From a virus: a stretch of 60,679 nt of DNA. The notes under the pieces were generated by a model. The model was given only the letters and a program-made list of their open reading frames with translations. It searched no databases and was not told the DNA's origin. Of this stretch, positions 1-60,679 are shown piece by piece (positions within the stretch are counted from its first letter, which is position 1; every line of letters starts with the position of its first letter). The translations under genes and the position numbers were made by a program. The stretch covers positions 1-60,679 of IMG/VR virus record IMGVR_UViG_3300032214_001145; one strand, 5' to 3'.

Positions 1-1044
1 GTTGTGTTGTTTACAAAAGAACAAGCCGAAAGAACTAATGGTTATTCAAATGATTATTGGGACTGGGGTCAAGAAGATGATGATCTTTTTTGGAGATGCT
101 ATTTTGAAGATATGACAACCGGAAGAACAATTAAAACAGAAAAAAATAAAACGGTGGCTAAATTTGATGGTGAAACATCAGCAATTTTTATTCCCACAAA
201 TAGAGAGATTAGTTCATGTCTTCATAATGACCATACAATCACTTTAACATTTAATGCAGAACAGCAAGATGAAAAAGTGCCTATATGGTTGGTTGGTGAC
301 GAGAACAAACAATTTATCGAATACCCTATTTTAAGAAAAGATGGGAGTTGGACTTGGGGTCTTTCTTTTAATAATTCCAGAGCGGTTACAATGAATGTGT
401 TTGATCGAACTAATATGAGACATTATAACTGGGCAAAAAGATACGAGGGAATGTGGACACAGGTTACACTTAGTTATAATAGTGAAGAAAAGAAAGCGTA
501 TTTTTATGTTAACGATGAATTGGTTTGCCAAATGAATGGTATAAAAGAAAACATCCCTTTCCCAATTAATAACGATTTAAAAACACATGACGCAATTAAA
601 CCATTTATACTCGGATTTTGTCCACACACCAACACCAGATACAAGGGTAAGATATCTGATTTTAAAATATATAATAAGTTTTTTAATGACATAAACGAGA
701 TATCTAAAAATACTGAAAACGTTGTTTTAGATTTTAATTTAAATGATGAAAACGGAGTTAAACAAAATGTTCAAATATTAAATGAAGATATTGAAATCAT
801 TGAAAACGTGGTTCCTTTTAGAAGAGATGGTCGTTTTTATTGCTTACCACATATTGATGAAGGTTTTATAAATGGTAAATGGGCTAAGGGCGAAACTACA
901 GCAAGAAATGAAAAACGTTTTGTTACAGAAATGCAACAAAGAAAAATAGATTATAAAAAAGACGGGTTGAATAATCTTAATTTTAAATTAGTTAAAACGG
1001 TAATGTTTGCCGATAATTGTAAAATGTATAATGTAACACTATGA
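1..1044 (+). CDS. GT7-type galactosyltransferase C-terminal domain with inserted LamG-like domain (5' partial)
   Basis: The reading frame is open from base 1, so the true start and the catalytic N-terminal half lie outside the window. The first visible residues carry NGYSNDYWDWGQEDDDLFW, the hallmark of the C-terminal domain of beta-1,4-galactosyltransferases (GT7), where the Gly-Trp-Gly segment and acidic run shape the acceptor and metal site. The last ~75 residues (RRDGRFYCLPH, then KDGLNNLNFKL) match the end of the same fold. Between them, about residues 45-265, sits a concanavalin/LamG-like jelly roll (WTWGLSFNN, MWTQVTLSYN, KAYFYVNDELV, GKISDFKIYN). This suggests a carbohydrate-binding domain inserted into the transferase. 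It overlaps the next gene by ATGA. The family call is by eye; the sugar and acceptor are unknown. Confidence 0.75.
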   Translation, partial: VVLFTKEQAERTNGYSNDYWDWGQEDDDLFWRCYFEDMTTGRTIKTEKNKTVAKFDGETSAIFIPTNREISSCLHNDHTITLTFNAEQQDEKVPIWLVGDENKQFIEYPILRKDGSWTWGLSFNNSRAVTMNVFDRTNMRHYNWAKRYEGMWTQVTLSYNSEEKKAYFYVNDELVCQMNGIKENIPFPINNDLKTHDAIKPFILGFCPHTNTRYKGKISDFKIYNKFFNDINEISKNTENVVLDFNLNDENGVKQNVQILNEDIEIIENVVPFRRDGRFYCLPHIDEGFINGKWAKGETTARNEKRFVTEMQQRKIDYKKDGLNNLNFKLVKTVMFADNCKMYNVTL

Positions 1045-2414
1045 GTCAAAACTTTGATCAAACCAGAGACAAATTAAACACCGTTGGGTGTGGATTCTGC
1101 TTAGCAAAGTGGACTCAGGTAACCATGCACCTACAAACCGGATTAAATCACTCTTGTCACCATCCGTCTGTGCATAAGATACCTTTAACAGAAATTCAAC
1201 GAAATCCGAAGGCGTTACATAACACCAAATATAAAAAACAAAAAAGAAAAGAAATGCTTGAGGGTGGTCGCCCTAGTGAATGTGAATATTGTTGGAATAT
1301 CGAAGACAATTCTAATTCACATTCAGATAGAACATACAAATCTTCTGAACCATGGTCCGCGCCACACTTTGATGAGATAGCCAATTCTGATTGGAGAGAA
1401 GATTTCAATCCAAGATATGTTGAGGTTAGTTTTTCGAACACATGTAATTTTAAATGTTCTTATTGTGGGCCAGCATATTCATCACAGTGGTTTCAAGAAG
1501 TTAAACAACACGGACCATATGTAAATAACTTTGGTTCATTGGATGATTTAAAATTAAATGATTCATTACCAATTTTACATGGTGAGTTTAACCCATATGT
1601 GGAAGCATTTTGGTCTTGGTGGCCAGAACTATATAGAGATCTTAATACATTCAGAATTACTGGCGGAGAGCCATTGTTATCGAAAGATACGTGGGCTGTA
1701 TTAGATTATATTATTAATCAACCAGAACCCAATAGAGAATTAAAATTTGCTATCAATTCTAATCTTGGAGTTACTGATGATTTAATTGACAAGTTGATTA
1801 ATAAATTGGAAAGAATAATCGATGAAGATAGAGTTAAAGAAATCATTTTATTCACATCAATTGATTCGTTTGGTGAGCAAGCGGAATATATTAGACATGG
1901 ATTAGATACTAGTCGTTTTTGGGGTAATATTGATAAACTATTATCGAGACTACCAAAGTTAACAATTACTATAATGTCAACATATAACTTAATGAGCCCA
2001 TTTGGTTATAATAAGTTGATTAACAAAGTATACGAGATAAAAAAACAACATACTAATCCACATAGATATTGGCAACACCCAATATTACTTGACACATCTT
2101 ATTTAAGATTCCCAAGACATCAAAGTGTTAGATTATTGTATCCTGAGCATAAAGAGTTGATTTTAAAAAACGCGGAGGAAGCTCTTTTTTTAGGTGTTCC
2201 TATATTTGATAATTTGCACATGGGAATGACTGAAGTTGAAACAAGTAAAATTAAAAGAATTTATGATTGGTCAACAAGCGGGGCACCAAATTACGATTTA
2301 CATGAAGATAGAAGATCGTTTGTTAAATTTGTTGATGAACATGATAAAAGACGTGGAACTGATTTTCTAAAAACATTTCCAGAATTAGAAGAATTTTATA
2401 AAAAACATAAATAA
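1041..2414 (+). CDS. radical SAM protein with N-terminal Cys-rich (twitch/SPASM-like) segment
   Basis: This 457-residue protein has a canonical radical SAM CX3CX2C cluster motif, CNFKCSYC at C135/C139/C142, followed by FRITGGEPLL, the GGE motif that contacts SAM. Before the core there is a Cys/His-rich segment: CGFC near residue 17, SCHHPSVHKIP near 38, and CEYCW near 80. These could ligate an auxiliary Fe-S cluster, as in twitch or SPASM domains, which normally lie after the core. It is closely related to the protein at 3981-5549, which has the same HHP..HKIP and CEYCW blocks. The substrate is unknown. Peptide or sugar modification is plausible from the neighbourhood. The ATG overlaps the preceding stop (ATGA). 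Confidence 0.85.
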   Translation: MSQNFDQTRDKLNTVGCGFCLAKWTQVTMHLQTGLNHSCHHPSVHKIPLTEIQRNPKALHNTKYKKQKRKEMLEGGRPSECEYCWNIEDNSNSHSDRTYKSSEPWSAPHFDEIANSDWREDFNPRYVEVSFSNTCNFKCSYCGPAYSSQWFQEVKQHGPYVNNFGSLDDLKLNDSLPILHGEFNPYVEAFWSWWPELYRDLNTFRITGGEPLLSKDTWAVLDYIINQPEPNRELKFAINSNLGVTDDLIDKLINKLERIIDEDRVKEIILFTSIDSFGEQAEYIRHGLDTSRFWGNIDKLLSRLPKLTITIMSTYNLMSPFGYNKLINKVYEIKKQHTNPHRYWQHPILLDTSYLRFPRHQSVRLLYPEHKELILKNAEEALFLGVPIFDNLHMGMTEVETSKIKRIYDWSTSGAPNYDLHEDRRSFVKFVDEHDKRRGTDFLKTFPELEEFYKKHK

Positions 2415-2416
2415 TC

Positions 2417-3319
2417 ATGTTATACTCTAAAGAAAAAGAGACTAATTTCACTTCACATATAATAGCACACGATATTTTAAAAAAATTTGATTCTAATAAT
2501 CGATTAGTATTCAGTACAACATGGACAAGCCCAGAAGATTTAGAAATAGTTAGTGATTATATACAAAAAAACCCAAATAATAGGGTTTTAATTGTTTCCA
2601 CATTCGATCAGGATTTATACTTAAATTTTATTCACGATAATGTGACTCACATTAATTGTAATGATTTTTGTTTTTGGTTATTAGTTATTGAAAAGCATTT
2701 TATAAAATACGATGTTGAATCGGTTTTACCAGAAAAACTAATAAACAAATTCATAACATATCAACGAAAAGTTTATGATGAAAGAACACTATTATATGAG
2801 TCATTAAAAGACAAACAAGGAATTATAACAATTGGAAATAAAACATTTGATAGTATAAATATTAATTTACCCGATCACCCCGGATATAATGAAATTGGGG
2901 GGGATATTACAACAGCAAATGATATCTATTCTTTAGGTAATATTGATATTTGGAAGTCATCTTTTCTTAACATTGTTGTTGAGACAACACAAGATTTAAA
3001 AAAACCAACACCATTTTTTAGTGAGAAAACCTTTAAACCAATTATTGGGATGCGTCCATTTATTGCATATGGTCATCCTAAAACAACACAAAAGTTAAAA
3101 GAAATGGGGTTTGAAACGTTTGATGATGACTTTGGTTATAAACAAACAGATGATTATGGTGAAAACGCAAAAAGAATTATTGATGTTATCGATTCTTTGG
3201 GTGATTTAGATTCTCTTTATAAAAAATTATATCCCAAGATATTACATAATAAAAATGTTTTAAATCAAGTAATAAAAAACGAGTGGAATAAATTAGAAAC
3301 ACTAATTAATAATATATGA
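2417..3319 (+). CDS. putative glycosyltransferase-like protein with SEKTFKPI motif
   Basis: The 300-residue product is not recognised as a named family. Its C-terminal half carries SEKTFKPIIGMRPFIAYG at about residue 202, then KEMGFETFDDDFGY. The same block recurs in the protein at 8089-9471. The pattern of a Glu-Lys pair before a hydrophobic G-x-x-P-F-I-x-x-G segment resembles the donor-binding end of GT-B-type transferases, so transfer of a sugar is an inference. It lies 2 nt after one radical SAM gene and overlaps the next gene by ATGA, consistent with co-expression in the same operon. Confidence 0.5.
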   Translation: MLYSKEKETNFTSHIIAHDILKKFDSNNRLVFSTTWTSPEDLEIVSDYIQKNPNNRVLIVSTFDQDLYLNFIHDNVTHINCNDFCFWLLVIEKHFIKYDVESVLPEKLINKFITYQRKVYDERTLLYESLKDKQGIITIGNKTFDSININLPDHPGYNEIGGDITTANDIYSLGNIDIWKSSFLNIVVETTQDLKKPTPFFSEKTFKPIIGMRPFIAYGHPKTTQKLKEMGFETFDDDFGYKQTDDYGENAKRIIDVIDSLGDLDSLYKKLYPKILHNKNVLNQVIKNEWNKLETLINNI

Positions 3320-3975
3320 TAATAAAAGAAGAAGAACCGTGGCTTTTGTGGCCCAATGAGGTGTCTTATGGATTAAATAAGGGAGATATAATGGATACAT
3401 TTGAGGGTGAGGATTTTACCATCTCAATGCGTTTAAAAATATTAACTAAAACACCCCATAAACGCACAATTTTCGCCAAATTACCCAACTATATGGGTAT
3501 TGATATTGAAAAAGAAAATAACAATTTATTGCTGATTTTAAACCTAACAAAAAATGGTGAAGAAAAATGGGAATTTTTGTTTTCTGATTTAACATTAGGG
3601 TATGATGTTAATTTTTTGACATTGTATTATAAAAAAGAAACCAAGAAGGTTGAATTATATATAAATGATTCATTAGCAGTAGAATACACATTAAAAGAAG
3701 ATGAAGAATTTACAAAGGGTAATGAACCACACGTCATTTTTGGGGCGGGTAATTTTCCGCATAATGGATTCAATTTAAATTATTGTTCATATGATCTAGA
3801 CTATTTGATTATTGCCAAAAAATGTGTATCTTTAAGTGATATTAAAGGTTTATATAATGGTGAAATTCAGAGCGTTGATGGAGTTGTTGGTTTGTACGAT
3901 TTCACTAAAAAAACAGATTATAAAATTTACGATTTAACAGGTAACTGTAATTTCATTCATAAAATTTTAAATTAA
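3316..3975 (+). CDS. LamG/concanavalin-like protein
   Basis: This 219-residue protein reads as a single jelly-roll lectin-like domain: FTISMRLKIL near the N-terminus, a central VELYINDSLAVEYTL strand pair, and LDYLIIAKKCVSLSDIKGLYN near the end, the usual LamG edge strand followed by a small helix. No signal peptide or catalytic motif is visible. It resembles the domain inserted in the first gene of the window but stands alone. It may recognise the glycan or polypeptide worked on by neighbouring enzymes, or it may be a virion decoration; neither is shown by the sequence. Confidence 0.6.
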   Translation: MIIKEEEPWLLWPNEVSYGLNKGDIMDTFEGEDFTISMRLKILTKTPHKRTIFAKLPNYMGIDIEKENNNLLLILNLTKNGEEKWEFLFSDLTLGYDVNFLTLYYKKETKKVELYINDSLAVEYTLKEDEEFTKGNEPHVIFGAGNFPHNGFNLNYCSYDLDYLIIAKKCVSLSDIKGLYNGEIQSVDGVVGLYDFTKKTDYKIYDLTGNCNFIHKILN

Positions 3976-3980
3976 AAAAG

Positions 3981-5549
3981 ATGGGTATAATAGCAAAAAA
4001 GCATGATGAATCATACCAAGAGTATAGAGATCGTGTTGTAAATAAAGTTTCACCAGCATTTTGCGGTGCTAAATGGTATAATGCAACTATATGGTTAGGT
4101 AATGGTACAACGGCTAGTTGTCATCACCCACCAGCGCATAAAATTCCTCTTGAAGAAGTGGCGATGAATCATAAAGCGATTCATAATACTCAATATAAGA
4201 AATTGATTAGAAAACAGATGCTTGAAGGTGAAAGACCTAAAGAGTGTGAATACTGTTGGAAGATCGAAGACATGGGTGAGGATAAAATCTCTGATAGAGT
4301 TTTTAAATCTGTTATCTATAGTGATGAAGAATTGGAACAATGTAAAGCATTGTATGGTTGGGAAAAAGATGTTGATCTAAGAACATTAGAGATCGCTTTC
4401 GACCCTAACTGTAATTTTGCTTGCTCTTATTGTAACGCTTCATTCTCAACAACTTGGCAAAACGATATCAAGAAGAATGGACCGTATCAAAACTTAGTTA
4501 GTGACGGTGCAGCAGCATTTCAACACGATGGTGGACATGCTATGCCGTATGGTAAAAAGAATGAAGGTAACCCATATGTTGAGGCGTTCTGGAAATGGTG
4601 GGAAGGTGAATTACAACACACTTTAAGAGAGCTTCGTGTAACTGGTGGAGAACCAACCATGTCACAAGATTTCTGGAAGTTAATGAAATGGTGGGAGCAA
4701 CATCCGGAATGTAATGTTGAGTTTGCTATGAATTCTAATTTAGGTCAAAAGCAAGAACTATTTGAAGAATTACTTAAAGCAACACATAGCTTTAAAAACT
4801 TCCATTTATATACAAGCTGTGAAGCGACTGGATCTAATGCAGAATACATTAGAGATGGTTTAGTTTGGGAGAAGTGGTTGGTTAACATGGATAGATTATT
4901 AGGTGAGGGTAAAGTAACATCACTTAACTGCATGATGACAATTAATGCATTGTGTTTATTTACATTACCAGAATTTATGGATGAAATGCTTAAGTTAAAA
5001 GTTAAGTATAAAACACAGTCACCTGTTTGTTCATTTAATATTCTTCGTTTTCCATCTTTCCAATCAATTGTAACCTTACCAAAGGAGATCAGATTAGAAA
5101 GAGCAGATGCGATTGAAGCTTGGATTAATAAAAACTGGAACAACGGAGAGAATGGATTTATTGAGTGGGAAAAAGATAGCATGACTCGTTTAGTAACATA
5201 TCTTAGAGAAATCGAAGAAGGCCACAGACATACGTCATCTAAAGAAAGTAGAGAAAGAGATTTCAAATCATTCTACACTCAATATGATATTCGTAGAAAT
5301 AAAAATTTTGTTGAAACATTCCCGATCTTAAAAGAATGGTTTGATTCAATTCCAATGACTAATCTTGAACAACTCAAAGGTGTTGTGGATGGTGACGACG
5401 CTAAGTCAAATCGTTATGTTGATGAGGTTATGGACACAGCCAAGAAAGAAGGTTGGATATTAAATCCACAATGGGCTAATCCTGGCGCACAAGATTATGT
5501 TGAACCAGATCAACAAGATGAGATGTTAGATTATATTAAAAACAATTAG
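3981..5549 (+). CDS. radical SAM protein, twitch/SPASM-like segment before the core
   Basis: A 522-residue protein with CNFACSYC (C144/C148/C151) and ELRVTGGEPTM, the cluster and SAM-contact motifs of the radical SAM superfamily. N-terminal ASCHHPPAHKIP and ECEYCWKIED match the protein at 1041-2414 closely, so the two are paralogues about 3 kb apart. The long C-terminal extension (residues ~430-522) is acidic and has no recognised domain. The start is the first ATG after the upstream stop (5 nt), with an A-rich leader and no Shine-Dalgarno. The gene continues directly into two more radical SAM genes. Confidence 0.85.
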   Translation: MGIIAKKHDESYQEYRDRVVNKVSPAFCGAKWYNATIWLGNGTTASCHHPPAHKIPLEEVAMNHKAIHNTQYKKLIRKQMLEGERPKECEYCWKIEDMGEDKISDRVFKSVIYSDEELEQCKALYGWEKDVDLRTLEIAFDPNCNFACSYCNASFSTTWQNDIKKNGPYQNLVSDGAAAFQHDGGHAMPYGKKNEGNPYVEAFWKWWEGELQHTLRELRVTGGEPTMSQDFWKLMKWWEQHPECNVEFAMNSNLGQKQELFEELLKATHSFKNFHLYTSCEATGSNAEYIRDGLVWEKWLVNMDRLLGEGKVTSLNCMMTINALCLFTLPEFMDEMLKLKVKYKTQSPVCSFNILRFPSFQSIVTLPKEIRLERADAIEAWINKNWNNGENGFIEWEKDSMTRLVTYLREIEEGHRHTSSKESRERDFKSFYTQYDIRRNKNFVETFPILKEWFDSIPMTNLEQLKGVVDGDDAKSNRYVDEVMDTAKKEGWILNPQWANPGAQDYVEPDQQDEMLDYIKNN

Positions 5550-5550
5550 G

Positions 5551-6903
5551 ATGAAGATAAAACCATCAGAGGGTAACAAAACATTTTGCATGGCTCCATT
5601 TAGTCACACATATCTCTCACCACAAAGTGAGAGACGTTTGTGTTGTGCTAGTAGAGAGAAAGCATCATGGGCAACACAATATATCGATGCTGAGAGAGCT
5701 GATAATAATTCTGATTATCATCCTGCTGCGTTATCCGAACATTGGAATAGTCCATATATGATGGATATTAGGAAACGTTTAATGGCTGGTGAAGAAATAC
5801 CACAGTGTGATGTTTGCAATCAAAAGATATTAAACATTCATATCTATCGAGATTATTTCACCAAAACCTTATTTCCCCATAAAATTGATGAGGCGTTTGA
5901 AAAAACAAGAGATGATGGTTATACTGAATTGAAACCAATTTCATTTGATTATAGAATAACCAATCTATGCAACTTTAAATGTAGAATGTGCGGTGACCAA
6001 CTATCATCATCATGGGAAGCCGAAAACAGAATGATGGGTCATTATGACAAAGGTGGAGATGCATGGGCCACAAAAGAATTTAAACCAGTCATTGAAAAAT
6101 TCCAAACAGAGGTTGCTGAGAAAGAATTATGGGACGCTGTTTATGATGGAAGAATTGAAGAAATTTATTGGGTTGGTGGAGAACCATTGATGTGGGATAT
6201 TCATTGGGACGTTATGAAATATCTTGTTGAAACCGGCGGTTCAAAAAACGTAACAGTTCGTTACAACACAAACTTAAGCCGTGTTCGTTATAAAGAACAT
6301 TATCTATATGATTACCTTCCACATTTCAAGAGCGTTCAAATTTGTGCAAGTATTGATGGTATTGGTGACATTGTAGAATATGTTCGTCATGGTATTAAAT
6401 GGGATCAATGGTTACAGAATTTTAAAGAGGGGTTGTTCCTAAATAAAATGTATGGTAGCTATGCAACTGCATTTGATTTAACGGTAACAGCGCCAGGTTT
6501 ATTCTCTATGAAAGAAATGATTGATATTACTGCTGAACTTGATGTTCATACGCTGATAAAAACAACATTCTCCTTTGATAGTAGCATTGTTATGTCTCCA
6601 ATGGTTATACCTAGACATATATTAAATCCAATCTTAGATGACATTATTGAATATGCAAAGGAGAAAGCCAAAACATATCCAAAAATAGAAAATTATGTGA
6701 TTTGTTTTGAAGATATTAAAAAGAAAAAAACATTTCAAGAAGAATATCCTGAATGGGAAAAAGGTTTGATACAAGGTAAAAAAAGATTAATGAAAATTGA
6801 TCTACATAGAAATAACGCGGGTAAAATTGAAGAAATATATTCAAAATATCCACCACTATTGGAATGGTGGAATAGCATTCCAGTAAAAGACAATGTCATA
6901 TGA
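5551..6903 (+). CDS. radical SAM protein with N-terminal SPASM/twitch-like cysteines
   Basis: This 450-residue protein has CNFKCRMC at C140/C144/C147 and EIYWVGGEPLMW as the GGE motif. The N-terminus reads FCMAPFSHTYLSP, then RRLCCAS and QCDVCNQ. This Cys-Pro-Phe / Cys-Cys / CxxC layout is typical of a SPASM or twitch auxiliary-cluster domain, here preceding the barrel. It starts 1 nt after the upstream stop and overlaps the downstream ATG by four bases, so it is probably translationally coupled. It is related to, but clearly diverged from, its neighbours on both sides. The substrate is unknown. Confidence 0.85.
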   Translation: MKIKPSEGNKTFCMAPFSHTYLSPQSERRLCCASREKASWATQYIDAERADNNSDYHPAALSEHWNSPYMMDIRKRLMAGEEIPQCDVCNQKILNIHIYRDYFTKTLFPHKIDEAFEKTRDDGYTELKPISFDYRITNLCNFKCRMCGDQLSSSWEAENRMMGHYDKGGDAWATKEFKPVIEKFQTEVAEKELWDAVYDGRIEEIYWVGGEPLMWDIHWDVMKYLVETGGSKNVTVRYNTNLSRVRYKEHYLYDYLPHFKSVQICASIDGIGDIVEYVRHGIKWDQWLQNFKEGLFLNKMYGSYATAFDLTVTAPGLFSMKEMIDITAELDVHTLIKTTFSFDSSIVMSPMVIPRHILNPILDDIIEYAKEKAKTYPKIENYVICFEDIKKKKTFQEEYPEWEKGLIQGKKRLMKIDLHRNNAGKIEEIYSKYPPLLEWWNSIPVKDNVI

Positions 6904-8114
6904 TAGATAATGAAGAATTTGATGGTAAATCATTTTGTGCGTTACCATTTATACATTTAGCAACTCATCCAATAGGTACAGTTACACCTTGTTGTATAAC
7001 TGATATGACAGATGATATGAGTACCGCCAAGAAAGGTGGGTTAAATGTTTTTCTAGATAAAGATTCGTTAGTTGACATCACTAACTCTAATAATTTTAAT
7101 AATATTAGAAAGCAAATGCTTAATAGTGAATTCCCGGCTGAATGTAAAACTTGTTATTTCCATGAGAAAAACAAAGTTTACAGTAAACGAATGGAAAGTA
7201 ATTTAAAGTTCAAACATTTATTTGAACACGCACATTCAAACACCAATCCGGATGGATCATTAAAAGAATTGGATTATAGATATATCGAATTAAGATTAGG
7301 TACTGTTTGTAATTTGAAATGTGTAACCTGTAATCCATTTAGTAGTAATAGATGGAACGAGGACGTTTCTGTTTTCAAGGACACTGAATTCGAAAAGAAC
7401 TATTTTAAATGTGATATTAGAACCGAGTGGTTTAGAAGTACTAGATTCTATGATGAGCTATATGAGAAATGCCCCAAATTAGAGGAGGTATGGATTAATG
7501 GAGGTGAGCCCACATTAATTAGAGAACATGGTTATTTCCTACAGAAATTAATAGATAGTGGTAGATCCAAAGATATTAATCTACACTATTCAATTAACAT
7601 GACACAAATGCCAGACGAATTTATTGAGATGTGGAAGAAGTTTAAACATGTTAGACTACATCTTTCAATTGATGATCTGGGTGAGAGAAATGATTATATT
7701 AGAACTGGGTCTAAATGGCCAGTAATTTTTGATAACTTCTTGAAAATCATTGAGTTCAAAGATATTTTTAGAATTGAAGTTTGTCAAACTGTTAGTTGTT
7801 TAAATGTTTATAATATAGACAACTTTAAAGAATTCACAAACAAGTATAATGTGATTGTTGCGCATAACTATGTTCATCACCCATCATTTATGCACGTTTC
7901 TGTTCTACCAAAAGAGATAAAAGATAAAATAATTTCAAATATTAAGCATTTAAATAATTTTGAATTAGACAGGTTAAAAGCCGAATTATATGCTGAAATA
8001 GATCCGCTGGAATTTGATAAATTCAAGAATTTTATTTATCTTCTAGATAAAAAGAGAAACGTAGAAATACGTAATTATTTAAAAGAATATGGAGAATTTT
8101 TATTTTGGGATTGA
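6900..8114 (+). CDS. radical SAM protein with N-terminal SPASM/twitch-like cysteines
   Basis: A 404-residue protein, third in a run of three adjacent radical SAM genes. The cluster motif is CNLKCVTC (C137/C141/C144), followed by EVWINGGEPTL. The N-terminal FCALPFIHLATHPIG, TPCCITD and ECKTCYFHE form a textbook SPASM/twitch-like signature placed ahead of the core. It begins inside the previous stop (ATGA) and its 3' end overlaps the next ORF by 26 nt. The role is presumed to be radical-based modification of a peptide, protein or sugar. No substrate can be read from the sequence. Confidence 0.85.
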   Translation: MIDNEEFDGKSFCALPFIHLATHPIGTVTPCCITDMTDDMSTAKKGGLNVFLDKDSLVDITNSNNFNNIRKQMLNSEFPAECKTCYFHEKNKVYSKRMESNLKFKHLFEHAHSNTNPDGSLKELDYRYIELRLGTVCNLKCVTCNPFSSNRWNEDVSVFKDTEFEKNYFKCDIRTEWFRSTRFYDELYEKCPKLEEVWINGGEPTLIREHGYFLQKLIDSGRSKDINLHYSINMTQMPDEFIEMWKKFKHVRLHLSIDDLGERNDYIRTGSKWPVIFDNFLKIIEFKDIFRIEVCQTVSCLNVYNIDNFKEFTNKYNVIVAHNYVHHPSFMHVSVLPKEIKDKIISNIKHLNNFELDRLKAELYAEIDPLEFDKFKNFIYLLDKKRNVEIRNYLKEYGEFLFWD

Positions 8115-9471
8115 GGACTATTGTCAAATCGTGTTTCACGGAACCGAAGAAGATGATGAGCGATTTGAGTGGTTTGCCAATAACAAAAGAGTTTTATTAA
8201 AAAATGGCTTTGGTTTAGAATCAATTATTGAAGAAAATGAAGAAATTTTCAATATTGAAAACGAGCCAAAATATTTTGAATTAATCTATAGAGAAAAATC
8301 TAGATACTTTAGAAAGTTAAGATTGAGTAGCTATATGATGAATAAGTTTTCATTGTCTCAGCATTTTGTGCTTATTGATGATCTAATCAGAGATAATAAA
8401 AAATTCTTTTTTTTAATAGACTGTGGTGATTATCTAAAACTATCTGACATTGTTTTAAGTGACGTTGTTTTAAATTCTGTACGTAATGGTATGTGTAAAA
8501 TTGTTCTTAACACATCTTATGAACCATATAGTATTGAGCAAATGAATTTTGTTAGTCTTCTTGAAAACTTTTCACGCAAGTTTGATTTAAATTACAATAA
8601 CTTAAAAGTTATTTCAGGAAACTTGATTGTTAGAAATCACACTGATAGACGATATGAATTCATACCGTATTGTTATTTTTTAGAGCACCCTTGGTTTGTT
8701 GTTAAAGACGCATTTTTCGGTGAAAAATATTACAACGAAAAAATTGAAGAGATAAAGAAACAACATCAAGAGTTTAAAGCAAAATACATTGGAATAAACA
8801 GGAATATAACATCTTTTAGTAAAAAGATTCTTTGTTATAATAGAAGACCACACGCACATAGAAAGTACCTATTTTATTACTTATTCCATGATAAAAACAT
8901 ATGGGATAACTCCTATATAAGTTTGAATAATAAAAATGTGGGTAAAACAGTACCATATAGATATGACTTTGGTATTTCAGAAGAAGAACATGAAACGTTA
9001 AATTCTTTTTTTAAAACAAATCAGTTAAGTTGGACATTTGATGGGCATGATCTAGATATAAATCTAGCATCAAACTTTGAAGATGAATACCATAAAAAAA
9101 CTTTTGTTTCTTTAGTTAGTGAAACAAGCGTAAATGCGAATGTTGTATTCTTTTCTGAAAAGATATTTAAACCAATTTTTGCTTGCCAACCTTTTATCAT
9201 ATCAGGAAATAGAGGTAGTCTTGTGCATTTAAAAAATCTTGGATTTAAGACATTCGATAGATGGTGGGACGAAAGTTATGATATGGAATATACCTTTCCG
9301 GCTAGAGTAAAAAAAATGACTAAGATACTAAATGATATCATTAAAAAAAGTGATGAAGAATTGGTTCAAATGTTACAGGAAATGGAAGAAACTCTAATCC
9401 ATAATTTTGATGTGTTTATGGAAAATGAGAATGAATATTTTTATAAAACATTTGAATCTATAAAATTTTAA
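8089..9471 (+). CDS. putative glycosyltransferase-like protein, SEKIFKPI motif
   Basis: The 460-residue protein is not assigned to a named family. Its C-terminal region contains SEKIFKPIFACQPFIISGN at about residue 356, then LKNLGFKTFDRWW, matching the block in the 2417-3319 protein. The remainder has a charged N-terminus and a central His/Arg-rich stretch (CYNRRPHAHRKYLFYYLF). This composition is compatible with a GT-B-like enzyme, but that is inference. The ATG at 8089 lies 26 nt inside the previous gene, and no better-placed start was seen. Both copies of this family sit directly beside radical SAM genes. Confidence 0.5.
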   Translation: MENFYFGIEDYCQIVFHGTEEDDERFEWFANNKRVLLKNGFGLESIIEENEEIFNIENEPKYFELIYREKSRYFRKLRLSSYMMNKFSLSQHFVLIDDLIRDNKKFFFLIDCGDYLKLSDIVLSDVVLNSVRNGMCKIVLNTSYEPYSIEQMNFVSLLENFSRKFDLNYNNLKVISGNLIVRNHTDRRYEFIPYCYFLEHPWFVVKDAFFGEKYYNEKIEEIKKQHQEFKAKYIGINRNITSFSKKILCYNRRPHAHRKYLFYYLFHDKNIWDNSYISLNNKNVGKTVPYRYDFGISEEEHETLNSFFKTNQLSWTFDGHDLDINLASNFEDEYHKKTFVSLVSETSVNANVVFFSEKIFKPIFACQPFIISGNRGSLVHLKNLGFKTFDRWWDESYDMEYTFPARVKKMTKILNDIIKKSDEELVQMLQEMEETLIHNFDVFMENENEYFYKTFESIKF

Positions 9472-9472
9472 T

Positions 9473-10666
9473 ATGATTACCAAAACTAGTTTAATACGTG
9501 ATATCGACTTTGAAATTTCATCTTTATGCAACGCTGGATGTAGCGTTTGTATGAGAAGACGTGAGGGTCATTATACTGAATTTACACAAACCTATTGGTC
9601 GGTGGATGAAGTTAAAAGAGTATTGGACGAAGATATCATAAAAAATTTACTTGGCTTTAATGTCTGTGGTAATTTTGGGGACGCTATGGCTAATCCAGAT
9701 GTTGTTGATATCATTGAATGGGTTAGATCAATAAATCCTAAGTGTTCAATAAACATAAGAACGAATGGTGGGGTTGGTGATCCGGATCAATACATAAGAT
9801 TAGCGCAACTCAATGTGATGATTAGTTTTGGGATTGATGGTACGGGAGACACCAATGAATTATATCGTGTAAATGTTAAATGGGATAAGTTAAACGAGAA
9901 TGTAGAAGCTTTCTCAAAACATGCACAACCGTGGCAAAAAGAGTTGCAATTTTTATTATGGAATGAGACTATTGATCAAATTATTCCAATACTAGATTAT
10001 GCTGAAAAACATGATTTTGGTAGGGTTTATTTAAGAAAGCCATATACAATTGGAGAGTATACCGAGGTTTTTGATATGAAAGGTAAAAGCACACATTTTT
10101 TAACAGAAATAACTGACCCACAACTATCATTTATAAGTGAAACACATTGGGACAAGGGAACTTTTATTGGGCTAAAAGAAAAAATATCAAAGCTCGAATT
10201 AAAGATGAACCCAATTAAACTATCTAATTTAAAAGTAAAACCAAAAATATATAGTGAAGCTAATGAGTATCAATATACTGAATTCACATTTGATCAAAAA
10301 GAATTAGATACTGTTAAAGATAAAACAAAACAAACTTGTTTTTCAAAAAATAGAGAAAATGTTTTTGATCTTAAAAATAGCTTTTATAATGTTTATATAA
10401 CACACAATAAGTTATTAATGCCGTGTTGTATGATCCCACCATACATTTCAAACTCTCTTACACACTCATCCGGTAATGAGTTTGGGAATCAAAAAGAAAT
10501 TTTAAATAGAATTTCTAAAATTGGTGTTGATAATTTTAGTTTAAAAAACAAAACACTCAGAGAAGTTATGGATAGTGGGGTTCTTGATGAGTTTGTTTAC
10601 AATGATCTAGAAAATAATAAACCATTTTTACTTTGCAAACAACATTGCGGTAGATGTGACATATAA
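9473..10666 (+). CDS. radical SAM/SPASM protein
   Basis: Unlike the other radical SAM proteins upstream, this 397-residue protein has the cluster motif close to the N-terminus (CNAGCSVC, C19/C23/C26) and auxiliary cysteines at the C-terminus (LMPCCMIPPY and CKQHCGRC), the classic core-then-SPASM order. The usual GGE is replaced by FNVCGNFGDAMANP in the equivalent position. SPASM enzymes include peptide-modifying and sulfatase-maturing enzymes, but the substrate here is unknown. It follows the previous stop by 1 nt and precedes an SGNH gene by 3 nt. Confidence 0.85.
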   Translation: MITKTSLIRDIDFEISSLCNAGCSVCMRRREGHYTEFTQTYWSVDEVKRVLDEDIIKNLLGFNVCGNFGDAMANPDVVDIIEWVRSINPKCSINIRTNGGVGDPDQYIRLAQLNVMISFGIDGTGDTNELYRVNVKWDKLNENVEAFSKHAQPWQKELQFLLWNETIDQIIPILDYAEKHDFGRVYLRKPYTIGEYTEVFDMKGKSTHFLTEITDPQLSFISETHWDKGTFIGLKEKISKLELKMNPIKLSNLKVKPKIYSEANEYQYTEFTFDQKELDTVKDKTKQTCFSKNRENVFDLKNSFYNVYITHNKLLMPCCMIPPYISNSLTHSSGNEFGNQKEILNRISKIGVDNFSLKNKTLREVMDSGVLDEFVYNDLENNKPFLLCKQHCGRCDI

Positions 10667-10669
10667 TTT

Positions 10670-11398
10670 ATGAAAAAAGTATTAATCGCCAGTGGATGTA
10701 GTTTCACAATGGAAAATTGGAATTGGCCAGCACATCTTGCTTCCGAAATTGATTTAAAATTAATCAATGTTGGTATGGCTAGTCAGGGTAATGGATTGAT
10801 ATCAAGAAAGTTAATTTATGCTGTAGAAACCGCGTTGAAAAAGTATTCTCCGGATGAAATTATGGTTGGGGTTATGTGGTCAGGCACAGATAGAAGTGAA
10901 TACCACACATATGATGGTTCTGATGTTATTCATTGGGGGTTTAAGATAATTGACCCCACTACTAAAAACCCCACTAATGTTGTGGATGGTTTATATAATT
11001 GGAGAATAATGAACCATCATTGGAAAAATAAAGAATCATTAAATTATTATAAAAACTACCATACTGCGGTTTATGGTATGGTTTCAACAATAGAACATGT
11101 ACTAAGAGTGCAGTGGTATCTAAAACAATTAGGTATTGATTATTTTATGACCACGTATATGAATATTTTTGATGATAACTATTTGATAGAAAACAAGGAG
11201 GTGGCCCATTTGTTTAAAATGGTGGACTTTAACACGTTTTTACCAATCAAAGGTTGTTATGAATGGGTAAAAGAGAACTATCCAGAACTTGGCCTACCAT
11301 CAAACGATAAAACAGCAACACATCCAACTAGTTTTGGCCATAAAAAATTCTCAGAAGAAGTTATAACAACCTATCTTAAAGAAAAAAAAATAATATGA
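10670..11398 (+). CDS. SGNH/GDSL-like hydrolase
   Basis: The 242-residue protein opens with a beta-strand and SGCSFTMEN, the nucleophile elbow of SGNH hydrolases (Ser11), followed by INVGMASQGNGLI, the block supplying the oxyanion-hole Gly and Asn. Near the C-terminus THPTSFGHKKF provides the catalytic His block, although the usual Asp three residues before the His is a Thr. Enzymes of this fold add or remove O-acetyl groups on sugars and phage family members commonly sit beside glycosyltransferases. No signal peptide is present, so it probably acts in the cytoplasm. Confidence 0.65.
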   Translation: MKKVLIASGCSFTMENWNWPAHLASEIDLKLINVGMASQGNGLISRKLIYAVETALKKYSPDEIMVGVMWSGTDRSEYHTYDGSDVIHWGFKIIDPTTKNPTNVVDGLYNWRIMNHHWKNKESLNYYKNYHTAVYGMVSTIEHVLRVQWYLKQLGIDYFMTTYMNIFDDNYLIENKEVAHLFKMVDFNTFLPIKGCYEWVKENYPELGLPSNDKTATHPTSFGHKKFSEEVITTYLKEKKII

Positions 11399-12372
11399 AA
11401 ATAGTACACACATATTATCAAATAAATGGCCACATTGATCAAAACACATTATCAATGATGACACTGTCTGCATTGTTAGCTAAAAAAAATTATGGTAATA
11501 TTCATCTATATTGTGACAAGGGTACTGCTGATTTGGTTAAAAAAATTGGAATACCATATGATACAATTGATGTAGATGTTTTAAAAAACTTTAAAGGTAA
11601 AACCTTCTCAATACCAAAATTATTGACATTTGCTGCTCAGACCGAACCATACATTCATATTGATTTTGATACGTTTATTTTTGATAGAATAAATTTTGAA
11701 AAATATGAAGGAAGAACAATATATGCACACAAAGACTACTCAATGCAGTCTGGTTCTGGCTATATAAGTTTATTTGGTTTTTACAATACGTATTTAAACA
11801 CCCTGTTTGAAGCTAAAGAATTTTTAAGTAAAGAAATTTTAGAAAATATCGACGTGACACATATTCCAAACATGTGTATTTTTGGATCGTACAACCATGA
11901 ATTGGTGGCAAAAGCATGTAATGAAATAATTGACATATACGAAGCTAATAAAAAATTCTGGGACAAGAAATTCTATAATGCTTGTGTTTTAGAACAGTTA
12001 CTAATACCAACAGTAATGAAGAAAATAGACCCCGAATATATGACTAACGGGTATAACTATTTTTATCTAAAAGAACGCAATATATTCGACATAGATGAGG
12101 AAAATTATGATAAATTAGATGTTATTAATTTTACTATGGGGGATAATGTTTTTGAGTACAAAAAATCAGAAAAAACCCTTAAATTAGATGGTAGAAAAAT
12201 TGGTGGTTGGATTCATTTAAATGGTTATAAAACATATGATATTTTTAGTAAAATCACAGAATATCTTATTGTTAAAGACTTTAAAGATGGTATCAATTAT
12301 ATGGATAAAATACATAAACACTATGAAACAACAATTGAAACCAATTTTAAAATAAAATATAAATTACTTTAA
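11395..12372 (+). CDS. glycosyltransferase-like protein (DUF6734-like), copy 1
   Basis: This 325-residue protein starts MKIVHTYYQ and carries ALLAKKNYGNIHLYCD, then PYIHIDFDTFIFD. The Asp-x-Asp (DFD) after a hydrophobic strand is the metal/nucleotide-sugar site typical of GT-A transferases. The layout resembles DUF6734-type proteins as I recall them. It is a clear paralogue of the following gene: both have HTY near the start, SALLAKxxYxN, IHIDxDTFI and HLNGYK near the end. ATGA overlap upstream and TAATG overlap downstream indicate a translationally coupled pair. Confidence 0.6.
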   Translation: MKIVHTYYQINGHIDQNTLSMMTLSALLAKKNYGNIHLYCDKGTADLVKKIGIPYDTIDVDVLKNFKGKTFSIPKLLTFAAQTEPYIHIDFDTFIFDRINFEKYEGRTIYAHKDYSMQSGSGYISLFGFYNTYLNTLFEAKEFLSKEILENIDVTHIPNMCIFGSYNHELVAKACNEIIDIYEANKKFWDKKFYNACVLEQLLIPTVMKKIDPEYMTNGYNYFYLKERNIFDIDEENYDKLDVINFTMGDNVFEYKKSEKTLKLDGRKIGGWIHLNGYKTYDIFSKITEYLIVKDFKDGINYMDKIHKHYETTIETNFKIKYKLL

Positions 12373-13376
12373 TGAGAATTTTACACACATACATACCAAC
12401 AGATAATGGGGCGCCTTTAGATAGGTCACATTATTATTGTATGGCTTTATCGGCTCTGTTAGCTAAAAGACATTATGAGAATGTTGAGTTATATACTAAC
12501 AACAAGATTAAGAAAGCGGTAGAAGAAATTGGAATACCGTACGATGTTATTAATACTCAGTTGCTGAATAACACCACATTTGAAACATTTTCAATCCCTA
12601 AAATGTTAGTATACGCTGATCAGGTTGAACCATATATTCATATCGACTTGGACACGTTTATATATGATAAAATTGATTTTAAAGATGAGACTACAACATA
12701 CAGCACATTTGCTGAGGGGAATATGTTGCATTTAAGTTTTTTAAAAGCTAATCGACAATTTTATAACACATATGTGGTTAATACCTTTCAGCTTCAGGAT
12801 AAATTACCTGAAGAATTTTTAGAACATGTTAAGTTTAATTTCATTCCAAATATGTCGATATTCGGTGGTTATAAACATGAATTGGTCGCTGAAGCTTCAA
12901 AATATTGTTTAGACATATATTATAAAAATCAGGAGTTTTTTGACAAAAACTTTTATAACGCATGTATTGCCGAACAGTTGTTCATACCTGCTGCAATGAG
13001 AATGATCCAGGGCGGAGAGGTCCCACCACTATTTACCTTCTTATTTAAAGGAAATCCAACATATTTTAAGTTTGTTAACGAAGCGGAGAAAAGAGATTTT
13101 CCATTCCAGATTATTAGCGAGAATAGACATACAAATATCGATAGTGAAGTAGATCTTTTTAAAAATATTATGAATAATTTTAATGGGGTTCTACATTTAA
13201 ATGGATATAAAGATTTCGAAAAAGCTATCTTTTTAATTAGACAAAGAATTATAACAGATTTTAATAGAGAAGACATTGTAAATAAAATTGATGAAATGTT
13301 TAATGATTATATTGAATGTGACGATATAACATATTCTTATTGTGAATATCTATGTAGTCAGATTGGTAAACTTTAA
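12372..13376 (+). CDS. glycosyltransferase-like protein (DUF6734-like), copy 2
   Basis: A 334-residue paralogue of the preceding gene, with SALLAKRHYENVELYT, PYIHIDLDTFIYD as the Asp-x-Asp site and GVLHLNGYKDFE near the C-terminus. The two copies are alike in the first 200 residues and diverge afterwards, as expected for duplicated transferases with different acceptors. Start and previous stop share the A of TAATG. The donor and acceptor cannot be inferred. Confidence 0.6.
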   Translation: MRILHTYIPTDNGAPLDRSHYYCMALSALLAKRHYENVELYTNNKIKKAVEEIGIPYDVINTQLLNNTTFETFSIPKMLVYADQVEPYIHIDLDTFIYDKIDFKDETTTYSTFAEGNMLHLSFLKANRQFYNTYVVNTFQLQDKLPEEFLEHVKFNFIPNMSIFGGYKHELVAEASKYCLDIYYKNQEFFDKNFYNACIAEQLFIPAAMRMIQGGEVPPLFTFLFKGNPTYFKFVNEAEKRDFPFQIISENRHTNIDSEVDLFKNIMNNFNGVLHLNGYKDFEKAIFLIRQRIITDFNREDIVNKIDEMFNDYIECDDITYSYCEYLCSQIGKL

Positions 13377-13394
13377 ATGAAATAATTATAGTAT

Positions 13395-15062
13395 ATGTAT
13401 ATTATTGGAATCTCAGCATATTATCATGATTCATCTGTTTCATTATTTAGAAACGGACAATTGATATTTGCTTGTGAGGAAGAAAAGTTTACTGGTATCA
13501 AACATGATTCCAGCTTTCCAATTAAAACATTAGATTACATTACAAAAACCTATAAAATAAATAAGGAAAATATTGATGCGGTTTGTTATTATGAAGACCC
13601 GAAACTTAAATTACAAAGAGTTTGGGACAACATAAAACCTCAGATTTTTAAGAATCCGGTTTATTCTATAAAGTCATATATTAAAGCTAAAACGAACATT
13701 TCAAAAATACACAGGGAACTTAAAGCCATTTGTGATAATGTTTTTTATTCTACTCATCACGAAGCTCACCAATACTACTCATTTTATACCTCTAGTTTTA
13801 TTGATTCTGTTATCTTATCGGTAGATGGTGTCGGGGAGATCGATACAATGTCAATTGGTTTAGCCGACAACCGAGGTATTGATTATATTTCATTAGCAAA
13901 GTACCCACACTCGGTTGGTTTATTTTATTCTGCAATGACAGCCTTTCTTGGTTTTAAACCAAATGAAGGGGAATATAAAGTTATGGGATTAGCATCGTAC
14001 GGTAATCCAAATGTTTATATTGATAAAATCAGAGAATTAATTAACTATAAAAATTCTAAGTTAACTTGTAATATGGATCTATTCAATTGGAATAGATCTA
14101 ACAAAACTATGTTTAATGAAAAACTGGGGGAACTCATCGGTTTCGACCAAAGATTACCAGATGAACCAGTTGGACCTAAACACATGGATTTAGCGGCGGC
14201 GGTACAAAAAAGATATGAGGAAATCATTTTTGAAGTTTTAAAATCAATATCAATTGTTATTGCTGGTAAGAGCAATCTTTGTCTTGGCGGCGGCTGTGCA
14301 TATAATGGAACAGCTAATGGTAAAATTATTGACAATTCAATTTTCAATAAACTATGGATACCACCCGCACCATCAGACGCTGGATCGGCTATTGGTGCTT
14401 GCTTACATTATTTGGTTAAAAATGGTAAGCTAAAAGAACGAGTTGCTAAGAATCCGTTTTTAGGTCCCATGTTTTATTATAATCAAATTGAAACAGCGAT
14501 TAAAAAATCAAAGTTCTATAAATTTGCTAGTAAAAGAACTTTAACAAATTATATTGCTAAAAAATTGCACGAGGGTAAAGTAATAGGTTGGTATGATGGG
14601 CATTGTGAATTTGGGTCTAGAGCATTGGGTAACCGTTCAATTCTTGCCAATCCTACAATACCTGGGATGAAAGATAAGATTAACAAGGTGATCAAAAAAA
14701 GAGAGGGATTTAGACCATTTGCCCCAATGGTAATAAAAGAAAAACAACATGAATATTTTGATATGCATGATGATATACCATACATGAATCAGGTTGTTCA
14801 GGTTAAAAAAGAATATCGAGATAAATTACCATCAATCACACACGTTGATGGAACCGCTAGAGTTCAAACAGTGTATAAACATACAATGATTTATGACTTA
14901 CTAGTCGAATTTAGTAGGTTAAGTGGTTATCCGATATTATTAAACACATCATTTAATATCAAAGATAAAACAATGGTATTAACACCAAAAGATGCGATAG
15001 ACACATTTAATGACACTGAAATGGATCTATTGGTTATTGGTAATTTTATAATTTATAAGTAA
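13395..15062 (+). CDS. carbamoyltransferase, NodU/CmcH/TobZ family
   Basis: The 555-residue length and motifs match O-carbamoyltransferases, which use carbamoyl phosphate and ATP to carbamoylate a sugar or antibiotic hydroxyl. The N-terminal ISAYYHDSSVSLF and ACEEEKFTGIKHD are the first blocks of the Kae1-like domain, and HHEAHQYYSFYTS provides its metal-binding histidines. LCLGGGCAYNGTANG and APSDAGSAIGA follow. The C-terminal YrdC-like end holds GHCEFGSRALGNRSILA. No key residue appears missing. Its setting among transferases suggests carbamoylation of the phage-made glycan or of a virion sugar. Confidence 0.92.
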   Translation: MYIIGISAYYHDSSVSLFRNGQLIFACEEEKFTGIKHDSSFPIKTLDYITKTYKINKENIDAVCYYEDPKLKLQRVWDNIKPQIFKNPVYSIKSYIKAKTNISKIHRELKAICDNVFYSTHHEAHQYYSFYTSSFIDSVILSVDGVGEIDTMSIGLADNRGIDYISLAKYPHSVGLFYSAMTAFLGFKPNEGEYKVMGLASYGNPNVYIDKIRELINYKNSKLTCNMDLFNWNRSNKTMFNEKLGELIGFDQRLPDEPVGPKHMDLAAAVQKRYEEIIFEVLKSISIVIAGKSNLCLGGGCAYNGTANGKIIDNSIFNKLWIPPAPSDAGSAIGACLHYLVKNGKLKERVAKNPFLGPMFYYNQIETAIKKSKFYKFASKRTLTNYIAKKLHEGKVIGWYDGHCEFGSRALGNRSILANPTIPGMKDKINKVIKKREGFRPFAPMVIKEKQHEYFDMHDDIPYMNQVVQVKKEYRDKLPSITHVDGTARVQTVYKHTMIYDLLVEFSRLSGYPILLNTSFNIKDKTMVLTPKDAIDTFNDTEMDLLVIGNFIIYK

Positions 15063-15063
15063 C

Positions 15064-15180
15064 ATGAAAAGACTATTAAACTGGATTTTAGAAAAAATCG
15101 AATCTTACAAGAGAAAAAAAAGATTTAAAAAGAAATTAGAAGAACTTAAAAAGAGAGATCCATTCATTTATAATCACTAA
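15064..15180 (+). CDS. 38-residue basic protein beside carbamoyltransferase
   Basis: A short ORF beginning 1 nt after the carbamoyltransferase stop encodes an amphipathic, Lys-rich peptide (starts MKRLLNWILEKIESYKR) ending in KKRDPFIYNH. I recall similar tiny ORFs ending in a DPFIY-like motif near bacterial carbamoyltransferase genes, but cannot check this here. Tight linkage and a complete ORF support a real gene, perhaps an accessory or membrane-association factor for the enzyme. Confidence 0.55.
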   Translation: MKRLLNWILEKIESYKRKKRFKKKLEELKKRDPFIYNH

Positions 15181-15184
15181 TTTC

Positions 15185-15213
15185 TTTTATTTTCGAATAA
15201 AAATACGTATATT
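15185..15213 (+). promoter_or_regulatory. candidate promoter / AT hairpin before glycosyltransferase operon
   Basis: The short gap before the ATG at 15222 contains TATATT at 15208-15213, the same -10-like hexamer seen at stronger promoters in this window, 8 nt before the start codon. Overlapping it at 15185-15202 is a 7-bp AT-only inverted repeat around a TTCG tetraloop, which could act as a weak terminator for the upstream operon. No good -35 hexamer is visible at 17 nt, so the promoter call is weak. Confidence 0.35.
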
Positions 15214-15221
15214 AATATCAT

Positions 15222-16577
15222 ATGAAACCCGTTTTTTTAACCTTTGCGTATGGGAATGATATGTACCATAAGTTTGCTAATATGCTTATTAATAGGTTTA
15301 AAGACCGAGGCTATGACACATATATATGTACAGAAAGGACTGATCTGTTTCCTGGCATAAATCACATACCATACAGCCAAAAGAGGTTCTCTTATCATCA
15401 TAAAATATTGGCTATTGAATATCTTTATAACATGGGTTATGAAAAGATATTATATATGGATTCTGATTTAATAATACACGACGAACGTTTTTTTGATGAA
15501 CTAGAAGTTATTCAGTTTGATAAAGGATTAAATTTCACTAGAAATGGTATACCACTAAATCTAGAAAAATTTATTGTAGATAAAAAGGCGTATGTGTATG
15601 GAGATAAAATAAAAAAATTTGATTTTGGTGAAGCAAATTCTATCCAGTCTATTTGGGAAGATATATTATTTTTTAATTTTCATGAATTTGATGGGTCAAA
15701 ATTTTTTAAGTACTTCAAGCAATTAATGGACACTAAACATGAGGCCGATCTTGAAGATTCACAATGGGAAAGATATGGCGACCAAGAAGGATATGCTATT
15801 GGTATATCTTGTAAACTATCTGGTTTTGATTTTCATATAAATAACGAATTCAGAGGTTTAACTAAATTTTTAAGGGCATCAAACTATAGCTATGATGATA
15901 AGGAACTTGTTTCAATATTAGCTGAGGTTGATTTTATATTTCCATTTAGACATGATAGTGATAAACGGAAAGAAAATCTAATAAGTGTTCTTGAATATTA
16001 CAAAACATATTTTTGGCAATCAGGATTTATAGTATCAGAACAGGGAACAGAGCAAACTGTTGGTATTGATGGTTTTAATTATGTATTCACAAAAAAAGAA
16101 TTACCACACAATCAATCCAAGTGTATTAATGATGGAATTAGATTAAGTAATAAAAAATATGTATGTGTTGTTGATAGCGATATTATTTTATTATCCTATC
16201 ATAATATACATGAAGCGGTTAAATCAATGGTTTTAGGTGAGCTTGAATATTCATTACCATATACTGAATGTTATGATCTACCTAAGTTTAAAATTAGAAG
16301 ACCATGGAAAGGTTTATGTATTGGTGGTATTTTCATAATTGATAGAGAGAAGTTTATTGCTGCTGGCATGAACAACGAAGAGTTTGTTGGTTGGGGTCGT
16401 GAAGATGATGAGCGACACCATAGATTATTAAGAAATGATTTAAAATTCAAAAGGTATAATGGAACAATTATGCATCTAGAACACCCAGAACAACAAGAAT
16501 TAATTCAAACAGGAAAAAGTAATTTAGATTTATTAAAAAAGATAACAAATGATAACAGTAATTTTAACGAAATATAA
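15222..16577 (+). CDS. two-domain glycosyltransferase (GT-A-like + GT2/GT7-like)
   Basis: This 451-residue protein appears to hold two transferase domains. The N-terminal half (about 1-225) has KILYMDSDLIIHDE, an Asp-x-Asp-type donor site, in a GT-A-like fold. The C-terminal half (about 230-451) begins with FPFRHDSDKRKENL, then KKYVCVVDSDIILL as a second donor site, and GWGREDDERHHRLL, the acceptor/metal segment shared by GT7 and GT2 polymerases such as chondroitin synthase. A fusion of two transferases would allow sequential or alternating sugar addition. Its 3' end overlaps the next gene by 29 nt. Confidence 0.75.
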   Translation: MKPVFLTFAYGNDMYHKFANMLINRFKDRGYDTYICTERTDLFPGINHIPYSQKRFSYHHKILAIEYLYNMGYEKILYMDSDLIIHDERFFDELEVIQFDKGLNFTRNGIPLNLEKFIVDKKAYVYGDKIKKFDFGEANSIQSIWEDILFFNFHEFDGSKFFKYFKQLMDTKHEADLEDSQWERYGDQEGYAIGISCKLSGFDFHINNEFRGLTKFLRASNYSYDDKELVSILAEVDFIFPFRHDSDKRKENLISVLEYYKTYFWQSGFIVSEQGTEQTVGIDGFNYVFTKKELPHNQSKCINDGIRLSNKKYVCVVDSDIILLSYHNIHEAVKSMVLGELEYSLPYTECYDLPKFKIRRPWKGLCIGGIFIIDREKFIAAGMNNEEFVGWGREDDERHHRLLRNDLKFKRYNGTIMHLEHPEQQELIQTGKSNLDLLKKITNDNSNFNEI

Positions 16578-17217
16578 AAGAGAAGCGTTATTTGAAGAAC
16601 AATTTCAATCGCTACAGAGACAAACACTAAAACCTAGTGAGATATTGATATGTGATAACACGAAACAAAACTTAGGGGTGTGGTCTCGTTTTTCATTAGC
16701 GTTACATGCAAAAAACGAATTTGTATGTGTTATTGACGACGACACTATTCCAGGTGATGGCTGGCTAGAAAGTTGTTATAATGAATTCCAAAAAAATGAA
16801 GGGTTATATGGCACGTGCGGCTATATCTTTAATTCAAAAGAATTTTATTTGAATAACTATACTCGCTATGGTTGGTGTAATCCGAACAAAGAAACTTTAA
16901 GAGTGGATTATGTTGTTCACAATTGGTTCTTTAAAAAAGAATGGTTAAAATATTATTGGTCAGAGCTTCCAGATTCAAAATACTTTTTATGCGGTGAGGA
17001 TATGAATTTCTCATATCAATTACAAAAGAGAGGTATACCAACCTTTGTTGCGCCACACCCAGAAGAAGATAAAAGTGTTTGGGGTAGTTTAAAGGGCTGG
17101 GAATATGGTATGGATGAAGCGTCATTATATGAAAACAATCCAGATAATTTCAGAGAAAACATGTTCGATTTTTTTGATAAACAAATTTTAAAAGGTTGGA
17201 AATTAATCAATGGATAA
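16549..17217 (+). CDS. family 2-type glycosyltransferase
   Basis: A 222-residue protein with a compact GT2 layout: MITVILTKYKRE at the start, QSLQRQTLKPSEILICDN for nucleotide binding, FVCVIDDDTIPGDGWLE as the DxD site, and LCGEDMNFSYQLQKRGI as the catalytic-base region (GEDMNFS, comparable to the ED motif). The start lies 29 nt inside the preceding gene, and the beta-strand expected at residue 2 supports it. It overlaps the next gene by 8 nt. Confidence 0.85.
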   Translation: MITVILTKYKREALFEEQFQSLQRQTLKPSEILICDNTKQNLGVWSRFSLALHAKNEFVCVIDDDTIPGDGWLESCYNEFQKNEGLYGTCGYIFNSKEFYLNNYTRYGWCNPNKETLRVDYVVHNWFFKKEWLKYYWSELPDSKYFLCGEDMNFSYQLQKRGIPTFVAPHPEEDKSVWGSLKGWEYGMDEASLYENNPDNFRENMFDFFDKQILKGWKLING

Positions 17218-17902
17218 TAGAGTTGTTACATTTTACGCAAAAGAGTTACCTAATGTAGAAAAGGTTTTATTGAATCAAAAAAAGGTATTTAACCATTTTG
17301 GTTTAGATATTGAACAGATTGAATTTACAGATACATTAAGACACCCACATAGTGAGGCTATGACATATTTTCTCACAAAACTTAAACATTGGGAAACCGT
17401 ATCCATATTTGATGTGGACTGTGTTGCAACATCAACTGATACCATAACTGATGCATTAGAAAAAATTAAAGATGGGAATACAATCTATGGTAATGCACAA
17501 GCAACAAATGGCCAGACACCTTTTGCGGCTCCCAATTTTTTAAATTTATCATATGATGTTTGGAGAAAAACTGTTGAGATATGGGAAAAGAATTTACACC
17601 TTAAGCGTGACATATTTCGTTATCAAGAATACATTAAAGATGATCAAAAATTAATAGCAGATGTTGCAGAAATTTTTAACATTGAACACCGTAAAGCTGG
17701 AACAAATGTTAAATTATCATATCCAGTAAAAAATGAATTACCACCGGTATGGGAATATCCAGGTAATGATGAGTTCCCTAAATTCCAATGGGGTAATGGA
17801 ACATGGTTTGATAGCCATACGTTTCACGGCACTGAAATAAGATACGAACATAAGCAACAGATTTTTTTCGATAGTTGTCAAAAAATATTAAATAATGAGT
17901 AA
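17210..17902 (+). CDS. glycosyltransferase-like protein with DxD site
   Basis: The 230-residue product begins VVTFYAKELPNVEKVLL and has HWETVSIFDVDCVATST near residue 65, a hydrophobic strand ending in Asp-x-Asp as in GT-A transferases. GNGTWFDSHTFHG near the C-terminus could provide acceptor or metal residues. No named family was recognised. Position between a GT2 gene and another GT-like gene, with 8-nt overlaps on both sides, makes a role in the same glycan pathway likely. Confidence 0.5.
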   Translation: MDNRVVTFYAKELPNVEKVLLNQKKVFNHFGLDIEQIEFTDTLRHPHSEAMTYFLTKLKHWETVSIFDVDCVATSTDTITDALEKIKDGNTIYGNAQATNGQTPFAAPNFLNLSYDVWRKTVEIWEKNLHLKRDIFRYQEYIKDDQKLIADVAEIFNIEHRKAGTNVKLSYPVKNELPPVWEYPGNDEFPKFQWGNGTWFDSHTFHGTEIRYEHKQQIFFDSCQKILNNE

Positions 17903-18752
17903 GGAGATTTATTTTCTTAGTTTTTATACTGATGGTTACGGGGCAGCTGATTTAACACATGTTGCTAAAAAAGTTGAAGAAAAGTTATCCAAGTACTTTA
18001 CAAAAATGTTCATCTATAATAAGGAATCGTTAAAACAACTTCCTGATAGTGAGAATATATGTAATATTTTTGAAGAACCAACGGATATGACATATTTCCC
18101 ATATGCTCACAAAATGGGATATTATGATTGGAAAGCGTTTCTAGTTGATTATACAATTAATAGAATACCAGAAAATTCAATACTGTTATATCATGATATT
18201 AATTTTGAAAAATACCCAAATTACTGGGAAAGTGATTGGGAAAACATATATGATGTATGTGAAAAGTTTTTAGATGAAAATCAAAGTGACATATGGGCTA
18301 AATTTGAGTTATTTGATTTCTTCCTAAAAAAATCGATGAAGACATTTGCAATTGATAAAGTTTTTACTGATCCAGAACAAAACGATGTGGTTAAAAATTC
18401 ATTACAAATAAATTCTAGTCAAGTTGTTTTAAAAAATACAAAATTCTCTAAAGAATTTGCAAAAGATTGGTTATATTATTCAAAAGATCATGATATTACA
18501 CACCCATCGCCAAATCCAAATCGTCACCCAGAATCAGAAATAATTGGGTGTCCCGATCAAGATGCAATGCAATGTGCTATATACCAAAGAATTTTTGATG
18601 GTAGATTAAAACCAACATTCCCAATATATGGTTTACATTGGAGGGTAATGAGACATGATGAGATTGTCTTTAATATGAAAGGTATGGAATGTAAAACCGG
18701 TCCATATCGTTTAGAAAACAAAGCGGTATTAAACTATTTTAAAAATAAATAA
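17895..18752 (+). CDS. glycosyltransferase-like protein
   Basis: A 285-residue protein beginning KEIYFLSFYTDGYG. It has SILLYHDINFEKYPNY in the middle, with His-Asp-x-Asn where transferases often have DxD, and GCPDQDAMQCAIYQRIF near residue 220, a D-Q-D-A pattern like the acceptor-side loop of GT8/GT-A-type enzymes. It is not assigned to a named family and the call rests on this pattern and on context. It overlaps the upstream gene by 8 nt and is followed by a 2OG oxygenase after 1 nt. Confidence 0.45.
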   Translation: MSKEIYFLSFYTDGYGAADLTHVAKKVEEKLSKYFTKMFIYNKESLKQLPDSENICNIFEEPTDMTYFPYAHKMGYYDWKAFLVDYTINRIPENSILLYHDINFEKYPNYWESDWENIYDVCEKFLDENQSDIWAKFELFDFFLKKSMKTFAIDKVFTDPEQNDVVKNSLQINSSQVVLKNTKFSKEFAKDWLYYSKDHDITHPSPNPNRHPESEIIGCPDQDAMQCAIYQRIFDGRLKPTFPIYGLHWRVMRHDEIVFNMKGMECKTGPYRLENKAVLNYFKNK

Positions 18753-18753
18753 A

Positions 18754-19497
18754 ATGAGAAAATTTTCAGAAAACAGTAATCTATATCTATTAGATCCTAT
18801 TCCAGTATGGAAAAGAAAAATAACAGCAGATGAGGTTGGCTGTTCATTAGAAGAATTTAATGAAAAGATTTTAAAAGTTGCTAGACAATACTATGATGAA
18901 TGGCAGCTAGAGGTTCCAGACGAGAGGCACTATAAAACAAAGTCTTTGTTACCCGAATCAGAATATGATAAAATGAATGAGAGAGATTTCTTTACTCAAG
19001 CAAATTACCCAGCTGTTGGTAAGTGGCATTTAGTCCCAACCAATAATTTCTTCAAAGTAGATGAACCGATTGTTAATCAGTTACGTGATATTATTATTAA
19101 TGATTACAAAACCGCGTTGACAGAGTACTTTGATTTTGAATATGAGGGTAAACAAACCAATAATGCTAATCACGTTATAGATGAAAGTTGGTTACAGTTT
19201 TATAAGAACGCAGATTACAAAGTTCTACACAATCATTTGAGATATGATTTAGATCCAACTGAACATAGAAATATTTGGGCCGGTGGTTATTACATTAGCG
19301 ACGGTAACCCAGACAAGTATCAACCATACAGTGGTAGATTTTCATTCAATACTAGAAATAAATCATATTTGGTTAAACCAGAGACGGGAATGATTATGTT
19401 GTGGCCAGGAGATATTCTACACGAGGTTCATCCATTCTATGGTGAGAAAGAAAGAATTTGTATTAATTTTAATTTAAGTACTCGTGAAGAAAAATAA
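18754..19497 (+). CDS. 2OG-Fe(II) oxygenase-like protein
   Basis: This 247-residue protein has the double-stranded beta-helix signature of Fe(II)/2-oxoglutarate dioxygenases: YKVLHNHLRYD (candidate metal His159 or His161), GGYYIS, then GMIMLWPGDILHEVHPF (His223 or His226) and ERICINFNLS with Arg234 to bind 2-oxoglutarate. The metal-binding part resembles the TIGR02466 phage/marine group, where HxH replaces HxD. The likely reaction is hydroxylation of a protein residue, sugar or lipid. The 3' end overlaps the following GTG-initiated gene by 14 nt. Confidence 0.75.
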   Translation: MRKFSENSNLYLLDPIPVWKRKITADEVGCSLEEFNEKILKVARQYYDEWQLEVPDERHYKTKSLLPESEYDKMNERDFFTQANYPAVGKWHLVPTNNFFKVDEPIVNQLRDIIINDYKTALTEYFDFEYEGKQTNNANHVIDESWLQFYKNADYKVLHNHLRYDLDPTEHRNIWAGGYYISDGNPDKYQPYSGRFSFNTRNKSYLVKPETGMIMLWPGDILHEVHPFYGEKERICINFNLSTREEK

Positions 19498-20116
19498 ATT
19501 AGCAATTGTTGCAGTTGGTCGACCGTATGTTGATGCTGCAAATTATATCATTGCAAATTACGGAGATGAGTGGGATATACATGTTTTAACAGATCACCCA
19601 CAAAGAATACAAGGGAAATGTCAAATTGAGAATCATACTCATAAAGTGTTTTCTTATTTCTATAAGTTATTATTTGTACTTAGATTAGTTGAGAGTAATA
19701 AATGCTCAGTCACATATGTGGATGCGGATAGATTAGATATGTTTTCAAACGATTTTCTTAAAGAATTTTCAACTGGTTCGGATTTTAAAATATTAAACTA
19801 CTGGCCAGAGGGTAAAGATTTTAAACCATTATATTCATGGGGGCCACATTTCAAACCATTTGTAGAATATTGCAAGGAAAATAAATTAGATTATGATATC
19901 GATACATTTTCAGAAGAAGTATTTTACGTACCATATGTGGAAAGTATTGGGGACATTATCTATAATGTTGAAAAAATAAAACCAGTGTTTGAATATCAAA
20001 GTATAATAAGTAGAAGTACTAATCCATACTATCCAAATATTGGTAATGCTGAAGGTTTAGCATTGTCTTTTGTTCTTAAAATGAAAAATTTAAAAATTGT
20101 TAAACATGGAAGTTAA
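19484..20116 (+). CDS. glycosyltransferase-like protein, GTG start
   Basis: A 210-residue protein beginning with GTG within the previous gene; the next in-frame ATG would remove the first strand (KLAIVAVGRPYVD). It contains KCSVTYVDADRLDMF near residue 80, a strand followed by Asp-x-Asp as in GT-A transferases (GT8-like layout). The rest is unrecognised. Overlaps of 14 nt upstream and 11 nt downstream argue for translational coupling. Confidence 0.45.
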   Translation: MKKNKLAIVAVGRPYVDAANYIIANYGDEWDIHVLTDHPQRIQGKCQIENHTHKVFSYFYKLLFVLRLVESNKCSVTYVDADRLDMFSNDFLKEFSTGSDFKILNYWPEGKDFKPLYSWGPHFKPFVEYCKENKLDYDIDTFSEEVFYVPYVESIGDIIYNVEKIKPVFEYQSIISRSTNPYYPNIGNAEGLALSFVLKMKNLKIVKHGS

Positions 20117-20873
20117 ATTATTTTGGAGCTTTGATAGCAGGATGAATTTATATGGTGCCACAGAATACATGTACGATTTGTATCGTGCATCAATGCTAAG
20201 AGCCAAAAATTTAGGATATGAAATTAATTTTTATGGTGATGATGTCGCTATTAATAAATTTCAAGGGTATGTTGATAATTTTTATGATATAACACCGATT
20301 CATTTTGAAATTGTAGATGATTTAAAATTATATATCCATACACAGCATGATTTAGATTGTGTAACAATTGACGGGGATTTGATTTTACATGAAAGGTTGG
20401 TGTTCCCAGATCCTGAAAACAATAAATTGTATTTTGATTTTCCGGAGACTAATAAAGATATCCTTAAAGAAGAAAATAACAAATACAATGGGTATGGGGA
20501 TTTAAAACGTATTTTTGAAAAATATAATACCAAATATTTTTTCCCACACTTTAACTATAATAACGACATTGCTTGCAATACTGGGCTAATTAAATTTAAT
20601 GACCAGAAAATCAAAGATTTATTCATTCACGAGTTCAAGGGAGTTAATAGCTATTTTGTTAAACACATAGAACCATTTGAGAAAGAAAATGCGGATGCAA
20701 TGAGAAAGATCAGATTCATTATTGCTCAATATCATTTTGGCTGTTTAATTCGTTCTTTAGATATCCCAACCGTGTTTCTTAAAGAAAACAACAATTACGT
20801 CCATTTATTTGGGAATGAAAAGTTTTATGACCACAATAAAGAAATGATATATAATATTTTAAAAAATATATAG
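20106..20873 (+). CDS. glycosyltransferase-like protein (DUF6734-like)
   Basis: I place the start at the ATG at 20106 (255 residues, MEVKLFWSFDSR) rather than an earlier in-frame TTG. It has ATEYMYDLYRASMLRAKNLG, as in the paralogous pair at 11.4-13.4 kb, and DCVTIDGDLILHERL, where Asp-Gly-Asp stands at the donor-site position. Near the end are RFIIAQYHFGCLI and NYVHLFGNEKFYD, the counterpart of the HLNGYK block. It is the last transferase-like gene of the first island. Confidence 0.5.
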   Translation: MEVKLFWSFDSRMNLYGATEYMYDLYRASMLRAKNLGYEINFYGDDVAINKFQGYVDNFYDITPIHFEIVDDLKLYIHTQHDLDCVTIDGDLILHERLVFPDPENNKLYFDFPETNKDILKEENNKYNGYGDLKRIFEKYNTKYFFPHFNYNNDIACNTGLIKFNDQKIKDLFIHEFKGVNSYFVKHIEPFEKENADAMRKIRFIIAQYHFGCLIRSLDIPTVFLKENNNYVHLFGNEKFYDHNKEMIYNILKNI

Positions 20874-20929
20874 GTATATACTAAATTTTAATGTATTTTT
20901 TGATATTTATTATTAAGAAAAACAAAACC

Positions 20930-21148
20930 ATGGCAATAAAATTAAGAGGATTAACATCAGAATCCACAATAGACACTCCGGTAATGGAAACACTACCTAA
21001 TGAATTCGAAACAAAAGAAGAAGCACTTGATTTCGTTAAAGCTAATTTAGCGTTATCTACATTTGATCCAGCTGTTACAGTAATTTGTTTAAAAACTGAG
21101 ACAGAAGAATATCACTATTTAGAAGTTTTTGATAATGACGCGTTATAA
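20930..21148 (+). CDS. small conserved-looking protein, unknown
   Basis: The start chosen is the ATG at 20930 (72 residues, MAIKLRGLTSE). An upstream in-frame ATG would add a hydrophobic 13-residue leader encoded by AT-rich leader DNA and seems less likely. The product is acidic with a probable beta-alpha-beta layout (KEEALDFVKANLALS, then TVICLKTETEEYHYLEVF). No function is recognised. It stands alone between the end of the glycosyltransferase run and a strong terminator, so it may be an independently expressed virion or accessory protein. Confidence 0.65.
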   Translation: MAIKLRGLTSESTIDTPVMETLPNEFETKEEALDFVKANLALSTFDPAVTVICLKTETEEYHYLEVFDNDAL

Positions 21149-21174
21149 TTAATTTTTCTCCGTTTGGAAGCAAT

Positions 21175-21201
21175 ACCCCCCTATTAACGGGGGGTTTTTT
21201 T
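21175..21201 (+). terminator. intrinsic terminator
   Basis: A 7-bp stem (ACCCCCC with GGGGGGT) around the 7-nt loop TATTAAC is followed by a run of seven T. The GC-only stem stands out in this AT-rich DNA. It lies 26 nt after the stop at 21148 and just before a promoter, so it separates the first island from the sulfation/oxygenase operon. Confidence 0.92.
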
Positions 21202-21213
21202 ATTTCAAATAAT

Positions 21214-21242
21214 TTGACTTTTTGTTTAATTTAAGGTATATT
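21214..21242 (+). promoter_or_regulatory. sigma70-like promoter TTGACT-N17-TATATT
   Basis: TTGACT at 21214-21219 and TATATT at 21237-21242 are separated by exactly 17 nt, placed after a terminator and before the APS-kinase-like gene. The expected transcript start, about 7 nt after the -10, coincides with the ATG at 21249, so the mRNA may be leaderless. The same spacing and hexamers recur at 38.69, 42.94, 44.88 and 51.46 kb. Confidence 0.75.
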
Positions 21243-21248
21243 AGGGAT

Positions 21249-21683
21249 ATGATATATTGGTTTACAGGTCAGCCTGGGGCTGGCAAAACAACTTTAGCAA
21301 AATACCTAGTGGAGCATTTCCCAAAAGATAATGTTGTCCACATTGATGGCGATGATCTAAGAGATATCTTTAAAAATAAAGACTACTCTGAATCTGGTAG
21401 AAGAAGAAACATTCAAAGAGCACAAGACATTGCTCAATTTATGCACAGTAAGGGTTATAATGTGATAGTTTCTCTCGTCTCCCCTTATTTAGATCAGAGA
21501 GAATTATTTAAATTTAATACATCGGTTATTGAAATCTACGTTCATACAACTGAAGATCGTGGTAGAGAAGGGTTCCACGTGGAAAACTACGAACAACCAC
21601 AATCTAATTTTATCGATATTGATACTACATCAACAAATGAGACAGAATCATATTACGAATTATTAAAAAAACTAAAATTATGA
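21249..21683 (+). CDS. cysC: adenylylsulfate (APS) kinase-like protein
   Basis: APS kinase phosphorylates adenylylsulfate to PAPS, the universal sulfate donor. This 144-residue protein has the P-loop GQPGAGKT (residues 7-14), HIDGDDLRDIF, the family's DGDxxR motif, SGRRRNIQRAQDIAQFM, and VIVSLVSPYLDQRE, all in CysC order. Bacterial enzymes are usually near 200 residues. Here the region after the SPxxxxR segment is shortened, so the lid is reduced. The ATG at 21249 is preferred over an upstream TTG because the latter lies inside the promoter. It overlaps the next gene by ATGA. Two sulfotransferase-like genes lie downstream. Confidence 0.8.
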   Translation: MIYWFTGQPGAGKTTLAKYLVEHFPKDNVVHIDGDDLRDIFKNKDYSESGRRRNIQRAQDIAQFMHSKGYNVIVSLVSPYLDQRELFKFNTSVIEIYVHTTEDRGREGFHVENYEQPQSNFIDIDTTSTNETESYYELLKKLKL

Positions 21684-22090
21684 GTAAAAAGTACGCCTTA
21701 TACATCGGAAGATGGCAAAACTGGCATAAAGGTCATGAATGGTTAATTAACCAACAATTAGAAAAGGGTAAAGATGTGTGGGTAGCAATTAGAAACGTAC
21801 CAACAGATGAAAACAACCCTAAAACAGCACAACAAGTTATGATTGATCTATCTGAAGAACCATTCTTTAGAGAAAATTCACAAAGAATACAGATATCAAT
21901 TATACCAGATATTGAATCTGTTAATTACGGTCGAGGTGTGGGGTACGAAGTTATTTACCACGAGCCACCTAAAGAAATTGAAAAAATAAGTGGAACTGCA
22001 ATTAGAAAAAAATATATTGATTCTAATGGGGATTCAATTGTATATAATATTGAAAAAAATGATAGTACAGAGGAAGAGACACATAGCTAA
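21680..22090 (+). CDS. HxGH nucleotidyltransferase (cytidylyltransferase-like)
   Basis: A 136-residue protein with YALYIGRWQNWHKGHEWLI, where His16-x-Gly-His19 is the nucleotide-binding HxGH motif of the nucleotidyltransferase superfamily, and ISGTAIRKKY near the C-terminus, matching ISxTxxR. Family members transfer AMP or CMP to a phosphate-bearing substrate, for example NMN, phosphopantetheine or glycerol phosphate. Its close coupling to an APS kinase raises the possibility of sulfate or sugar-phosphate activation, but ATP sulfurylase has different motifs, so this is only a suggestion. Confidence 0.7.
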   Translation: MSKKYALYIGRWQNWHKGHEWLINQQLEKGKDVWVAIRNVPTDENNPKTAQQVMIDLSEEPFFRENSQRIQISIIPDIESVNYGRGVGYEVIYHEPPKEIEKISGTAIRKKYIDSNGDSIVYNIEKNDSTEEETHS

Positions 22091-22268
22091 AACAATCTCA
22101 TATAGAGTAATAAGCACAATGATCGGGTTTATTATTATGTGGTGGGTAAGCGGGTCAATTAAAGTTGGTGCGGCTTTTGGTGTTGCAGAATTAGTTTATA
22201 AACCAATCCAATATTATTTACACGAAAGAATTTGGTACAAGTGGATTAAGTACGGTTTAAAAAAATAA
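22059..22268 (+). CDS. DUF2061-type small membrane protein
   Basis: The start chosen is the ATG at 22059 (69 residues); longer options overlap the previous gene by up to 100 nt. The product has AKTISYRVISTMIGFIIMWW, a membrane helix, a second hydrophobic segment (KVGAAFGVAELVYKPI) and the ending YYLHERIWYKWIKYG. The KT-start and YYxHERxW end are characteristic of DUF2061. In Bacteroidota, DUF2061 proteins are often coded with or fused to sulfate-assimilation genes, as I recall, which fits the adjacent cysC. Confidence 0.75.
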   Translation: MIVQRKRHIAKTISYRVISTMIGFIIMWWVSGSIKVGAAFGVAELVYKPIQYYLHERIWYKWIKYGLKK

Positions 22269-22274
22269 GATAGT

Positions 22275-22790
22275 ATGATTTCAATCGATATAAATAGTGA
22301 AGTGCTAAATGATAATGATATGGAATTATTACAAAAAAAATGTGATAATTTTATCCCATCTCAATCACCAACATTAGATAAAGATAATATAAATTTTTAT
22401 TTTAGAGAATATATAGATTTAAAAGATCCTATAATGCATAATATTGTTATGGGATTAGAATCGTATATTAAAACTAAATTGTACACTAATTTAGAATTAA
22501 AATCAATGTGGATTAATAAAATTGATATTAACTCTAATAAAGATGATAATTTTCATAAAGATATCTCTCCATGTTCGTTAATATTATATTTAAATGATGA
22601 TTATATCGGGGGGGAGTTAGAATATATTAATGATACTAATAATAGAATGAAAATTACCCCACAAAAAAAATTAGTGGTTATTATGAATAATCAGTTAGAA
22701 CATAGAGTTCTACCTATTACTAGCGGAGTAAGATATAGTTTAGTGGCATTTTTTGGTTTTATGTATAATCAAACTAAAAGTATAATTTAA
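22275..22790 (+). CDS. 2OG-Fe(II) oxygenase (P4H-like)
   Basis: A 171-residue dioxygenase with the full iron facial triad: FHKDISPC gives His94 and Asp96, LEHRVLPI gives His143, and GVRYSLVAFF gives Arg153 for 2-oxoglutarate. LNDDYIGGELEY between them is the usual strand pair. This is the minimal prolyl-4-hydroxylase-like fold common in phages, where it may hydroxylate virion or host proteins. It begins 6 nt after the DUF2061 gene. Confidence 0.85.
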   Translation: MISIDINSEVLNDNDMELLQKKCDNFIPSQSPTLDKDNINFYFREYIDLKDPIMHNIVMGLESYIKTKLYTNLELKSMWINKIDINSNKDDNFHKDISPCSLILYLNDDYIGGELEYINDTNNRMKITPQKKLVVIMNNQLEHRVLPITSGVRYSLVAFFGFMYNQTKSII

Positions 22791-22793
22791 AGC

Positions 22794-23432
22794 ATGGAAA
22801 AAATATTTTTTGATGACGCCACTTACATTTGGAAAACCAAATTGAATTACATAAGTGATAAATCGTCTTTTTTAAAAGAAGCATACGCTCTTATAGAATC
22901 CCAGCCTAAAGTTAAGTCAGATGGATTTGGATATAAAAGAGAATGGAACGAACATTTAAATTTTATTGGTGACATTAATGTTGAAACAAAATTAGACCAG
23001 ATTTTTAAAATCGGTATCAATAAATGCAAAGAAATTTATAACGAAAAAAATATAAATTACAATAAAATTAATACTGACTCTTGGATTAATGTTGTTCGAT
23101 CAAAAGATCCAGTACAAGAGAATTTTCACAATGGTAAAAAATTTCATACACATACCGAAATTAATAAAGGAAACAAACAATTTATTCCACACTATACGTA
23201 TGTTTATTATATTCAAATGCCAGATGTAATGAATGGTGATGATGGTGTATTATGTTTTTTAGGTGAAAATAAGAAAGAATACTTCATCAAACCAGAAGAA
23301 GACGATTTAATTATTATGGAGGCGCATGTCCCACACACACCAAATAGTGCTCCTAATTCAACAATTGATAGAATCGTTATGGCGGGAAATGTTGGATTTG
23401 ATTTTATTAAGAAGGAAAAGTCGTTAATATAA
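22794..23432 (+). CDS. 2OG-Fe(II) oxygenase-like protein (HxH type)
   Basis: The 212-residue protein carries KKFHTHTEINKG (candidate metal ligands His118/His120), YVYYIQMP, a DDLIIMEAHVPHTPNSAP block (His178 and His181) and IDRIVMAGNVGFDF with Arg193 in the 2-oxoglutarate position. This order matches Fe(II)/2OG dioxygenases of the TIGR02466-like group, as also seen at 18754-19497. The metal ligands are less certain than in the neighbouring copies. The gene ends TAATG into a sulfotransferase gene. Confidence 0.65.
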   Translation: MEKIFFDDATYIWKTKLNYISDKSSFLKEAYALIESQPKVKSDGFGYKREWNEHLNFIGDINVETKLDQIFKIGINKCKEIYNEKNINYNKINTDSWINVVRSKDPVQENFHNGKKFHTHTEINKGNKQFIPHYTYVYYIQMPDVMNGDDGVLCFLGENKKEYFIKPEEDDLIIMEAHVPHTPNSAPNSTIDRIVMAGNVGFDFIKKEKSLI

Positions 23433-24193
23433 TGTTAGTAGATAATAATTTTATATATGTGAATTTACCAAGATGTGGATCAACATCATTTCACTATTCA
23501 TGTATATTACATGATTTAGAAATAAAAAATCTAAATTCAGAATGGGGGAAAATAAACTCTAAAATTAATTTCAAAAATATAGACGAAAAGGATATAATGC
23601 AACTAATTACACACGGGCACGAGGAGTTACCATTACTTAGAGAAAAGTTTGGATTTCAGTATCCTATAATTGCTGTTAAAAGGGATAGGCACGATACTTT
23701 TTATTCGTTATATAAACACATTATTTTTGATTTGAAAAGAGCGAATGCGCACAAGGTTTATGATTTTTTTAAAAATATAAGTTTAGATGAATTATTTTTT
23801 TTTAAAACAGAAGATTTACACTCTAATGAGAATAGACTTAACATAATAAACGATTTCTTATTAAAAAAAGAATTTATTAAAAATCGTGCTAAACCATCTA
23901 AACTTATGGACTTATATTCCGAAGAATATATTGTAAATGTAATTAATATATTAATAACTCCATCATCATATTGGCACAATCACGATAAGGATATTATTTG
24001 GTTTGATATTAAAGAATTAAACCTTATGGAAAAATGGGTTTCGAATAAAATTGGGAAAGAATTTAATCTAAAACAAGTTAATTCTAGCCAACATATAGAG
24101 TGTTCTCTAAAACCAGATCAAAATTTCAAAGAAAGGTACAATAGTATTTATGATTTCTATGATATACCAAAAACTAATAAGACACTAATATGA
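23432..24193 (+). CDS. sulfotransferase-like protein 1
   Basis: A 253-residue protein with NLPRCGSTSF at residues 11-20, corresponding to the 5'-phosphosulfate-binding loop of PAPS-dependent sulfotransferases, and IIAVKRDRHDTFYSLYKH near residues 83-101, corresponding to the 3'-phosphate-binding block (Arg plus Ser). The reaction would move sulfate from PAPS to a hydroxyl on a glycan or protein. With the APS kinase 2 kb upstream, donor synthesis and use are encoded together. Flanking junctions (TAATG, ATGA) indicate coupling. Confidence 0.7.
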   Translation: MLVDNNFIYVNLPRCGSTSFHYSCILHDLEIKNLNSEWGKINSKINFKNIDEKDIMQLITHGHEELPLLREKFGFQYPIIAVKRDRHDTFYSLYKHIIFDLKRANAHKVYDFFKNISLDELFFFKTEDLHSNENRLNIINDFLLKKEFIKNRAKPSKLMDLYSEEYIVNVINILITPSSYWHNHDKDIIWFDIKELNLMEKWVSNKIGKEFNLKQVNSSQHIECSLKPDQNFKERYNSIYDFYDIPKTNKTLI

Positions 24194-24194
24194 T
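24176..24194 (+). repeat. gene-junction direct repeat, copy 1
   Basis: The 19-nt sequence AATAAGACACTAATATGAT spans the stop of the sulfotransferase gene and the start of the next oxygenase gene. A copy with one mismatch ends the zinc-ribbon gene at 25097-25115. Both encode the C-terminal residues NKTL followed by Ile or Met. Confidence 0.7.
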
Positions 24195-24810
24195 AAAAAA
24201 TTACTACATATTTGATGATGTGATATCAACTGAAGAACAAAAAATTATAAACGATTATGTAAATCGTTCTAATATAGAATGGGTATCAATGAAAAATATT
24301 ACTGGTGAATATGGAGGAAAAAGCGAAACTCGCAATTTTCCAGCAAAAGTTCATCCAAAACCCAAATGTAAAGACGAAGAAATTAACCACATAATTGATA
24401 GTATAGAATTGAATGTTGCAAAAAAATTAAATTTAGAATTTATTAAAAATTATAGATGGAAAATTAATTGGACTTCACCAATTGGTGAGTATGATCCTAT
24501 GGATTTACTACATTACGATGATGCTACCGAACACATTGCTATGGTTTATTATATTAACAATTCAACCGGAGACACCTGCATTTATAATAACATTAATGGA
24601 AATAACGCTGAAACATTCCAAGAAAATTTTAATAATGTGGATTATGGTTCATACTCTCTATTGACTAGTGTATCTCCTAAAATGGGTAGGTGTCTTGTAT
24701 TTGATGGGAAATTAGCACATCTTGGAAATTATCCATCAAATGGTGATAGGTTTATTATAAATTTTAATTTTGTAGCAAAATTAAAAAACTTACGAAACTC
24801 ATTGATATAA
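24190..24810 (+). CDS. 2OG-Fe(II) oxygenase
   Basis: This 206-residue protein shows a clear triad: LLHYDDATEH (His108, Asp110), DGKLAHLGNYP (His177) and GDRFIINFNF (Arg187). HIAMVYYINNSTGDTCIYN is the strand after the first ligands. It resembles other phage-borne 2OG oxygenases of about 200 residues. It starts with ATGA over the previous stop and is one of five such enzymes in the window, each with a different N-terminal part, suggesting distinct substrates. Confidence 0.85.
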   Translation: MIKNYYIFDDVISTEEQKIINDYVNRSNIEWVSMKNITGEYGGKSETRNFPAKVHPKPKCKDEEINHIIDSIELNVAKKLNLEFIKNYRWKINWTSPIGEYDPMDLLHYDDATEHIAMVYYINNSTGDTCIYNNINGNNAETFQENFNNVDYGSYSLLTSVSPKMGRCLVFDGKLAHLGNYPSNGDRFIINFNFVAKLKNLRNSLI

Positions 24811-24811
24811 C

Positions 24812-25114
24812 ATGATTAAAATACCTACAATTAATTATAAAGAAATATTTGATGCTTGGATAATTTCGATTAATCCAACTCCAAATCAGGTGGAATTGGC
24901 CAAATTAAGACTCGAAGTATGTTTAGGGTGCGAATTTAGAAAGGAAACAATAAAGGGTTTAAAATGGAGCGCTTTTTGTAATATGTGCGGATGTCCTTTA
25001 AATAAAAAAGTGTTCTCAACAAACTACAACGCCTGCCCAGCAAAAAAATGGGAAAATACCGATTTTGGGTATATAACCCCAAAAGAAGATAAAAAAAATA
25101 AGACACTAATGTGA
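24812..25114 (+). CDS. small zinc-ribbon protein
   Basis: A 100-residue protein with CLGCEFR at about 32-35, CNMCGCPLNKK near 55, and CPAKKWENTD near 74. The paired CxxC motifs plus a terminal Cys are typical of a small zinc-binding ribbon seen in phage genomes and next to glycosyltransferases, of unknown function. It follows the oxygenase stop by 1 nt and ends in the same 19-nt junction sequence found at 24176. Confidence 0.65.
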   Translation: MIKIPTINYKEIFDAWIISINPTPNQVELAKLRLEVCLGCEFRKETIKGLKWSAFCNMCGCPLNKKVFSTNYNACPAKKWENTDFGYITPKEDKKNKTLM

Positions 25115-25115
25115 T
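25097..25115 (+). repeat. gene-junction direct repeat, copy 2
   Basis: AATAAGACACTAATGTGAT matches 18 of 19 positions with the junction at 24176-24194. It covers the end of the zinc-ribbon gene. Here no gene begins in the repeat, so this may be a scar of a moved or lost cassette. Confidence 0.6.
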
Positions 25116-25168
25116 GTTTTGATTAAAATCATTAATTCACCTATTTATATATAAACGGATTAGAAAAT

Positions 25169-26644
25169 ATGAAAGCAACGATAATTGGTAGTGATTTACT
25201 ACAAAAAGATGGCTCAGTTAAAATTATTGAAATAAACACTAATACCTGCATCTCCAACGATGGTGCAAACTTATTAGATTATACGGCGTTATTCAGTGTA
25301 CTAATGGATAATGATATTACAGAATTTCATTATATATGGACTGAAGGAAAGGCGTATTTACCTTTGGATCAACCACATATTTTTCGTAATATATTACAAA
25401 CTAAATGTTCGGAAAACAACATATCTTTTAACGAACATATTGTACCGGCTAATTCAGTTACGGTACCCTATATAGAAGATGCTTCTCATAAATTTATTTT
25501 AAGACAAGCATTTGATACCACAGCATTAGTGGATGATTTATATTGTGCTGACAAATTTGAGTTTTTTAATTTAATGAGCGGATCTACATATTCCCCAAAA
25601 ACATATTTTACATCTGAAGAATTAAATTTAAATACTTTAGATGAAGTAGATTATACCACAACCAAGCCAAATCTTTTGATAAAATCAAAACAGGCTTCGT
25701 ATGATGTTATGACATATCCAGCAATATATAATGTTACTGATTCAAGCCAACTATCTGAAGTTATTGGTTCCGTTGAAAGTGGTCATTTAGTTCAAGAATT
25801 TATATTTTCTGAGGATAATGTAGTGGATGGAAGATATTCAACAATAAGAAGTATTGATATTATATATGGGCCTAATTTAGATATTATTAACATGGGAGGA
25901 TATACTCATTCTACTAGATTACCACTTACATTTAGTGAGGATGAATTTATTTCTGGTACTAGAAAGTTTAATCAAAAAACTAGACATAAATATATTACAA
26001 AATCTATTAGGAATCGAGCAGAAGGAAACGACTACCATACAGATGACGATTCAAATATTTTAAAATATGATGGTACTTTAGTAGATGTTGACACTATTCA
26101 ATTAGGTGACTATATTCGTTCTATTAACTTTACCGATACAAATGAAAACGAAGCGGCCACATTTACAAATAATATTGCCACATTTGGATGGACCGGTACA
26201 CTACCCCAATTAAACAATACATTGACACCAGTGCAATCGGAATTAGTGGGTATGGTATCAACATCGATAGAAATGGTAATGGTAAAAGTAACTTTAGCGG
26301 ATGGACGAACTTGGACAGAAGCACCAAATTCAACTTTTTTTATTGAAGAAAAAGACTCCACCGAAACCAGATGGGAGCTAATAAATAATTGTTATGTTGG
26401 TGATAAAATAGTTGTAACTGATTCAAATACAACCGAATTAAGGGCTGTAGAAATTACCAATTTAGAGATGGTATACGAAGCCAAAACAATATATACTTTA
26501 GATTTTGCACCATCAGATTTATTCTTAGTGGATGTTGGGGATAGCGATTTTGCAGTAATGCACAATGGTTGTTGGTGTGGTTGGAGTTACTGTGGTAATT
26601 GGTGTTATCAAAATTATTGTCCAACCTGTTGGGGGGAAAAATAA
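25169..26644 (+). CDS. ATP-grasp-like protein fused to Hint-like domain with Cys/Trp-rich tail
   Basis: This 491-residue protein has three parts. Residues ~1-275 look ATP-grasp-like (KIIEINTNTCI, PNLLIKSKQ, HLVQEFIFSE, RSIDIIYGP). Residues ~290-466 look like a Hint (intein/hedgehog) fold: ILKYDGTLVDVDTIQLGDYI, VKVTLADGRTWTEAP, WELINNCYVGDKIVV, and TIYTLDFAPSDLFLV ending in FAVMHN (His465-Asn466), the intein C-terminal motif. An N-terminal Cys/Ser nucleophile and the block-B His are not visible, so splicing is unlikely, but Asn-dependent C-terminal cleavage is possible. It would release a 25-residue peptide with six Cys and four Trp (GCWCGWSYCGNWCY onward). Function is unknown. Confidence 0.65.
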   Translation: MKATIIGSDLLQKDGSVKIIEINTNTCISNDGANLLDYTALFSVLMDNDITEFHYIWTEGKAYLPLDQPHIFRNILQTKCSENNISFNEHIVPANSVTVPYIEDASHKFILRQAFDTTALVDDLYCADKFEFFNLMSGSTYSPKTYFTSEELNLNTLDEVDYTTTKPNLLIKSKQASYDVMTYPAIYNVTDSSQLSEVIGSVESGHLVQEFIFSEDNVVDGRYSTIRSIDIIYGPNLDIINMGGYTHSTRLPLTFSEDEFISGTRKFNQKTRHKYITKSIRNRAEGNDYHTDDDSNILKYDGTLVDVDTIQLGDYIRSINFTDTNENEAATFTNNIATFGWTGTLPQLNNTLTPVQSELVGMVSTSIEMVMVKVTLADGRTWTEAPNSTFFIEEKDSTETRWELINNCYVGDKIVVTDSNTTELRAVEITNLEMVYEAKTIYTLDFAPSDLFLVDVGDSDFAVMHNGCWCGWSYCGNWCYQNYCPTCWGEK

Positions 26645-26667
26645 ACTATATTGTTCTAACCCCAAAG

Positions 26668-26675
26668 TATAAATA
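26668..26675 (+). promoter_or_regulatory. TATAAATA box before small gene (weak candidate)
   Basis: TATAAATA, identical to the T4 late-promoter -10 consensus, lies 21 nt before the ATG at 26696. In DNA this AT-rich such an octamer is expected several times by chance, so the assignment is tentative. Confidence 0.25.
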
Positions 26676-26695
26676 ATTCAAATAAAAATAAAATT

Positions 26696-26842
26696 ATGGC
26701 AAAAGTAGAAAAAATAAAAATACAAAGACCCGCACAGGTAGTTAAAGTAATTACTGGTCCATTATCTAATGATTTAAAAACAAAAGTAGCGACAGCATTC
26801 GAAGCAGTTGTAACCGCAATTAAAGTTAAACATTTAGAGTAA
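26696..26842 (+). CDS. 48-residue protein of unknown function
   Basis: A complete short ORF (starts MAKVEKIKIQRPAQVV, ends AVVTAIKVKHLE) between the Hint-like protein gene and a radical SAM gene. It has an A-rich leader, no cysteine and no hydrophobic segment. A Gly-Pro (ITGPLSND) separates a basic first half from a helical second half. Size and position invite comparison with RiPP precursors, but nothing in the sequence proves this. Confidence 0.55.
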   Translation: MAKVEKIKIQRPAQVVKVITGPLSNDLKTKVATAFEAVVTAIKVKHLE

Positions 26843-26882
26843 TAGTATACACTAAGTATTTGATTTCATTGATTAAATTATT

Positions 26883-27932
26883 ATGAAATCTAAAATAAAT
26901 TTAAAGAATTATTTTTGTAGTGTTCCCTTTAATTCATTAGAAATACACAATAATGTGTGTTTTGTTTGTTGCCCATCTTGGTTACCAAATAAAATTGAAC
27001 TTAGTGAAATACCACTAAAAGATATATACAATAGTGAACCAATAGTTGACATAAGAAATTCAATATTGGATGGCTCTTTTAAGTATTGTGATAAAGAACT
27101 CTGTCCCTATTTAAGTAAATTGGTAAACTACGGAGTTACATCTGGCCCAATCACCTTAAAATCTGATTCAAATTACGATACACCAATCATAAAAAATAAT
27201 ACCCCGGATTACTTAGTCATGAATTTTGATAGGACATGCAATTACAAATGCCCGTCATGTAGGGTAGATTTAATTGTTGAAAATAGTCAGGGGATAAAAC
27301 GTGTTGAAAAAACGATTGAGGAAATTGACAATTATTACTCGGAACATGTAAAAATTTTATACATCACAGGTTCTGGAGATCCATTTGTTTCGGTGGGGTT
27401 TAGAAATTATCTTAGGAATTTTAATCCCAAAAAATATCCAAACCTAAAATCAATACACCTACATACTAACGCATCGATGTGGAATAAAGAAATGTGGAAT
27501 TCAATGCCCAATATCCACAAATACGTTCACACCTGTGAAATTAGTATAGATGCGGGGACAAAGGACACTTATGAAAATAAAACAAGAATAGGTGGTAATT
27601 GGGATAATTTATTAAATAATCTTAAATTCATAAGCACGTTACCGATAAATGTGAAAACGTCATTTGTTGTTCAGGATTCTAACTATATGGAAATGGAAGA
27701 ATTTTATAACTTGATGTATTCTATTTTTGGTAAGAAAGTAAATGTATTTTTTGGTAAGATCACTAATTGGGGCACATTTTCGGATGCTGAATTTAAACTA
27801 AAGCAGGTATGGGATTCCGAACATCCAGAACATATGTTCTTTAAAAAAGAATTTAATAAAATATGGAAAAATACAAACTTATTCCATAATTTATATGAGT
27901 TTATTGACACCACACATAAATCCTTGATATGA
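26883..27932 (+). CDS. radical SAM protein with N-terminal SPASM/twitch-like cysteines
   Basis: A 349-residue protein with CNYKCPSC at C119/C123/C126 and, in place of GGE, ILYITGSGDPFVS. The N-terminal FCSVPFNSLEIHNNVCFVCCPSW and YCDKELCPYL form an auxiliary-cluster-like segment ahead of the core, as in the proteins at 5.5-8.1 kb. The C-terminus lacks a further Cys cluster. It follows the 48-residue gene by 40 nt and overlaps the next oxygenase by ATGA. The substrate could be one of the neighbouring small products or a virion protein. Confidence 0.82.
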   Translation: MKSKINLKNYFCSVPFNSLEIHNNVCFVCCPSWLPNKIELSEIPLKDIYNSEPIVDIRNSILDGSFKYCDKELCPYLSKLVNYGVTSGPITLKSDSNYDTPIIKNNTPDYLVMNFDRTCNYKCPSCRVDLIVENSQGIKRVEKTIEEIDNYYSEHVKILYITGSGDPFVSVGFRNYLRNFNPKKYPNLKSIHLHTNASMWNKEMWNSMPNIHKYVHTCEISIDAGTKDTYENKTRIGGNWDNLLNNLKFISTLPINVKTSFVVQDSNYMEMEEFYNLMYSIFGKKVNVFFGKITNWGTFSDAEFKLKQVWDSEHPEHMFFKKEFNKIWKNTNLFHNLYEFIDTTHKSLI

Positions 27933-28429
27933 TATTAGAACAAAAAATATTATTTAGTAAAGATGAGTGTGAATCTATAATATCATATAACAACACCGAT
28001 ATTACAAATTGGACGTCGGGTGATAGAAAATATAATTCACAGCCAATCAATTACTCGTTAGAAACAAAATGGCTATTTGATAAGTTGAAGGATTTTGTAG
28101 AAAAGGAAGCAACAATTAGAGTTAGAACAATAAAAAAAACAATACATTTCCATAAATTCACAACAGGTGATTGGTTCGGAAAACATAACGACATTAGAGA
28201 CAATAGAGTATATGCTGTCGGAGTACTTTTAAACGATGACTTTGAAGGTGGAGATTTTAAATTACACGATCCAAATAAAATAACTTTAAATAAAATAGTT
28301 GGAAATACCTATTTATTTGATGTAAGAATATACCACGAAATAACACCAATTTTAGAAGGTAATAGGTATTCTTTATTATGGTTTTTGCAAAATGAACACA
28401 TAAAAATAGAAACAAATAAATTAATATGA
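27929..28429 (+). CDS. 2OG-Fe(II) oxygenase (P4H-like)
   Basis: A 166-residue minimal dioxygenase: WFGKHNDIRD supplies His86 and Asp88, RIYHEITPI supplies His136 and EGNRYSLLWFL supplies Arg146. LLNDDFEGGDFKLHD is the intervening strand pair, close to that of the protein at 22275-22790. It begins and ends with ATGA overlaps, so it is coupled to the radical SAM gene before it and the SGNH gene after it. Confidence 0.87.
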   Translation: MILEQKILFSKDECESIISYNNTDITNWTSGDRKYNSQPINYSLETKWLFDKLKDFVEKEATIRVRTIKKTIHFHKFTTGDWFGKHNDIRDNRVYAVGVLLNDDFEGGDFKLHDPNKITLNKIVGNTYLFDVRIYHEITPILEGNRYSLLWFLQNEHIKIETNKLI

Positions 28430-29232
28430 ATCCATTAGAATATTGGAACCCCGAAACTTTTGAGATATCGTCGTTCCGATTTAAATTAGACGAAAGAAAA
28501 GGAAAGATATATAGAACATCCGGAAGTGATAATACCGGTTTATGTGTGTATACCTATAATGAATTAGGATTTAGAGGTGATAGTATTAAAAAAGAAGGGT
28601 TTAAAGTTATGTCATTTGGGTGCTCAAATACCGAAGGTGTCGCGGTTAATGATAATGAAACTTGGCCGGCTAGATTTACATCGTTAATACCAAACGGAGT
28701 TAATTTTAATTTTGGTACGGGCGGTAGAAGTAATGATTTTATTGTTAGATGTTTATTAACATATTATGATTTAATTAAACCGGATTTAGTTTTTATAATG
28801 TATACATCACCCCATCGAAGAGAAATATATACAAAAGATGGTGGAGTAGAACCATTTATGGCAACACATCAATGGGGATATTTAAGAGAAACCGATGATG
28901 GTGTTAAAACACAAGAATATTTAACTTATTTACAAAATGATAATGAGGATTTTATAAATTGGTATAAAAATCATTTATTAATAAAATATTTTTTAGAATC
29001 AAAGAAATGTAATTGGTTATGGAATGGTAGTCTTGGCATACCAATGGATTATAATGAATTTAATAGATTCGATGGTGATTACGGAAAGTATATAGATTTT
29101 GGTGTGGATAATGGGCACCCAGGTCCAAAACATAATAAAGATTATGCAACTAAATTATTCAACCATGTATATAAAAACTTCAACGAATACCTACCATCAG
29201 GAGTGATAGGTCTCCAAAGTAAAATAATTTAA
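28426..29232 (+). CDS. SGNH hydrolase-like protein
   Basis: The 268-residue protein has VMSFGCSNTEG with a candidate nucleophile Ser67, FGTGGRSNDFIVR as the Gly/Asn oxyanion block, and DNGHPGPKHN near the C-terminus giving the His (with Asp three residues before). The first 50 residues precede the fold and may be a binding arm. Possible roles are sugar O-acetyl transfer or de-acetylation. The overlap with the oxygenase (ATGA) suggests coordinated expression. Confidence 0.65.
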   Translation: MNPLEYWNPETFEISSFRFKLDERKGKIYRTSGSDNTGLCVYTYNELGFRGDSIKKEGFKVMSFGCSNTEGVAVNDNETWPARFTSLIPNGVNFNFGTGGRSNDFIVRCLLTYYDLIKPDLVFIMYTSPHRREIYTKDGGVEPFMATHQWGYLRETDDGVKTQEYLTYLQNDNEDFINWYKNHLLIKYFLESKKCNWLWNGSLGIPMDYNEFNRFDGDYGKYIDFGVDNGHPGPKHNKDYATKLFNHVYKNFNEYLPSGVIGLQSKII

Positions 29233-29253
29233 AATAAAACACTATTTAATATA

Positions 29254-29931
29254 ATGGCAAGAATATGGACATTTGGTGATAGTTTTACAGCATCATTTAA
29301 ACCCGAACCGGAAATAGCAAAAATTGTCGATTGGCGGAATGAATATTGTGAATTCAAAGGGTATATCCCTGGAGTTTATGGTGAAGTTATTTCACAAATA
29401 TTAGATATCCCGCTAATGAACATGGGGATAGGTGGATGTGATAATTATACTATTTTAGACGCAATAATTGATTCATGTGACATGATAAAAGAAGATGATA
29501 TAATTATTGTTGGCTGGTCAAGCGTTTTGAGATCTAGGTTAGTAAATATAAATGATGTTTTTACACCAATTATACCCAACTTACCCGAAAAAAATCTAGC
29601 AGAATTTTTTGGTGTTAAACAATCAACACTTGACGATATATTGGTAAACAGATCACATGTTCTTTATATAAAAGAATTAAATAAATTTATTAAATTGGTG
29701 AATCATTTGTTTCCCAAAAACAAAATTATTCAATGGTCACCATTTTATAGCTGGGCAAATAATGAGGGGGTAAACGTTCAAAAAATGAACATAGATATAG
29801 TGGGAATAAATCGTGAAACTAAAAATGTTGTTAGAGATGGCCATTTTTCGGAGCAAACACATAAAAACTTGGCACATAAAATGATAGAGATTTTAAACAA
29901 AGGGGGTAAAATAACTAATAAGATGATATGA
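29254..29931 (+). CDS. SGNH/GDSL hydrolase-like protein
   Basis: A 225-residue protein with the classic WTFGDSFTAS elbow (Ser10), NMGIGGCDNYTIL (Gly and Asn blocks) and VRDGHFSEQTHKNLAHKM with the Asp-x-His near the C-terminus. All four SGNH blocks are present. It is the second of two adjacent SGNH genes but shares little beyond the motifs with its neighbour. It overlaps the following sulfotransferase gene by four bases. Confidence 0.75.
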   Translation: MARIWTFGDSFTASFKPEPEIAKIVDWRNEYCEFKGYIPGVYGEVISQILDIPLMNMGIGGCDNYTILDAIIDSCDMIKEDDIIIVGWSSVLRSRLVNINDVFTPIIPNLPEKNLAEFFGVKQSTLDDILVNRSHVLYIKELNKFIKLVNHLFPKNKIIQWSPFYSWANNEGVNVQKMNIDIVGINRETKNVVRDGHFSEQTHKNLAHKMIEILNKGGKITNKMI

Positions 29932-30500
29932 TTTATACAATAATTGCTGAGGGTAGAAGTGGTAGTCAGAATTTATTACACTGGCTTTCAATTGCTTTAC
30001 CAAACTTTGAAGCAATTCATGAACCTTTTAACGCAGCAGAAACAAGATATACACAAGATATTAGTGGAAACGATCTTTCATGGATAAGTCCCGGTAAAAA
30101 TTATGTAATAAAAGAACTTTGGCATACTAAGAGAAATTTTACTCCTCTAATTGAAAAAAGTGATAAAATAATCTGTTTATACCGAGAAAATTGGTTCGAA
30201 CAGGTTAGTTCTTTATTATATGCGTTTAAAACAAACAAATGGCACTCAAAATATAGTGTTGAAAGATTAAAAGAAACCATTTCTGAAGAGGAGATATTAG
30301 ATTATTACGAAAATATACAGAAAGGTATTAAAGAAAAATTCCAAATATTCATCAAAGAACAGGGTTTAAAGTCACTGACTTATGAAGATCTTTATCAAGG
30401 ACAGGGCATTTATGATATTAAAGACCATTTTAATATTGAAACCACCCATATCTTCCCATTTAGCGGGCGTTACTTAACTAAAGACAATCCGCTAATATAA
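29928..30500 (+). CDS. sulfotransferase-like protein 2
   Basis: A 190-residue P-loop-like protein: IIAEGRSGSQNLLHWL at residues 5-20 matches the phosphosulfate-binding loop, and KIICLYRENWFEQVSSLL near residue 85 matches the 3'-phosphate block (Arg plus Ser). It is shorter than the protein at 23432-24193 and has the layout of compact marine-phage and bacterial sulfotransferases. PAPS from the phage CysC-like enzyme is the expected donor. It is the last gene before the fibre genes, so fibre modification is one possibility. Confidence 0.68.
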   Translation: MIYTIIAEGRSGSQNLLHWLSIALPNFEAIHEPFNAAETRYTQDISGNDLSWISPGKNYVIKELWHTKRNFTPLIEKSDKIICLYRENWFEQVSSLLYAFKTNKWHSKYSVERLKETISEEEILDYYENIQKGIKEKFQIFIKEQGLKSLTYEDLYQGQGIYDIKDHFNIETTHIFPFSGRYLTKDNPLI

Positions 30501-30554
30501 TTCAGCCATAATATGAACTCCAAAGTATTTATCTAAGTATAATAACACATTTAG

Positions 30555-33500
30555 ATGAATATATTTGATCCACACATATCGGGCTCCCTATCAGTATCTG
30601 GTTCGGGGGAAATTTCAGGCGATTTAACGGTACTTGGTACGTTGTTTGCAACAATTTCCGGTACCTCACAAAACGCCGTTTCAGCTTCACATGCTGCAAT
30701 GTATCTATTAACCTCTAGTTTCCAGACATTTACTGGTTCATATACTACTGGGGCGTTTACCGGGTCATTTAAGGGCGATGGTGCTGGTTTATACAATATC
30801 CCAGCTAGTGGGGTTACGGGACTTAATTTAACAAGAATTGCTGATGGTAGTGCGACTGCGTCTATTTCAAGTGCAGACGGTTTAAGAATTAATACAAATA
30901 CCGAAATAACTGGTACATTAAAAGTTAACAACTTTAACTTAGGTGGTAATGATATTGTTGAAATTACCCTTACAGATGGTGGTGGAAAATATTATGTTAA
31001 CGGTGTTAAAAATCCAAGGTTATCGTTTATTAGAGGATTTAAATATAGATTCTATTTTGATAATAACAATGTTCACCCATTACTTTTTTCTTTAACCAAC
31101 GATGGGGAACATAATGGTGGAACAGTATATACTACAGGGGTAACAACTGGGTCAACTCCATCATTTTACGTTCAGATCGATGTTACAGATGCTACTGCAT
31201 CAACTTTATATTATTTCTGTGACCATCACGTTGGAATGGGTAATTCAATTTCAGTATATTCTGATTTTTTAAATGCACAATCTAGTGTTAACCTTACTAA
31301 CGTAGACACGGGAATGTTTGCCACAACCGGATCAAACAACTTTACAAATATTCAAAGAACAAGTGGCTCATTAGTTGTAACCGGATCTGTAGATGTCACA
31401 GGGTCAATTAATCTTTTTGGTACCGCTAATATAAGTGGGTCAATAATGTTAAATGGTCAAGCAATTGGTACTGGAAAGTTAGATGAAACAACATTTAATT
31501 CATATACCTCTTCAAATGATGGTAGGTTATTTGCAATTGAAAATTCTACATCGTCATATAACACATTTACCAGCTCAATAGATACCAGAATTAAGAATGA
31601 GATGAACGAAGAAAACGTTATCTCTGGATCAATTCAAGTTATATTAACTGGAACCACAGGTTATTCGACATTCAGTTCAAGTGTGTCAACAAGTGTTGGT
31701 GCATTAAGTTCTAGTATTGAAACAACCACATCCGGCCTTAGTTCATCTATAGGTTCTTTAAGTTCATCAGTTGCAACTACAACTAGTGGTTTAACTTTAT
31801 CTATAAGTTCTTTAAGTTCATCGGTAGCTACAACTACATCTGGGCTAAGTTCTAGTATTGGAACAATATCTTCATCATTTAGTTCTACTAATGATACTCA
31901 AAATGGTAGACTAGGCACTATTGAAACTTCTACAGGTAGTTTAAATACATTTACTAGTTCAATAGACACCACAATTAAAAACAAATTAAACACTGAATCA
32001 GTAATATCTGGTAGTATTCAAGTTAATATTACTGGTACAACAGGATATAGTACATTTAGCTCAAGCGTGTCAACAAGTATCGGAGCATTAAGTTCTAGTA
32101 TTGAAACAACCACATCTGGATTAAGTTCAAGTGTTGGTAGTATATCATCTTCACTTAGTTCTACTAACGATACACAAAACAATAGATTAGGTAGTATCGA
32201 AACTTCAACTGGTAGTTTAAATTTATTCACCAGTTCAATTGATACAACAATTAAAAATAAACTTAATACAGAGTCAGTAGTATCTGGAAGTTCACAAATT
32301 TTAATTACCGGAACAACTGGTTATTCTACATTTAGTTCTAGTATATCAACAAGTATCGGCGCGTTAAGTTCCAGTGTTGGTACCGCTATTAATGGTTTAA
32401 GCTCTTCTGTTGCAACAACAACAAACGATTTAAGTTCAAGTATTGCTTTGACAACATCTGGGTTAACATTGTCTGTGAGTTCTTTAAGTTCTTCGGTGGC
32501 AACAACCACATCTGGATTAAATTCAAGTATCGGTAGTTTATCTTCTTCTGTTGCAACAGTAAATTTAAATCAAAATAATAGATTAGACTCCATTGAAGGA
32601 AAAACAGGTAGTTATGCAACTACTGGATCAAACATATTCCAAGGTAATCAAACAATTACTGGATCATTATATATTTCACAGGATTTAATAGTCGCTGGGT
32701 CGTCGTCAATACAACACATTAGTTCTTCTATAGTTAATATTGCCGATAACATCATTACAGTAAATGCTCAAAACCCAGCAGTAAGATTCGGTGGCCTTGC
32801 TGTTATCGATAGTGGATCTTCACCACAAGTATCCGGCTCGTTATTATTTGACGCCACCGAAAACGAATGGATATTTGTTCATCAAAATCAAACAGCGGTA
32901 ACCTCGGCTTTATTAATAATGGGGCCAGAAACATACAATGATATTGGTAATGAAATTCATTTAACAAATAACAGATTAGTTAAATCAACTATTGATGAAC
33001 ACGTTGGTGATAGTAATATCACCGATACTGGAACTAAGGTTTCAATCAATTCAAATACCGAAGTAACCGGAACACTAAAAGTAACGGGAGTTATCGGTAG
33101 CCCAACTATAACGGCAATTGAAACATCCACATCAAGTTTAAATACATTTACCTCATCGTTATTAACTGCAATAGAATTAACGGGATCAAACTTAACCGTT
33201 AGGGGTGACTTTTTAGTTAAAGGTACAACAACAAACGTTAATACAGCAACGCTTGATGTTGATAATAATTTAATAAATTTAAATGGTAGTGGCGCGACAT
33301 TTGCTGGATTAAGAGTTAAAGATACTACAGCACCAAGCCAAATATCGGGATCTTTATTATGGGATTCAGCAAATGATTATTGGATTGCTGGTCAATTAGG
33401 GTCAGAACAAAGAATAGTTAGAGAAACAGAATTTAATACAGCTGTTACAAGAATTGGTAACGTTGAAACCTCAACAGGTTCATTAAATTCATTCACATCT

Positions 33501-35282
33501 TCTATTAATACAACAATTAAAAACAAATTAAATAGTGACGGTGTTATAAGTGGTTCCGTTCAAGTGAATCATAACGCAACAACAAATTATGATGCAAATC
33601 AACACATTGATCACACGGCTATTTCAATATCTGCTGGTAGTGGTTTATCTGGTGGAGGTACAATAGCAGCAACAAGAACATTAACATTAGATACTGGATC
33701 TTCACATTTTACTAATGGAGTTAAAGCCAAAATGAACACAGATGGTGTTATATCTGGATCATCACAAGTACTATCAGGTACAGGCATATGGTCTGGATCT
33801 GCACAGTTACCATCAGGCGTGGTGTCAGGTTCATCTCAAGTATTAAGTGGAACTGGTATATGGTCCGGATCGGCACAACTACCTAGTGGGGTGGTATCTG
33901 GATCTTCACAAGTGTTAGCTGGGACAACGATTCACTCTGGTGCATTCTTTAATGGTATTAGTGTTGTGTCGGGCTCTGGGCAAATTTCATTCAATGGTAT
34001 AACAGATAAACCAACATTGGTTTCTGGCTCATCGCAAATTACTTTCTTAAGTATTAGTAGTATACCGTCTGGATTAGTTTCAGGTAGTTCACAAGTATTA
34101 TCGGGAACAGGTATATGGTCTGGTTCTGCTCAATTACCAAGTGGTGTTGTGTCGGGGTCTTCACAAATAACTTACGGTTCAATATCAGGAATACCGGGTG
34201 GTATTGTATCAGGTTCAAGTCAAATAACTTTTGGATCAATAAGTAGCATACCGTCAGGATTAGTATCAGGTTCAAGTCAAATAACGTTATCATCTACCAC
34301 TGGATATGGTTCGGTTTTAAATCAGGCGGTTTTAACAACAAGTGCTCCAACATTTGATCAAGTTATTACTAGTAACAATGGTAACGGAACAAACTTCCGT
34401 ATAGGAGATGACGTTTGGATTGGTGATATAAACGCAGCTAATACATTTAGAATACAAGGTGTACAAAATGCGGCTAATGCATATATAGTATTTGGTAATG
34501 GTGATGCAACTGCTCTTGGTAGAGCAAGCACAGGTGCATTAACATATGGTGGTAACACGGTTTATCATGCGGGTAATTTAACCAACCTTAATCAACTTAC
34601 TAACGGTCCCGGTTACATAACAGGTATTAACTCAAGCGCTGTAACAACGGCATTGGGTTACACTCCATATAACGCAACCAACCCAAATGGATATATCACT
34701 GGTATATCGTTTGCTAACGTCTCATCTAAACCTACAACAATTAGTGGTTATGGAATAACAGACGCAATCACAACGGGCAATATTGGTTCACAATCAGTAA
34801 GTTATGCGTCAACTGCAGGGTCTGCCGATCAAATTGATGGCATTGGAATCAGAAACACAAACACGGGCGCAGTTGCTGCCAATACATTAGATTCAAATGG
34901 TTTTACATATGTTACCGATGTTGATGGTAGTAGTAGTAACTTAACTGGTAACTCAACAGATGGCGCATTGTATTCTCAAATATATAGTTCAAGCTGGCAA
35001 CACCAAATATATGGTGATTATAGAACTGGTATCATGTATGTTAGAGGTAAGAATAGTGGTACTTGGCAATCTTGGAAGAGAGTTGCATTAAGTAGTGCAA
35101 CAACGTTCTCAAGTGTTACTAGTTTAACATTTACACATAACTTAGGTACTGCAAATTTAACTGCGCAGGTGTTTGATACAAACGGAGACATGTTTTTCCC
35201 TTCTAATATAAGAATATCATCAACACAAGTGATAGTAACTTTTGCATCATCTAGATCAGGAAGACTTGTAGTTACAGGATAA
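30555..35282 (+). CDS. long repetitive tail fibre protein with cupredoxin-like domain
   Basis: A 1575-residue virion fibre. The N-terminus (SGSLSVSGSGEISGDLTVLG) is the shape seen in phage tail-associated beta-structures. Residues ~135-240 resemble a cupredoxin: His174 (HPLLFS), then C222-x2-H225-x2-M228 in YFCDHHVGMG, the amicyanin spacing. Ser/Thr-rich repeats follow (~370-680, LSSSVATTTSGL type), then at least two GTL/DNNLINLNGSG fibre modules and nine VSGSSQ repeats (~1065-1245). The C-terminus (HAGNLTNLNQLTNG, GALYSQIYSS, WQSWKRV, SLTFTHNLG) is a typical tail-fibre end. It begins the structural operon. Confidence 0.88.
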   Translation: MNIFDPHISGSLSVSGSGEISGDLTVLGTLFATISGTSQNAVSASHAAMYLLTSSFQTFTGSYTTGAFTGSFKGDGAGLYNIPASGVTGLNLTRIADGSATASISSADGLRINTNTEITGTLKVNNFNLGGNDIVEITLTDGGGKYYVNGVKNPRLSFIRGFKYRFYFDNNNVHPLLFSLTNDGEHNGGTVYTTGVTTGSTPSFYVQIDVTDATASTLYYFCDHHVGMGNSISVYSDFLNAQSSVNLTNVDTGMFATTGSNNFTNIQRTSGSLVVTGSVDVTGSINLFGTANISGSIMLNGQAIGTGKLDETTFNSYTSSNDGRLFAIENSTSSYNTFTSSIDTRIKNEMNEENVISGSIQVILTGTTGYSTFSSSVSTSVGALSSSIETTTSGLSSSIGSLSSSVATTTSGLTLSISSLSSSVATTTSGLSSSIGTISSSFSSTNDTQNGRLGTIETSTGSLNTFTSSIDTTIKNKLNTESVISGSIQVNITGTTGYSTFSSSVSTSIGALSSSIETTTSGLSSSVGSISSSLSSTNDTQNNRLGSIETSTGSLNLFTSSIDTTIKNKLNTESVVSGSSQILITGTTGYSTFSSSISTSIGALSSSVGTAINGLSSSVATTTNDLSSSIALTTSGLTLSVSSLSSSVATTTSGLNSSIGSLSSSVATVNLNQNNRLDSIEGKTGSYATTGSNIFQGNQTITGSLYISQDLIVAGSSSIQHISSSIVNIADNIITVNAQNPAVRFGGLAVIDSGSSPQVSGSLLFDATENEWIFVHQNQTAVTSALLIMGPETYNDIGNEIHLTNNRLVKSTIDEHVGDSNITDTGTKVSINSNTEVTGTLKVTGVIGSPTITAIETSTSSLNTFTSSLLTAIELTGSNLTVRGDFLVKGTTTNVNTATLDVDNNLINLNGSGATFAGLRVKDTTAPSQISGSLLWDSANDYWIAGQLGSEQRIVRETEFNTAVTRIGNVETSTGSLNSFTSSINTTIKNKLNSDGVISGSVQVNHNATTNYDANQHIDHTAISISAGSGLSGGGTIAATRTLTLDTGSSHFTNGVKAKMNTDGVISGSSQVLSGTGIWSGSAQLPSGVVSGSSQVLSGTGIWSGSAQLPSGVVSGSSQVLAGTTIHSGAFFNGISVVSGSGQISFNGITDKPTLVSGSSQITFLSISSIPSGLVSGSSQVLSGTGIWSGSAQLPSGVVSGSSQITYGSISGIPGGIVSGSSQITFGSISSIPSGLVSGSSQITLSSTTGYGSVLNQAVLTTSAPTFDQVITSNNGNGTNFRIGDDVWIGDINAANTFRIQGVQNAANAYIVFGNGDATALGRASTGALTYGGNTVYHAGNLTNLNQLTNGPGYITGINSSAVTTALGYTPYNATNPNGYITGISFANVSSKPTTISGYGITDAITTGNIGSQSVSYASTAGSADQIDGIGIRNTNTGAVAANTLDSNGFTYVTDVDGSSSNLTGNSTDGALYSQIYSSSWQHQIYGDYRTGIMYVRGKNSGTWQSWKRVALSSATTFSSVTSLTFTHNLGTANLTAQVFDTNGDMFFPSNIRISSTQVIVTFASSRSGRLVVTG
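31660..32590 (+). repeat. in-frame degenerate repeats in fibre gene (LSSSxATTTSGL type)
   Basis: About 300 codons encode short Ser/Thr-rich units such as LSSSVATTTSGL and GALSSSIETTTSGL, plus a longer unit of ~75-80 residues (beginning VISGSIQVxxTGTTGYSTFSS) present three times. The spacing suggests an elongated trimeric coiled-coil or beta-helical shaft. Synonymous differences between units show the repeats are old or maintained by selection. Confidence 0.8.
33747..34286 (+). repeat. nine in-frame VSGSSQ repeats in fibre gene
   Basis: The hexapeptide VSGSSQ (with I/L/V before and V/I after, one copy SGSGQ) recurs nine times every ~14-25 residues, alternating with LSGTGIWSGSAQLPSG or ITFGSISSIPSG segments. 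The regularity indicates a repetitive shaft. Neighbouring enzymes for glycosylation or sulfation make the many exposed Ser/Thr of interest as targets. Confidence 0.8.
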
Positions 35283-35299
35283 AATCATTATATTAGATT

Positions 35300-36433
35300 A
35301 TGTTAAGAGAAAATGTTGAAGTAAGTGGTTCGTTAAACGTAAGTGGACAATATATCATACCTAGAGGGCCAAGAGCAAATAGACCAACTAGTCCCGATAT
35401 TGGTTCATTATATTTAGAAGAATCAAGTAGTGGGAGTTTTGTTGTAACATATACTGCGTCTTCAAACTATGATGCTGGATGGGAACCAGTTGGTTCACAA
35501 GATACTGATAGAACCGGTTTCAAATATAGACAAGTAATTAATTTTTCTTATTTAGCTGGCGGTTATAAAGACGCATCCCCTTGGAAAAATGTACATAGAA
35601 CAACAAACGCAACAGACCAAACGGTTCACTTAGGTGAGTTAATGGATTACCCAGCGTCTTATACTTCAGGCGCATGTAGCAAAAGTATTTTATTCGTTTG
35701 GTCAACAAATACTGACGGTGCCTGGAAATCTGCAACACAAATACATTCAACATGGACAACAGGTGTTCACATGGTCAATGAAACAGCATATGCACATCAA
35801 TCTAAATGGGATTTAGCAAATGCAAGAGACGATTTAGGAACTTTATTCCAGGAAACAGAATTTGCTTGGGTATTTGGTGGGGGAGTTGCAACAGTCGAGA
35901 AATTTAATTTGACCAATGAAACAATGTACAGCGTTTATTATCAAGCGGGTGCACCATACATTACAACAACAACATCTTTAACAAGTAGTTTAGGTGCATC
36001 AGGATTTTCAGACGAAAATTATGGTTATGGTTATGGATCTGAAAGCGGTAATAAATTATTCTTTGCTAACGATACATTCACAGCAAATCAACAATGGGGA
36101 GCTAGTGGTCAACAAAAGGGGATTAGTTCTAAAATTGGTAAGGGGTATGCTGGAAATGAGGGGACATACAATGGTGGTTACAACTTAAGAAGATGGAATG
36201 TTTTCACAGAAACCAATATAGGTAATGTTGCAAAACCACACGGCAACTGTGGCGAAGAAAATTTTACAATGGGTCAAGATCATCAATACATGTTAGGTAA
36301 TTATGACGGCCTTCAAAATAATACTAGTTGGAAATTTATATATTCGACAGACACAGGAACAGTTAATCCTAGCGGTTTAGCACCAGGAGTAAATGGAGGT
36401 ACTTCATCCGGGCATTGTGGATGGAGAGCATAA
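35300..36433 (+). CDS. fibre/tip protein paralogue 1
   Basis: A 377-residue protein starting MLRENVEVSGSLNVSG, like the beginning of the large fibre, then IGSLYLEESSSGSF, YLAGGYKDASPWKNVH, SYTSGACSKSILFVW, GQQKGISSKIGKGYAGNEG, GGYNLRRW, CGEENFTMGQDHQYMLGNY and TSSGHCGWRA. The two following genes share all these blocks. Central residues ~195-260 differ most. The position after the long fibre suggests a receptor-binding tip protein, but no domain is recognised and the role is inferred. Confidence 0.75.
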   Translation: MLRENVEVSGSLNVSGQYIIPRGPRANRPTSPDIGSLYLEESSSGSFVVTYTASSNYDAGWEPVGSQDTDRTGFKYRQVINFSYLAGGYKDASPWKNVHRTTNATDQTVHLGELMDYPASYTSGACSKSILFVWSTNTDGAWKSATQIHSTWTTGVHMVNETAYAHQSKWDLANARDDLGTLFQETEFAWVFGGGVATVEKFNLTNETMYSVYYQAGAPYITTTTSLTSSLGASGFSDENYGYGYGSESGNKLFFANDTFTANQQWGASGQQKGISSKIGKGYAGNEGTYNGGYNLRRWNVFTETNIGNVAKPHGNCGEENFTMGQDHQYMLGNYDGLQNNTSWKFIYSTDTGTVNPSGLAPGVNGGTSSGHCGWRA

Positions 36434-36451
36434 AAATTATATTTATTATAT

Positions 36452-37558
36452 ATGATACACGAAAATATTGAAATTAGCGGTTCTTTGAGAGGGCAAGGTG
36501 TAACAAAGCCACCAATAGGTACCAGAGCAAATAGACCAGGTAGTCCCCAAACAGGTTCTTTATATTTGGAACAAGCGACTAGTGGTAGTTTTTTAATGGT
36601 TTATGTTGGTGTAAGTAACAACGATAGTGGTTGGGTTAGAGTATCATCACAAGTAAATGCTAACGTTGGTTTTAAATTCAGACAGATAATTAGTGTGTCA
36701 TATCTTGCGGGAGGGTATAAAGATTCTTCCCCCTGGAAAAACGTTCACAAAACAATTAACTCCACTGATCAAACAACACATATTGGAGAGTTATTAGATT
36801 TCCCCGCTACATACACATCAGGGGCATGTAGTAAATATGTCTTTTTTGTCTGGTCAGTAAATGATGATGGTGCGTTTAAAGGACCTTCTTCGGTGCACAG
36901 TGTTAGAACGTCGGCGATTAATATGGCGAACGATACGAAATATGCTCATAACTCTAAATTTAATATTACCACACCTAGAAGTGATTTAGGTACCATGCAC
37001 AAAGAAACAGAAACGGCATATATGTTTACTGGTGGTAGTTCTACTGTTGAACGATTTGATTTAAGTACAGAAACAATATCAACCGGTTTTAATTTATCAA
37101 CAATTGATGGTAGTGATGGTGGTTCTGCATTTTCTGATGAAAACTTTGGTTATGGATGGACATCAAGTGCGGGTATTAAAATGAGTTTCGCAACAGAAAC
37201 AATTGCATCATCTACTCAATGGGGCGCACATTCACAACAAAAAGGTATTAGTTCTAAAGTTGGAAAGGGATATGCTGGAAACGAAGGTTCGTATAATGGT
37301 GGTTATAACCTTAGACGCTGGAGCAACGCTAATGACACTAACATTGGCAACGTATCAAAACCTCACCCTAACTGTGGTGAAGAGAACTTTACATTGGGAC
37401 AAGACCATCAATATATGTTAGGTAACTATGATGGAGCGCAAAATAATACGAGCTGGAAATTCTTTTATTCAACAGATACAGGAACAACCAGTGTGAGTGG
37501 ATTAAATCCGGGGGTAAACGCTGGAACATCATCAGGACACTGCGGATGGAGAGCATAA
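36452..37558 (+). CDS. fibre/tip protein paralogue 2
   Basis: A 368-residue paralogue of the genes on both sides: QTGSLYLEQATSGSF, YLAGGYKDSSPWKNVH, TYTSGACSKYVFFVW, QQKGISSKVGKGYAGNEG, CGEENFTLGQDHQYMLGNY and TSSGHCGWRA. It starts 18 nt after the previous stop. Differences are concentrated in residues ~195-250. Copies 2 and 3 appear closer to each other than to copy 1 in the middle segment (GSDGGSAFSDENFGYGW versus GNDGGAAFFDESFGYAW). Confidence 0.75.
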   Translation: MIHENIEISGSLRGQGVTKPPIGTRANRPGSPQTGSLYLEQATSGSFLMVYVGVSNNDSGWVRVSSQVNANVGFKFRQIISVSYLAGGYKDSSPWKNVHKTINSTDQTTHIGELLDFPATYTSGACSKYVFFVWSVNDDGAFKGPSSVHSVRTSAINMANDTKYAHNSKFNITTPRSDLGTMHKETETAYMFTGGSSTVERFDLSTETISTGFNLSTIDGSDGGSAFSDENFGYGWTSSAGIKMSFATETIASSTQWGAHSQQKGISSKVGKGYAGNEGSYNGGYNLRRWSNANDTNIGNVSKPHPNCGEENFTLGQDHQYMLGNYDGAQNNTSWKFFYSTDTGTTSVSGLNPGVNAGTSSGHCGWRA

Positions 37559-37572
37559 AAAATAATTAAGAT

Positions 37573-38682
37573 ATGATATACGAGAATTTAGAAGTTAGTG
37601 GTAGTTTAACATCAGACAGAGTTGTTAATAGACCACCTAGAGGTACCAGAGCAAATAGACCTGGTTCACCATTATCGGGCTCATTCTATTTGGAAGAGTC
37701 GACCAGCGGTAGTTTCTTAATGTTATATACTGGTGTATCGAACATAGACAACGGGTGGGAAAGAATTGCTGCACAAGAAACAATTCCAATTGCTTTTAAG
37801 TATAGACAAGTTTTAGCATACACATATTTGGCTGGAGGGTATAAAGATTCTTCACCATGGAGAAATGTCCATAAAACAACAAACTCAACAAGTCAAACAA
37901 CACACATTGGTGAATTGTTAGATTACCCAGTATCTTATACATCTGGCGCATGTAACAGAAATATATTATTTATTTGGTCAGTTAATGACGATAGCGCATG
38001 GAAAGGACCAGATAGTATTCATGGAACCAGAACATCTGCAATCAATATGTTTAATGACACAAATTATGCACATCAATCTAAATTTAATACAGGTATTGCC
38101 AGAAGTGATGTTGCCACTATGCAAAAAGAAACAGAGGCTGCCTATCTAATTTCAGGTGGTTCAACAACTATAGAAAAATTTAATCTATCAAATGAAAGTT
38201 TTGTTAGTGGTTTTGGTGTAACATCAATAAATGGTAATGATGGTGGTGCCGCATTCTTTGATGAAAGTTTTGGTTATGCCTGGACAAATAGTGGCGGTAT
38301 CAAGTTTAATTTCTCAAATGAAACACCATCATCATCAACACAATGGGGGGCGCACGCACAACAAAAAGGAATTAGCTCAAAAGTAGGAAAAGGATATGCT
38401 GGCAATGAGGGGTCTTATAATGGTGGTTACAACCTAAGAAGATGGAGTAATTCTACAGACACAAATCTTGGTAACGTTGCAAAGCCCCACCCAAATTGTG
38501 GAGAAGAAAACTTTGGAATGGGTCAAGATTGGCAATACATGTTAGGTAACTATGATGGGACAGGGCAAAACAACTCAAGCTGGCAATTAGTATATGCAAC
38601 AGATACTGGATCAAACGCAGTAACCGGATTGGCTCCAAGAGTTAATAATGGTACCTCATCAGGACACTGCGGTTGGAGATAA
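37573..38682 (+). CDS. fibre/tip protein paralogue 3
   Basis: The third 369-residue copy: LSGSFYLEESTSGSF, YLAGGYKDSSPWRNVH, SYTSGACNRNILFIW, QQKGISSKVGKGYAGNEG, CGEENFGMGQDWQYMLGNY and TSSGHCGWR. The final residue found in the other copies is missing because the stop comes one codon earlier. It is the last structural gene before a promoter at 38.69 kb. Three tandem copies would let the phage assemble hetero-oligomers or vary receptor specificity. Confidence 0.75.
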   Translation: MIYENLEVSGSLTSDRVVNRPPRGTRANRPGSPLSGSFYLEESTSGSFLMLYTGVSNIDNGWERIAAQETIPIAFKYRQVLAYTYLAGGYKDSSPWRNVHKTTNSTSQTTHIGELLDYPVSYTSGACNRNILFIWSVNDDSAWKGPDSIHGTRTSAINMFNDTNYAHQSKFNTGIARSDVATMQKETEAAYLISGGSTTIEKFNLSNESFVSGFGVTSINGNDGGAAFFDESFGYAWTNSGGIKFNFSNETPSSSTQWGAHAQQKGISSKVGKGYAGNEGSYNGGYNLRRWSNSTDTNLGNVAKPHPNCGEENFGMGQDWQYMLGNYDGTGQNNSSWQLVYATDTGSNAVTGLAPRVNNGTSSGHCGWR

Positions 38683-38685
38683 TAG

Positions 38686-38714
38686 TTGACTTTATGAAAA
38701 TTTTTAAGTATATT
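38686..38714 (+). promoter_or_regulatory. sigma70-like promoter TTGACT-N17-TATATT
   Basis: TTGACT at 38686-38691 and TATATT at 38709-38714 are 17 nt apart, 16 nt before the ATG at 38731. Identical hexamers and spacing occur at 21.21 and 51.46 kb. It begins 3 nt after the stop of the fibre paralogue operon. Confidence 0.75.
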
Positions 38715-38730
38715 AAATAAAAAAACAAAT

Positions 38731-39495
38731 ATGGAACAAGGTTACAAATATGACAGATCTAACTTTATCAATAATCCTTTTGATGAAAAATTAATGCAAA
38801 TATCTGAAAGCATGTCATTTGCGCTACCAAAATACAAAGCGTATAATTTCGTAGGCGGTGCACAAATAACTCCATACGCAAAATTGAAACAATGGTTATT
38901 AGAATTGAGAGGTAGAGAGGACGCTGTGGAACATTTGGAATATACTGTTAGAAAAGCTGAACTTGAAATTCAAATGGACGAAGAAAGTAAAGAATTTATT
39001 GCCGATGCAAAAAGAAAAGAAATGGTGGATCTAACAATAGCGGACAAACATGTTGATTTAAGAAAGTTCAAAAGAAACCTAAAAGATGCTTACAGAGAAA
39101 GACAAGGGTTTATTGATTTAATTAAAGAATTTTTGGAAACGGAGGATGCTATTCTTCCAGACGGAACTAGATTAATCGATGTGTTCGGTAATCCAGAATT
39201 AGAAGAAAAATATGAGCATGAGTATTGGACTATTCGTATGGCTAAACAAGCAATGCTTGACATGATTTCATATGGTAGAATTGGTACAGGTAATTTAGAT
39301 TCTATTCTTATGATGGACCCAGAACAGCAAAAGCAAGTGCTAACACTCGCATCAGCATATACCATTTCAATTGATAAAAACATTAATCAATTAATGTCAC
39401 ATGCAACAACAAATAATTTTACAATTGAAGAGTCATTAAAGAATCAATTAAAATTAACAGAACCAAATAAAACAGAAACAGAAAAATTATTATAA
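38731..39495 (+). CDS. unknown helical protein
   Basis: A 254-residue protein with long charged helices (LRGREDAVEHLEYTVRKAEL, DLRKFKRNLKDAYRERQGFI) and probable coiled-coil character. No cysteine, signal peptide or enzyme motif is seen. It is the first gene after a strong promoter and overlaps the next gene by TAATG. Co-transcription with 39495-40235 and position after the fibre genes suggest an assembly factor or a structural accessory protein; this is inference. Confidence 0.6.
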   Translation: MEQGYKYDRSNFINNPFDEKLMQISESMSFALPKYKAYNFVGGAQITPYAKLKQWLLELRGREDAVEHLEYTVRKAELEIQMDEESKEFIADAKRKEMVDLTIADKHVDLRKFKRNLKDAYRERQGFIDLIKEFLETEDAILPDGTRLIDVFGNPELEEKYEHEYWTIRMAKQAMLDMISYGRIGTGNLDSILMMDPEQQKQVLTLASAYTISIDKNINQLMSHATTNNFTIEESLKNQLKLTEPNKTETEKLL

Positions 39496-40235
39496 TGACA
39501 CATATACTTTTTAAAGTACAAGGGAATACTCCGGGTTATATACAATTAGTTGGAATGTATTTAAACTACAATTATGGTAGAATAGCGGATGAGTATAATG
39601 ATATGAGAGTTGAGTTGAATAAACTTGGAGCAATAATCATTCCAGAAGAAGTTGCTAAAGGTTTTGTATTTGCTGACATATACAAAGACTATATTAGTGT
39701 TAGAACTAATTCGCATATTATGGATGAGATTCCACAGTTAGCTGAATCTGGTGAACTTGAAACAGAGAAAGTAAAATATTTTCTTACTGATGAAGATAAA
39801 TTAGCTGCGGTATTGTTTAATAAAGCAGCAATGAAAAAGGTTGTTGCAGATAGATTTTCAGAAAGATATAAAGAACTTATGGTCGACGCTTCTACCTTAG
39901 AAAAAGATACTTGGGAAGAACAAAAAAGAGAAGCGTTTGGTTGGACTGCTGATGAAGATTATCAAACACCGATTATTGATATTTTGTGTGCTGGTAGAAA
40001 TATTGACAAAGCAACATTTGTTCAAAAAATTATTAATAATGTTACAGCTTACAATACAAAGTTAGCTAACTTATTATTAGAACAACAATTGTTGGAAGAA
40101 AGAATCAAAGCATGTGTTAATATTGGTGATTGCCACAGACTTAAACACGAAAAATTTGGTGTTGCTTTAAGTAAACAACAAAGAGAAGACGAAAACATTG
40201 AAACAACACCACTCACATTGAGAATGGACTTTTAA
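39495..40235 (+). CDS. unknown protein, possible fibre accessory
   Basis: A 246-residue protein of mixed character. The N-terminus is globular (ILFKVQGNTPGYIQLVGMYL, VRTNSHIMDEIPQLAES). The C-terminal half is strongly helical (TAYNTKLANLLLEQQLLEER) and ends TPLTLRMDF. I cannot assign a family. The start and preceding stop share TAATG, so it is translated with the preceding gene. Confidence 0.6.
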   Translation: MTHILFKVQGNTPGYIQLVGMYLNYNYGRIADEYNDMRVELNKLGAIIIPEEVAKGFVFADIYKDYISVRTNSHIMDEIPQLAESGELETEKVKYFLTDEDKLAAVLFNKAAMKKVVADRFSERYKELMVDASTLEKDTWEEQKREAFGWTADEDYQTPIIDILCAGRNIDKATFVQKIINNVTAYNTKLANLLLEQQLLEERIKACVNIGDCHRLKHEKFGVALSKQQREDENIETTPLTLRMDF

Positions 40236-40245
40236 ATTATAGTTA

Positions 40246-41247
40246 ATGAATTTAGCGATAAATGGAACTTGTGCTAAAGGTTGTTCATTTTGTTTCACGA
40301 AAGAAGACGCAAGATTAAAACATACATTAGGAGAAATGGATATACAAATGGTCGATAAAATTATCGACCATTATCGTCTAAATGATCCTAACGAAGAAAT
40401 CACTATACTTGGTGGTGAACCAACACAGCACTCAAATTTTATTGGAATATTAAATCATATATTTTCTAGAGGATTTAAAGTAAATCTTGTTAGTAATTTT
40501 CTGTTTGGTAAAACTACCAGAGAATACATAATAGAAAATATTAAGAACATTAGGTGGGTGTTTCCAAACGCTGCAGAACTTAATGAGAAAAATAGAATGG
40601 TTATTTTCAAAAAGAACTATTTGGAAATATATAAAGCGTATGCAAATACATGGGGTTTTGACACTAACCCAAGATTGTATTTGGCTTTAACTATGTCTAG
40701 TGATTGGAAAAGTAGAAATTTTTATGAGTATGTTAAGTGGCTATACCATGAACTAGATGGTAAAATAAACGCAATAAGACTGGGTTTAGACTTAACCGGC
40801 ACCTATCTGATCAACAATAAAGAGATGGGAGCGGAAATGACTAAAATACTCAAATTTGGTTTATATAATCAAATAAAGATTACTTCGGATTGTCAAGTAC
40901 CCCCATGTCTTTGGGAGGGCAAAACAAAAAGATCTGTATTAGAGAATTCATTAAACTTTGCTACGTTTAAGATACCTGAGTATGATACAATATGTGGATT
41001 TATGCCATTGGATATATTCCCAGATGGCAGTTCGATTCATTGTTATCCACTAGAAGATAAAGTAAAAATCAAAAATGTTTTGGAATTATCGGGGGAAAAT
41101 GGTATATTAGGTCTACGGGAAGAGTTTGATAAACTTTATATCGATAATCATAAAAATTATTCAATACCACAGGGATGTTTAGATTGTGTTTTTTATAAGA
41201 CAGAATGTAACGGAATATGTGGTGGCTGTATAGAAGGTAACAAATGA
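40246..41247 (+). CDS. radical SAM/SPASM protein
   Basis: A 333-residue protein with the cluster motif CAKGCSFC (C9/C13/C16) right at the N-terminus, ITILGGEPTQHS as the GGE motif, and C-terminal cysteines CLDCVFYKTECNGICGGC that can hold auxiliary clusters. It is thus a canonical core-then-SPASM enzyme, unlike most copies in the first 30 kb. It overlaps the next gene, a U32-like protein, by ATGA, so the two are probably a functional pair. The substrate is unknown. Confidence 0.85.
   Translation: MNLAINGTCAKGCSFCFTKEDARLKHTLGEMDIQMVDKIIDHYRLNDPNEEITILGGEPTQHSNFIGILNHIFSRGFKVNLVSNFLFGKTTREYIIENIKNIRWVFPNAAELNEKNRMVIFKKNYLEIYKAYANTWGFDTNPRLYLALTMSSDWKSRNFYEYVKWLYHELDGKINAIRLGLDLTGTYLINNKEMGAEMTKILKFGLYNQIKITSDCQVPPCLWEGKTKRSVLENSLNFATFKIPEYDTICGFMPLDIFPDGSSIHCYPLEDKVKIKNVLELSGENGILGLREEFDKLYIDNHKNYSIPQGCLDCVFYKTECNGICGGCIEGNK
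40347..40372. other. 26-bp perfect palindrome inside radical SAM gene
   Basis: Two 12-bp arms, AATGGTCGATAA and TTATCGACCATT, flank a 2-nt centre. It lies within codons for MVDKIIDH of the radical SAM gene. It may be a DNA-binding site or a chance result of codon choice. Confidence 0.5.
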
Positions 41248-42284
41248 CAAAGAAAATATTTTCAATACCGTTTAATCCGATGTTAACGGAGGAAGCGTTT
41301 ACAAATCAATTTTATCCATTCTTAGAAAGAAATAAAGAATGGATCTATGACATTTATTTTACTTGTAGAATACCACCATTTACACAAGATGCGATGGGTG
41401 CGGTCTTCAGAGAAGAGGATAGAGATATTGTATTTGAAAACGCAATGATAATTCAAAAAGCATTGGGTATTAAAATAAGTGCGACGTTTAATAATGTTAA
41501 CATCTCGCCAAATTATCAGAACTATAGATTGTTTGTTGATAATCTAAAACCTTTATATGAAAAAGGATTAAGATGCATAACTATTCCACATGGTCATTGG
41601 GTTGCAATGGGGTTAAAGAAACATTTCCCTGAAATGGAAATTAAAAATACCATATTAAGAAAGGTTGCAACTGGACAAGACTTTTGGTATAATGCAGATC
41701 AAGGCTTCGACTATATTAATCTAGATAGAATTTTAATGAGAGATGTTGAAGAATTAAAAAACATCAAGAGAGCTCAATTAAAATATCAAGAAGAAAAAGG
41801 TAGGTATGTTAAAATATCATTACTTGTTAATGAGGGTTGTCTAGGTAGATGTCCGGTAATGGATGAACATTATACCTACAACAATTTAAGAACAAATAAT
41901 GAACTACCATATTTTCATCATGAAATATCTAAAGTAACCTGTGAGCATAAATGGGAGAAAGATATTAATGCTTTCTTTTTTAAGACTGGAACAATACCGC
42001 CATTCAAAGAAGAGTTCGATGAGTTCTTGGAATATATCGATGTATTTAAAATGCACGGTAGAGATAGTTTCAACCGTTTAACGGAAACCATGGAAATTGT
42101 TGATTCATATGTTCAGGGCAAAGAAGTCTTATCAGAAACATCACACATATATCTTGATGGGATTCCCCATGAAGAGTTAAAAGGTTGGAGAAATAAAATA
42201 AAGAAATGTAAATTCCAATGTTGGGATTGTAATTATTGTGAAATTGTTGCAGACCATAAAAAGAAATCATATGGACTTAGTTAA
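41244..42284 (+). CDS. U32-peptidase-like / Fe-S TIM-barrel protein
   Basis: The 346-residue protein shows IYDIYFTCRIPPFTQDA, CITIPHGHWVAMGLKKHFP and SLLVNEGCLGRCPVMDEHY, then VTCEHKW and KCKFQCWDCNYCEIV. The N-E-G-C-x-x-x-C-P block plus the later Cys is typical of U32-family and UbiU/UbiV-like proteins, in which four cysteines bind a 4Fe-4S cluster. Such proteins work in hydroxylation or RNA modification, and the U32 label does not require protease activity. It is coupled to the radical SAM gene upstream (ATGA) and overlaps the methyltransferase downstream. Confidence 0.6.
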   Translation: MTKKIFSIPFNPMLTEEAFTNQFYPFLERNKEWIYDIYFTCRIPPFTQDAMGAVFREEDRDIVFENAMIIQKALGIKISATFNNVNISPNYQNYRLFVDNLKPLYEKGLRCITIPHGHWVAMGLKKHFPEMEIKNTILRKVATGQDFWYNADQGFDYINLDRILMRDVEELKNIKRAQLKYQEEKGRYVKISLLVNEGCLGRCPVMDEHYTYNNLRTNNELPYFHHEISKVTCEHKWEKDINAFFFKTGTIPPFKEEFDEFLEYIDVFKMHGRDSFNRLTETMEIVDSYVQGKEVLSETSHIYLDGIPHEELKGWRNKIKKCKFQCWDCNYCEIVADHKKKSYGLS

Positions 42285-42936
42285 ACATATAGACGATTCA
42301 ATTGAATGGGGTGGACTTGAAGTTTCTAAATTAACTCAAGACATTTTAGATATACATGGGATCACCAGTAATAAGGTAAGATGTTTTCTTAATAACCTTT
42401 GCAATATTGACAACGCAACATATCTTGAGGTTGGGGTATTTCGAGGAGCCACATTTTGTTCAGCCATTTATGGTAATGACATTTACTCAATCGCTATAGA
42501 TAATTTTATGTCACCTAATCTAACACCTAAAGGGGTTAGTCAAAAATTAGGTAACTATTATAAACACAATATTGATGTTTTGCCACAAGAAGAGTTTTTA
42601 CATAATGTTAAAAAATTTGGTGACGTTAAAAAAACTTCAGTATATAAAACAGATTACCACACATTTGATTTTAAATCATTATCAAATGCAGACATCATTT
42701 TTTATGATGGTGAAACAAAATACCATGATCAGTATGTTGCATTAACAAAGATGTTACCGATTTTTTCAGATGAAACAATTATTATAATGGATGATTGGAA
42801 TTGGGACAGCGGAGCATTTGAAAAATTTGTCGAGGATAATAATTTATTTATAAAACACTCGAGACAATTATTCACATCCGGAGAAGATGCGAATGATTTT
42901 TGGAATGGCCTAGGTATTTTTTTAATAGAGAAATAG
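42271..42936 (+). CDS. class I SAM-dependent methyltransferase-like protein
   Basis: I place the start at the ATG at 42271 (221 residues) rather than an earlier in-frame GTG. ATYLEVGVFRGATFCSA is motif I for SAM binding, IYSIAIDNF gives the acidic residue of motif II, ADIIFYDGETKYHDQYVAL is like the metal- or substrate-binding motif, and TIIIMDDWNWDSG resembles the TylF/Methyltransf_24-type O-methyltransferase end. Likely target: a sugar or small molecule hydroxyl. It overlaps the U32-like gene by 14 nt. Confidence 0.72.
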   Translation: MDLVKHIDDSIEWGGLEVSKLTQDILDIHGITSNKVRCFLNNLCNIDNATYLEVGVFRGATFCSAIYGNDIYSIAIDNFMSPNLTPKGVSQKLGNYYKHNIDVLPQEEFLHNVKKFGDVKKTSVYKTDYHTFDFKSLSNADIIFYDGETKYHDQYVALTKMLPIFSDETIIIMDDWNWDSGAFEKFVEDNNLFIKHSRQLFTSGEDANDFWNGLGIFLIEK

Positions 42937-42965
42937 TTGTCTTTTCGCTTGTTTTTGTTTATATT
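42937..42965 (+). promoter_or_regulatory. sigma70-like promoter TTGTCT-N17-TATATT
   Basis: TTGTCT (42937-42942) and TATATT (42960-42965) have the same 17-nt spacing as the other strong candidates. The transcript would have a ~30-nt A-rich leader before the outer-membrane protein ATG at 43002. Confidence 0.72.
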
Positions 42966-43001
42966 AGAGTTAATAATAAACTTTCTTTAAACAAAAAAAA
43001 C

Positions 43002-43886
43002 ATGAAGAAAACAATCAGAATGCTATCGCTAATGTTAGCATTCCTGTTTACTACAACGTTGTCATTTGGTCAATACAGTAGTAGCGCAATTCAGAAAGGC
43101 TCAGAACAAGCCCTAAAAGTTCAAACGGACAGTGTCCCTAATCAATTACAAGAGATCGTTGTTACAGCAAAGAAAGTACCATTGATGACCAAAGTAGGCC
43201 CTTATGGTCAACCGCTTTGGACAACAATGAGAATGTTTGCATCCACAAGAGTCTATGTGATGAATCCTCCAGGTACTGCAATGTACGAGAAGTGGTTTGA
43301 TATTAGACAAAGAAGAAATGGACCAGCTCAAATTAGAATGAGAGATGAGTTCACTTTTGGTTTAGGTAAACGTTTACAATTAGATCTTTATTCTCACACG
43401 GTTTATGATGGTGAAAACGGTGACAAGGAATTCAAATGGAGAGGATTCTCTTGGGAGTTCCGTTACGCGTTAGCTGACTGGGGTAAGTTGTGGGGTAATC
43501 CAACATTGTATTGGGAAACTAAAATGTTAGATGGTCGTTGGGGTATTGAACCAAAATTATTACTCGGTGATAGAATCGGTAAAAGTGGTATCTGGGGTTT
43601 CAATGCTATCTACGAAGGTAATCTAGCAGATAAGAAAGAACTCCGTGAAGATGAGTATGCGTATACCGCATCTTATGCAAACATCATTAATAATGATTTA
43701 ACCCTAGGTGTTTCACATATGTTTAGGTATAATGATTTTGATGGTGGCTCACAAGAATGGTATCTTGGACCATTGTTACAATATCGTTTTAGTAACAAAG
43801 GTTATTTAAATGTTGAACATATGCCAGGTCTTAATCAAGACGCAAAACAATCACGAACCACAATTATATTCGCATGGAGATTTTAA
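43002..43886 (+). CDS. phage-encoded outer-membrane beta-barrel protein with signal peptide
   Basis: The start at 43002 gives 294 residues beginning MKKTIRMLSLMLAFLF, a signal peptide with probable cleavage near SFG/Q (residues 21-24), the usual Bacteroidota form. Residues 49-58, LQEIVVTAKK, match the start of TonB-dependent receptor plugs, yet the protein is far shorter than a receptor (usually 700-1000). From residue ~75 on it alternates aromatic strand pairs (RLQLDLYSHTVYDG, EWYLGPLLQYRF) and ends in IIFAWRF, the C-terminal Phe recognised by the BAM complex. It is therefore probably inserted in the host outer membrane. It overlaps the permease gene by 13 nt. Confidence 0.75.
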   Translation: MKKTIRMLSLMLAFLFTTTLSFGQYSSSAIQKGSEQALKVQTDSVPNQLQEIVVTAKKVPLMTKVGPYGQPLWTTMRMFASTRVYVMNPPGTAMYEKWFDIRQRRNGPAQIRMRDEFTFGLGKRLQLDLYSHTVYDGENGDKEFKWRGFSWEFRYALADWGKLWGNPTLYWETKMLDGRWGIEPKLLLGDRIGKSGIWGFNAIYEGNLADKKELREDEYAYTASYANIINNDLTLGVSHMFRYNDFDGGSQEWYLGPLLQYRFSNKGYLNVEHMPGLNQDAKQSRTTIIFAWRF

Positions 43887-44881
43887 TCAAAGGGCAAGAG
43901 TTCCTTGTCTATTTAATATTCATTATGTTCGTAACGGGTATCCTCAAAGAAAGAGGATACCTTATGGACATTTTCAGACTGCTTGAACAAAAAGTTAAGT
44001 CAAAGAGAATGGTAGTATTCTTAGTATCGTTATTCGGTGGTATTCTACCCATCCCTGGTCGCGTTGCACTATCAGCATCAATGTTGAATAGCATCGCACC
44101 AATTGATAATAAGAAACGTAAGAAGTTTGGTATCATTGATTACCTAGCAACACATCATTATTATCTATGGTCACCATTAGAGAAGACAGTAATCATTCCT
44201 ATGGCGGTTCTAAGTTTAACTTATGTGCAGTTCATGTCATATATCTGGCCATTACTTTTAATTTCAGTATTATATGTGACATACTATATCTTATCATTAG
44301 ATGATGATGAAATAGATATCGAAGTTAAAGATGAACCCATTAACATTAAAAATATTACAATGGTAGTGATTCCATTTTTTGTGACGATATTAATGTGTGT
44401 TTTCCTAACGGAATTTTATTTTGGATTCTTTACTGGATTCACTTTATGGTTAGTATATTACTCTAAAAGCTGGAACAAAATAATGGGTTACATTGATTGG
44501 GAGTTAATATGGATCGTTGCTTTAGTTATTATTTTAGGTAACCTTGTTGGATCTTACTATGATGTAATAGAATCATATATCAAACAATATAACAAGCCAG
44601 AATATATATTAATAGTTTCTGTAATATCATTTCTCTCGTCATTTATGTTAGGGTCTTCCGCAAAGTACGCGAGCATTGTTAGTTTATTAACGAGTGTGTT
44701 TGGTATGCAGTACTTTGTTCTATTCTTCACATTAGAATATTCAGCATATTTGATCTCACCATCTCATAAATGTTTACCGATTGGTCAGAGGTATTTCCAT
44801 ACGGGGTTTATGACATATCTTAAAGCCCTAGTTATTTGGATATCTCTTATGATGACGTATGCTCTTTTAACCATTTTATAA
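43874..44881 (+). CDS. DUF401-type membrane permease
   Basis: A 335-residue polytopic membrane protein with about 9-10 hydrophobic segments. GGILPIPGRVALSASMLNS near residues 55-75 matches the proline-glycine loop of DUF401 / gluconate-permease-like transporters, and SFMLGSSAKYASIVSLL near 255-270 looks like a second pore loop. SPSHKCLPIGQRYF follows. The substrate is unknown, perhaps an organic acid or amino acid. It is translated with the outer-membrane barrel (13-nt overlap) behind the same promoter, so the pair could move one substrate across both membranes. Confidence 0.7.
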   Translation: MEILIKGQEFLVYLIFIMFVTGILKERGYLMDIFRLLEQKVKSKRMVVFLVSLFGGILPIPGRVALSASMLNSIAPIDNKKRKKFGIIDYLATHHYYLWSPLEKTVIIPMAVLSLTYVQFMSYIWPLLLISVLYVTYYILSLDDDEIDIEVKDEPINIKNITMVVIPFFVTILMCVFLTEFYFGFFTGFTLWLVYYSKSWNKIMGYIDWELIWIVALVIILGNLVGSYYDVIESYIKQYNKPEYILIVSVISFLSSFMLGSSAKYASIVSLLTSVFGMQYFVLFFTLEYSAYLISPSHKCLPIGQRYFHTGFMTYLKALVIWISLMMTYALLTIL

Positions 44882-44883
44882 AC

Positions 44884-44912
44884 TTTACTTTTTAAATAAA
44901 GAAATATATATT
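44884..44912 (+). promoter_or_regulatory. sigma70-like promoter TTTACT-N17-TATATT
   Basis: TTTACT (44884-44889) and TATATT (44907-44912) are 17 nt apart and 18 nt before the ATG at 44931. Same hexamer family as the other candidates, with one mismatch in the -35. Confidence 0.68.
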
Positions 44913-44930
44913 AATAAAGAATTTAAAATT

Positions 44931-45398
44931 ATGGAGAAAATTACATTAAAATTAGGAGACATTCTACAATTAGAAAGCGAAATAAACGGATACACTGATC
45001 CACAAAGCGGTGAAATTGTTTACGAGGGATTTACTAAACAAAACCTATCAATCATTTTGAAGTATGAACTAAGTGATTTCTCAGCAACACTTAAAACTGA
45101 GAGGACTAAGGTTGATTCATTAAGAGATGAATTGATTAAAAAATATGGAGAAGATGATGGTAAAGGTGGTATTCTAGTAAAAATGTACAATGAGGTTAAA
45201 GACGAAGAAGGTAACATTACCGGAAAAGTAATTAACCCACAGTATGTTGAATTTGATAACGAATATGGTACACTTTTAAGTCGTGAAATCGAAATTGAAT
45301 ATCCAGAAATCACTAAACAAGATCTAAAAGACGCGGGTAAAACCAAAGACAAATATCTGGTACTGTTTAAATTAATTAAAAAAGAGGGAGCTAAATAA
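44931..45398 (+). CDS. unknown phage protein
   Basis: A 155-residue acidic protein with its own promoter. KITLKLGDILQLESEINGY opens a beta-rich N-terminus, followed by a helical segment (FSATLKTERTKVDSLRDEL), KYGEDDGKGGILVKMYNEV, and VEFDNEYGTLLSREIEI. The Glu/Lys-rich compact make-up resembles small phage proteins of unknown role, often structural or host-interaction factors. No named family is recognised. The stop codon lies inside the bidirectional terminator. Confidence 0.6.
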   Translation: MEKITLKLGDILQLESEINGYTDPQSGEIVYEGFTKQNLSIILKYELSDFSATLKTERTKVDSLRDELIKKYGEDDGKGGILVKMYNEVKDEEGNITGKVINPQYVEFDNEYGTLLSREIEIEYPEITKQDLKDAGKTKDKYLVLFKLIKKEGAK

Positions 45399-45411
45399 GC
45401 TCCCTTTTTAT
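45379..45411. terminator. bidirectional intrinsic terminator
   Basis: GGGAGCT (45386-45392) and AGCTCCC (45398-45404) form a 7-bp stem with a 5-nt AAATA loop, flanked by an A-run before and a T-run after. It ends the gene at 44931 on + and the glycosyltransferase operon on -. Both stop codons fall inside it. Confidence 0.92.
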
Positions 45412-46497
45412 TTCTATCTTCATGTTACCTATTGAGTATTCTCCTGGCTCGTAATGTGGTATTGATATTCTAAGTGTTCTTAATGTTGTAATGTCATCAT
45501 CTGTAAATGGTTCCATCTCATAAATCATAACGTCAACGGTATCTGTTAGCACAAATTTCGACCTTAAATCATATCGCGTGTGCTTCTGTTCATTATTAAT
45601 ATAATCCTCTGGAATCGTCCCTAAATCGATTTTATCGAAAAATGGTTCTACCTCCATTAGTTTGTTTTTACTTCTGGTTGTTAAACCCATTGAGAATGTT
45701 TTATATTTAAATTCTTTTTCTTCCCAATATCTCATTTGCACAAAAGCCCCGTATTGTACTCCCCATTTTCTAACAAAGTTTCTATTTGAGGAAACTTCAT
45801 ATCGAAGTCTATCCTTTTTGTAGTCGTCACTGAACCTAGATGTTTGAGAAACAAAATGATATACTATTGAGCTATCACAAGTTTTCAATTCATATCCTTT
45901 TAATTTTGCTCTTAACAAGAAGTCATCGTCCTCACAAAATGCTGGAACAAAACTAAATCCATCAAACCCCCCAACATCATCAAACATTTTCTTATAACCA
46001 CTCATAAAGAAAACAGCACCATCATAAATGTTATCACTTTGATTCCATTGTTTAACAAACTGATTAAATTGGTAATGATCAAAATTATCAAACCCAGATC
46101 CCATATCTAATAATACTTTACCTGGGCGCTTATGTCCCTTAAAGATCGGGGGTTCAATTGTTGTATATGATAATAACATGTTTGGTTTTAGTAATCTATT
46201 AATAGCTTCTAAGAACCCCTCACCAATAACCATATCATTGTGAATGAGAACTACCTTTTCTGTATCAACTAATTTAATCCCAGCATTGTATGTGTCTGAA
46301 AATGTTAAACGATCATCATCATGTATAAAAGAAAGATACTCATCGTCTAATGACTCAAGCCATTCTTTTGTTCCATCACTTGAACCACCACTACTTATTG
46401 CTAATGGTACGTTTGGATATAACTCACGAAGATGTTTATAACACTCTTTTGTTAAATCTAATTTATTATATACAGCAAGTACAAATGTTATATCCAT
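45391..46497 (-). CDS. family 2-type glycosyltransferase
   Basis: I place the start at the ATG at 46497 (368 residues, MDITFVLAVYNKLDLTKEC); a longer frame upstream overlaps the epimerase gene. It has AISSGGSSDGTKEWL near residue 35, VVLIHNDMVIGEGFL as an Asn-Asp variant of the DxD site, and FCEDDDFLLRAKLKGYELK with the E-D-D acidic motif of GT2 enzymes. The C-terminal 130 residues form an extra domain. It is the last gene of the minus-strand operon. The TAATG junction with the upstream epimerase shows coupling. Confidence 0.8.
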   Translation of the reverse strand: MDITFVLAVYNKLDLTKECYKHLRELYPNVPLAISSGGSSDGTKEWLESLDDEYLSFIHDDDRLTFSDTYNAGIKLVDTEKVVLIHNDMVIGEGFLEAINRLLKPNMLLSYTTIEPPIFKGHKRPGKVLLDMGSGFDNFDHYQFNQFVKQWNQSDNIYDGAVFFMSGYKKMFDDVGGFDGFSFVPAFCEDDDFLLRAKLKGYELKTCDSSIVYHFVSQTSRFSDDYKKDRLRYEVSSNRNFVRKWGVQYGAFVQMRYWEEKEFKYKTFSMGLTTRSKNKLMEVEPFFDKIDLGTIPEDYINNEQKHTRYDLRSKFVLTDTVDVMIYEMEPFTDDDITTLRTLRISIPHYEPGEYSIGNMKIEIKRELI

Positions 46498-47348
46498 TAT
46501 AAATTTTTTATGTAATTTTCTAATTTGTCTGAAGGGGACCAACCTAGTCGGTCAATTGCATCGTTGTTAACTCTAATTGTTTCTCGGTAATTACCTTTTT
46601 GTTCGGTCATGTAAACTTTTACACAACTAAATCTTTCAATAAACATATTCGCCACATCATTTATAGAATAGTTTTTACCGGTTCCAAGTTCCCAAGCGTC
46701 GTCATGTTGCTCATTACTTTCAGCGATCTTGATTAAACCATCAACAATATCATCTATGTGTGTGAAATCTCTTCTTTGTTTACCGTCACCTATAATAGTG
46801 ATTGGATAATTCTTTTGAACTTGTCCTCTCCATAAACCAATTACAGCAGCCATATGTGAATCAACTAATTCACCTGGACCATATACGTTATAGAATCTAA
46901 CTATCTGTGCGTTTAAATTGTAAACTTCTTTATACATCTTGATCCACTCTTCACCCATATGTTTAGTCATAGCATATGGTGACTTCATTGGTATGTGCCA
47001 TCTTGAAGATGATCCGGAGTATATTAATTTTGATTTATTCTTAAGCGCATAGTCAACCACTTTCTTTGTGCCATCAACATTAACAGAGAATGTTAACATC
47101 GGATTTTGAAATGATGGTTGTATTCTACTCAATGCAGCTAAATGAAAAATATATGTGTATGGTTTGTCTTCAATGTTATCCATAGCTCTCACGTCACCAC
47201 CTAAGAAGTTACAACCGTTTGGTATTTTTGCTTCATTACCTATCGATAAGTTATCGATCACATCAACTTCATAACCTTTTTTAATTAATGCCAAAGATAA
47301 TGCATGTCCAATAAATCCACAACCCCCGGTTACTAAAACTTTTTTCAT
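46497..47348 (-). CDS. NAD-dependent sugar epimerase/dehydratase (extended SDR)
   Basis: A 283-residue Rossmann enzyme with VLVTGGCGFIGHALS (GxxGxxG), VDVIDNLSIGNEAKIP as in UDP-glucose 4-epimerase, IFHLAALSRIQPSFQNP and the catalytic SPYAMTKHMGE (Tyr-x3-Lys). SGSSSRWH carries the catalytic Ser. RRDFTHIDDIVDGL and WELGTGKNYSINDVA complete the GalE-like blocks. It likely converts a nucleotide sugar for the neighbouring transferases. It overlaps the GT2 genes on both sides (ATGA and TAATG). Confidence 0.88.
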   Translation of the reverse strand: MKKVLVTGGCGFIGHALSLALIKKGYEVDVIDNLSIGNEAKIPNGCNFLGGDVRAMDNIEDKPYTYIFHLAALSRIQPSFQNPMLTFSVNVDGTKKVVDYALKNKSKLIYSGSSSRWHIPMKSPYAMTKHMGEEWIKMYKEVYNLNAQIVRFYNVYGPGELVDSHMAAVIGLWRGQVQKNYPITIIGDGKQRRDFTHIDDIVDGLIKIAESNEQHDDAWELGTGKNYSINDVANMFIERFSCVKVYMTEQKGNYRETIRVNNDAIDRLGWSPSDKLENYIKNL

Positions 47349-47965
47349 ATTGAACTATAAAGATTGTTTTGTTTTTCTTGTTTATCAATTGTTTTGTGAT
47401 GTTGTATACAATATACTTCATCAGTCGGTAGTGTTGAAAAGTATTCACCACCAATTATTCTTTCATGTACCCTACCATACCATGACATTTTGGTTCTATA
47501 GATTCTCCCCTGCATATCAGGAAAATTAACCCAATTCTTTTCATTAACATTCCATCCCCATTTACTGATATGTTCTTCAGTTAATCCATTAACAGTATTG
47601 ATTCTTGGTACAAATATTAAATCCACATTTGGGTTCATCTCAAGAATCGTACTTATATTTTTAACCAAGTACTCATCAATCATTTCATCGGCATCAAGTT
47701 GAAATGTATAATCACCGGTACAATATTCGTTTAACTTATTTTTCCAATCAGCAAAGTTATTGTTCCAATCAAATGATCTCCAAGTTTGAACATTTGGTTT
47801 GATGTTAAATGGTAGCAAGAAATCTAAAACTTCTTTACTACCATTTTTCTCGTCGAACAAAATAACAATCTCATCCTGTATTCTTTTGTGTTCCAATAAG
47901 AAAGGAACTAATCTTTTTATTTCATCTAATTCATTACATACTGTAATTGCAAATGATATTTTCAT
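47345..47965 (-). CDS. family 2-type glycosyltransferase, small
   Basis: This 206-residue protein starts MKISFAITVCNELDEIKRL and has EIVILFDEKNG, WKNKLNEYCTGDYTFQLDA followed by DEMIDEYLV with the DxD-type acidic cluster. It lacks the long C-terminal region of larger GT2 enzymes, so it is similar to short lipopolysaccharide core transferases. It shares ATGA with the epimerase and TAATG with the GT4 gene. Confidence 0.8.
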   Translation of the reverse strand: MKISFAITVCNELDEIKRLVPFLLEHKRIQDEIVILFDEKNGSKEVLDFLLPFNIKPNVQTWRSFDWNNNFADWKNKLNEYCTGDYTFQLDADEMIDEYLVKNISTILEMNPNVDLIFVPRINTVNGLTEEHISKWGWNVNEKNWVNFPDMQGRIYRTKMSWYGRVHERIIGGEYFSTLPTDEVYCIQHHKTIDKQEKQNNLYSSI

Positions 47966-49215
47966 TAATTAATTTTTGTTAACTTAGGTAAAACTAATTG
48001 AGTTTGTTTTGGTACACTTGGAACATCTTGAATTAATTTTTTAAATTCTTCTCTCATAGCATCCATTGAAAATGCCTCAGCGTTTTCTAATCTTAATGCT
48101 TCAGATCTTTCTAAAAACTTTTCATAGTCTTTATGTACCAATTTGAAAACTTCAACTGCTTCATTATAATTTGCTGTAAACCATTTTGAATCTTTTAAAA
48201 TAAATGCATCAACAGCGCTCTCATGTACATCAGTAAGCTTACCACCAATCATGATTGCTTTATTCATTGGTAAGAAGTCTTTGTGACCAGACCAGTTAGA
48301 TGCAATGACTGGTTTTCCGGTCATCGTGAATTCTAATAAAGGTCTACCAAATCCTTCCCCTTTAGTTAAAGTAACCATCGATTTAATTTTTGGGTGATTA
48401 TATACTTCATTCATTTCTTCGTTTGTTAAATCACCGAATAACAAATAAACTGACGGTGGGTTCTTTACGTCTTTCAATAAGTTCTCAATACGTTGTCTAA
48501 AATTTTCTCTTTCTTTAATTGAGAATGTCGCTGATGACGTTTTTAAAACAAGTGCTGGTCTATCATCACCCTCATTAAATGCGGCAGCAAAACATTTGAT
48601 TAACATACCAATATCTTTTCTATCTTGTCCAAGATCACCTTTTAACCAGTGACCAACAAATAGAAATACAAAGTCTTCTTTAATATCTAAATCAATTCCT
48701 TTGTAAACATTGTTATATACTTTTTGATCAACACCTTCAAACAGAACACTAATAGGTTTTTCTATTTTATATTGTTTGATTAATTTACCGGTGTTCTTTT
48801 CGTTTTCATTATAAACGGTTGAAACAAGAACATCTCTTGAAAATACAGATGTTGTTATTACTTTGTCTACTCTGTTACAACCATCTACCCAATCCTTTGG
48901 TGCAACTGTGGTTTCAATACCTGCAGTTATACCAATATTATATTTTCCAACTCTTTGAAATTCATTTGGAACAGTTACTTGAACATAAATGTCTGGTGTT
49001 TCAGAAAGAGTAGTAATAATATTTTCTTCAATCCATTTGTGAAAAGGATTAGTATAATCTAATGCTGTTAATGGAGTAACCCCCCAACCACAACTATCTA
49101 TTTTTATATCAAATAAATCCATTTCATATAACGCTTGTAATAGATCTCTTGAGTGTGCACCATAACCGCTTCTTGTTTTTACTGGCCCTCTAAATAATAA
49201 TGTTTGTTTGCTCAT
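47965..49215 (-). CDS. family 4-type glycosyltransferase 1
   Basis: A 416-residue GT-B enzyme. KTRSGYGAHSRDLLQAL near the N-terminus is the acceptor-side Gly-rich loop, VFLFVGHWLKGD and PALVLKTSS lie in the donor domain, and TKGEGFGRPLLEFTMTGKP is the E-x7-E nucleotide-sugar motif, followed by VIASNWSGHKDFL. It is paralogous in layout, not in detail, to the next upstream gene. It overlaps both neighbours. Confidence 0.85.
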   Translation of the reverse strand: MSKQTLLFRGPVKTRSGYGAHSRDLLQALYEMDLFDIKIDSCGWGVTPLTALDYTNPFHKWIEENIITTLSETPDIYVQVTVPNEFQRVGKYNIGITAGIETTVAPKDWVDGCNRVDKVITTSVFSRDVLVSTVYNENEKNTGKLIKQYKIEKPISVLFEGVDQKVYNNVYKGIDLDIKEDFVFLFVGHWLKGDLGQDRKDIGMLIKCFAAAFNEGDDRPALVLKTSSATFSIKERENFRQRIENLLKDVKNPPSVYLLFGDLTNEEMNEVYNHPKIKSMVTLTKGEGFGRPLLEFTMTGKPVIASNWSGHKDFLPMNKAIMIGGKLTDVHESAVDAFILKDSKWFTANYNEAVEVFKLVHKDYEKFLERSEALRLENAEAFSMDAMREEFKKLIQDVPSVPKQTQLVLPKLTKIN

Positions 49216-50570
49216 ACTATTTTATATAAATCGAATTTTTTTCTTGGTTTAAAATTATCTAAAGTTTGTTCAATACCCTCGATCATTTTATCACACATTA
49301 TTTTATTTGATAAGTTATTAATCATAAACTCTCTACCCAACAAACCTTTTTCTTTTCTCTTCTTCTTACCAAATTTATACATCTTCATGATAGCATTTGA
49401 TACATCGTTATTGTTAACTCTATCATCAAAAATGTATGGTGTTGGAATGGACCCATTTAAATTTATGGCAGAAGACCAAACAGGTAGAACCCATTCGCCA
49501 TGTGGTGTTTTGCTATGTTTGTCCTTATCATGTAATGAACCTATTTCAATATAATCATCAGCAGTAAAGTCAAATCCACATTGGTCTTGTAGACCACCTG
49601 TAACATTAACAATGATCGGTGTTCCAGCCATCAGTGATTCTGCGGTTGTTAAACCAAAGCCCTCGTTATTTGCTATGTTAATTGTACAATCAACTGCATT
49701 GTAAAAATGATTTAACTTTTCTTGTTCTAATTTTAAATCAGTAAACTTAACATCATAATCAGGACACACCGCTTCTTTAACTGCTGTTAAGTCAGTACCA
49801 TTCTCATCCATAGGATTGGTGTGCATTAATAATAAACATTTTTCAGCTTTTTCTTTTGGTAACTTGTCACAAAATAATCTGAATGAATATATAACATCAC
49901 TTGGTTGCTTTCTTCTTATGTTTCTGTTGTTATAAAATAAAACAAAATCATATTCTTTACCTTCATGTATAAACTTTTGAACATCTTCTGCAATTGTTTC
50001 AACTGGTTTAAACACATCTGGATTAATTCCATGTGGAACATAACTGATTTGCCAATCTTCTAATGGCTTATATGTTTCTTTGTCTTTTGACTTACCAACT
50101 CTGTGTACAATTCCATATGTTTGTTTGGATATACAACCCAACCAATCACAACTTTCATAAAAGTTTCTATTGTATTTTGGATCTGGTAAATCATCCCAAA
50201 TATGGTAGAATAAAATTGGGGTATGCTGTCTGATTTCATGCTCATTATCATAAAGCCATTGCCAATAATGTGGATCGGTGAAGTGTAAGATAGCGTCTGG
50301 TTTCTCATCATTTAATAACTTTCTTAAAATATTCATATCACCATAACCATGATATGGAATTACTTTTAAGTTAGCATCTTTTATACCAGTTCTTTCTCTA
50401 ACATCATCATTGATATCGATAATTTTACCAAACTCTGGGTGTTTAATTGCTGCCCCCAGTTGAATCCAATCATACTTGTGCAATGTCCCCAAAACAAATT
50501 CTTTGGACATAGTAGCAATACCTGATGTCATTCTTAAATCATCAGATAGTAATAATATTTTTTTCTTCAT
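49212..50570 (-). CDS. family 4-type glycosyltransferase 2
   Basis: A 452-residue GT-B enzyme with KILLLSDDLRMTSGIATMS at the N-terminus, YVPHGINPDVFKPVE at the domain junction, and ANNEGFGLTTAESLMAGTP as the E-x7-E donor motif, followed by IIVNVTGGLQDQCGF. It overlaps the downstream GT4 by ATGA, and begins 4 nt after the RHH-like gene. Together with the GT2 and epimerase genes it forms a complete small glycan-building cassette. Confidence 0.87.
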   Translation of the reverse strand: MKKKILLLSDDLRMTSGIATMSKEFVLGTLHKYDWIQLGAAIKHPEFGKIIDINDDVRERTGIKDANLKVIPYHGYGDMNILRKLLNDEKPDAILHFTDPHYWQWLYDNEHEIRQHTPILFYHIWDDLPDPKYNRNFYESCDWLGCISKQTYGIVHRVGKSKDKETYKPLEDWQISYVPHGINPDVFKPVETIAEDVQKFIHEGKEYDFVLFYNNRNIRRKQPSDVIYSFRLFCDKLPKEKAEKCLLLMHTNPMDENGTDLTAVKEAVCPDYDVKFTDLKLEQEKLNHFYNAVDCTINIANNEGFGLTTAESLMAGTPIIVNVTGGLQDQCGFDFTADDYIEIGSLHDKDKHSKTPHGEWVLPVWSSAINLNGSIPTPYIFDDRVNNNDVSNAIMKMYKFGKKKRKEKGLLGREFMINNLSNKIMCDKMIEGIEQTLDNFKPRKKFDLYKIV

Positions 50571-50574
50571 TGAT

Positions 50575-50772
50575 TTAAAACTTAGAACCGGTTGTTGCTA
50601 GACCAGTGTGGTTGTTTATTTGATTTCTGAACTCTTCGTTCTTGTTGTACAGGTCCATTGATCTGTTAACTAATTTTTGAAAATTAATACTTCCTTCAAT
50701 GACATTAATTTTAAACTTCTTGTAAACATCATCTATGACATTGACAGTTGTTAATTTTGTGTTTGCTTTCAT
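50575..50772 (-). CDS. small RHH-like protein, possible regulator
   Basis: A 65-residue protein that opens with a Lys/Thr-rich strand (KLTTVNVIDDVYKKFKINV) followed by two predicted helices (NFQKLVNRSMDLYNKN). This strand-helix-helix pattern fits ribbon-helix-helix (Arc/CopG-type) DNA-binding proteins, including phage examples. It is the first gene of the minus-strand glycosyltransferase operon, so a role in controlling it is possible. The call is from pattern and size only. Confidence 0.5.
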   Translation of the reverse strand: MKANTKLTTVNVIDDVYKKFKINVIEGSINFQKLVNRSMDLYNKNEEFRNQINNHTGLATTGSKF

Positions 50773-50803
50773 ATTAGTATATATGTCTTTATATATTAAA
50801 TGG

Positions 50804-50832
50804 TTAAAAAATAACGGACATAGTCCGCTATT
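50804..50832 (-). terminator. intrinsic terminator for small minus-strand gene
   Basis: On the minus strand AATAGCGGAC and GTCCGTTATT pair (one G-U) around a 3-nt loop, followed by a T-rich run. It ends transcription from the gene at 50852-51010 before the glycosyltransferase operon begins at 50772. Confidence 0.75.
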
Positions 50833-50851
50833 TTATTATGTTTAGATAAGT

Positions 50852-51010
50852 TTAACCATTTTTCTTATTCACCATTTCACGTAGAATGGTGGTTATTTTA
50901 ACCATTTCATCGGTAGTTTGTACCGCTGTTGGTGTTACCGACGGAGTTTGTTGTGTCGGCGCCTCTTGTGTTGTTTCTTGAACAGATCTCTTTTTACATC
51001 CGCATCCCAT
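50852..51010 (-). CDS. 52-residue protein with N-terminal MGCGCKKR
   Basis: A complete ORF on the minus strand encoding MGCGCKKRSVQE, a Thr/Pro/Gln-rich middle (APTQQTPSVTPTAVQT) and a short C-terminal helix (MVKITTILREMVNKKNG). Tiny proteins beginning MGCxCKK are familiar from marine phage genomes as far as I recall, with unknown function. The paired cysteines near the N-terminus could bind metal or accept a modification. It has its own terminator. Confidence 0.65.
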   Translation of the reverse strand: MGCGCKKRSVQETTQEAPTQQTPSVTPTAVQTTDEMVKITTILREMVNKKNG

Positions 51011-51083
51011 AATAAAAGTCTTTTAGATAAATATTTGTTTATTGTTTTGATTAATATACCGAATTTTAAAATAAAATTGAATA

Positions 51084-51440
51084 TTAAACTGGATTATATT
51101 TTGTCCCTAAATATAAATTTACGTTATCTCCCTCAGACCATTCATCACAGGTGCCAGAAGGGAATTCATATACCATATCAGCAGCAGCGGTGAATCTTTG
51201 ACAATCCTCGCCATTACAAGGTTGACATCCAGGGAATATCTTATTTATTTTGTCATTAACAACAAAAACGATGTCTAATGGGATTAAACAATCTTTCATC
51301 CAGAAGCTATGGAATCCCCTTTTTAGTTTGAACCCCATGCACCCCTCAAGGTTATCTCTACCCATCATACCATTACTGATATCCTCTGGACTTCTCATAA
51401 GTTCCAATGGGAACACCTTACCATTTATTTCTACTTGCAT
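51084..51440 (-). CDS. DUF192 family protein
   Basis: A 118-residue protein matching DUF192: FPLELMRSPEDISNGMMGR, NLEGCMGFKLKRG, FWMKDCLIPLDIVFVV and KINKIFPGCQPC. The MxxR and FWMK..IPLDI blocks are diagnostic. DUF192 proteins are small beta-barrels, often secreted, of unknown biochemical role, and are common in phages. Here no signal peptide is visible. It is divergent from the gene at 51493, with a promoter region between them. Confidence 0.88.
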   Translation of the reverse strand: MQVEINGKVFPLELMRSPEDISNGMMGRDNLEGCMGFKLKRGFHSFWMKDCLIPLDIVFVVNDKINKIFPGCQPCNGEDCQRFTAAADMVYEFPSGTCDEWSEGDNVNLYLGTKYNPV

Positions 51441-51457
51441 ATCTATAAATATCTTGT

Positions 51458-51486
51458 TTGACTTTTAAGATTTTTTTATATATATT
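51458..51486 (+). promoter_or_regulatory. sigma70-like promoter TTGACT-N17-TATATT
   Basis: TTGACT (51458-51463) and TATATT (51481-51486) are 17 nt apart; the -10 continues as TATATTTG, which also fits the Bacteroidota TAnnTTTG element. The ATG at 51493 lies 7 nt after the -10, at the expected transcript start, so this mRNA may be leaderless. Confidence 0.75.
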
Positions 51487-51492
51487 TGAATT

Positions 51493-51732
51493 ATGAAAGC
51501 AATCTTTAACGGTATTCTCGAATTTGAGAACGATGAAAAACTAGAAGAAATTCTAAATCAGATGGATAAAAGCTTGGCAATCAAGCTATTAACTATTGCG
51601 TTGGACCTCACGACGGAGAATTTTAGCCTGGCTGAGAACCATGTAATCTATAAATGTTTAACTAAATTAAAACAAAATGAAGCTAAGACAGATCATTTAC
51701 GTAATGATGATAATAACGGGGATATTGGTTGA
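51493..51732 (+). CDS. unknown small protein
   Basis: A 79-residue acidic, mainly helical protein (LEFENDEKLEEILNQMDK, LAIKLLTIALDLT) directly behind a strong promoter. No motif is recognised. Its last 29 nt overlap the next small ORF in another frame. Confidence 0.6.
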   Translation: MKAIFNGILEFENDEKLEEILNQMDKSLAIKLLTIALDLTTENFSLAENHVIYKCLTKLKQNEAKTDHLRNDDNNGDIG

Positions 51733-51850
51733 AAGATATGGGCTTAACACCAATAATCCAGAACTTGAAAAATATTTTGGATTCGGGGCGATAGGTCTTG
51801 GGTCTTTTAATATAGTACTAGATTATATTCGTAAACCTAAAAAAAAATAA
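51704..51850 (+). CDS. 48-residue protein, unknown
   Basis: A short ORF starting inside the previous gene with two consecutive ATG codons. It encodes MMIITGILVERYGLNTNNP, a Gly/Phe-rich hydrophobic segment (FGFGAIGLGSFNIVLDYI) and a terminal Lys cluster, consistent with one membrane-inserted helix. It precedes the next ATG by 1 nt. Support is positional. Confidence 0.45.
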   Translation: MMIITGILVERYGLNTNNPELEKYFGFGAIGLGSFNIVLDYIRKPKKK

Positions 51851-51851
51851 A

Positions 51852-52142
51852 ATGGACTTAACGGCGGAAATGGAGAATTACAACAAGGTTAAAGACATTG
51901 TACTAAACAAATTGGTGAGTGAGGGTCTATTAGACCAATCTGATTCAGAAGAATTTTCTGAAAGATGTCAGGTTTTAGCTTACAAAGGTAAATGGTTTAG
52001 TAAATGGTTTGACAAGAATGTAAAATCAGAAAACTCTGATGCAAATCCTAATGGTTATTACATTCGCATTATTGAATTAAAAGAAAGAGAAGACGATGTA
52101 GATCGTTTATTAAGAAGAACAACCGGAAATTATGACGACTAA
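51852..52142 (+). CDS. unknown small protein
   Basis: A 96-residue charged protein (MDLTAEMENYNKVKDIVLNK, KWFSKWFDKNVKSE, ending RRTTGNYDD). It is probably a mixed alpha-helical soluble protein; no family is recognised. It starts 1 nt after the previous stop and overlaps the next gene by 11 nt. Confidence 0.6.
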   Translation: MDLTAEMENYNKVKDIVLNKLVSEGLLDQSDSEEFSERCQVLAYKGKWFSKWFDKNVKSENSDANPNGYYIRIIELKEREDDVDRLLRRTTGNYDD

Positions 52143-52350
52143 AGAACCAAAATATTTAACAGATTTTTTTCTCTACAATAAAAGATATCATTGGTTTATT
52201 ATACCAACGGTAGTATTTTTTTATAGGAAAGACGTATTTTTTGAAACAGGTCTTTGCACCCCAGCTTTTGGGTTTAGTGTAAGGTGGTTAACATTTTTTA
52301 TGGGAGTACAATTTCAACGAAACGCATATTACAACAAAAATGGATTATAA
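52132..52350 (+). CDS. unknown small aromatic-rich protein
   Basis: A 72-residue protein rich in Phe, Tyr and Trp (YHWFIIPTVVFFYRKDVFF, FSVRWLTFFMGVQF). The hydrophobic stretches may associate with a membrane, but there is no clear full-length transmembrane helix. It overlaps both neighbours by 11 nt, which supports it being translated. Confidence 0.55.
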   Translation: MTTKEPKYLTDFFLYNKRYHWFIIPTVVFFYRKDVFFETGLCTPAFGFSVRWLTFFMGVQFQRNAYYNKNGL

Positions 52351-52708
52351 AAATAAAGTTTTGCTTTATAGTTGTATCTGTCTGGCATTTCTAATATCAT
52401 ATGGATATGTTAAAGATTTAAATGAACGGCAAGAACCCTTACCTGAAACAACTTCTTGTAAGGAAGATTCGTTACAGAATGTAATTAATCAATTAGTAAT
52501 TGATAAAGAGCATGATGAAGATGGATGGGACAATAAAGAAAAAAGATACGAGCAAGTAATCTTTGAATTTCAATATGGTTTAGATCATCTAAAAAATTAT
52601 CACCCACAAGCTTACCGAGAATTCCATAGAATCATTGGTTACAAAGAGGACTACTCTCATGAGGTGGAAAGAGAAAACAAAAAAAGATTATATGAATACA
52701 CTAGATAG
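52340..52708 (+). CDS. unknown membrane-anchored protein
   Basis: A 122-residue protein with one N-terminal membrane helix (KVLLYSCICLAFLISYGYV) and an acidic, helical remainder containing KEDSLQNVINQLV, YEQVIFEFQYGLDHL and HPQAYREFHRIIG. The protein at 58946-59248 has the same plan (helix, xDSLxxQ, EFxxxxFF, HPxxxxxYxxY), suggesting distant paralogy. The end overlaps thyA by 17 nt. Confidence 0.55.
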   Translation: MDYKNKVLLYSCICLAFLISYGYVKDLNERQEPLPETTSCKEDSLQNVINQLVIDKEHDEDGWDNKEKRYEQVIFEFQYGLDHLKNYHPQAYREFHRIIGYKEDYSHEVERENKKRLYEYTR

Positions 52709-53846
52709 TAAGTACCAAGAATTATTACAAGACATTTTGGATAATGGTGTTGTTAAAAGAGATAGAACTGGCACCGGAACTATTTCAGTATTCGGTAGAC
52801 AAATTCGCCATAAAATGTCACAAGGGTTTCCATTGTTAACCACGAAGAAAATGGCTTGGAAAACAATGGTGACAGAATTGATTTGGTTTCTAAGTGGGAG
52901 CACAAATATTAAGTACCTTGTTATGAACGGTTGTAATATCTGGAATGGCGATGCCTATAAAAATTATACCAAAGAGGTAAATGAAATCATTGATGGTTAT
53001 AAATGTGGTGATATTATGGGAATGCAAGACCACATTGAAAAACTATTCAGTGATTCTGATAAGTTAACACCATTGACTCAAGAAGAATTTATTGATTTAA
53101 TAAAAAAAGATGATGAGTTCGCAGAGGAATGGGGTGAGTTGGGGCCAATATATGGTGCACAATGGAGAAGCTGGCATACTAAAACCTTAATCAAAACAAC
53201 AATAAAAGATCCATTAAGTGGAAATGATACATATGTTGAAGGTGAAAAAGTAATTGATCAAATTCAAAACCTAATGGATGAACTTAAAACAAATCCAGAT
53301 AGTAGAAGATTGATGGTGAGTGCATGGAATGTAGGTGACTTAGATCATATGATACTACCACCATGCCACTATGGTTTTCAAGTTTATACAAGATTATTAA
53401 ATGGAGAAGAGAGATGGGAATTATTACAAAAGAAAGTCGGTAAAGAAAAATTTGATTTAATGGTTGAAGATATAATGCCATTCGGTGGTGGATTAAGTGA
53501 AGAGTTACAATCGTACAATATACCATCAAGAGCTATATCTTTGATGTGGAATCAAAGATCGGTTGATACATTCTTAGGATTACCATTTAACATAGCATCA
53601 TATGGTTTATTGTTGATGATGATTGCTGACGAAATGAATATGGTTCCTGACGAACTAATTGGCAATCTAGGTGATGTTCATTTATATTCCAATCACGTTG
53701 ACCAAGCAAAGGAGCAAATAAAAAGAGAACCATATGATTTACCGACAGTACATGTTATGGATGGTATATTTTCATTTGGTGATAAAGATGTTATATTAGA
53801 AAACTATCAATCACATCCATCAATAAAAGCCCCATTATCAAATTAA
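52692..53846 (+). CDS. thyA: thymidylate synthase (ThyA), with insertions
   Basis: ThyA methylates dUMP to dTMP with methylenetetrahydrofolate. I take the ATG at 52692 (384 residues), not a longer frame starting in the previous gene. It has VKRDRTGTGTISVFG (phosphate-binding Arg), GFPLLTTKKM, ELIWFLSGSTNIKYL, GPIYGAQWRSW, the active-site PPCHYGFQVYT with Cys225, and FNIASYGLLLMMIA, then GDVHLYSNHVDQ. Typical ThyA proteins are 264 residues; here ~55 extra residues follow GDAYKNY and ~30 more follow the catalytic block. No essential residue is lost. It serves phage DNA synthesis. Confidence 0.93.
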   Translation: MNTLDSKYQELLQDILDNGVVKRDRTGTGTISVFGRQIRHKMSQGFPLLTTKKMAWKTMVTELIWFLSGSTNIKYLVMNGCNIWNGDAYKNYTKEVNEIIDGYKCGDIMGMQDHIEKLFSDSDKLTPLTQEEFIDLIKKDDEFAEEWGELGPIYGAQWRSWHTKTLIKTTIKDPLSGNDTYVEGEKVIDQIQNLMDELKTNPDSRRLMVSAWNVGDLDHMILPPCHYGFQVYTRLLNGEERWELLQKKVGKEKFDLMVEDIMPFGGGLSEELQSYNIPSRAISLMWNQRSVDTFLGLPFNIASYGLLLMMIADEMNMVPDELIGNLGDVHLYSNHVDQAKEQIKREPYDLPTVHVMDGIFSFGDKDVILENYQSHPSIKAPLSN

Positions 53847-53847
53847 T

Positions 53848-54099
53848 ATGTTTATTCACATTACTCCTGATGAATTAGAGCCAGAATTTAAAGAGTCTTG
53901 GAAACTTGGCTTCATAACTCAACCATCAATTGATTATGCAGATAATGCAATCTATGCTAATTTTGAGGGTAAGTTGGTGATTATCTTTAGGTTTAAAGAT
54001 TATGGTTGGATCAATGACAATAGAACCAATACATATAAAGTTACCGCTGGACCTGCGGGGATAACAATACAAATAATAAGAAATGAGAGAAACAATTAA
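53848..54099 (+). CDS. unknown small protein
   Basis: An 83-residue protein, probably beta-rich (AIYANFEGKLVIIFRFKDY, TAGPAGITIQIIRN). No family is recognised. It starts 1 nt after thyA and overlaps the next gene by 17 nt. Confidence 0.55.
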   Translation: MFIHITPDELEPEFKESWKLGFITQPSIDYADNAIYANFEGKLVIIFRFKDYGWINDNRTNTYKVTAGPAGITIQIIRNERNN

Positions 54100-54628
54100 A
54101 ATAGTTTTAATTTTTATAACCCTGATGTTATTGTTAGGTTTATCATGTGTTGGTCAGAATCAATTTTCTGATTACACCAACTATCTACGTAACAAATCAG
54201 AAGGTGATTACCTTTATGTAAAGGTTAAAAATAAAACAGAACAGATTTTAAATACAGATAGCGCTAAGTTAAATGCGTTTATCAGAGATTGGATGGGAGT
54301 TCGTTATCGATTAGGTGGAAGCACCAAGAGAGGTATTGATTGTTCTCAGTTCAGTAAGAAACTATACATGGTGGTTTATGGTAAAAGTTTGGGTAAAAAC
54401 TGTGCTGAACAGTGGAGCCAGACAACCAGAGTCCTCAAAGATAGTTTAAAAACCTCTGACATTGTGTTCTTCAGAAGTAGACAAAGTCCTAGTGGTTGGC
54501 ACTGTGGTGTCTACATTGGGGATAATAGGTTTGTACACGCCGCAAATAGAGCTGAGGGCGTGAAGATTAGTAGTTTAGATGAACCAAGATATAAACGAGC
54601 CTACAAGGGCTCTGGTAGGCTTAATTAA
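54083..54628 (+). CDS. NlpC/P60-family cysteine hydrolase with signal peptide
   Basis: A 181-residue secreted or membrane-associated enzyme. The N-terminus (IKIVLIFITLMLLLGLSCVGQ) is a signal peptide. The catalytic domain has GIDCSQFSKKLY (Cys87), PSGWHCGVYIG (His140) and FVHAANRAEG (His152), the NlpC/P60 triad that cleaves peptidoglycan stem peptides between gamma-D-Glu and diamino acid. It could act in late lysis or entry. GSTKRGIDC and NCAEQWSQ flank the Cys. The last four bases overlap the convergent minus-strand gene. Confidence 0.85.
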   Translation: MRETIKIVLIFITLMLLLGLSCVGQNQFSDYTNYLRNKSEGDYLYVKVKNKTEQILNTDSAKLNAFIRDWMGVRYRLGGSTKRGIDCSQFSKKLYMVVYGKSLGKNCAEQWSQTTRVLKDSLKTSDIVFFRSRQSPSGWHCGVYIGDNRFVHAANRAEGVKISSLDEPRYKRAYKGSGRLN

Positions 54629-54756
54629 CGGCCCTGGCCTCTATATTTTTTAGGTTTTTGCGCTTTCGGACCGTAGTTCTTCTTAGCTTTTCCCTTACCT
54701 TTTTTACCAAAGCTAACTTTCATTGAACTAGCTGAGGAACCCTTTGCTTTTGCCAT
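54625..54756 (-). CDS. 43-residue basic protein
   Basis: A complete minus-strand ORF with the ATG at 54756 encodes MAKAKGSSASSMKVSFGKKG and ends in KKYRGQGR: about one third Lys/Arg with many Gly and Ser. A longer frame reaching 54843 starts in AT-rich leader DNA and is not preferred. Such Gly-Lys tails may bind nucleic acid or be structural; similar ORFs are frequent in phages. The gene is convergent with the NlpC/P60 gene. Confidence 0.6.
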   Translation of the reverse strand: MAKAKGSSASSMKVSFGKKGKGKAKKNYGPKAQKPKKYRGQGR

Positions 54757-54824
54757 ATAATATTTTTTTATATAAATACATATTGTGTAATTTTTTTTAT
54801 TATATTTGTTCACAAATACTAACC

Positions 54825-54841
54825 GTTCACGGACCGTGAAC
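54825..54841. promoter_or_regulatory. 17-nt perfect palindrome, candidate operator
   Basis: GTTCACGG-A-CCGTGAAC is a perfect inverted repeat with one central base, ending 11 nt before the ATG at 54853. A half-site GTTCAC also lies at 54808-54813, beside a TATATTTG box (54803-54810 region). GC-rich arms stand out in the AT-rich leader. A dimeric repressor or activator site controlling the PcfJ-like gene is the simplest explanation. Confidence 0.65.
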
Positions 54842-54852
54842 ACCTAAATAAA

Positions 54853-56811
54853 ATGAACATGAAAAAAGAGGTTCTAACCCAGAGGTTCAATTACGGAATT
54901 ATAACCCTTTATAAGGATTATTCTAATATATCGGAAAAACCGGCGGATCGTAAGTCATTGCATGAGATTGGACAGGTCTGTGGCTCAACGATAACGGATA
55001 TTGATGACACTTTTAAAATCAATCTATTTGATGAAGATGAAAGTACATCTAGAATAAGACTCTCTTTTGAGGACACTCTATTTGGTTACAGCCCTGAAAA
55101 AATTAGTAATAATCTTCTTTTACATGGTAAAAAGTTTGGTAAAAAAAGAAACACCAAATATTTTTATAATGAAAACGAAAATGGTGAAGAGACCATTAAG
55201 TTTCATAGTAAACAAAGGTTATCTCATTTTACCACAAAGGATAGACAAATAAAACGTCATTACGGTAATCCGTTTTCGAGCATCTATGTACATCTTATTG
55301 AACGTTCAATTAAAATTGATGGTGATAAAATATGTGTAAGAGTTTATAGTCAAACAAAAACCAGAGAATTAAACTGCAAATATTTTAAAAGAAGAAAGTC
55401 AACTATTGGTTTTGTTTTTAATATAAAAACTGGGAACTTCATTACATATGATACATCTGGAGATTCAAAATCATTCAGACAAAATAACTTTAATCACTTA
55501 TTAAATGTTATTAAAAATGTTCTTGATAAATCAACAATTAATCATTTATCAATATCTGGAGATACAAGTGTGTCTCGCACCGACGTTCTATTGAAAAAAG
55601 AATTAGATAACAACGAATTCAACAGTACATTATTTCATCTAATTGGTAAGCACCTAAACAATAGAGAAAATTATTCTTTCACTAAAGATTTGAAAAGCAC
55701 CCAACAAGCTGATCAACTTCTTGATTGGATCATGAAATTGTTTTTAGACATAAATAAAATCAAAGTACCTAATTTGTACAAAGCTTTGTTAATGGAGTGG
55801 TACCCAACAAAACCATTCCTAAAAAAGAATGATAATAAATTAATAGTTTCAATTTTGGATAGACTAGGTTTGAAAACAAAGTCTATGATTAAATTAATGC
55901 ATAAAGACAATTTTGACATTAAAAAAGTTTTATTACTAGTAAAATATTTTGGTTACAAGGACATTTCAAAGTATCTATCAAACATTCATCCCGATTTTTT
56001 AGGTATGTTGTGGAAACATGATTCGGTGTCATTTTCTAGTATAGAAACGTCATATCATTTTTTCCAAAAACCAAAAGAATATGATCTAACAACTAGAGAG
56101 AAAACAAATATCTTAAAGTTAATCAACCAGTTGTTCATAGATAATGGTAACACTGAATCGCTGAATAAGGTTACCGGTAATGCTTTCAGACAATTTGATG
56201 ATCATTTTAATATGATTGCTAAAATAAGAAAGTACATTCCTGAAACAGAAATGCGAGCAACAACGCAAATGGAGTTTCATCATGAACACTTGGAGTTATC
56301 AAAGATTGAGAGGACAATTAGAAAAGGTTATTCAATTCAATATACTTTTGAAAAACGTTTAATTGACACAATTGAGAAGGCGATATTAAATCATGTAAGT
56401 GATGATACATACTTTACAACAACGGCGTTCTATCCTGTTATTTTAAAAACAGACGCTGAGTACACTGAAGAAGGTGGACACATGCATCATTGTGTTGCGA
56501 GTTATGCGGATTCAGAAAATTCGTTAATCATTTCTCTTCGTGAGAATAGTTCAATTGGTGATGAAAGAGTGACTTGTGAGTATAGCACAAAAACCAAAGA
56601 GCTGATCCAAGCTAAATCTTTTTGCAATGCTAAGCCACCAGAAAGATTTGAAAATGTTATAGAAGAACTAACCAAAAGAATTGAAAAATTCAGAGGGTCT
56701 ATTAAATCTACGGGTAAAGAAAAAATACCATTACTTATAAATGGTATTGAAGTAGCCCCGCCACCAAAAGACGAGTTTACAGACTTGATGGATAGGCTAG
56801 CACTATTTTAA
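54853..56811 (+). CDS. PcfJ-like protein 1
   Basis: A 652-residue protein whose C-terminus carries the PcfJ-like signature: EEGGHMHHCVASYADSENS (His545/His546/Cys547), IISLRENSSIGDERVTCEY, and IQAKSFCNAKPPERFENV. PcfJ was named from the enterococcal conjugative plasmid pCF10, and its biochemical activity is not known. The first ~450 residues are poorly conserved and rich in Lys, with helical stretches. A palindrome lies just upstream. A second PcfJ-like gene follows 47 nt after the stop, so the pair may form a complex or act on different targets. Confidence 0.75.
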   Translation: MNMKKEVLTQRFNYGIITLYKDYSNISEKPADRKSLHEIGQVCGSTITDIDDTFKINLFDEDESTSRIRLSFEDTLFGYSPEKISNNLLLHGKKFGKKRNTKYFYNENENGEETIKFHSKQRLSHFTTKDRQIKRHYGNPFSSIYVHLIERSIKIDGDKICVRVYSQTKTRELNCKYFKRRKSTIGFVFNIKTGNFITYDTSGDSKSFRQNNFNHLLNVIKNVLDKSTINHLSISGDTSVSRTDVLLKKELDNNEFNSTLFHLIGKHLNNRENYSFTKDLKSTQQADQLLDWIMKLFLDINKIKVPNLYKALLMEWYPTKPFLKKNDNKLIVSILDRLGLKTKSMIKLMHKDNFDIKKVLLLVKYFGYKDISKYLSNIHPDFLGMLWKHDSVSFSSIETSYHFFQKPKEYDLTTREKTNILKLINQLFIDNGNTESLNKVTGNAFRQFDDHFNMIAKIRKYIPETEMRATTQMEFHHEHLELSKIERTIRKGYSIQYTFEKRLIDTIEKAILNHVSDDTYFTTTAFYPVILKTDAEYTEEGGHMHHCVASYADSENSLIISLRENSSIGDERVTCEYSTKTKELIQAKSFCNAKPPERFENVIEELTKRIEKFRGSIKSTGKEKIPLLINGIEVAPPPKDEFTDLMDRLALF

Positions 56812-56819
56812 CTACACAA

Positions 56820-56869
56820 TATAAATAATTCCATCTATATTACTCAAAAGGTTTATAGATGGAATTATT
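56820..56869 (+). promoter_or_regulatory. 16-bp hairpin burying the start codon, overlapping a TATAAATA box
   Basis: AATAATTCCATCTATA (56824-56839) and TATAGATGGAATTATT (56854-56869) are perfect inverted repeats with a 14-nt loop. The ATG of the next gene (56859) lies in the right arm, so in a long transcript it would be base-paired. TATAAATA (56820-56827) overlaps the left arm; a transcript starting ~7 nt after it would lack most of that arm and leave the ATG free. Confidence 0.7.
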
Positions 56870-58241
56870 ATATACTTACAATCAAGAAAAGATTGAACAA
56901 AGACATAACCTAAAATCTAATTGTGAGCTTAATTTATATAGTGATGGAGATTATTTACAATACACATCAAAATATGTTTTAGAGTACATTAGACTTGGTG
57001 ATAAGAATATATTAACATTCGAACATAACTTAACTTTAAATAAAGTTAAAGGTGAGTTTAGTGTTGGATATAGGATTTTAAATAGTAAGAAAAATAAGTA
57101 CTCTATATATAAAACAACTAATAGGGTTTCTAAAAATAATTTTGATCTATTATTAGAATTAACACAAAGAGGTTTCTACACTGGCGAAAAACGTTTTAGT
57201 TTCTGGGGAGTCAAATATAAAAGAGCGTGTGTAGATATATATAAAATTTTCTCGGATCAATTAAGTATGCCAATCATTGTGGAGAAAGATTCCTATCTGA
57301 ATCCATTATATGATATGTTTGTTGACTACATATTAAAAATCAAAAACATTAAAGCACACGATAGTGTTTATTGGGACATCAGATACATCTTCCCCAAAAA
57401 GAAATGGTTAAAATTAAATGAGAACAAATTTGTACCAGCCGTCTTGGATCAATATGGTATCAAAAGTCGATATCTTGTTGGGGCATTATCAACAAGATCA
57501 AAAGAGAATGAAAAGATTAATTTAAAATCGTTAAGATTTATTTGTTCTTTATTTGGTAGCAACTATATTGATTATATAAAAGATTTTGACTGGAAAACAA
57601 TTTCATCAGACGAGGTAAAGTATTCAACTCCATACACTTGTGAGAATGAGAGCGAAAAAAGAGCGTTAGTTAATTCATTAAAAACGTATTCTGAAGCAGA
57701 ACAAATAATTTTCAATGACAATATCTTAGTCATCATTCAAAAGCTTTTTATTTTAAAAAAGTTCTTAGCTGATAATGGTCTTAATTTAAAAATAAAAGCT
57801 AGGTCCGCAAATGAATTGAATTCATTATACGAGCAATGGGAACTACATAAAAAGCATATTAAGCTTGGATACAAAACAGCATACTATGTTCCGGAGGACA
57901 TGGCTATAGAAATTCAGGAACCAATTGAATACTCGGGATTAACATACAAGCCAATGATGATCTTAAGTGAAGATCAATTTAAAATAGAGGGGTTGTTAAT
58001 GAAGAACTGTATGGCTAAACAATTTCCAATGGGTTCTTTATATTACCACATATCTATTTCTTGTGGAAAAAAAAGAATCAATGTACAGTATAGAAAGGGG
58101 GTATTAAATCAAGCGAGAGGTAAAACCAATAAAGATATCTCAGCGGAGTTTGAGCCAGTAGTTGATATCTTATCAGAAAGAATGAAGAAATTTGCTCACA
58201 TCTCCCCAGTAAAAATAAAGTACGATTTCATAAATCGTTGA
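56859..58241 (+). CDS. PcfJ-like protein 2
   Basis: A 460-residue protein with the C-terminal PcfJ signature: IEGLLMKNCMAKQFPMGS (Cys384), HISISCGKKRINVQYRKG, and LNQARGKTNKDISAEFEPV. The His of MHHC is replaced by Asn (KNC), so the motif differs from copy 1. The N-terminal half is unrecognised. A 7-bp hairpin (58222-58238) at the end overlaps the stop region. Its start codon is inside a stable hairpin, suggesting translation control. Confidence 0.72.
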   Translation: MELLYTYNQEKIEQRHNLKSNCELNLYSDGDYLQYTSKYVLEYIRLGDKNILTFEHNLTLNKVKGEFSVGYRILNSKKNKYSIYKTTNRVSKNNFDLLLELTQRGFYTGEKRFSFWGVKYKRACVDIYKIFSDQLSMPIIVEKDSYLNPLYDMFVDYILKIKNIKAHDSVYWDIRYIFPKKKWLKLNENKFVPAVLDQYGIKSRYLVGALSTRSKENEKINLKSLRFICSLFGSNYIDYIKDFDWKTISSDEVKYSTPYTCENESEKRALVNSLKTYSEAEQIIFNDNILVIIQKLFILKKFLADNGLNLKIKARSANELNSLYEQWELHKKHIKLGYKTAYYVPEDMAIEIQEPIEYSGLTYKPMMILSEDQFKIEGLLMKNCMAKQFPMGSLYYHISISCGKKRINVQYRKGVLNQARGKTNKDISAEFEPVVDILSERMKKFAHISPVKIKYDFINR

Positions 58242-58321
58242 TAATCAATTAAAAAAAATTTAAACTTTTTTTGTGATTTCAAGAAAGTTTTATAATTTTA
58301 TACCCAGAAAACAATAAAACT

Positions 58322-58441
58322 ATGGGAACATTACAACACTATCGAGAAAAGTACAAAGATTATCAAAGAGAAAATACCTTTAAAGGTTGGTTATTGCATA
58401 TCAAATTAGTTTTGGTATCATTATTAATCAATAAGGGGTGA
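58322..58441 (+). CDS. 39-residue protein, possible membrane peptide
   Basis: A short ORF behind TATAAT (58291-58296) encoding MGTLQHYREKYKDYQREN, then a hydrophobic stretch (WLLHIKLVLVSLLINKG). No family is recognised. The A-rich leader and position support expression, but the evidence is thin. Confidence 0.5.
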   Translation: MGTLQHYREKYKDYQRENTFKGWLLHIKLVLVSLLINKG

Positions 58442-58443
58442 TT

Positions 58444-58471
58444 TTGTTTTTTAAAAAAAAACTTATATATT
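58444..58471 (+). promoter_or_regulatory. candidate promoter TTGTTT-N16-TATATT
   Basis: TTGTTT at 58444-58449 and TATATT at 58466-58471 lie 7 nt before the ATG at 58478, the same position relative to the start codon as at 21.24 and 51.48 kb. The -35 is poor and spacing is 16. Confidence 0.5.
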
Positions 58472-58477
58472 AGTTAT

Positions 58478-58642
58478 ATGCAAGAAAAAGAATCAAAAAC
58501 AAATACTCACTTTTGGATAAGTTTATTTAAAAGTGTTTTAAGAATTGGGGCTTGTTATTTTTTATTTAACGAACAATTTGGTAATGCTGCAATAACTTTT
58601 GGCCTGGCCGAAGTATTGGGGATCGCTGAAGAAGTTTTCTAA
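58478..58642 (+). CDS. 54-residue small membrane protein
   Basis: A complete ORF: MQEKESKTNTHFWISLF, then an aromatic hydrophobic segment (KSVLRIGACYFLFNEQFG) and a C-terminal helix with FGLAEVLGIAEEVF. The final AEVLGIAEE(V/I) element is a pattern I associate with small phage membrane proteins. The function is unknown. Confidence 0.6.
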   Translation: MQEKESKTNTHFWISLFKSVLRIGACYFLFNEQFGNAAITFGLAEVLGIAEEVF

Positions 58643-58663
58643 ACCAATATAAAACCATGATTT

Positions 58664-58900
58664 ATGTCAAAAGAAAAATGCGTTGTATGTGGCGCTGAAA
58701 CACAATACGAATTTGATACACACATTGATTTTCGCACTGGTTACATTGAAGGCGTTGGCCAACATTGTTTAAAGTGTTTTAACGCGGGGGAAAAAAGAGA
58801 AATGATTACAATTCCAAAAAGTTTTATAAATAATTTTTCAAACGATATGGAATTAGGTAAAGAAGTTAGACTTTTTTATTATCAAAATTACAACGACTAA
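58664..58900 (+). CDS. zinc-ribbon-like small protein
   Basis: A 78-residue protein with CVVCGAETQYEFDTHI and QHCLKCFNAGEK, two CxxC pairs likely to bind one zinc ion. The C-terminal part (ITIPKSFINNFSNDMELGKE) is helical. Function unknown. The ATG is 21 nt after the previous stop. Confidence 0.65.
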   Translation: MSKEKCVVCGAETQYEFDTHIDFRTGYIEGVGQHCLKCFNAGEKREMITIPKSFINNFSNDMELGKEVRLFYYQNYND

Positions 58901-58945
58901 CAATGAATTTTTATTTAACGCGAGCCTTCGCACAAAAACTAAAAC

Positions 58946-59248
58946 ATGAACTTAAGAACAACCGAAACTAAACTTAGGGCGGGAATTACAATGTCCCTAT
59001 TAGGTTTAATAATGGTGACATTTGCTTATTTTGAAAAGGACAGAGTTCACATTGAGACTGCTAAAGAATTAATGTTGACACGGGATAGTTTATCCACTCA
59101 AAAAATACTATCAGATAGTTTGCATGATGAACTATTCATTCAAAAAGTAGATAATGGTAGACATGAGTTTACTAGAGATTTTTTCTTTGGTAAACATCCA
59201 AAACTACAATTAGAATATGAAAATTATTTAAATCACGAAACAGAGTAA
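58946..59248 (+). CDS. unknown membrane-anchored protein
   Basis: A 100-residue protein with one membrane helix near the N-terminus (LRAGITMSLLGLIMVTFAYF) and a charged tail (LTRDSLSTQKILSDSLHDE, HEFTRDFFFGKHP). Its plan mirrors the protein at 52340-52708. It is followed after 1 nt by the next gene. Confidence 0.55.
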   Translation: MNLRTTETKLRAGITMSLLGLIMVTFAYFEKDRVHIETAKELMLTRDSLSTQKILSDSLHDELFIQKVDNGRHEFTRDFFFGKHPKLQLEYENYLNHETE

Positions 59249-59249
59249 A

Positions 59250-59573
59250 ATGAGTGAAAACATTAACGAATTTCATATTGGCAGCGGAGCATATATGAAT
59301 ATTCAAACGAGTGCATTAGTAAGATTAAACGAACAATTTGAAATTATTACAGAAGACGGCCCAGTAACATTAACTGTGGAAGTTAGTGCAGACTTTGCAA
59401 AAATTGATAAGAAATATCACGAAATATTTTTTAACGTGTTAACATCAAAATACTTAAATAAAGTTTCATTTGGTGAGAACCCATTTTCTGAATGTAGACC
59501 AATGGTAAAAAGAAAGTGGTGGCAGTTTTGGAAATCAAAATATGTTGAACAACTTAAAAATCAACAACTATGA
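59250..59573 (+). CDS. unknown small protein
   Basis: A 107-residue protein beginning MSENINEFHIGSGAYMNIQ, with beta-rich segments (FEIITEDGPVTLTVEVSAD) and a cluster of Trp and Lys at the end (KRKWWQFWKSKYVEQLKN) that may be amphipathic. No family is recognised. The 3' end overlaps the next ORF by ATGA. Confidence 0.55.
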   Translation: MSENINEFHIGSGAYMNIQTSALVRLNEQFEIITEDGPVTLTVEVSADFAKIDKKYHEIFFNVLTSKYLNKVSFGENPFSECRPMVKRKWWQFWKSKYVEQLKNQQL

Positions 59574-59713
59574 AAATTTTAGCATTGCTTATGATTGTCT
59601 TTGGCTTTTGGATTGCTTTTGAAATTTATCGAGCCCCTATGATGGATCAAACTGGGAGGATAACTAAGCCTGGTAAAAAACTAAAAGACCTATGGCAAAA
59701 GAAGAAAAAGTAA
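59570..59713 (+). CDS. 47-residue protein with signal/membrane helix
   Basis: A short ORF overlapping both neighbours: MKILALLMIVFGFWIAFEIY (hydrophobic), RAPMMDQTGRITKPGKKL and a terminal KKKK. It is consistent with a small membrane-anchored basic peptide. ATGA coupling supports translation. Confidence 0.5.
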   Translation: MKILALLMIVFGFWIAFEIYRAPMMDQTGRITKPGKKLKDLWQKKKK

Positions 59714-59964
59714 CAAAGGATAATATTGTTGAGCACATGATCAATAAACAACTTGAATATGTTGGAAAGACTATTGAAGATGTTAGAGAAGATCCTAATT
59801 GGTTCACCAATAACACCTTAACTAAAGAACAACATACCGAATGGAAGGAGTATTGTTTAAAATTGATGAAGAAGCATTTGGTTAGAAAACATCGTTTAGA
59901 CTATGAGTTTGGTATGTTTGATTTAATGTACGGGTTAAAAGTAATTGAAGAATCAAATGATTGA
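59692..59964 (+). CDS. unknown small protein
   Basis: A 90-residue charged protein (MAKEEKVTKDNIVEHMINKQ, EWKEYCLKLMKKHLVRKHR, FGMFDLMYGLKVIEESND), predicted helical. It starts inside the preceding small ORF and overlaps the following membrane protein gene by 8 nt. The family is not recognised. Confidence 0.6.
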   Translation: MAKEEKVTKDNIVEHMINKQLEYVGKTIEDVREDPNWFTNNTLTKEQHTEWKEYCLKLMKKHLVRKHRLDYEFGMFDLMYGLKVIEESND

Positions 59965-60184
59965 TCTAATTGGGTACTTGGCTTCAGCAATAATACTAAT
60001 ATCCTTTGCGGTTAAAGATATAATCAAGTTGCGCATTATTAATTCAATTGGTTCTGTTGTCTGGATTGTATATGGGGGTTTAATCAATAATAACCCAACA
60101 ATATTTGTCAACATAGCTGTTTTAATGATTCATATCTGGTGGCTGATTAAGAACAAATTGAACAATAAGAATTATTTTAAATAA
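59957..60184 (+). CDS. YgjV-like small inner-membrane protein
   Basis: I use the ATG at 59957 (75 residues) rather than an upstream TTG. The sequence reads LIGYLASAIILISFAVKDI, KLRIINSIGSVVWIVYGGLI, and TIFVNIAVLMIHIWWLIKN, three hydrophobic helices with the KxLRxxNxxGSxxWxxYG pattern typical of YgjV/Imp-like inner-membrane proteins. The function is unknown. Confidence 0.6.
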   Translation: MIDLIGYLASAIILISFAVKDIIKLRIINSIGSVVWIVYGGLINNNPTIFVNIAVLMIHIWWLIKNKLNNKNYFK

Positions 60185-60236
60185 CTCGGAAAAATACTAT
60201 TTTTCTTGATATATATGTATAGTAAAAAATATACTA

Positions 60237-60641
60237 ATGCAAGAAGAATTTGTTCCCTATCACCAGCACTTATTACTTAAATGTTGGGTAGCTAATCCAC
60301 CGAAAGAGGTGGATGTTTTAAATAAGTGGTTTGTTAACCTGGTAGAAACCGTTGGTATGAAAGTAGTTGCTGGCCCAACCAGTGTTTACGTTTCTGATCC
60401 GGGTAACGAGGGGTTAACTGGTACTGTTACATTAGCGACGTCACATGCGTCTATACACATCTGGGATCATTATGAATTACCAATGGTTCAATTTGATATC
60501 TATAGCTGTAAATGTTTCACGTTTGAACAAGTAATGGAATGTTTTATGCCATGGGGGGTGACAAGAGTTGAGTGGGTTATGATTGATAGAAACCAAAAAC
60601 CAACAATTGCATCTGAAGGTGTTTGGGTTCCAAAAGATTAA
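60237..60641 (+). CDS. S-adenosylmethionine decarboxylase-like protein
   Basis: A 134-residue protein resembling the bacterial AdoMet decarboxylase (SpeD/SpeH) that supplies aminopropyl groups for polyamines. ATSHASIHIWDHYELPMVQF corresponds to the self-cleaving region (E/S-H-x-S-x-H-T/W in bacteria). The Ser69 that becomes pyruvoyl is present, but the preceding Glu is Thr. FDIYSCKCFTFEQVMECFMP matches the Cys-containing block near the active site. Activity is therefore likely but not certain. The promoter region before it (TATACT 60230-60235) is unusually close to the ATG. Confidence 0.72.
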   Translation: MQEEFVPYHQHLLLKCWVANPPKEVDVLNKWFVNLVETVGMKVVAGPTSVYVSDPGNEGLTGTVTLATSHASIHIWDHYELPMVQFDIYSCKCFTFEQVMECFMPWGVTRVEWVMIDRNQKPTIASEGVWVPKD

Positions 60642-60642
60642 T

Positions 60643-60679
60643 ATGAAAAAAATACTAGGTATTTGTGGAGATAGTTTCA
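60643..60679 (+). CDS. SGNH/GDSL-like protein (3' partial)
   Basis: The window ends 12 codons into an ORF encoding MKKILGICGDSF. The strand followed by GDSF matches the nucleophile elbow of SGNH hydrolases and resembles the starts of the proteins at 10670 and 29254. It starts 1 nt after the preceding stop. Confidence 0.5.
   Translation, partial: MKKILGICGDSF

What the first reader, a model, noticed from the sequence alone, without database searches (positions are those of the whole stretch)
25169..26644. ATP-grasp-like + Hint-like protein ending in a 25-residue Cys/Trp-rich tail
Seen: intein-like blocks leading to FAVMHN, then 25 residues with six Cys, four Trp and three Tyr. The expected N-terminal nucleophile and block-B His are not seen. 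Known: HN is the C-terminal cleavage site in inteins and BIL domains. Inference: self-cleavage may release a metal-binding or toxin/RiPP-like peptide; the ATP-grasp part and a radical SAM enzyme 240 nt downstream could modify it. I know of no named system like this.
Basis: partly seen in the sequence, partly recalled or inferred. Interest (0 to 1): 0.78.

Follow-up and report, generated by a model that had tools for sequence, protein, structure and literature searches.

The report
Phage self-cleaving Cys/Trp-rich peptide precursor
A family of uncultured T4-like aquatic phages carries one conserved protein that appears built to cut off its own small cysteine- and tryptophan-rich tail, inside a cluster of peptide-modifying-type enzymes that almost all end in the same four-residue tag, which looks like a previously undescribed viral pathway for making a modified peptide.

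Summary
ORF 25169-26644 (491 aa) has 135+ homologues in IMG/VR and none in 50,697 deposited phages or 84,980 prokaryote species. The predicted structure gives a Hint fold (the 50 best PDB matches are all hedgehog, intein or BIL domains) behind an ATP-grasp-like domain whose EINTN motif lies at the N-terminus, so it appears circularly permuted. Cys1 is replaced by an invariant His290 and the block-B His is lost, but His465-Asn466 is invariant: the pattern of a cleavage-only Hint. The tail is under purifying selection: six near-invariant Cys, a second Cys pair gained jointly in three clades, and a single Lys always within the last five residues. The gene always sits between a Cys-rich 100-aa gene and an overlooked 48-aa gene, inside a cluster of 2OG-Fe oxygenases, sulfotransferases, SGNH proteins and, in most phages, a Trp halogenase. 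These enzymes share a C-terminal -[K/N]-[T/S]-[L/I]-[I/L] tag (90-100% per family; strict form 2.5% in background). Best reading: a phage RiPP-like pathway in which tagged enzymes modify a Hint-released peptide. Cleavage, modification and bioactivity are inferred. The radical SAM gene is only a variable accessory.

The parts
25169..26644 (+). Permuted ATP-grasp-like + Hint + Cys/Trp/Tyr-rich tail protein (491 aa)
   Evidence: 135 relatives in viral contigs; Foldseek Hint and ATP-grasp; one copy per record
25169..26032 (+). ATP-grasp-like domain, residues 1-288; invariant D9, E21-I22-N23-T24-N25, K172, Q209-E210-F211, R227, D230; the C-terminal ATP-grasp motif (EIN.N) is at the N-terminus, suggesting circular permutation
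   Evidence: AF2 mean pLDDT 85; Foldseek top 3k1t GshA E 5.5e-4, 2nd D-Ala-D-Lac ligase E 0.05; rotated sequence gives sub-threshold RimK matches in 3 of 11; invariants
26033..26566 (+). Hint domain, residues 289-466; H290 in place of Cys1, S388 in place of block-B His, D450 in the block-F region, H465-N466
   Evidence: Foldseek best 1at0 E 2e-7, TMt 0.76; BLAST E 4e-6 to a canonical phage Hint
26567..26641 (+). 25-residue tail (residues 467-491), predicted released peptide
   Evidence: Cys pattern conserved, single Lys in last 5 aa in 66/66; omega about 0.15 over 314 pairs
26696..26842 (+). 48-aa peptide gene, consensus ..RPxxxIKxxxxPLSxxLKxKxxxAFQxVVxxIKxKHL
   Evidence: homologue or visible RP..VIK start directly downstream in every locus with sequence there; 13/13 records
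24812..25114 (+). 100-aa Cys-rich (Zn-ribbon-like, C..C/C..CGC/C) protein, C-terminal tag KTLM
   Evidence: 60 of 67 loci
23432..24193 (+). Sulfotransferase-like ST1 (LPRC[AG]ST and R..R.YSLYKH motifs), tag KTLI
   Evidence: 64 of 67 loci; weak Sulfotransfer_2 match in 1 of 26 members; assigned mainly by motifs
29928..30500 (+). PAPS-sulfotransferase-like ST2, tag NPLI
   Evidence: 60 loci; Sulfotransfer_3 in 7 of 26 members, best E 1.4e-4; NodH structure E 6e-4
22275..22790 (+). 2OG-Fe(II) oxygenase family a, tag KSII
   Evidence: family in 65 of 67 loci
22794..23432 (+). 2OG-Fe(II) oxygenase family b, tag KSLI
   Evidence: 57 of 67 loci
24190..24810 (+). 2OG-Fe(II) oxygenase-like, tag NSLI
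27929..28429 (+). 2OG-Fe(II) oxygenase family a, tag NKLI
26883..27932 (+). Radical SAM protein, tag KSLI; accessory
   Evidence: Pfam E 1.4e-8; 24 of 67 loci
28426..29232 (+). 268-aa protein of unknown function, tag SKII
29254..29931 (+). SGNH/DUF6071-like protein, tag NKMI
   Evidence: family in 38 loci; homologue L094 matches DUF6071
21222..21683 (+). APS kinase (could supply PAPS), no tag
   Evidence: Pfam APS_kinase E 4e-17
21680..22090 (+). HxGH nucleotidyltransferase-like, no tag
   Evidence: 30 loci; motif only
22026..22268 (+). DUF2061 membrane protein, no tag
   Evidence: homologue PF09834 E 2e-15; 33 loci

Best explanation
The protein is the precursor of a ribosomal peptide. Its ATP-grasp-like domain serves as leader/docking (and perhaps ligase) module; its Hint domain has lost N-terminal cleavage and keeps only Asn466 cyclisation, which cuts after Asn466 and frees a ~25-33 residue peptide with 3-4 Cys pairs, Trp and Tyr residues and one C-terminal Lys. 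Before or after release the peptide is tailored by neighbouring enzymes (halogenase acting on Trp, sulfotransferases on hydroxyls such as Tyr, 2OG oxygenases), which are brought together by a shared C-terminal -K-[T/S]-[L/I]-[I/L] tag that binds a common receptor, possibly the ATP-grasp-like domain or the 48-aa protein. Shown: sequence conservation, predicted folds, gene order, tag statistics. Inferred: cleavage, modifications, the receptor and the role of the product.
For: Hint fold: 50 of 50 top PDB matches, and BLAST E 4e-6 to a canonical phage Hint that keeps Cys1, TxxH and HN. HN invariant while residue +1 is S/G/A/T/P/Q/N, as expected for cleavage without ligation; A-type BIL domains cleave at HN without ligating (PMC7765530). 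Tail under purifying selection; Cys471 and Cys480 co-occur in three separate clades, indicating paired cysteines; exactly one Lys in the last 5 aa in 66/66 and none elsewhere. Cluster: 2OG oxygenases 65/67, ST1 64/67, ST2 60/67, Trp halogenase 42/67 (Pfam E 1e-89), APS kinase. Halogenase occurs once per record and beside this gene in 13 records, and is absent from the other 13. Residue 471 is Pro or Cys in 42/42 loci with halogenase and Ser/Gly/Thr in 9/10 without. Tag: 10/10 accessory genes in the window (P about 1e-16 at the 7/284 background) and 93-100% in the larger families; related halogenases and oxygenases of three cultured phages without this gene lack it.
Against: No cleavage, modification or peptide has been observed. 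The block-F His that assists Asn cyclisation in many inteins appears to be Asp450. The halogenase/471 link rests on few independent losses, one of which (L053) keeps Pro. Trp halogenases and 2OG oxygenases also occur in marine T4-like phages without this gene. ST1 is called mainly by motifs. No exporter was identified. The ATP-grasp-like domain keeps catalytic-type residues, more than docking alone needs.
Confidence: 0.5

Rival explanations
1. Peptide tagging by ligation: Hint cleavage frees the tail's amine (or its Lys is used) and the ATP-grasp domain activates the C-terminal carboxylate of the -K-T-L-I proteins or the 48-aa protein and ligates the Cys-rich peptide onto them, an ATP-driven trans-ligation.
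For: ATP-grasp enzymes such as RimK and tubulin-tyrosine ligase extend protein C-termini (own knowledge); ATP-grasp catalytic-type residues invariant; non-homologous proteins share a C-terminal tag; a constant small partner with a conserved C-terminus; an invariant Lys in the tail.
Against: Halogenase and sulfotransferases fit better as enzymes acting on the peptide than as proteins to be tagged; the 48-aa protein does not carry the tag; no ligase activity shown.
Confidence: 0.15
2. No cleavage: a degenerate Hint used as a scaffold, with the tail a permanently attached metal- or disulfide-stabilised module of an enzyme complex or virion part.
For: Cys1, the block-B His and probably the block-F His are lost; weak CPxCG zinc-finger similarity in 3 of 57 members.
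Against: H465-N466 stays invariant although flanking positions vary, which a dead Hint would not need.
Confidence: 0.2
3. The enzymes decorate tail fibres, glycans or small molecules, and the ATP-grasp-Hint protein is only a linked gene in a late operon next to the fibre genes.
For: Tail-fibre genes follow at 30555; sulfotransferases and 2OG oxygenases can act on glycans; glycosyltransferases and radical SAM genes lie nearby.
Against: The cluster is centred on this gene: tag frequency peaks within 3 kb either side and falls to near background beyond about 5 kb; the window's 2OG (18754-19497) and radical SAM genes outside the cluster lack the tag.
Confidence: 0.12

Closest known systems
A-type bacterial intein-like (BIL) domains and C-cleaving mini-inteins
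   Same: Hint fold, invariant C-terminal His-Asn, variable +1 residue
   Different: Block-A Cys1 replaced by invariant His and block-B His lost; fixed fusion to an ATP-grasp-like domain and a Cys-rich tail; conserved single-copy phage gene rather than a hypervariable bacterial protein
RiPP pathways whose catalytic domain is fused to a C-terminal core peptide (borosins)
   Same: Core-like peptide at the C-terminus of a folded enzyme-like domain (PMC7878506)
   Different: ATP-grasp-like and Hint domains instead of a methyltransferase; predicted autocatalytic release; multiple separate enzymes with a common C-terminal tag
Graspetides and other ATP-grasp peptide ligases
   Same: ATP-grasp-type fold associated with a small peptide
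   Different: Permuted domain fused to the peptide; no conserved Asp/Glu acceptors in the tail
Viral Trp halogenases (VirX1 of cyanophage Syn10; PrnA family)
   Same: The clustered halogenase is a Trp_halogenase family member
   Different: Here tied to a Trp-rich peptide gene and bearing a C-terminal tag that the three cyanophage/pelagiphage homologues examined lack

Membership tests
Hint superfamily | Hint fold | tested here: met
   Foldseek E 2e-7 to 4e-4 for the 50 best PDB hits, all Hint; BLAST E 4e-6 to a canonical phage Hint
Intein (protein splicing) | Cys/Ser/Thr at position 1, block-B TxxH, nucleophilic +1 residue, HN | tested here: not met
   His290 at position 1, S/C/A/T at the block-B His, +1 residue includes G/A/P/Q/N; only HN is kept
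A-type BIL domain | C-terminal His-Asn with C-cleavage, no ligation | tested here: inconclusive
   HN invariant; cleavage not testable here
A-type BIL domain | Hint block-A nucleophile retained | tested here: not met
   invariant His290
ATP-grasp superfamily | ATP-grasp fold and catalytic motifs | tested here: inconclusive
   Top Foldseek hits are two ATP-grasp ligases (E 5.5e-4 and 0.05); hallmark-type residues invariant; rotated sequence only sub-threshold RimK; no PDB sequence hit
RiPP pathway | Ribosomal precursor with separable core | tested here: inconclusive
   Core-like tail conserved after the HN site; release unproven
RiPP pathway | Co-localised tailoring enzymes | tested here: met
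   2OG oxygenases, sulfotransferases and halogenase conserved across 67 nr loci
RiPP pathway | Modified mature peptide | not testable with these tools
   needs mass spectrometry

The most novel reading that the evidence does not exclude
A phage-encoded system in which a Hint domain frees a Cys-rich peptide and a fused ATP-grasp ligase joins it to the C-termini of a set of enzymes carrying a common -K-T-L-I tag (ATP-driven protein trans-ligation); or, failing ligation, an enzyme assembly organised by one shared C-terminal docking tag. Neither organisation is known to me.
Probability: 0.15. Interest if true: 0.95.

Novelty: new variant of a known kind. Interest (0 to 1): 0.82.

Why it matters
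It would be a viral ribosomal-peptide pathway whose precursor carries its own release domain, with a simple addressing code (a shared C-terminal tetrapeptide) that marks the participating enzymes. It offers a testable candidate substrate for a viral Trp halogenase; for the characterised one, VirX1, the review passages I read describe only test substrates. The tag gives an easy rule for finding further members in metagenomes.

Tried and rejected
Radical SAM as the essential partner: only 24 of 67 loci. Hypervariable or swapped tail: small-sample dS looked raised in close pairs, but codon identity at conserved residues is not clearly lower in the tail than elsewhere. Tag as a by-product of ATGA gene overlap: rejected, because 314 genes without that overlap still end in L/I, with Leu codons in genome-wide proportions. 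Graspetide lactam or lactone: no conserved acidic residues in the tail. W/Cys-rich peptides beside cyanophage or pelagiphage halogenases: none seen in three genomes. Homologues in bacterial or archaeal genomes: none. Homologues in the nearest cultured phages by capsid: none found, though that search had no positive control. Sequence searches of PDB, Pfam and PHROGs with single proteins, the family profile and a de-permuted profile: nothing significant.

Full report
Observation. The ORF at 25169-26644 is real and was read correctly: 491 aa, FAVMHN at 461-466, and a 25-residue tail with 6 Cys, 4 Trp and 3 Tyr. The radical SAM gene begins 239 nt downstream, but a 48-aa gene (26696-26842) lies between and was missed. 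The window is a 60,679-base IMG/VR virus record.

Family. A scan of IMG/VR found 86 relatives with the window protein and 135 with a family profile. There is no match in 50,697 deposited phages or in one genome for each of 84,980 prokaryote species. Each of 13 larger records has exactly one copy. Of 13 records searched, five carry a gp23-type capsid gene above the family cut-off and four more give sub-threshold matches; the best capsid matches are an uncultured phage record, Flavobacterium phage immuto and Microcystis phage Mel-JY01. These are therefore large uncultured T4-superfamily phages, plausibly of Bacteroidota among other hosts (inference).

Domains. AlphaFold2 of the full protein (52 sequences) is only moderately confident overall (pLDDT 61), mostly about 70-84 in the Hint region. 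Foldseek against the PDB returns hedgehog, intein and BIL domains for all 50 listed matches (1at0: E 2e-7, TM 0.76 over the target). Independent sequence evidence comes from a structural-type protein in the same phage group (L264:7852-9510, record G004): it has a canonical Hint domain (CVSTDT...TETHP...ISHN) and matches our family at E 4e-6. That alignment places His290 where canonical Hints have Cys1; profile comparison places S/C/A/T388 at the block-B His. The N-domain alone folds with pLDDT 85 and matches GshA (3k1t, E 5.5e-4) and then D-Ala-D-Lac ligase (E 0.05), both ATP-grasp enzymes. The acidic EIN.N motif that ends canonical ATP-grasp domains is here at residues 21-25, so I infer a circular permutation; the rotated sequence gives only sub-threshold RimK matches.

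What conservation says. H465-N466 is invariant in 57 nr sequences while +1 is S, G, A, T or P there, and also Q or N in further members. Loss of both elements of the N-terminal acyl shift, with HN kept, is what a C-cleavage-only Hint should look like; A-type BIL domains are reported to cleave at HN without ligation (PMC7765530). Against this, the block-F His appears replaced by Asp450.

The tail. Of 66 nr tails, 57 share the Cys spacing 2-5-4-5-3. Seven tails in three separate clades gain Cys471 and Cys480 together, and one (L029) shifts its spacing in a way that fits replacement of the 470/479 pair by 471/480. This is evidence for paired cysteines (disulfide or shared metal site). Every tail has exactly one Lys region, within the last five residues, and no Lys before it. 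Selection on the tail is purifying (omega about 0.15 over 314 pairs).

The cluster. In 67 nr loci the gene is preceded by a Cys-rich 100-aa gene (60 loci) and followed by the 48-aa gene wherever sequence is present. Around it lie 2OG-Fe(II) oxygenases (65 and 57 loci), ST1 (64), ST2 (60; Sulfotransfer_3 and NodH matches), an SGNH/DUF6071 protein (38), DUF2061 (33), a nucleotidyltransferase-like gene (30), radical SAM (24), APS kinase (23) and a Trp halogenase (42; Pfam E 1e-89; PrnA and VirX1 among PDB matches). In 26 records examined the halogenase is present in 13, beside this gene where both positions are known, and absent from the other 13, including a 251-kb record. The window's own clade lacks it. 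Residue 471 is Pro or Cys in 42 of 42 loci with halogenase and Ser, Gly or Thr in 9 of 10 without it. This rests on few independent losses, at least the window clade and L063, with L053 an exception, so it is suggestive only.

The tag. Proteins of the cluster end in -[K/N]-[T/S]-[L/I]-[I/L]. In the window all ten accessory genes from 22275 to 30500 do, and only two of the other ORFs do. Across loci the loose form [LIM][ILM] is found in 98% of 2OGa, 100% of ST1, 93% of the 100-aa protein, 100% of ST2, 93% of 2OGb, 100% of halogenases, 96% of SGNH and 100% of radical SAM members, against 6% of 284 background ORFs from the same phages (strict form 2.5%). The 268-aa family is mixed (45%). APS kinase, nucleotidyltransferase, DUF2061, the 48-aa protein and the tail fibres do not carry it. 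The tag fades towards background beyond about 5 kb on either side. It is not a by-product of ATGA overlaps: 314 genes without that overlap show it too, with Leu codons in genome-wide proportions. Homologous halogenases and oxygenases in HTVC008M, S-H38 and P-SSM2 lack it.

Interpretation. The best-supported account is a RiPP-like pathway: a precursor with its own release domain, and tailoring enzymes gathered by a common C-terminal tag. The likeliest receptor is the ATP-grasp-like domain, since related ligases bind protein C-termini (own knowledge), or the 48-aa protein. An active-ligase alternative, in which the freed peptide is joined to tagged C-termini, is not excluded. Function of the product (antibacterial, virion component, host manipulation) is unknown.

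Noticed in passing
22275-30500: Ten accessory proteins share a C-terminal -[K/N]-[T/S]-[L/I]-I tag absent from most other window ORFs; it defines the cluster in other phages too.
   Followed up: yes
26696-26842: Conserved 48-aa basic peptide gene (..KHL[SGE]) always directly downstream of the Hint gene; no known relatives.
   Followed up: partly
1041-10666: At least four further radical SAM proteins, one with a SPASM domain, without the C-terminal tag, followed by DUF6734, NodU-like carbamoyltransferase and glycosyltransferase genes.
   Followed up: no
L264:7852-9510: A 553-aa protein in record G004 has a canonical Hint domain (Cys1, TETHP, ISHN) inserted in a structural-looking protein with a C-terminal sugar-binding-like part.
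   Followed up: partly
45394-46500 and 10670-11398: Two proteins outside the cluster also end in tag-like RELI and KKII; the latter is a DUF6071 homologue of the cluster's SGNH gene.
   Followed up: no
30555-35282: 1575-aa tail-fibre-like protein with many VSGSSQV/SGSAQL repeats.
   Followed up: no
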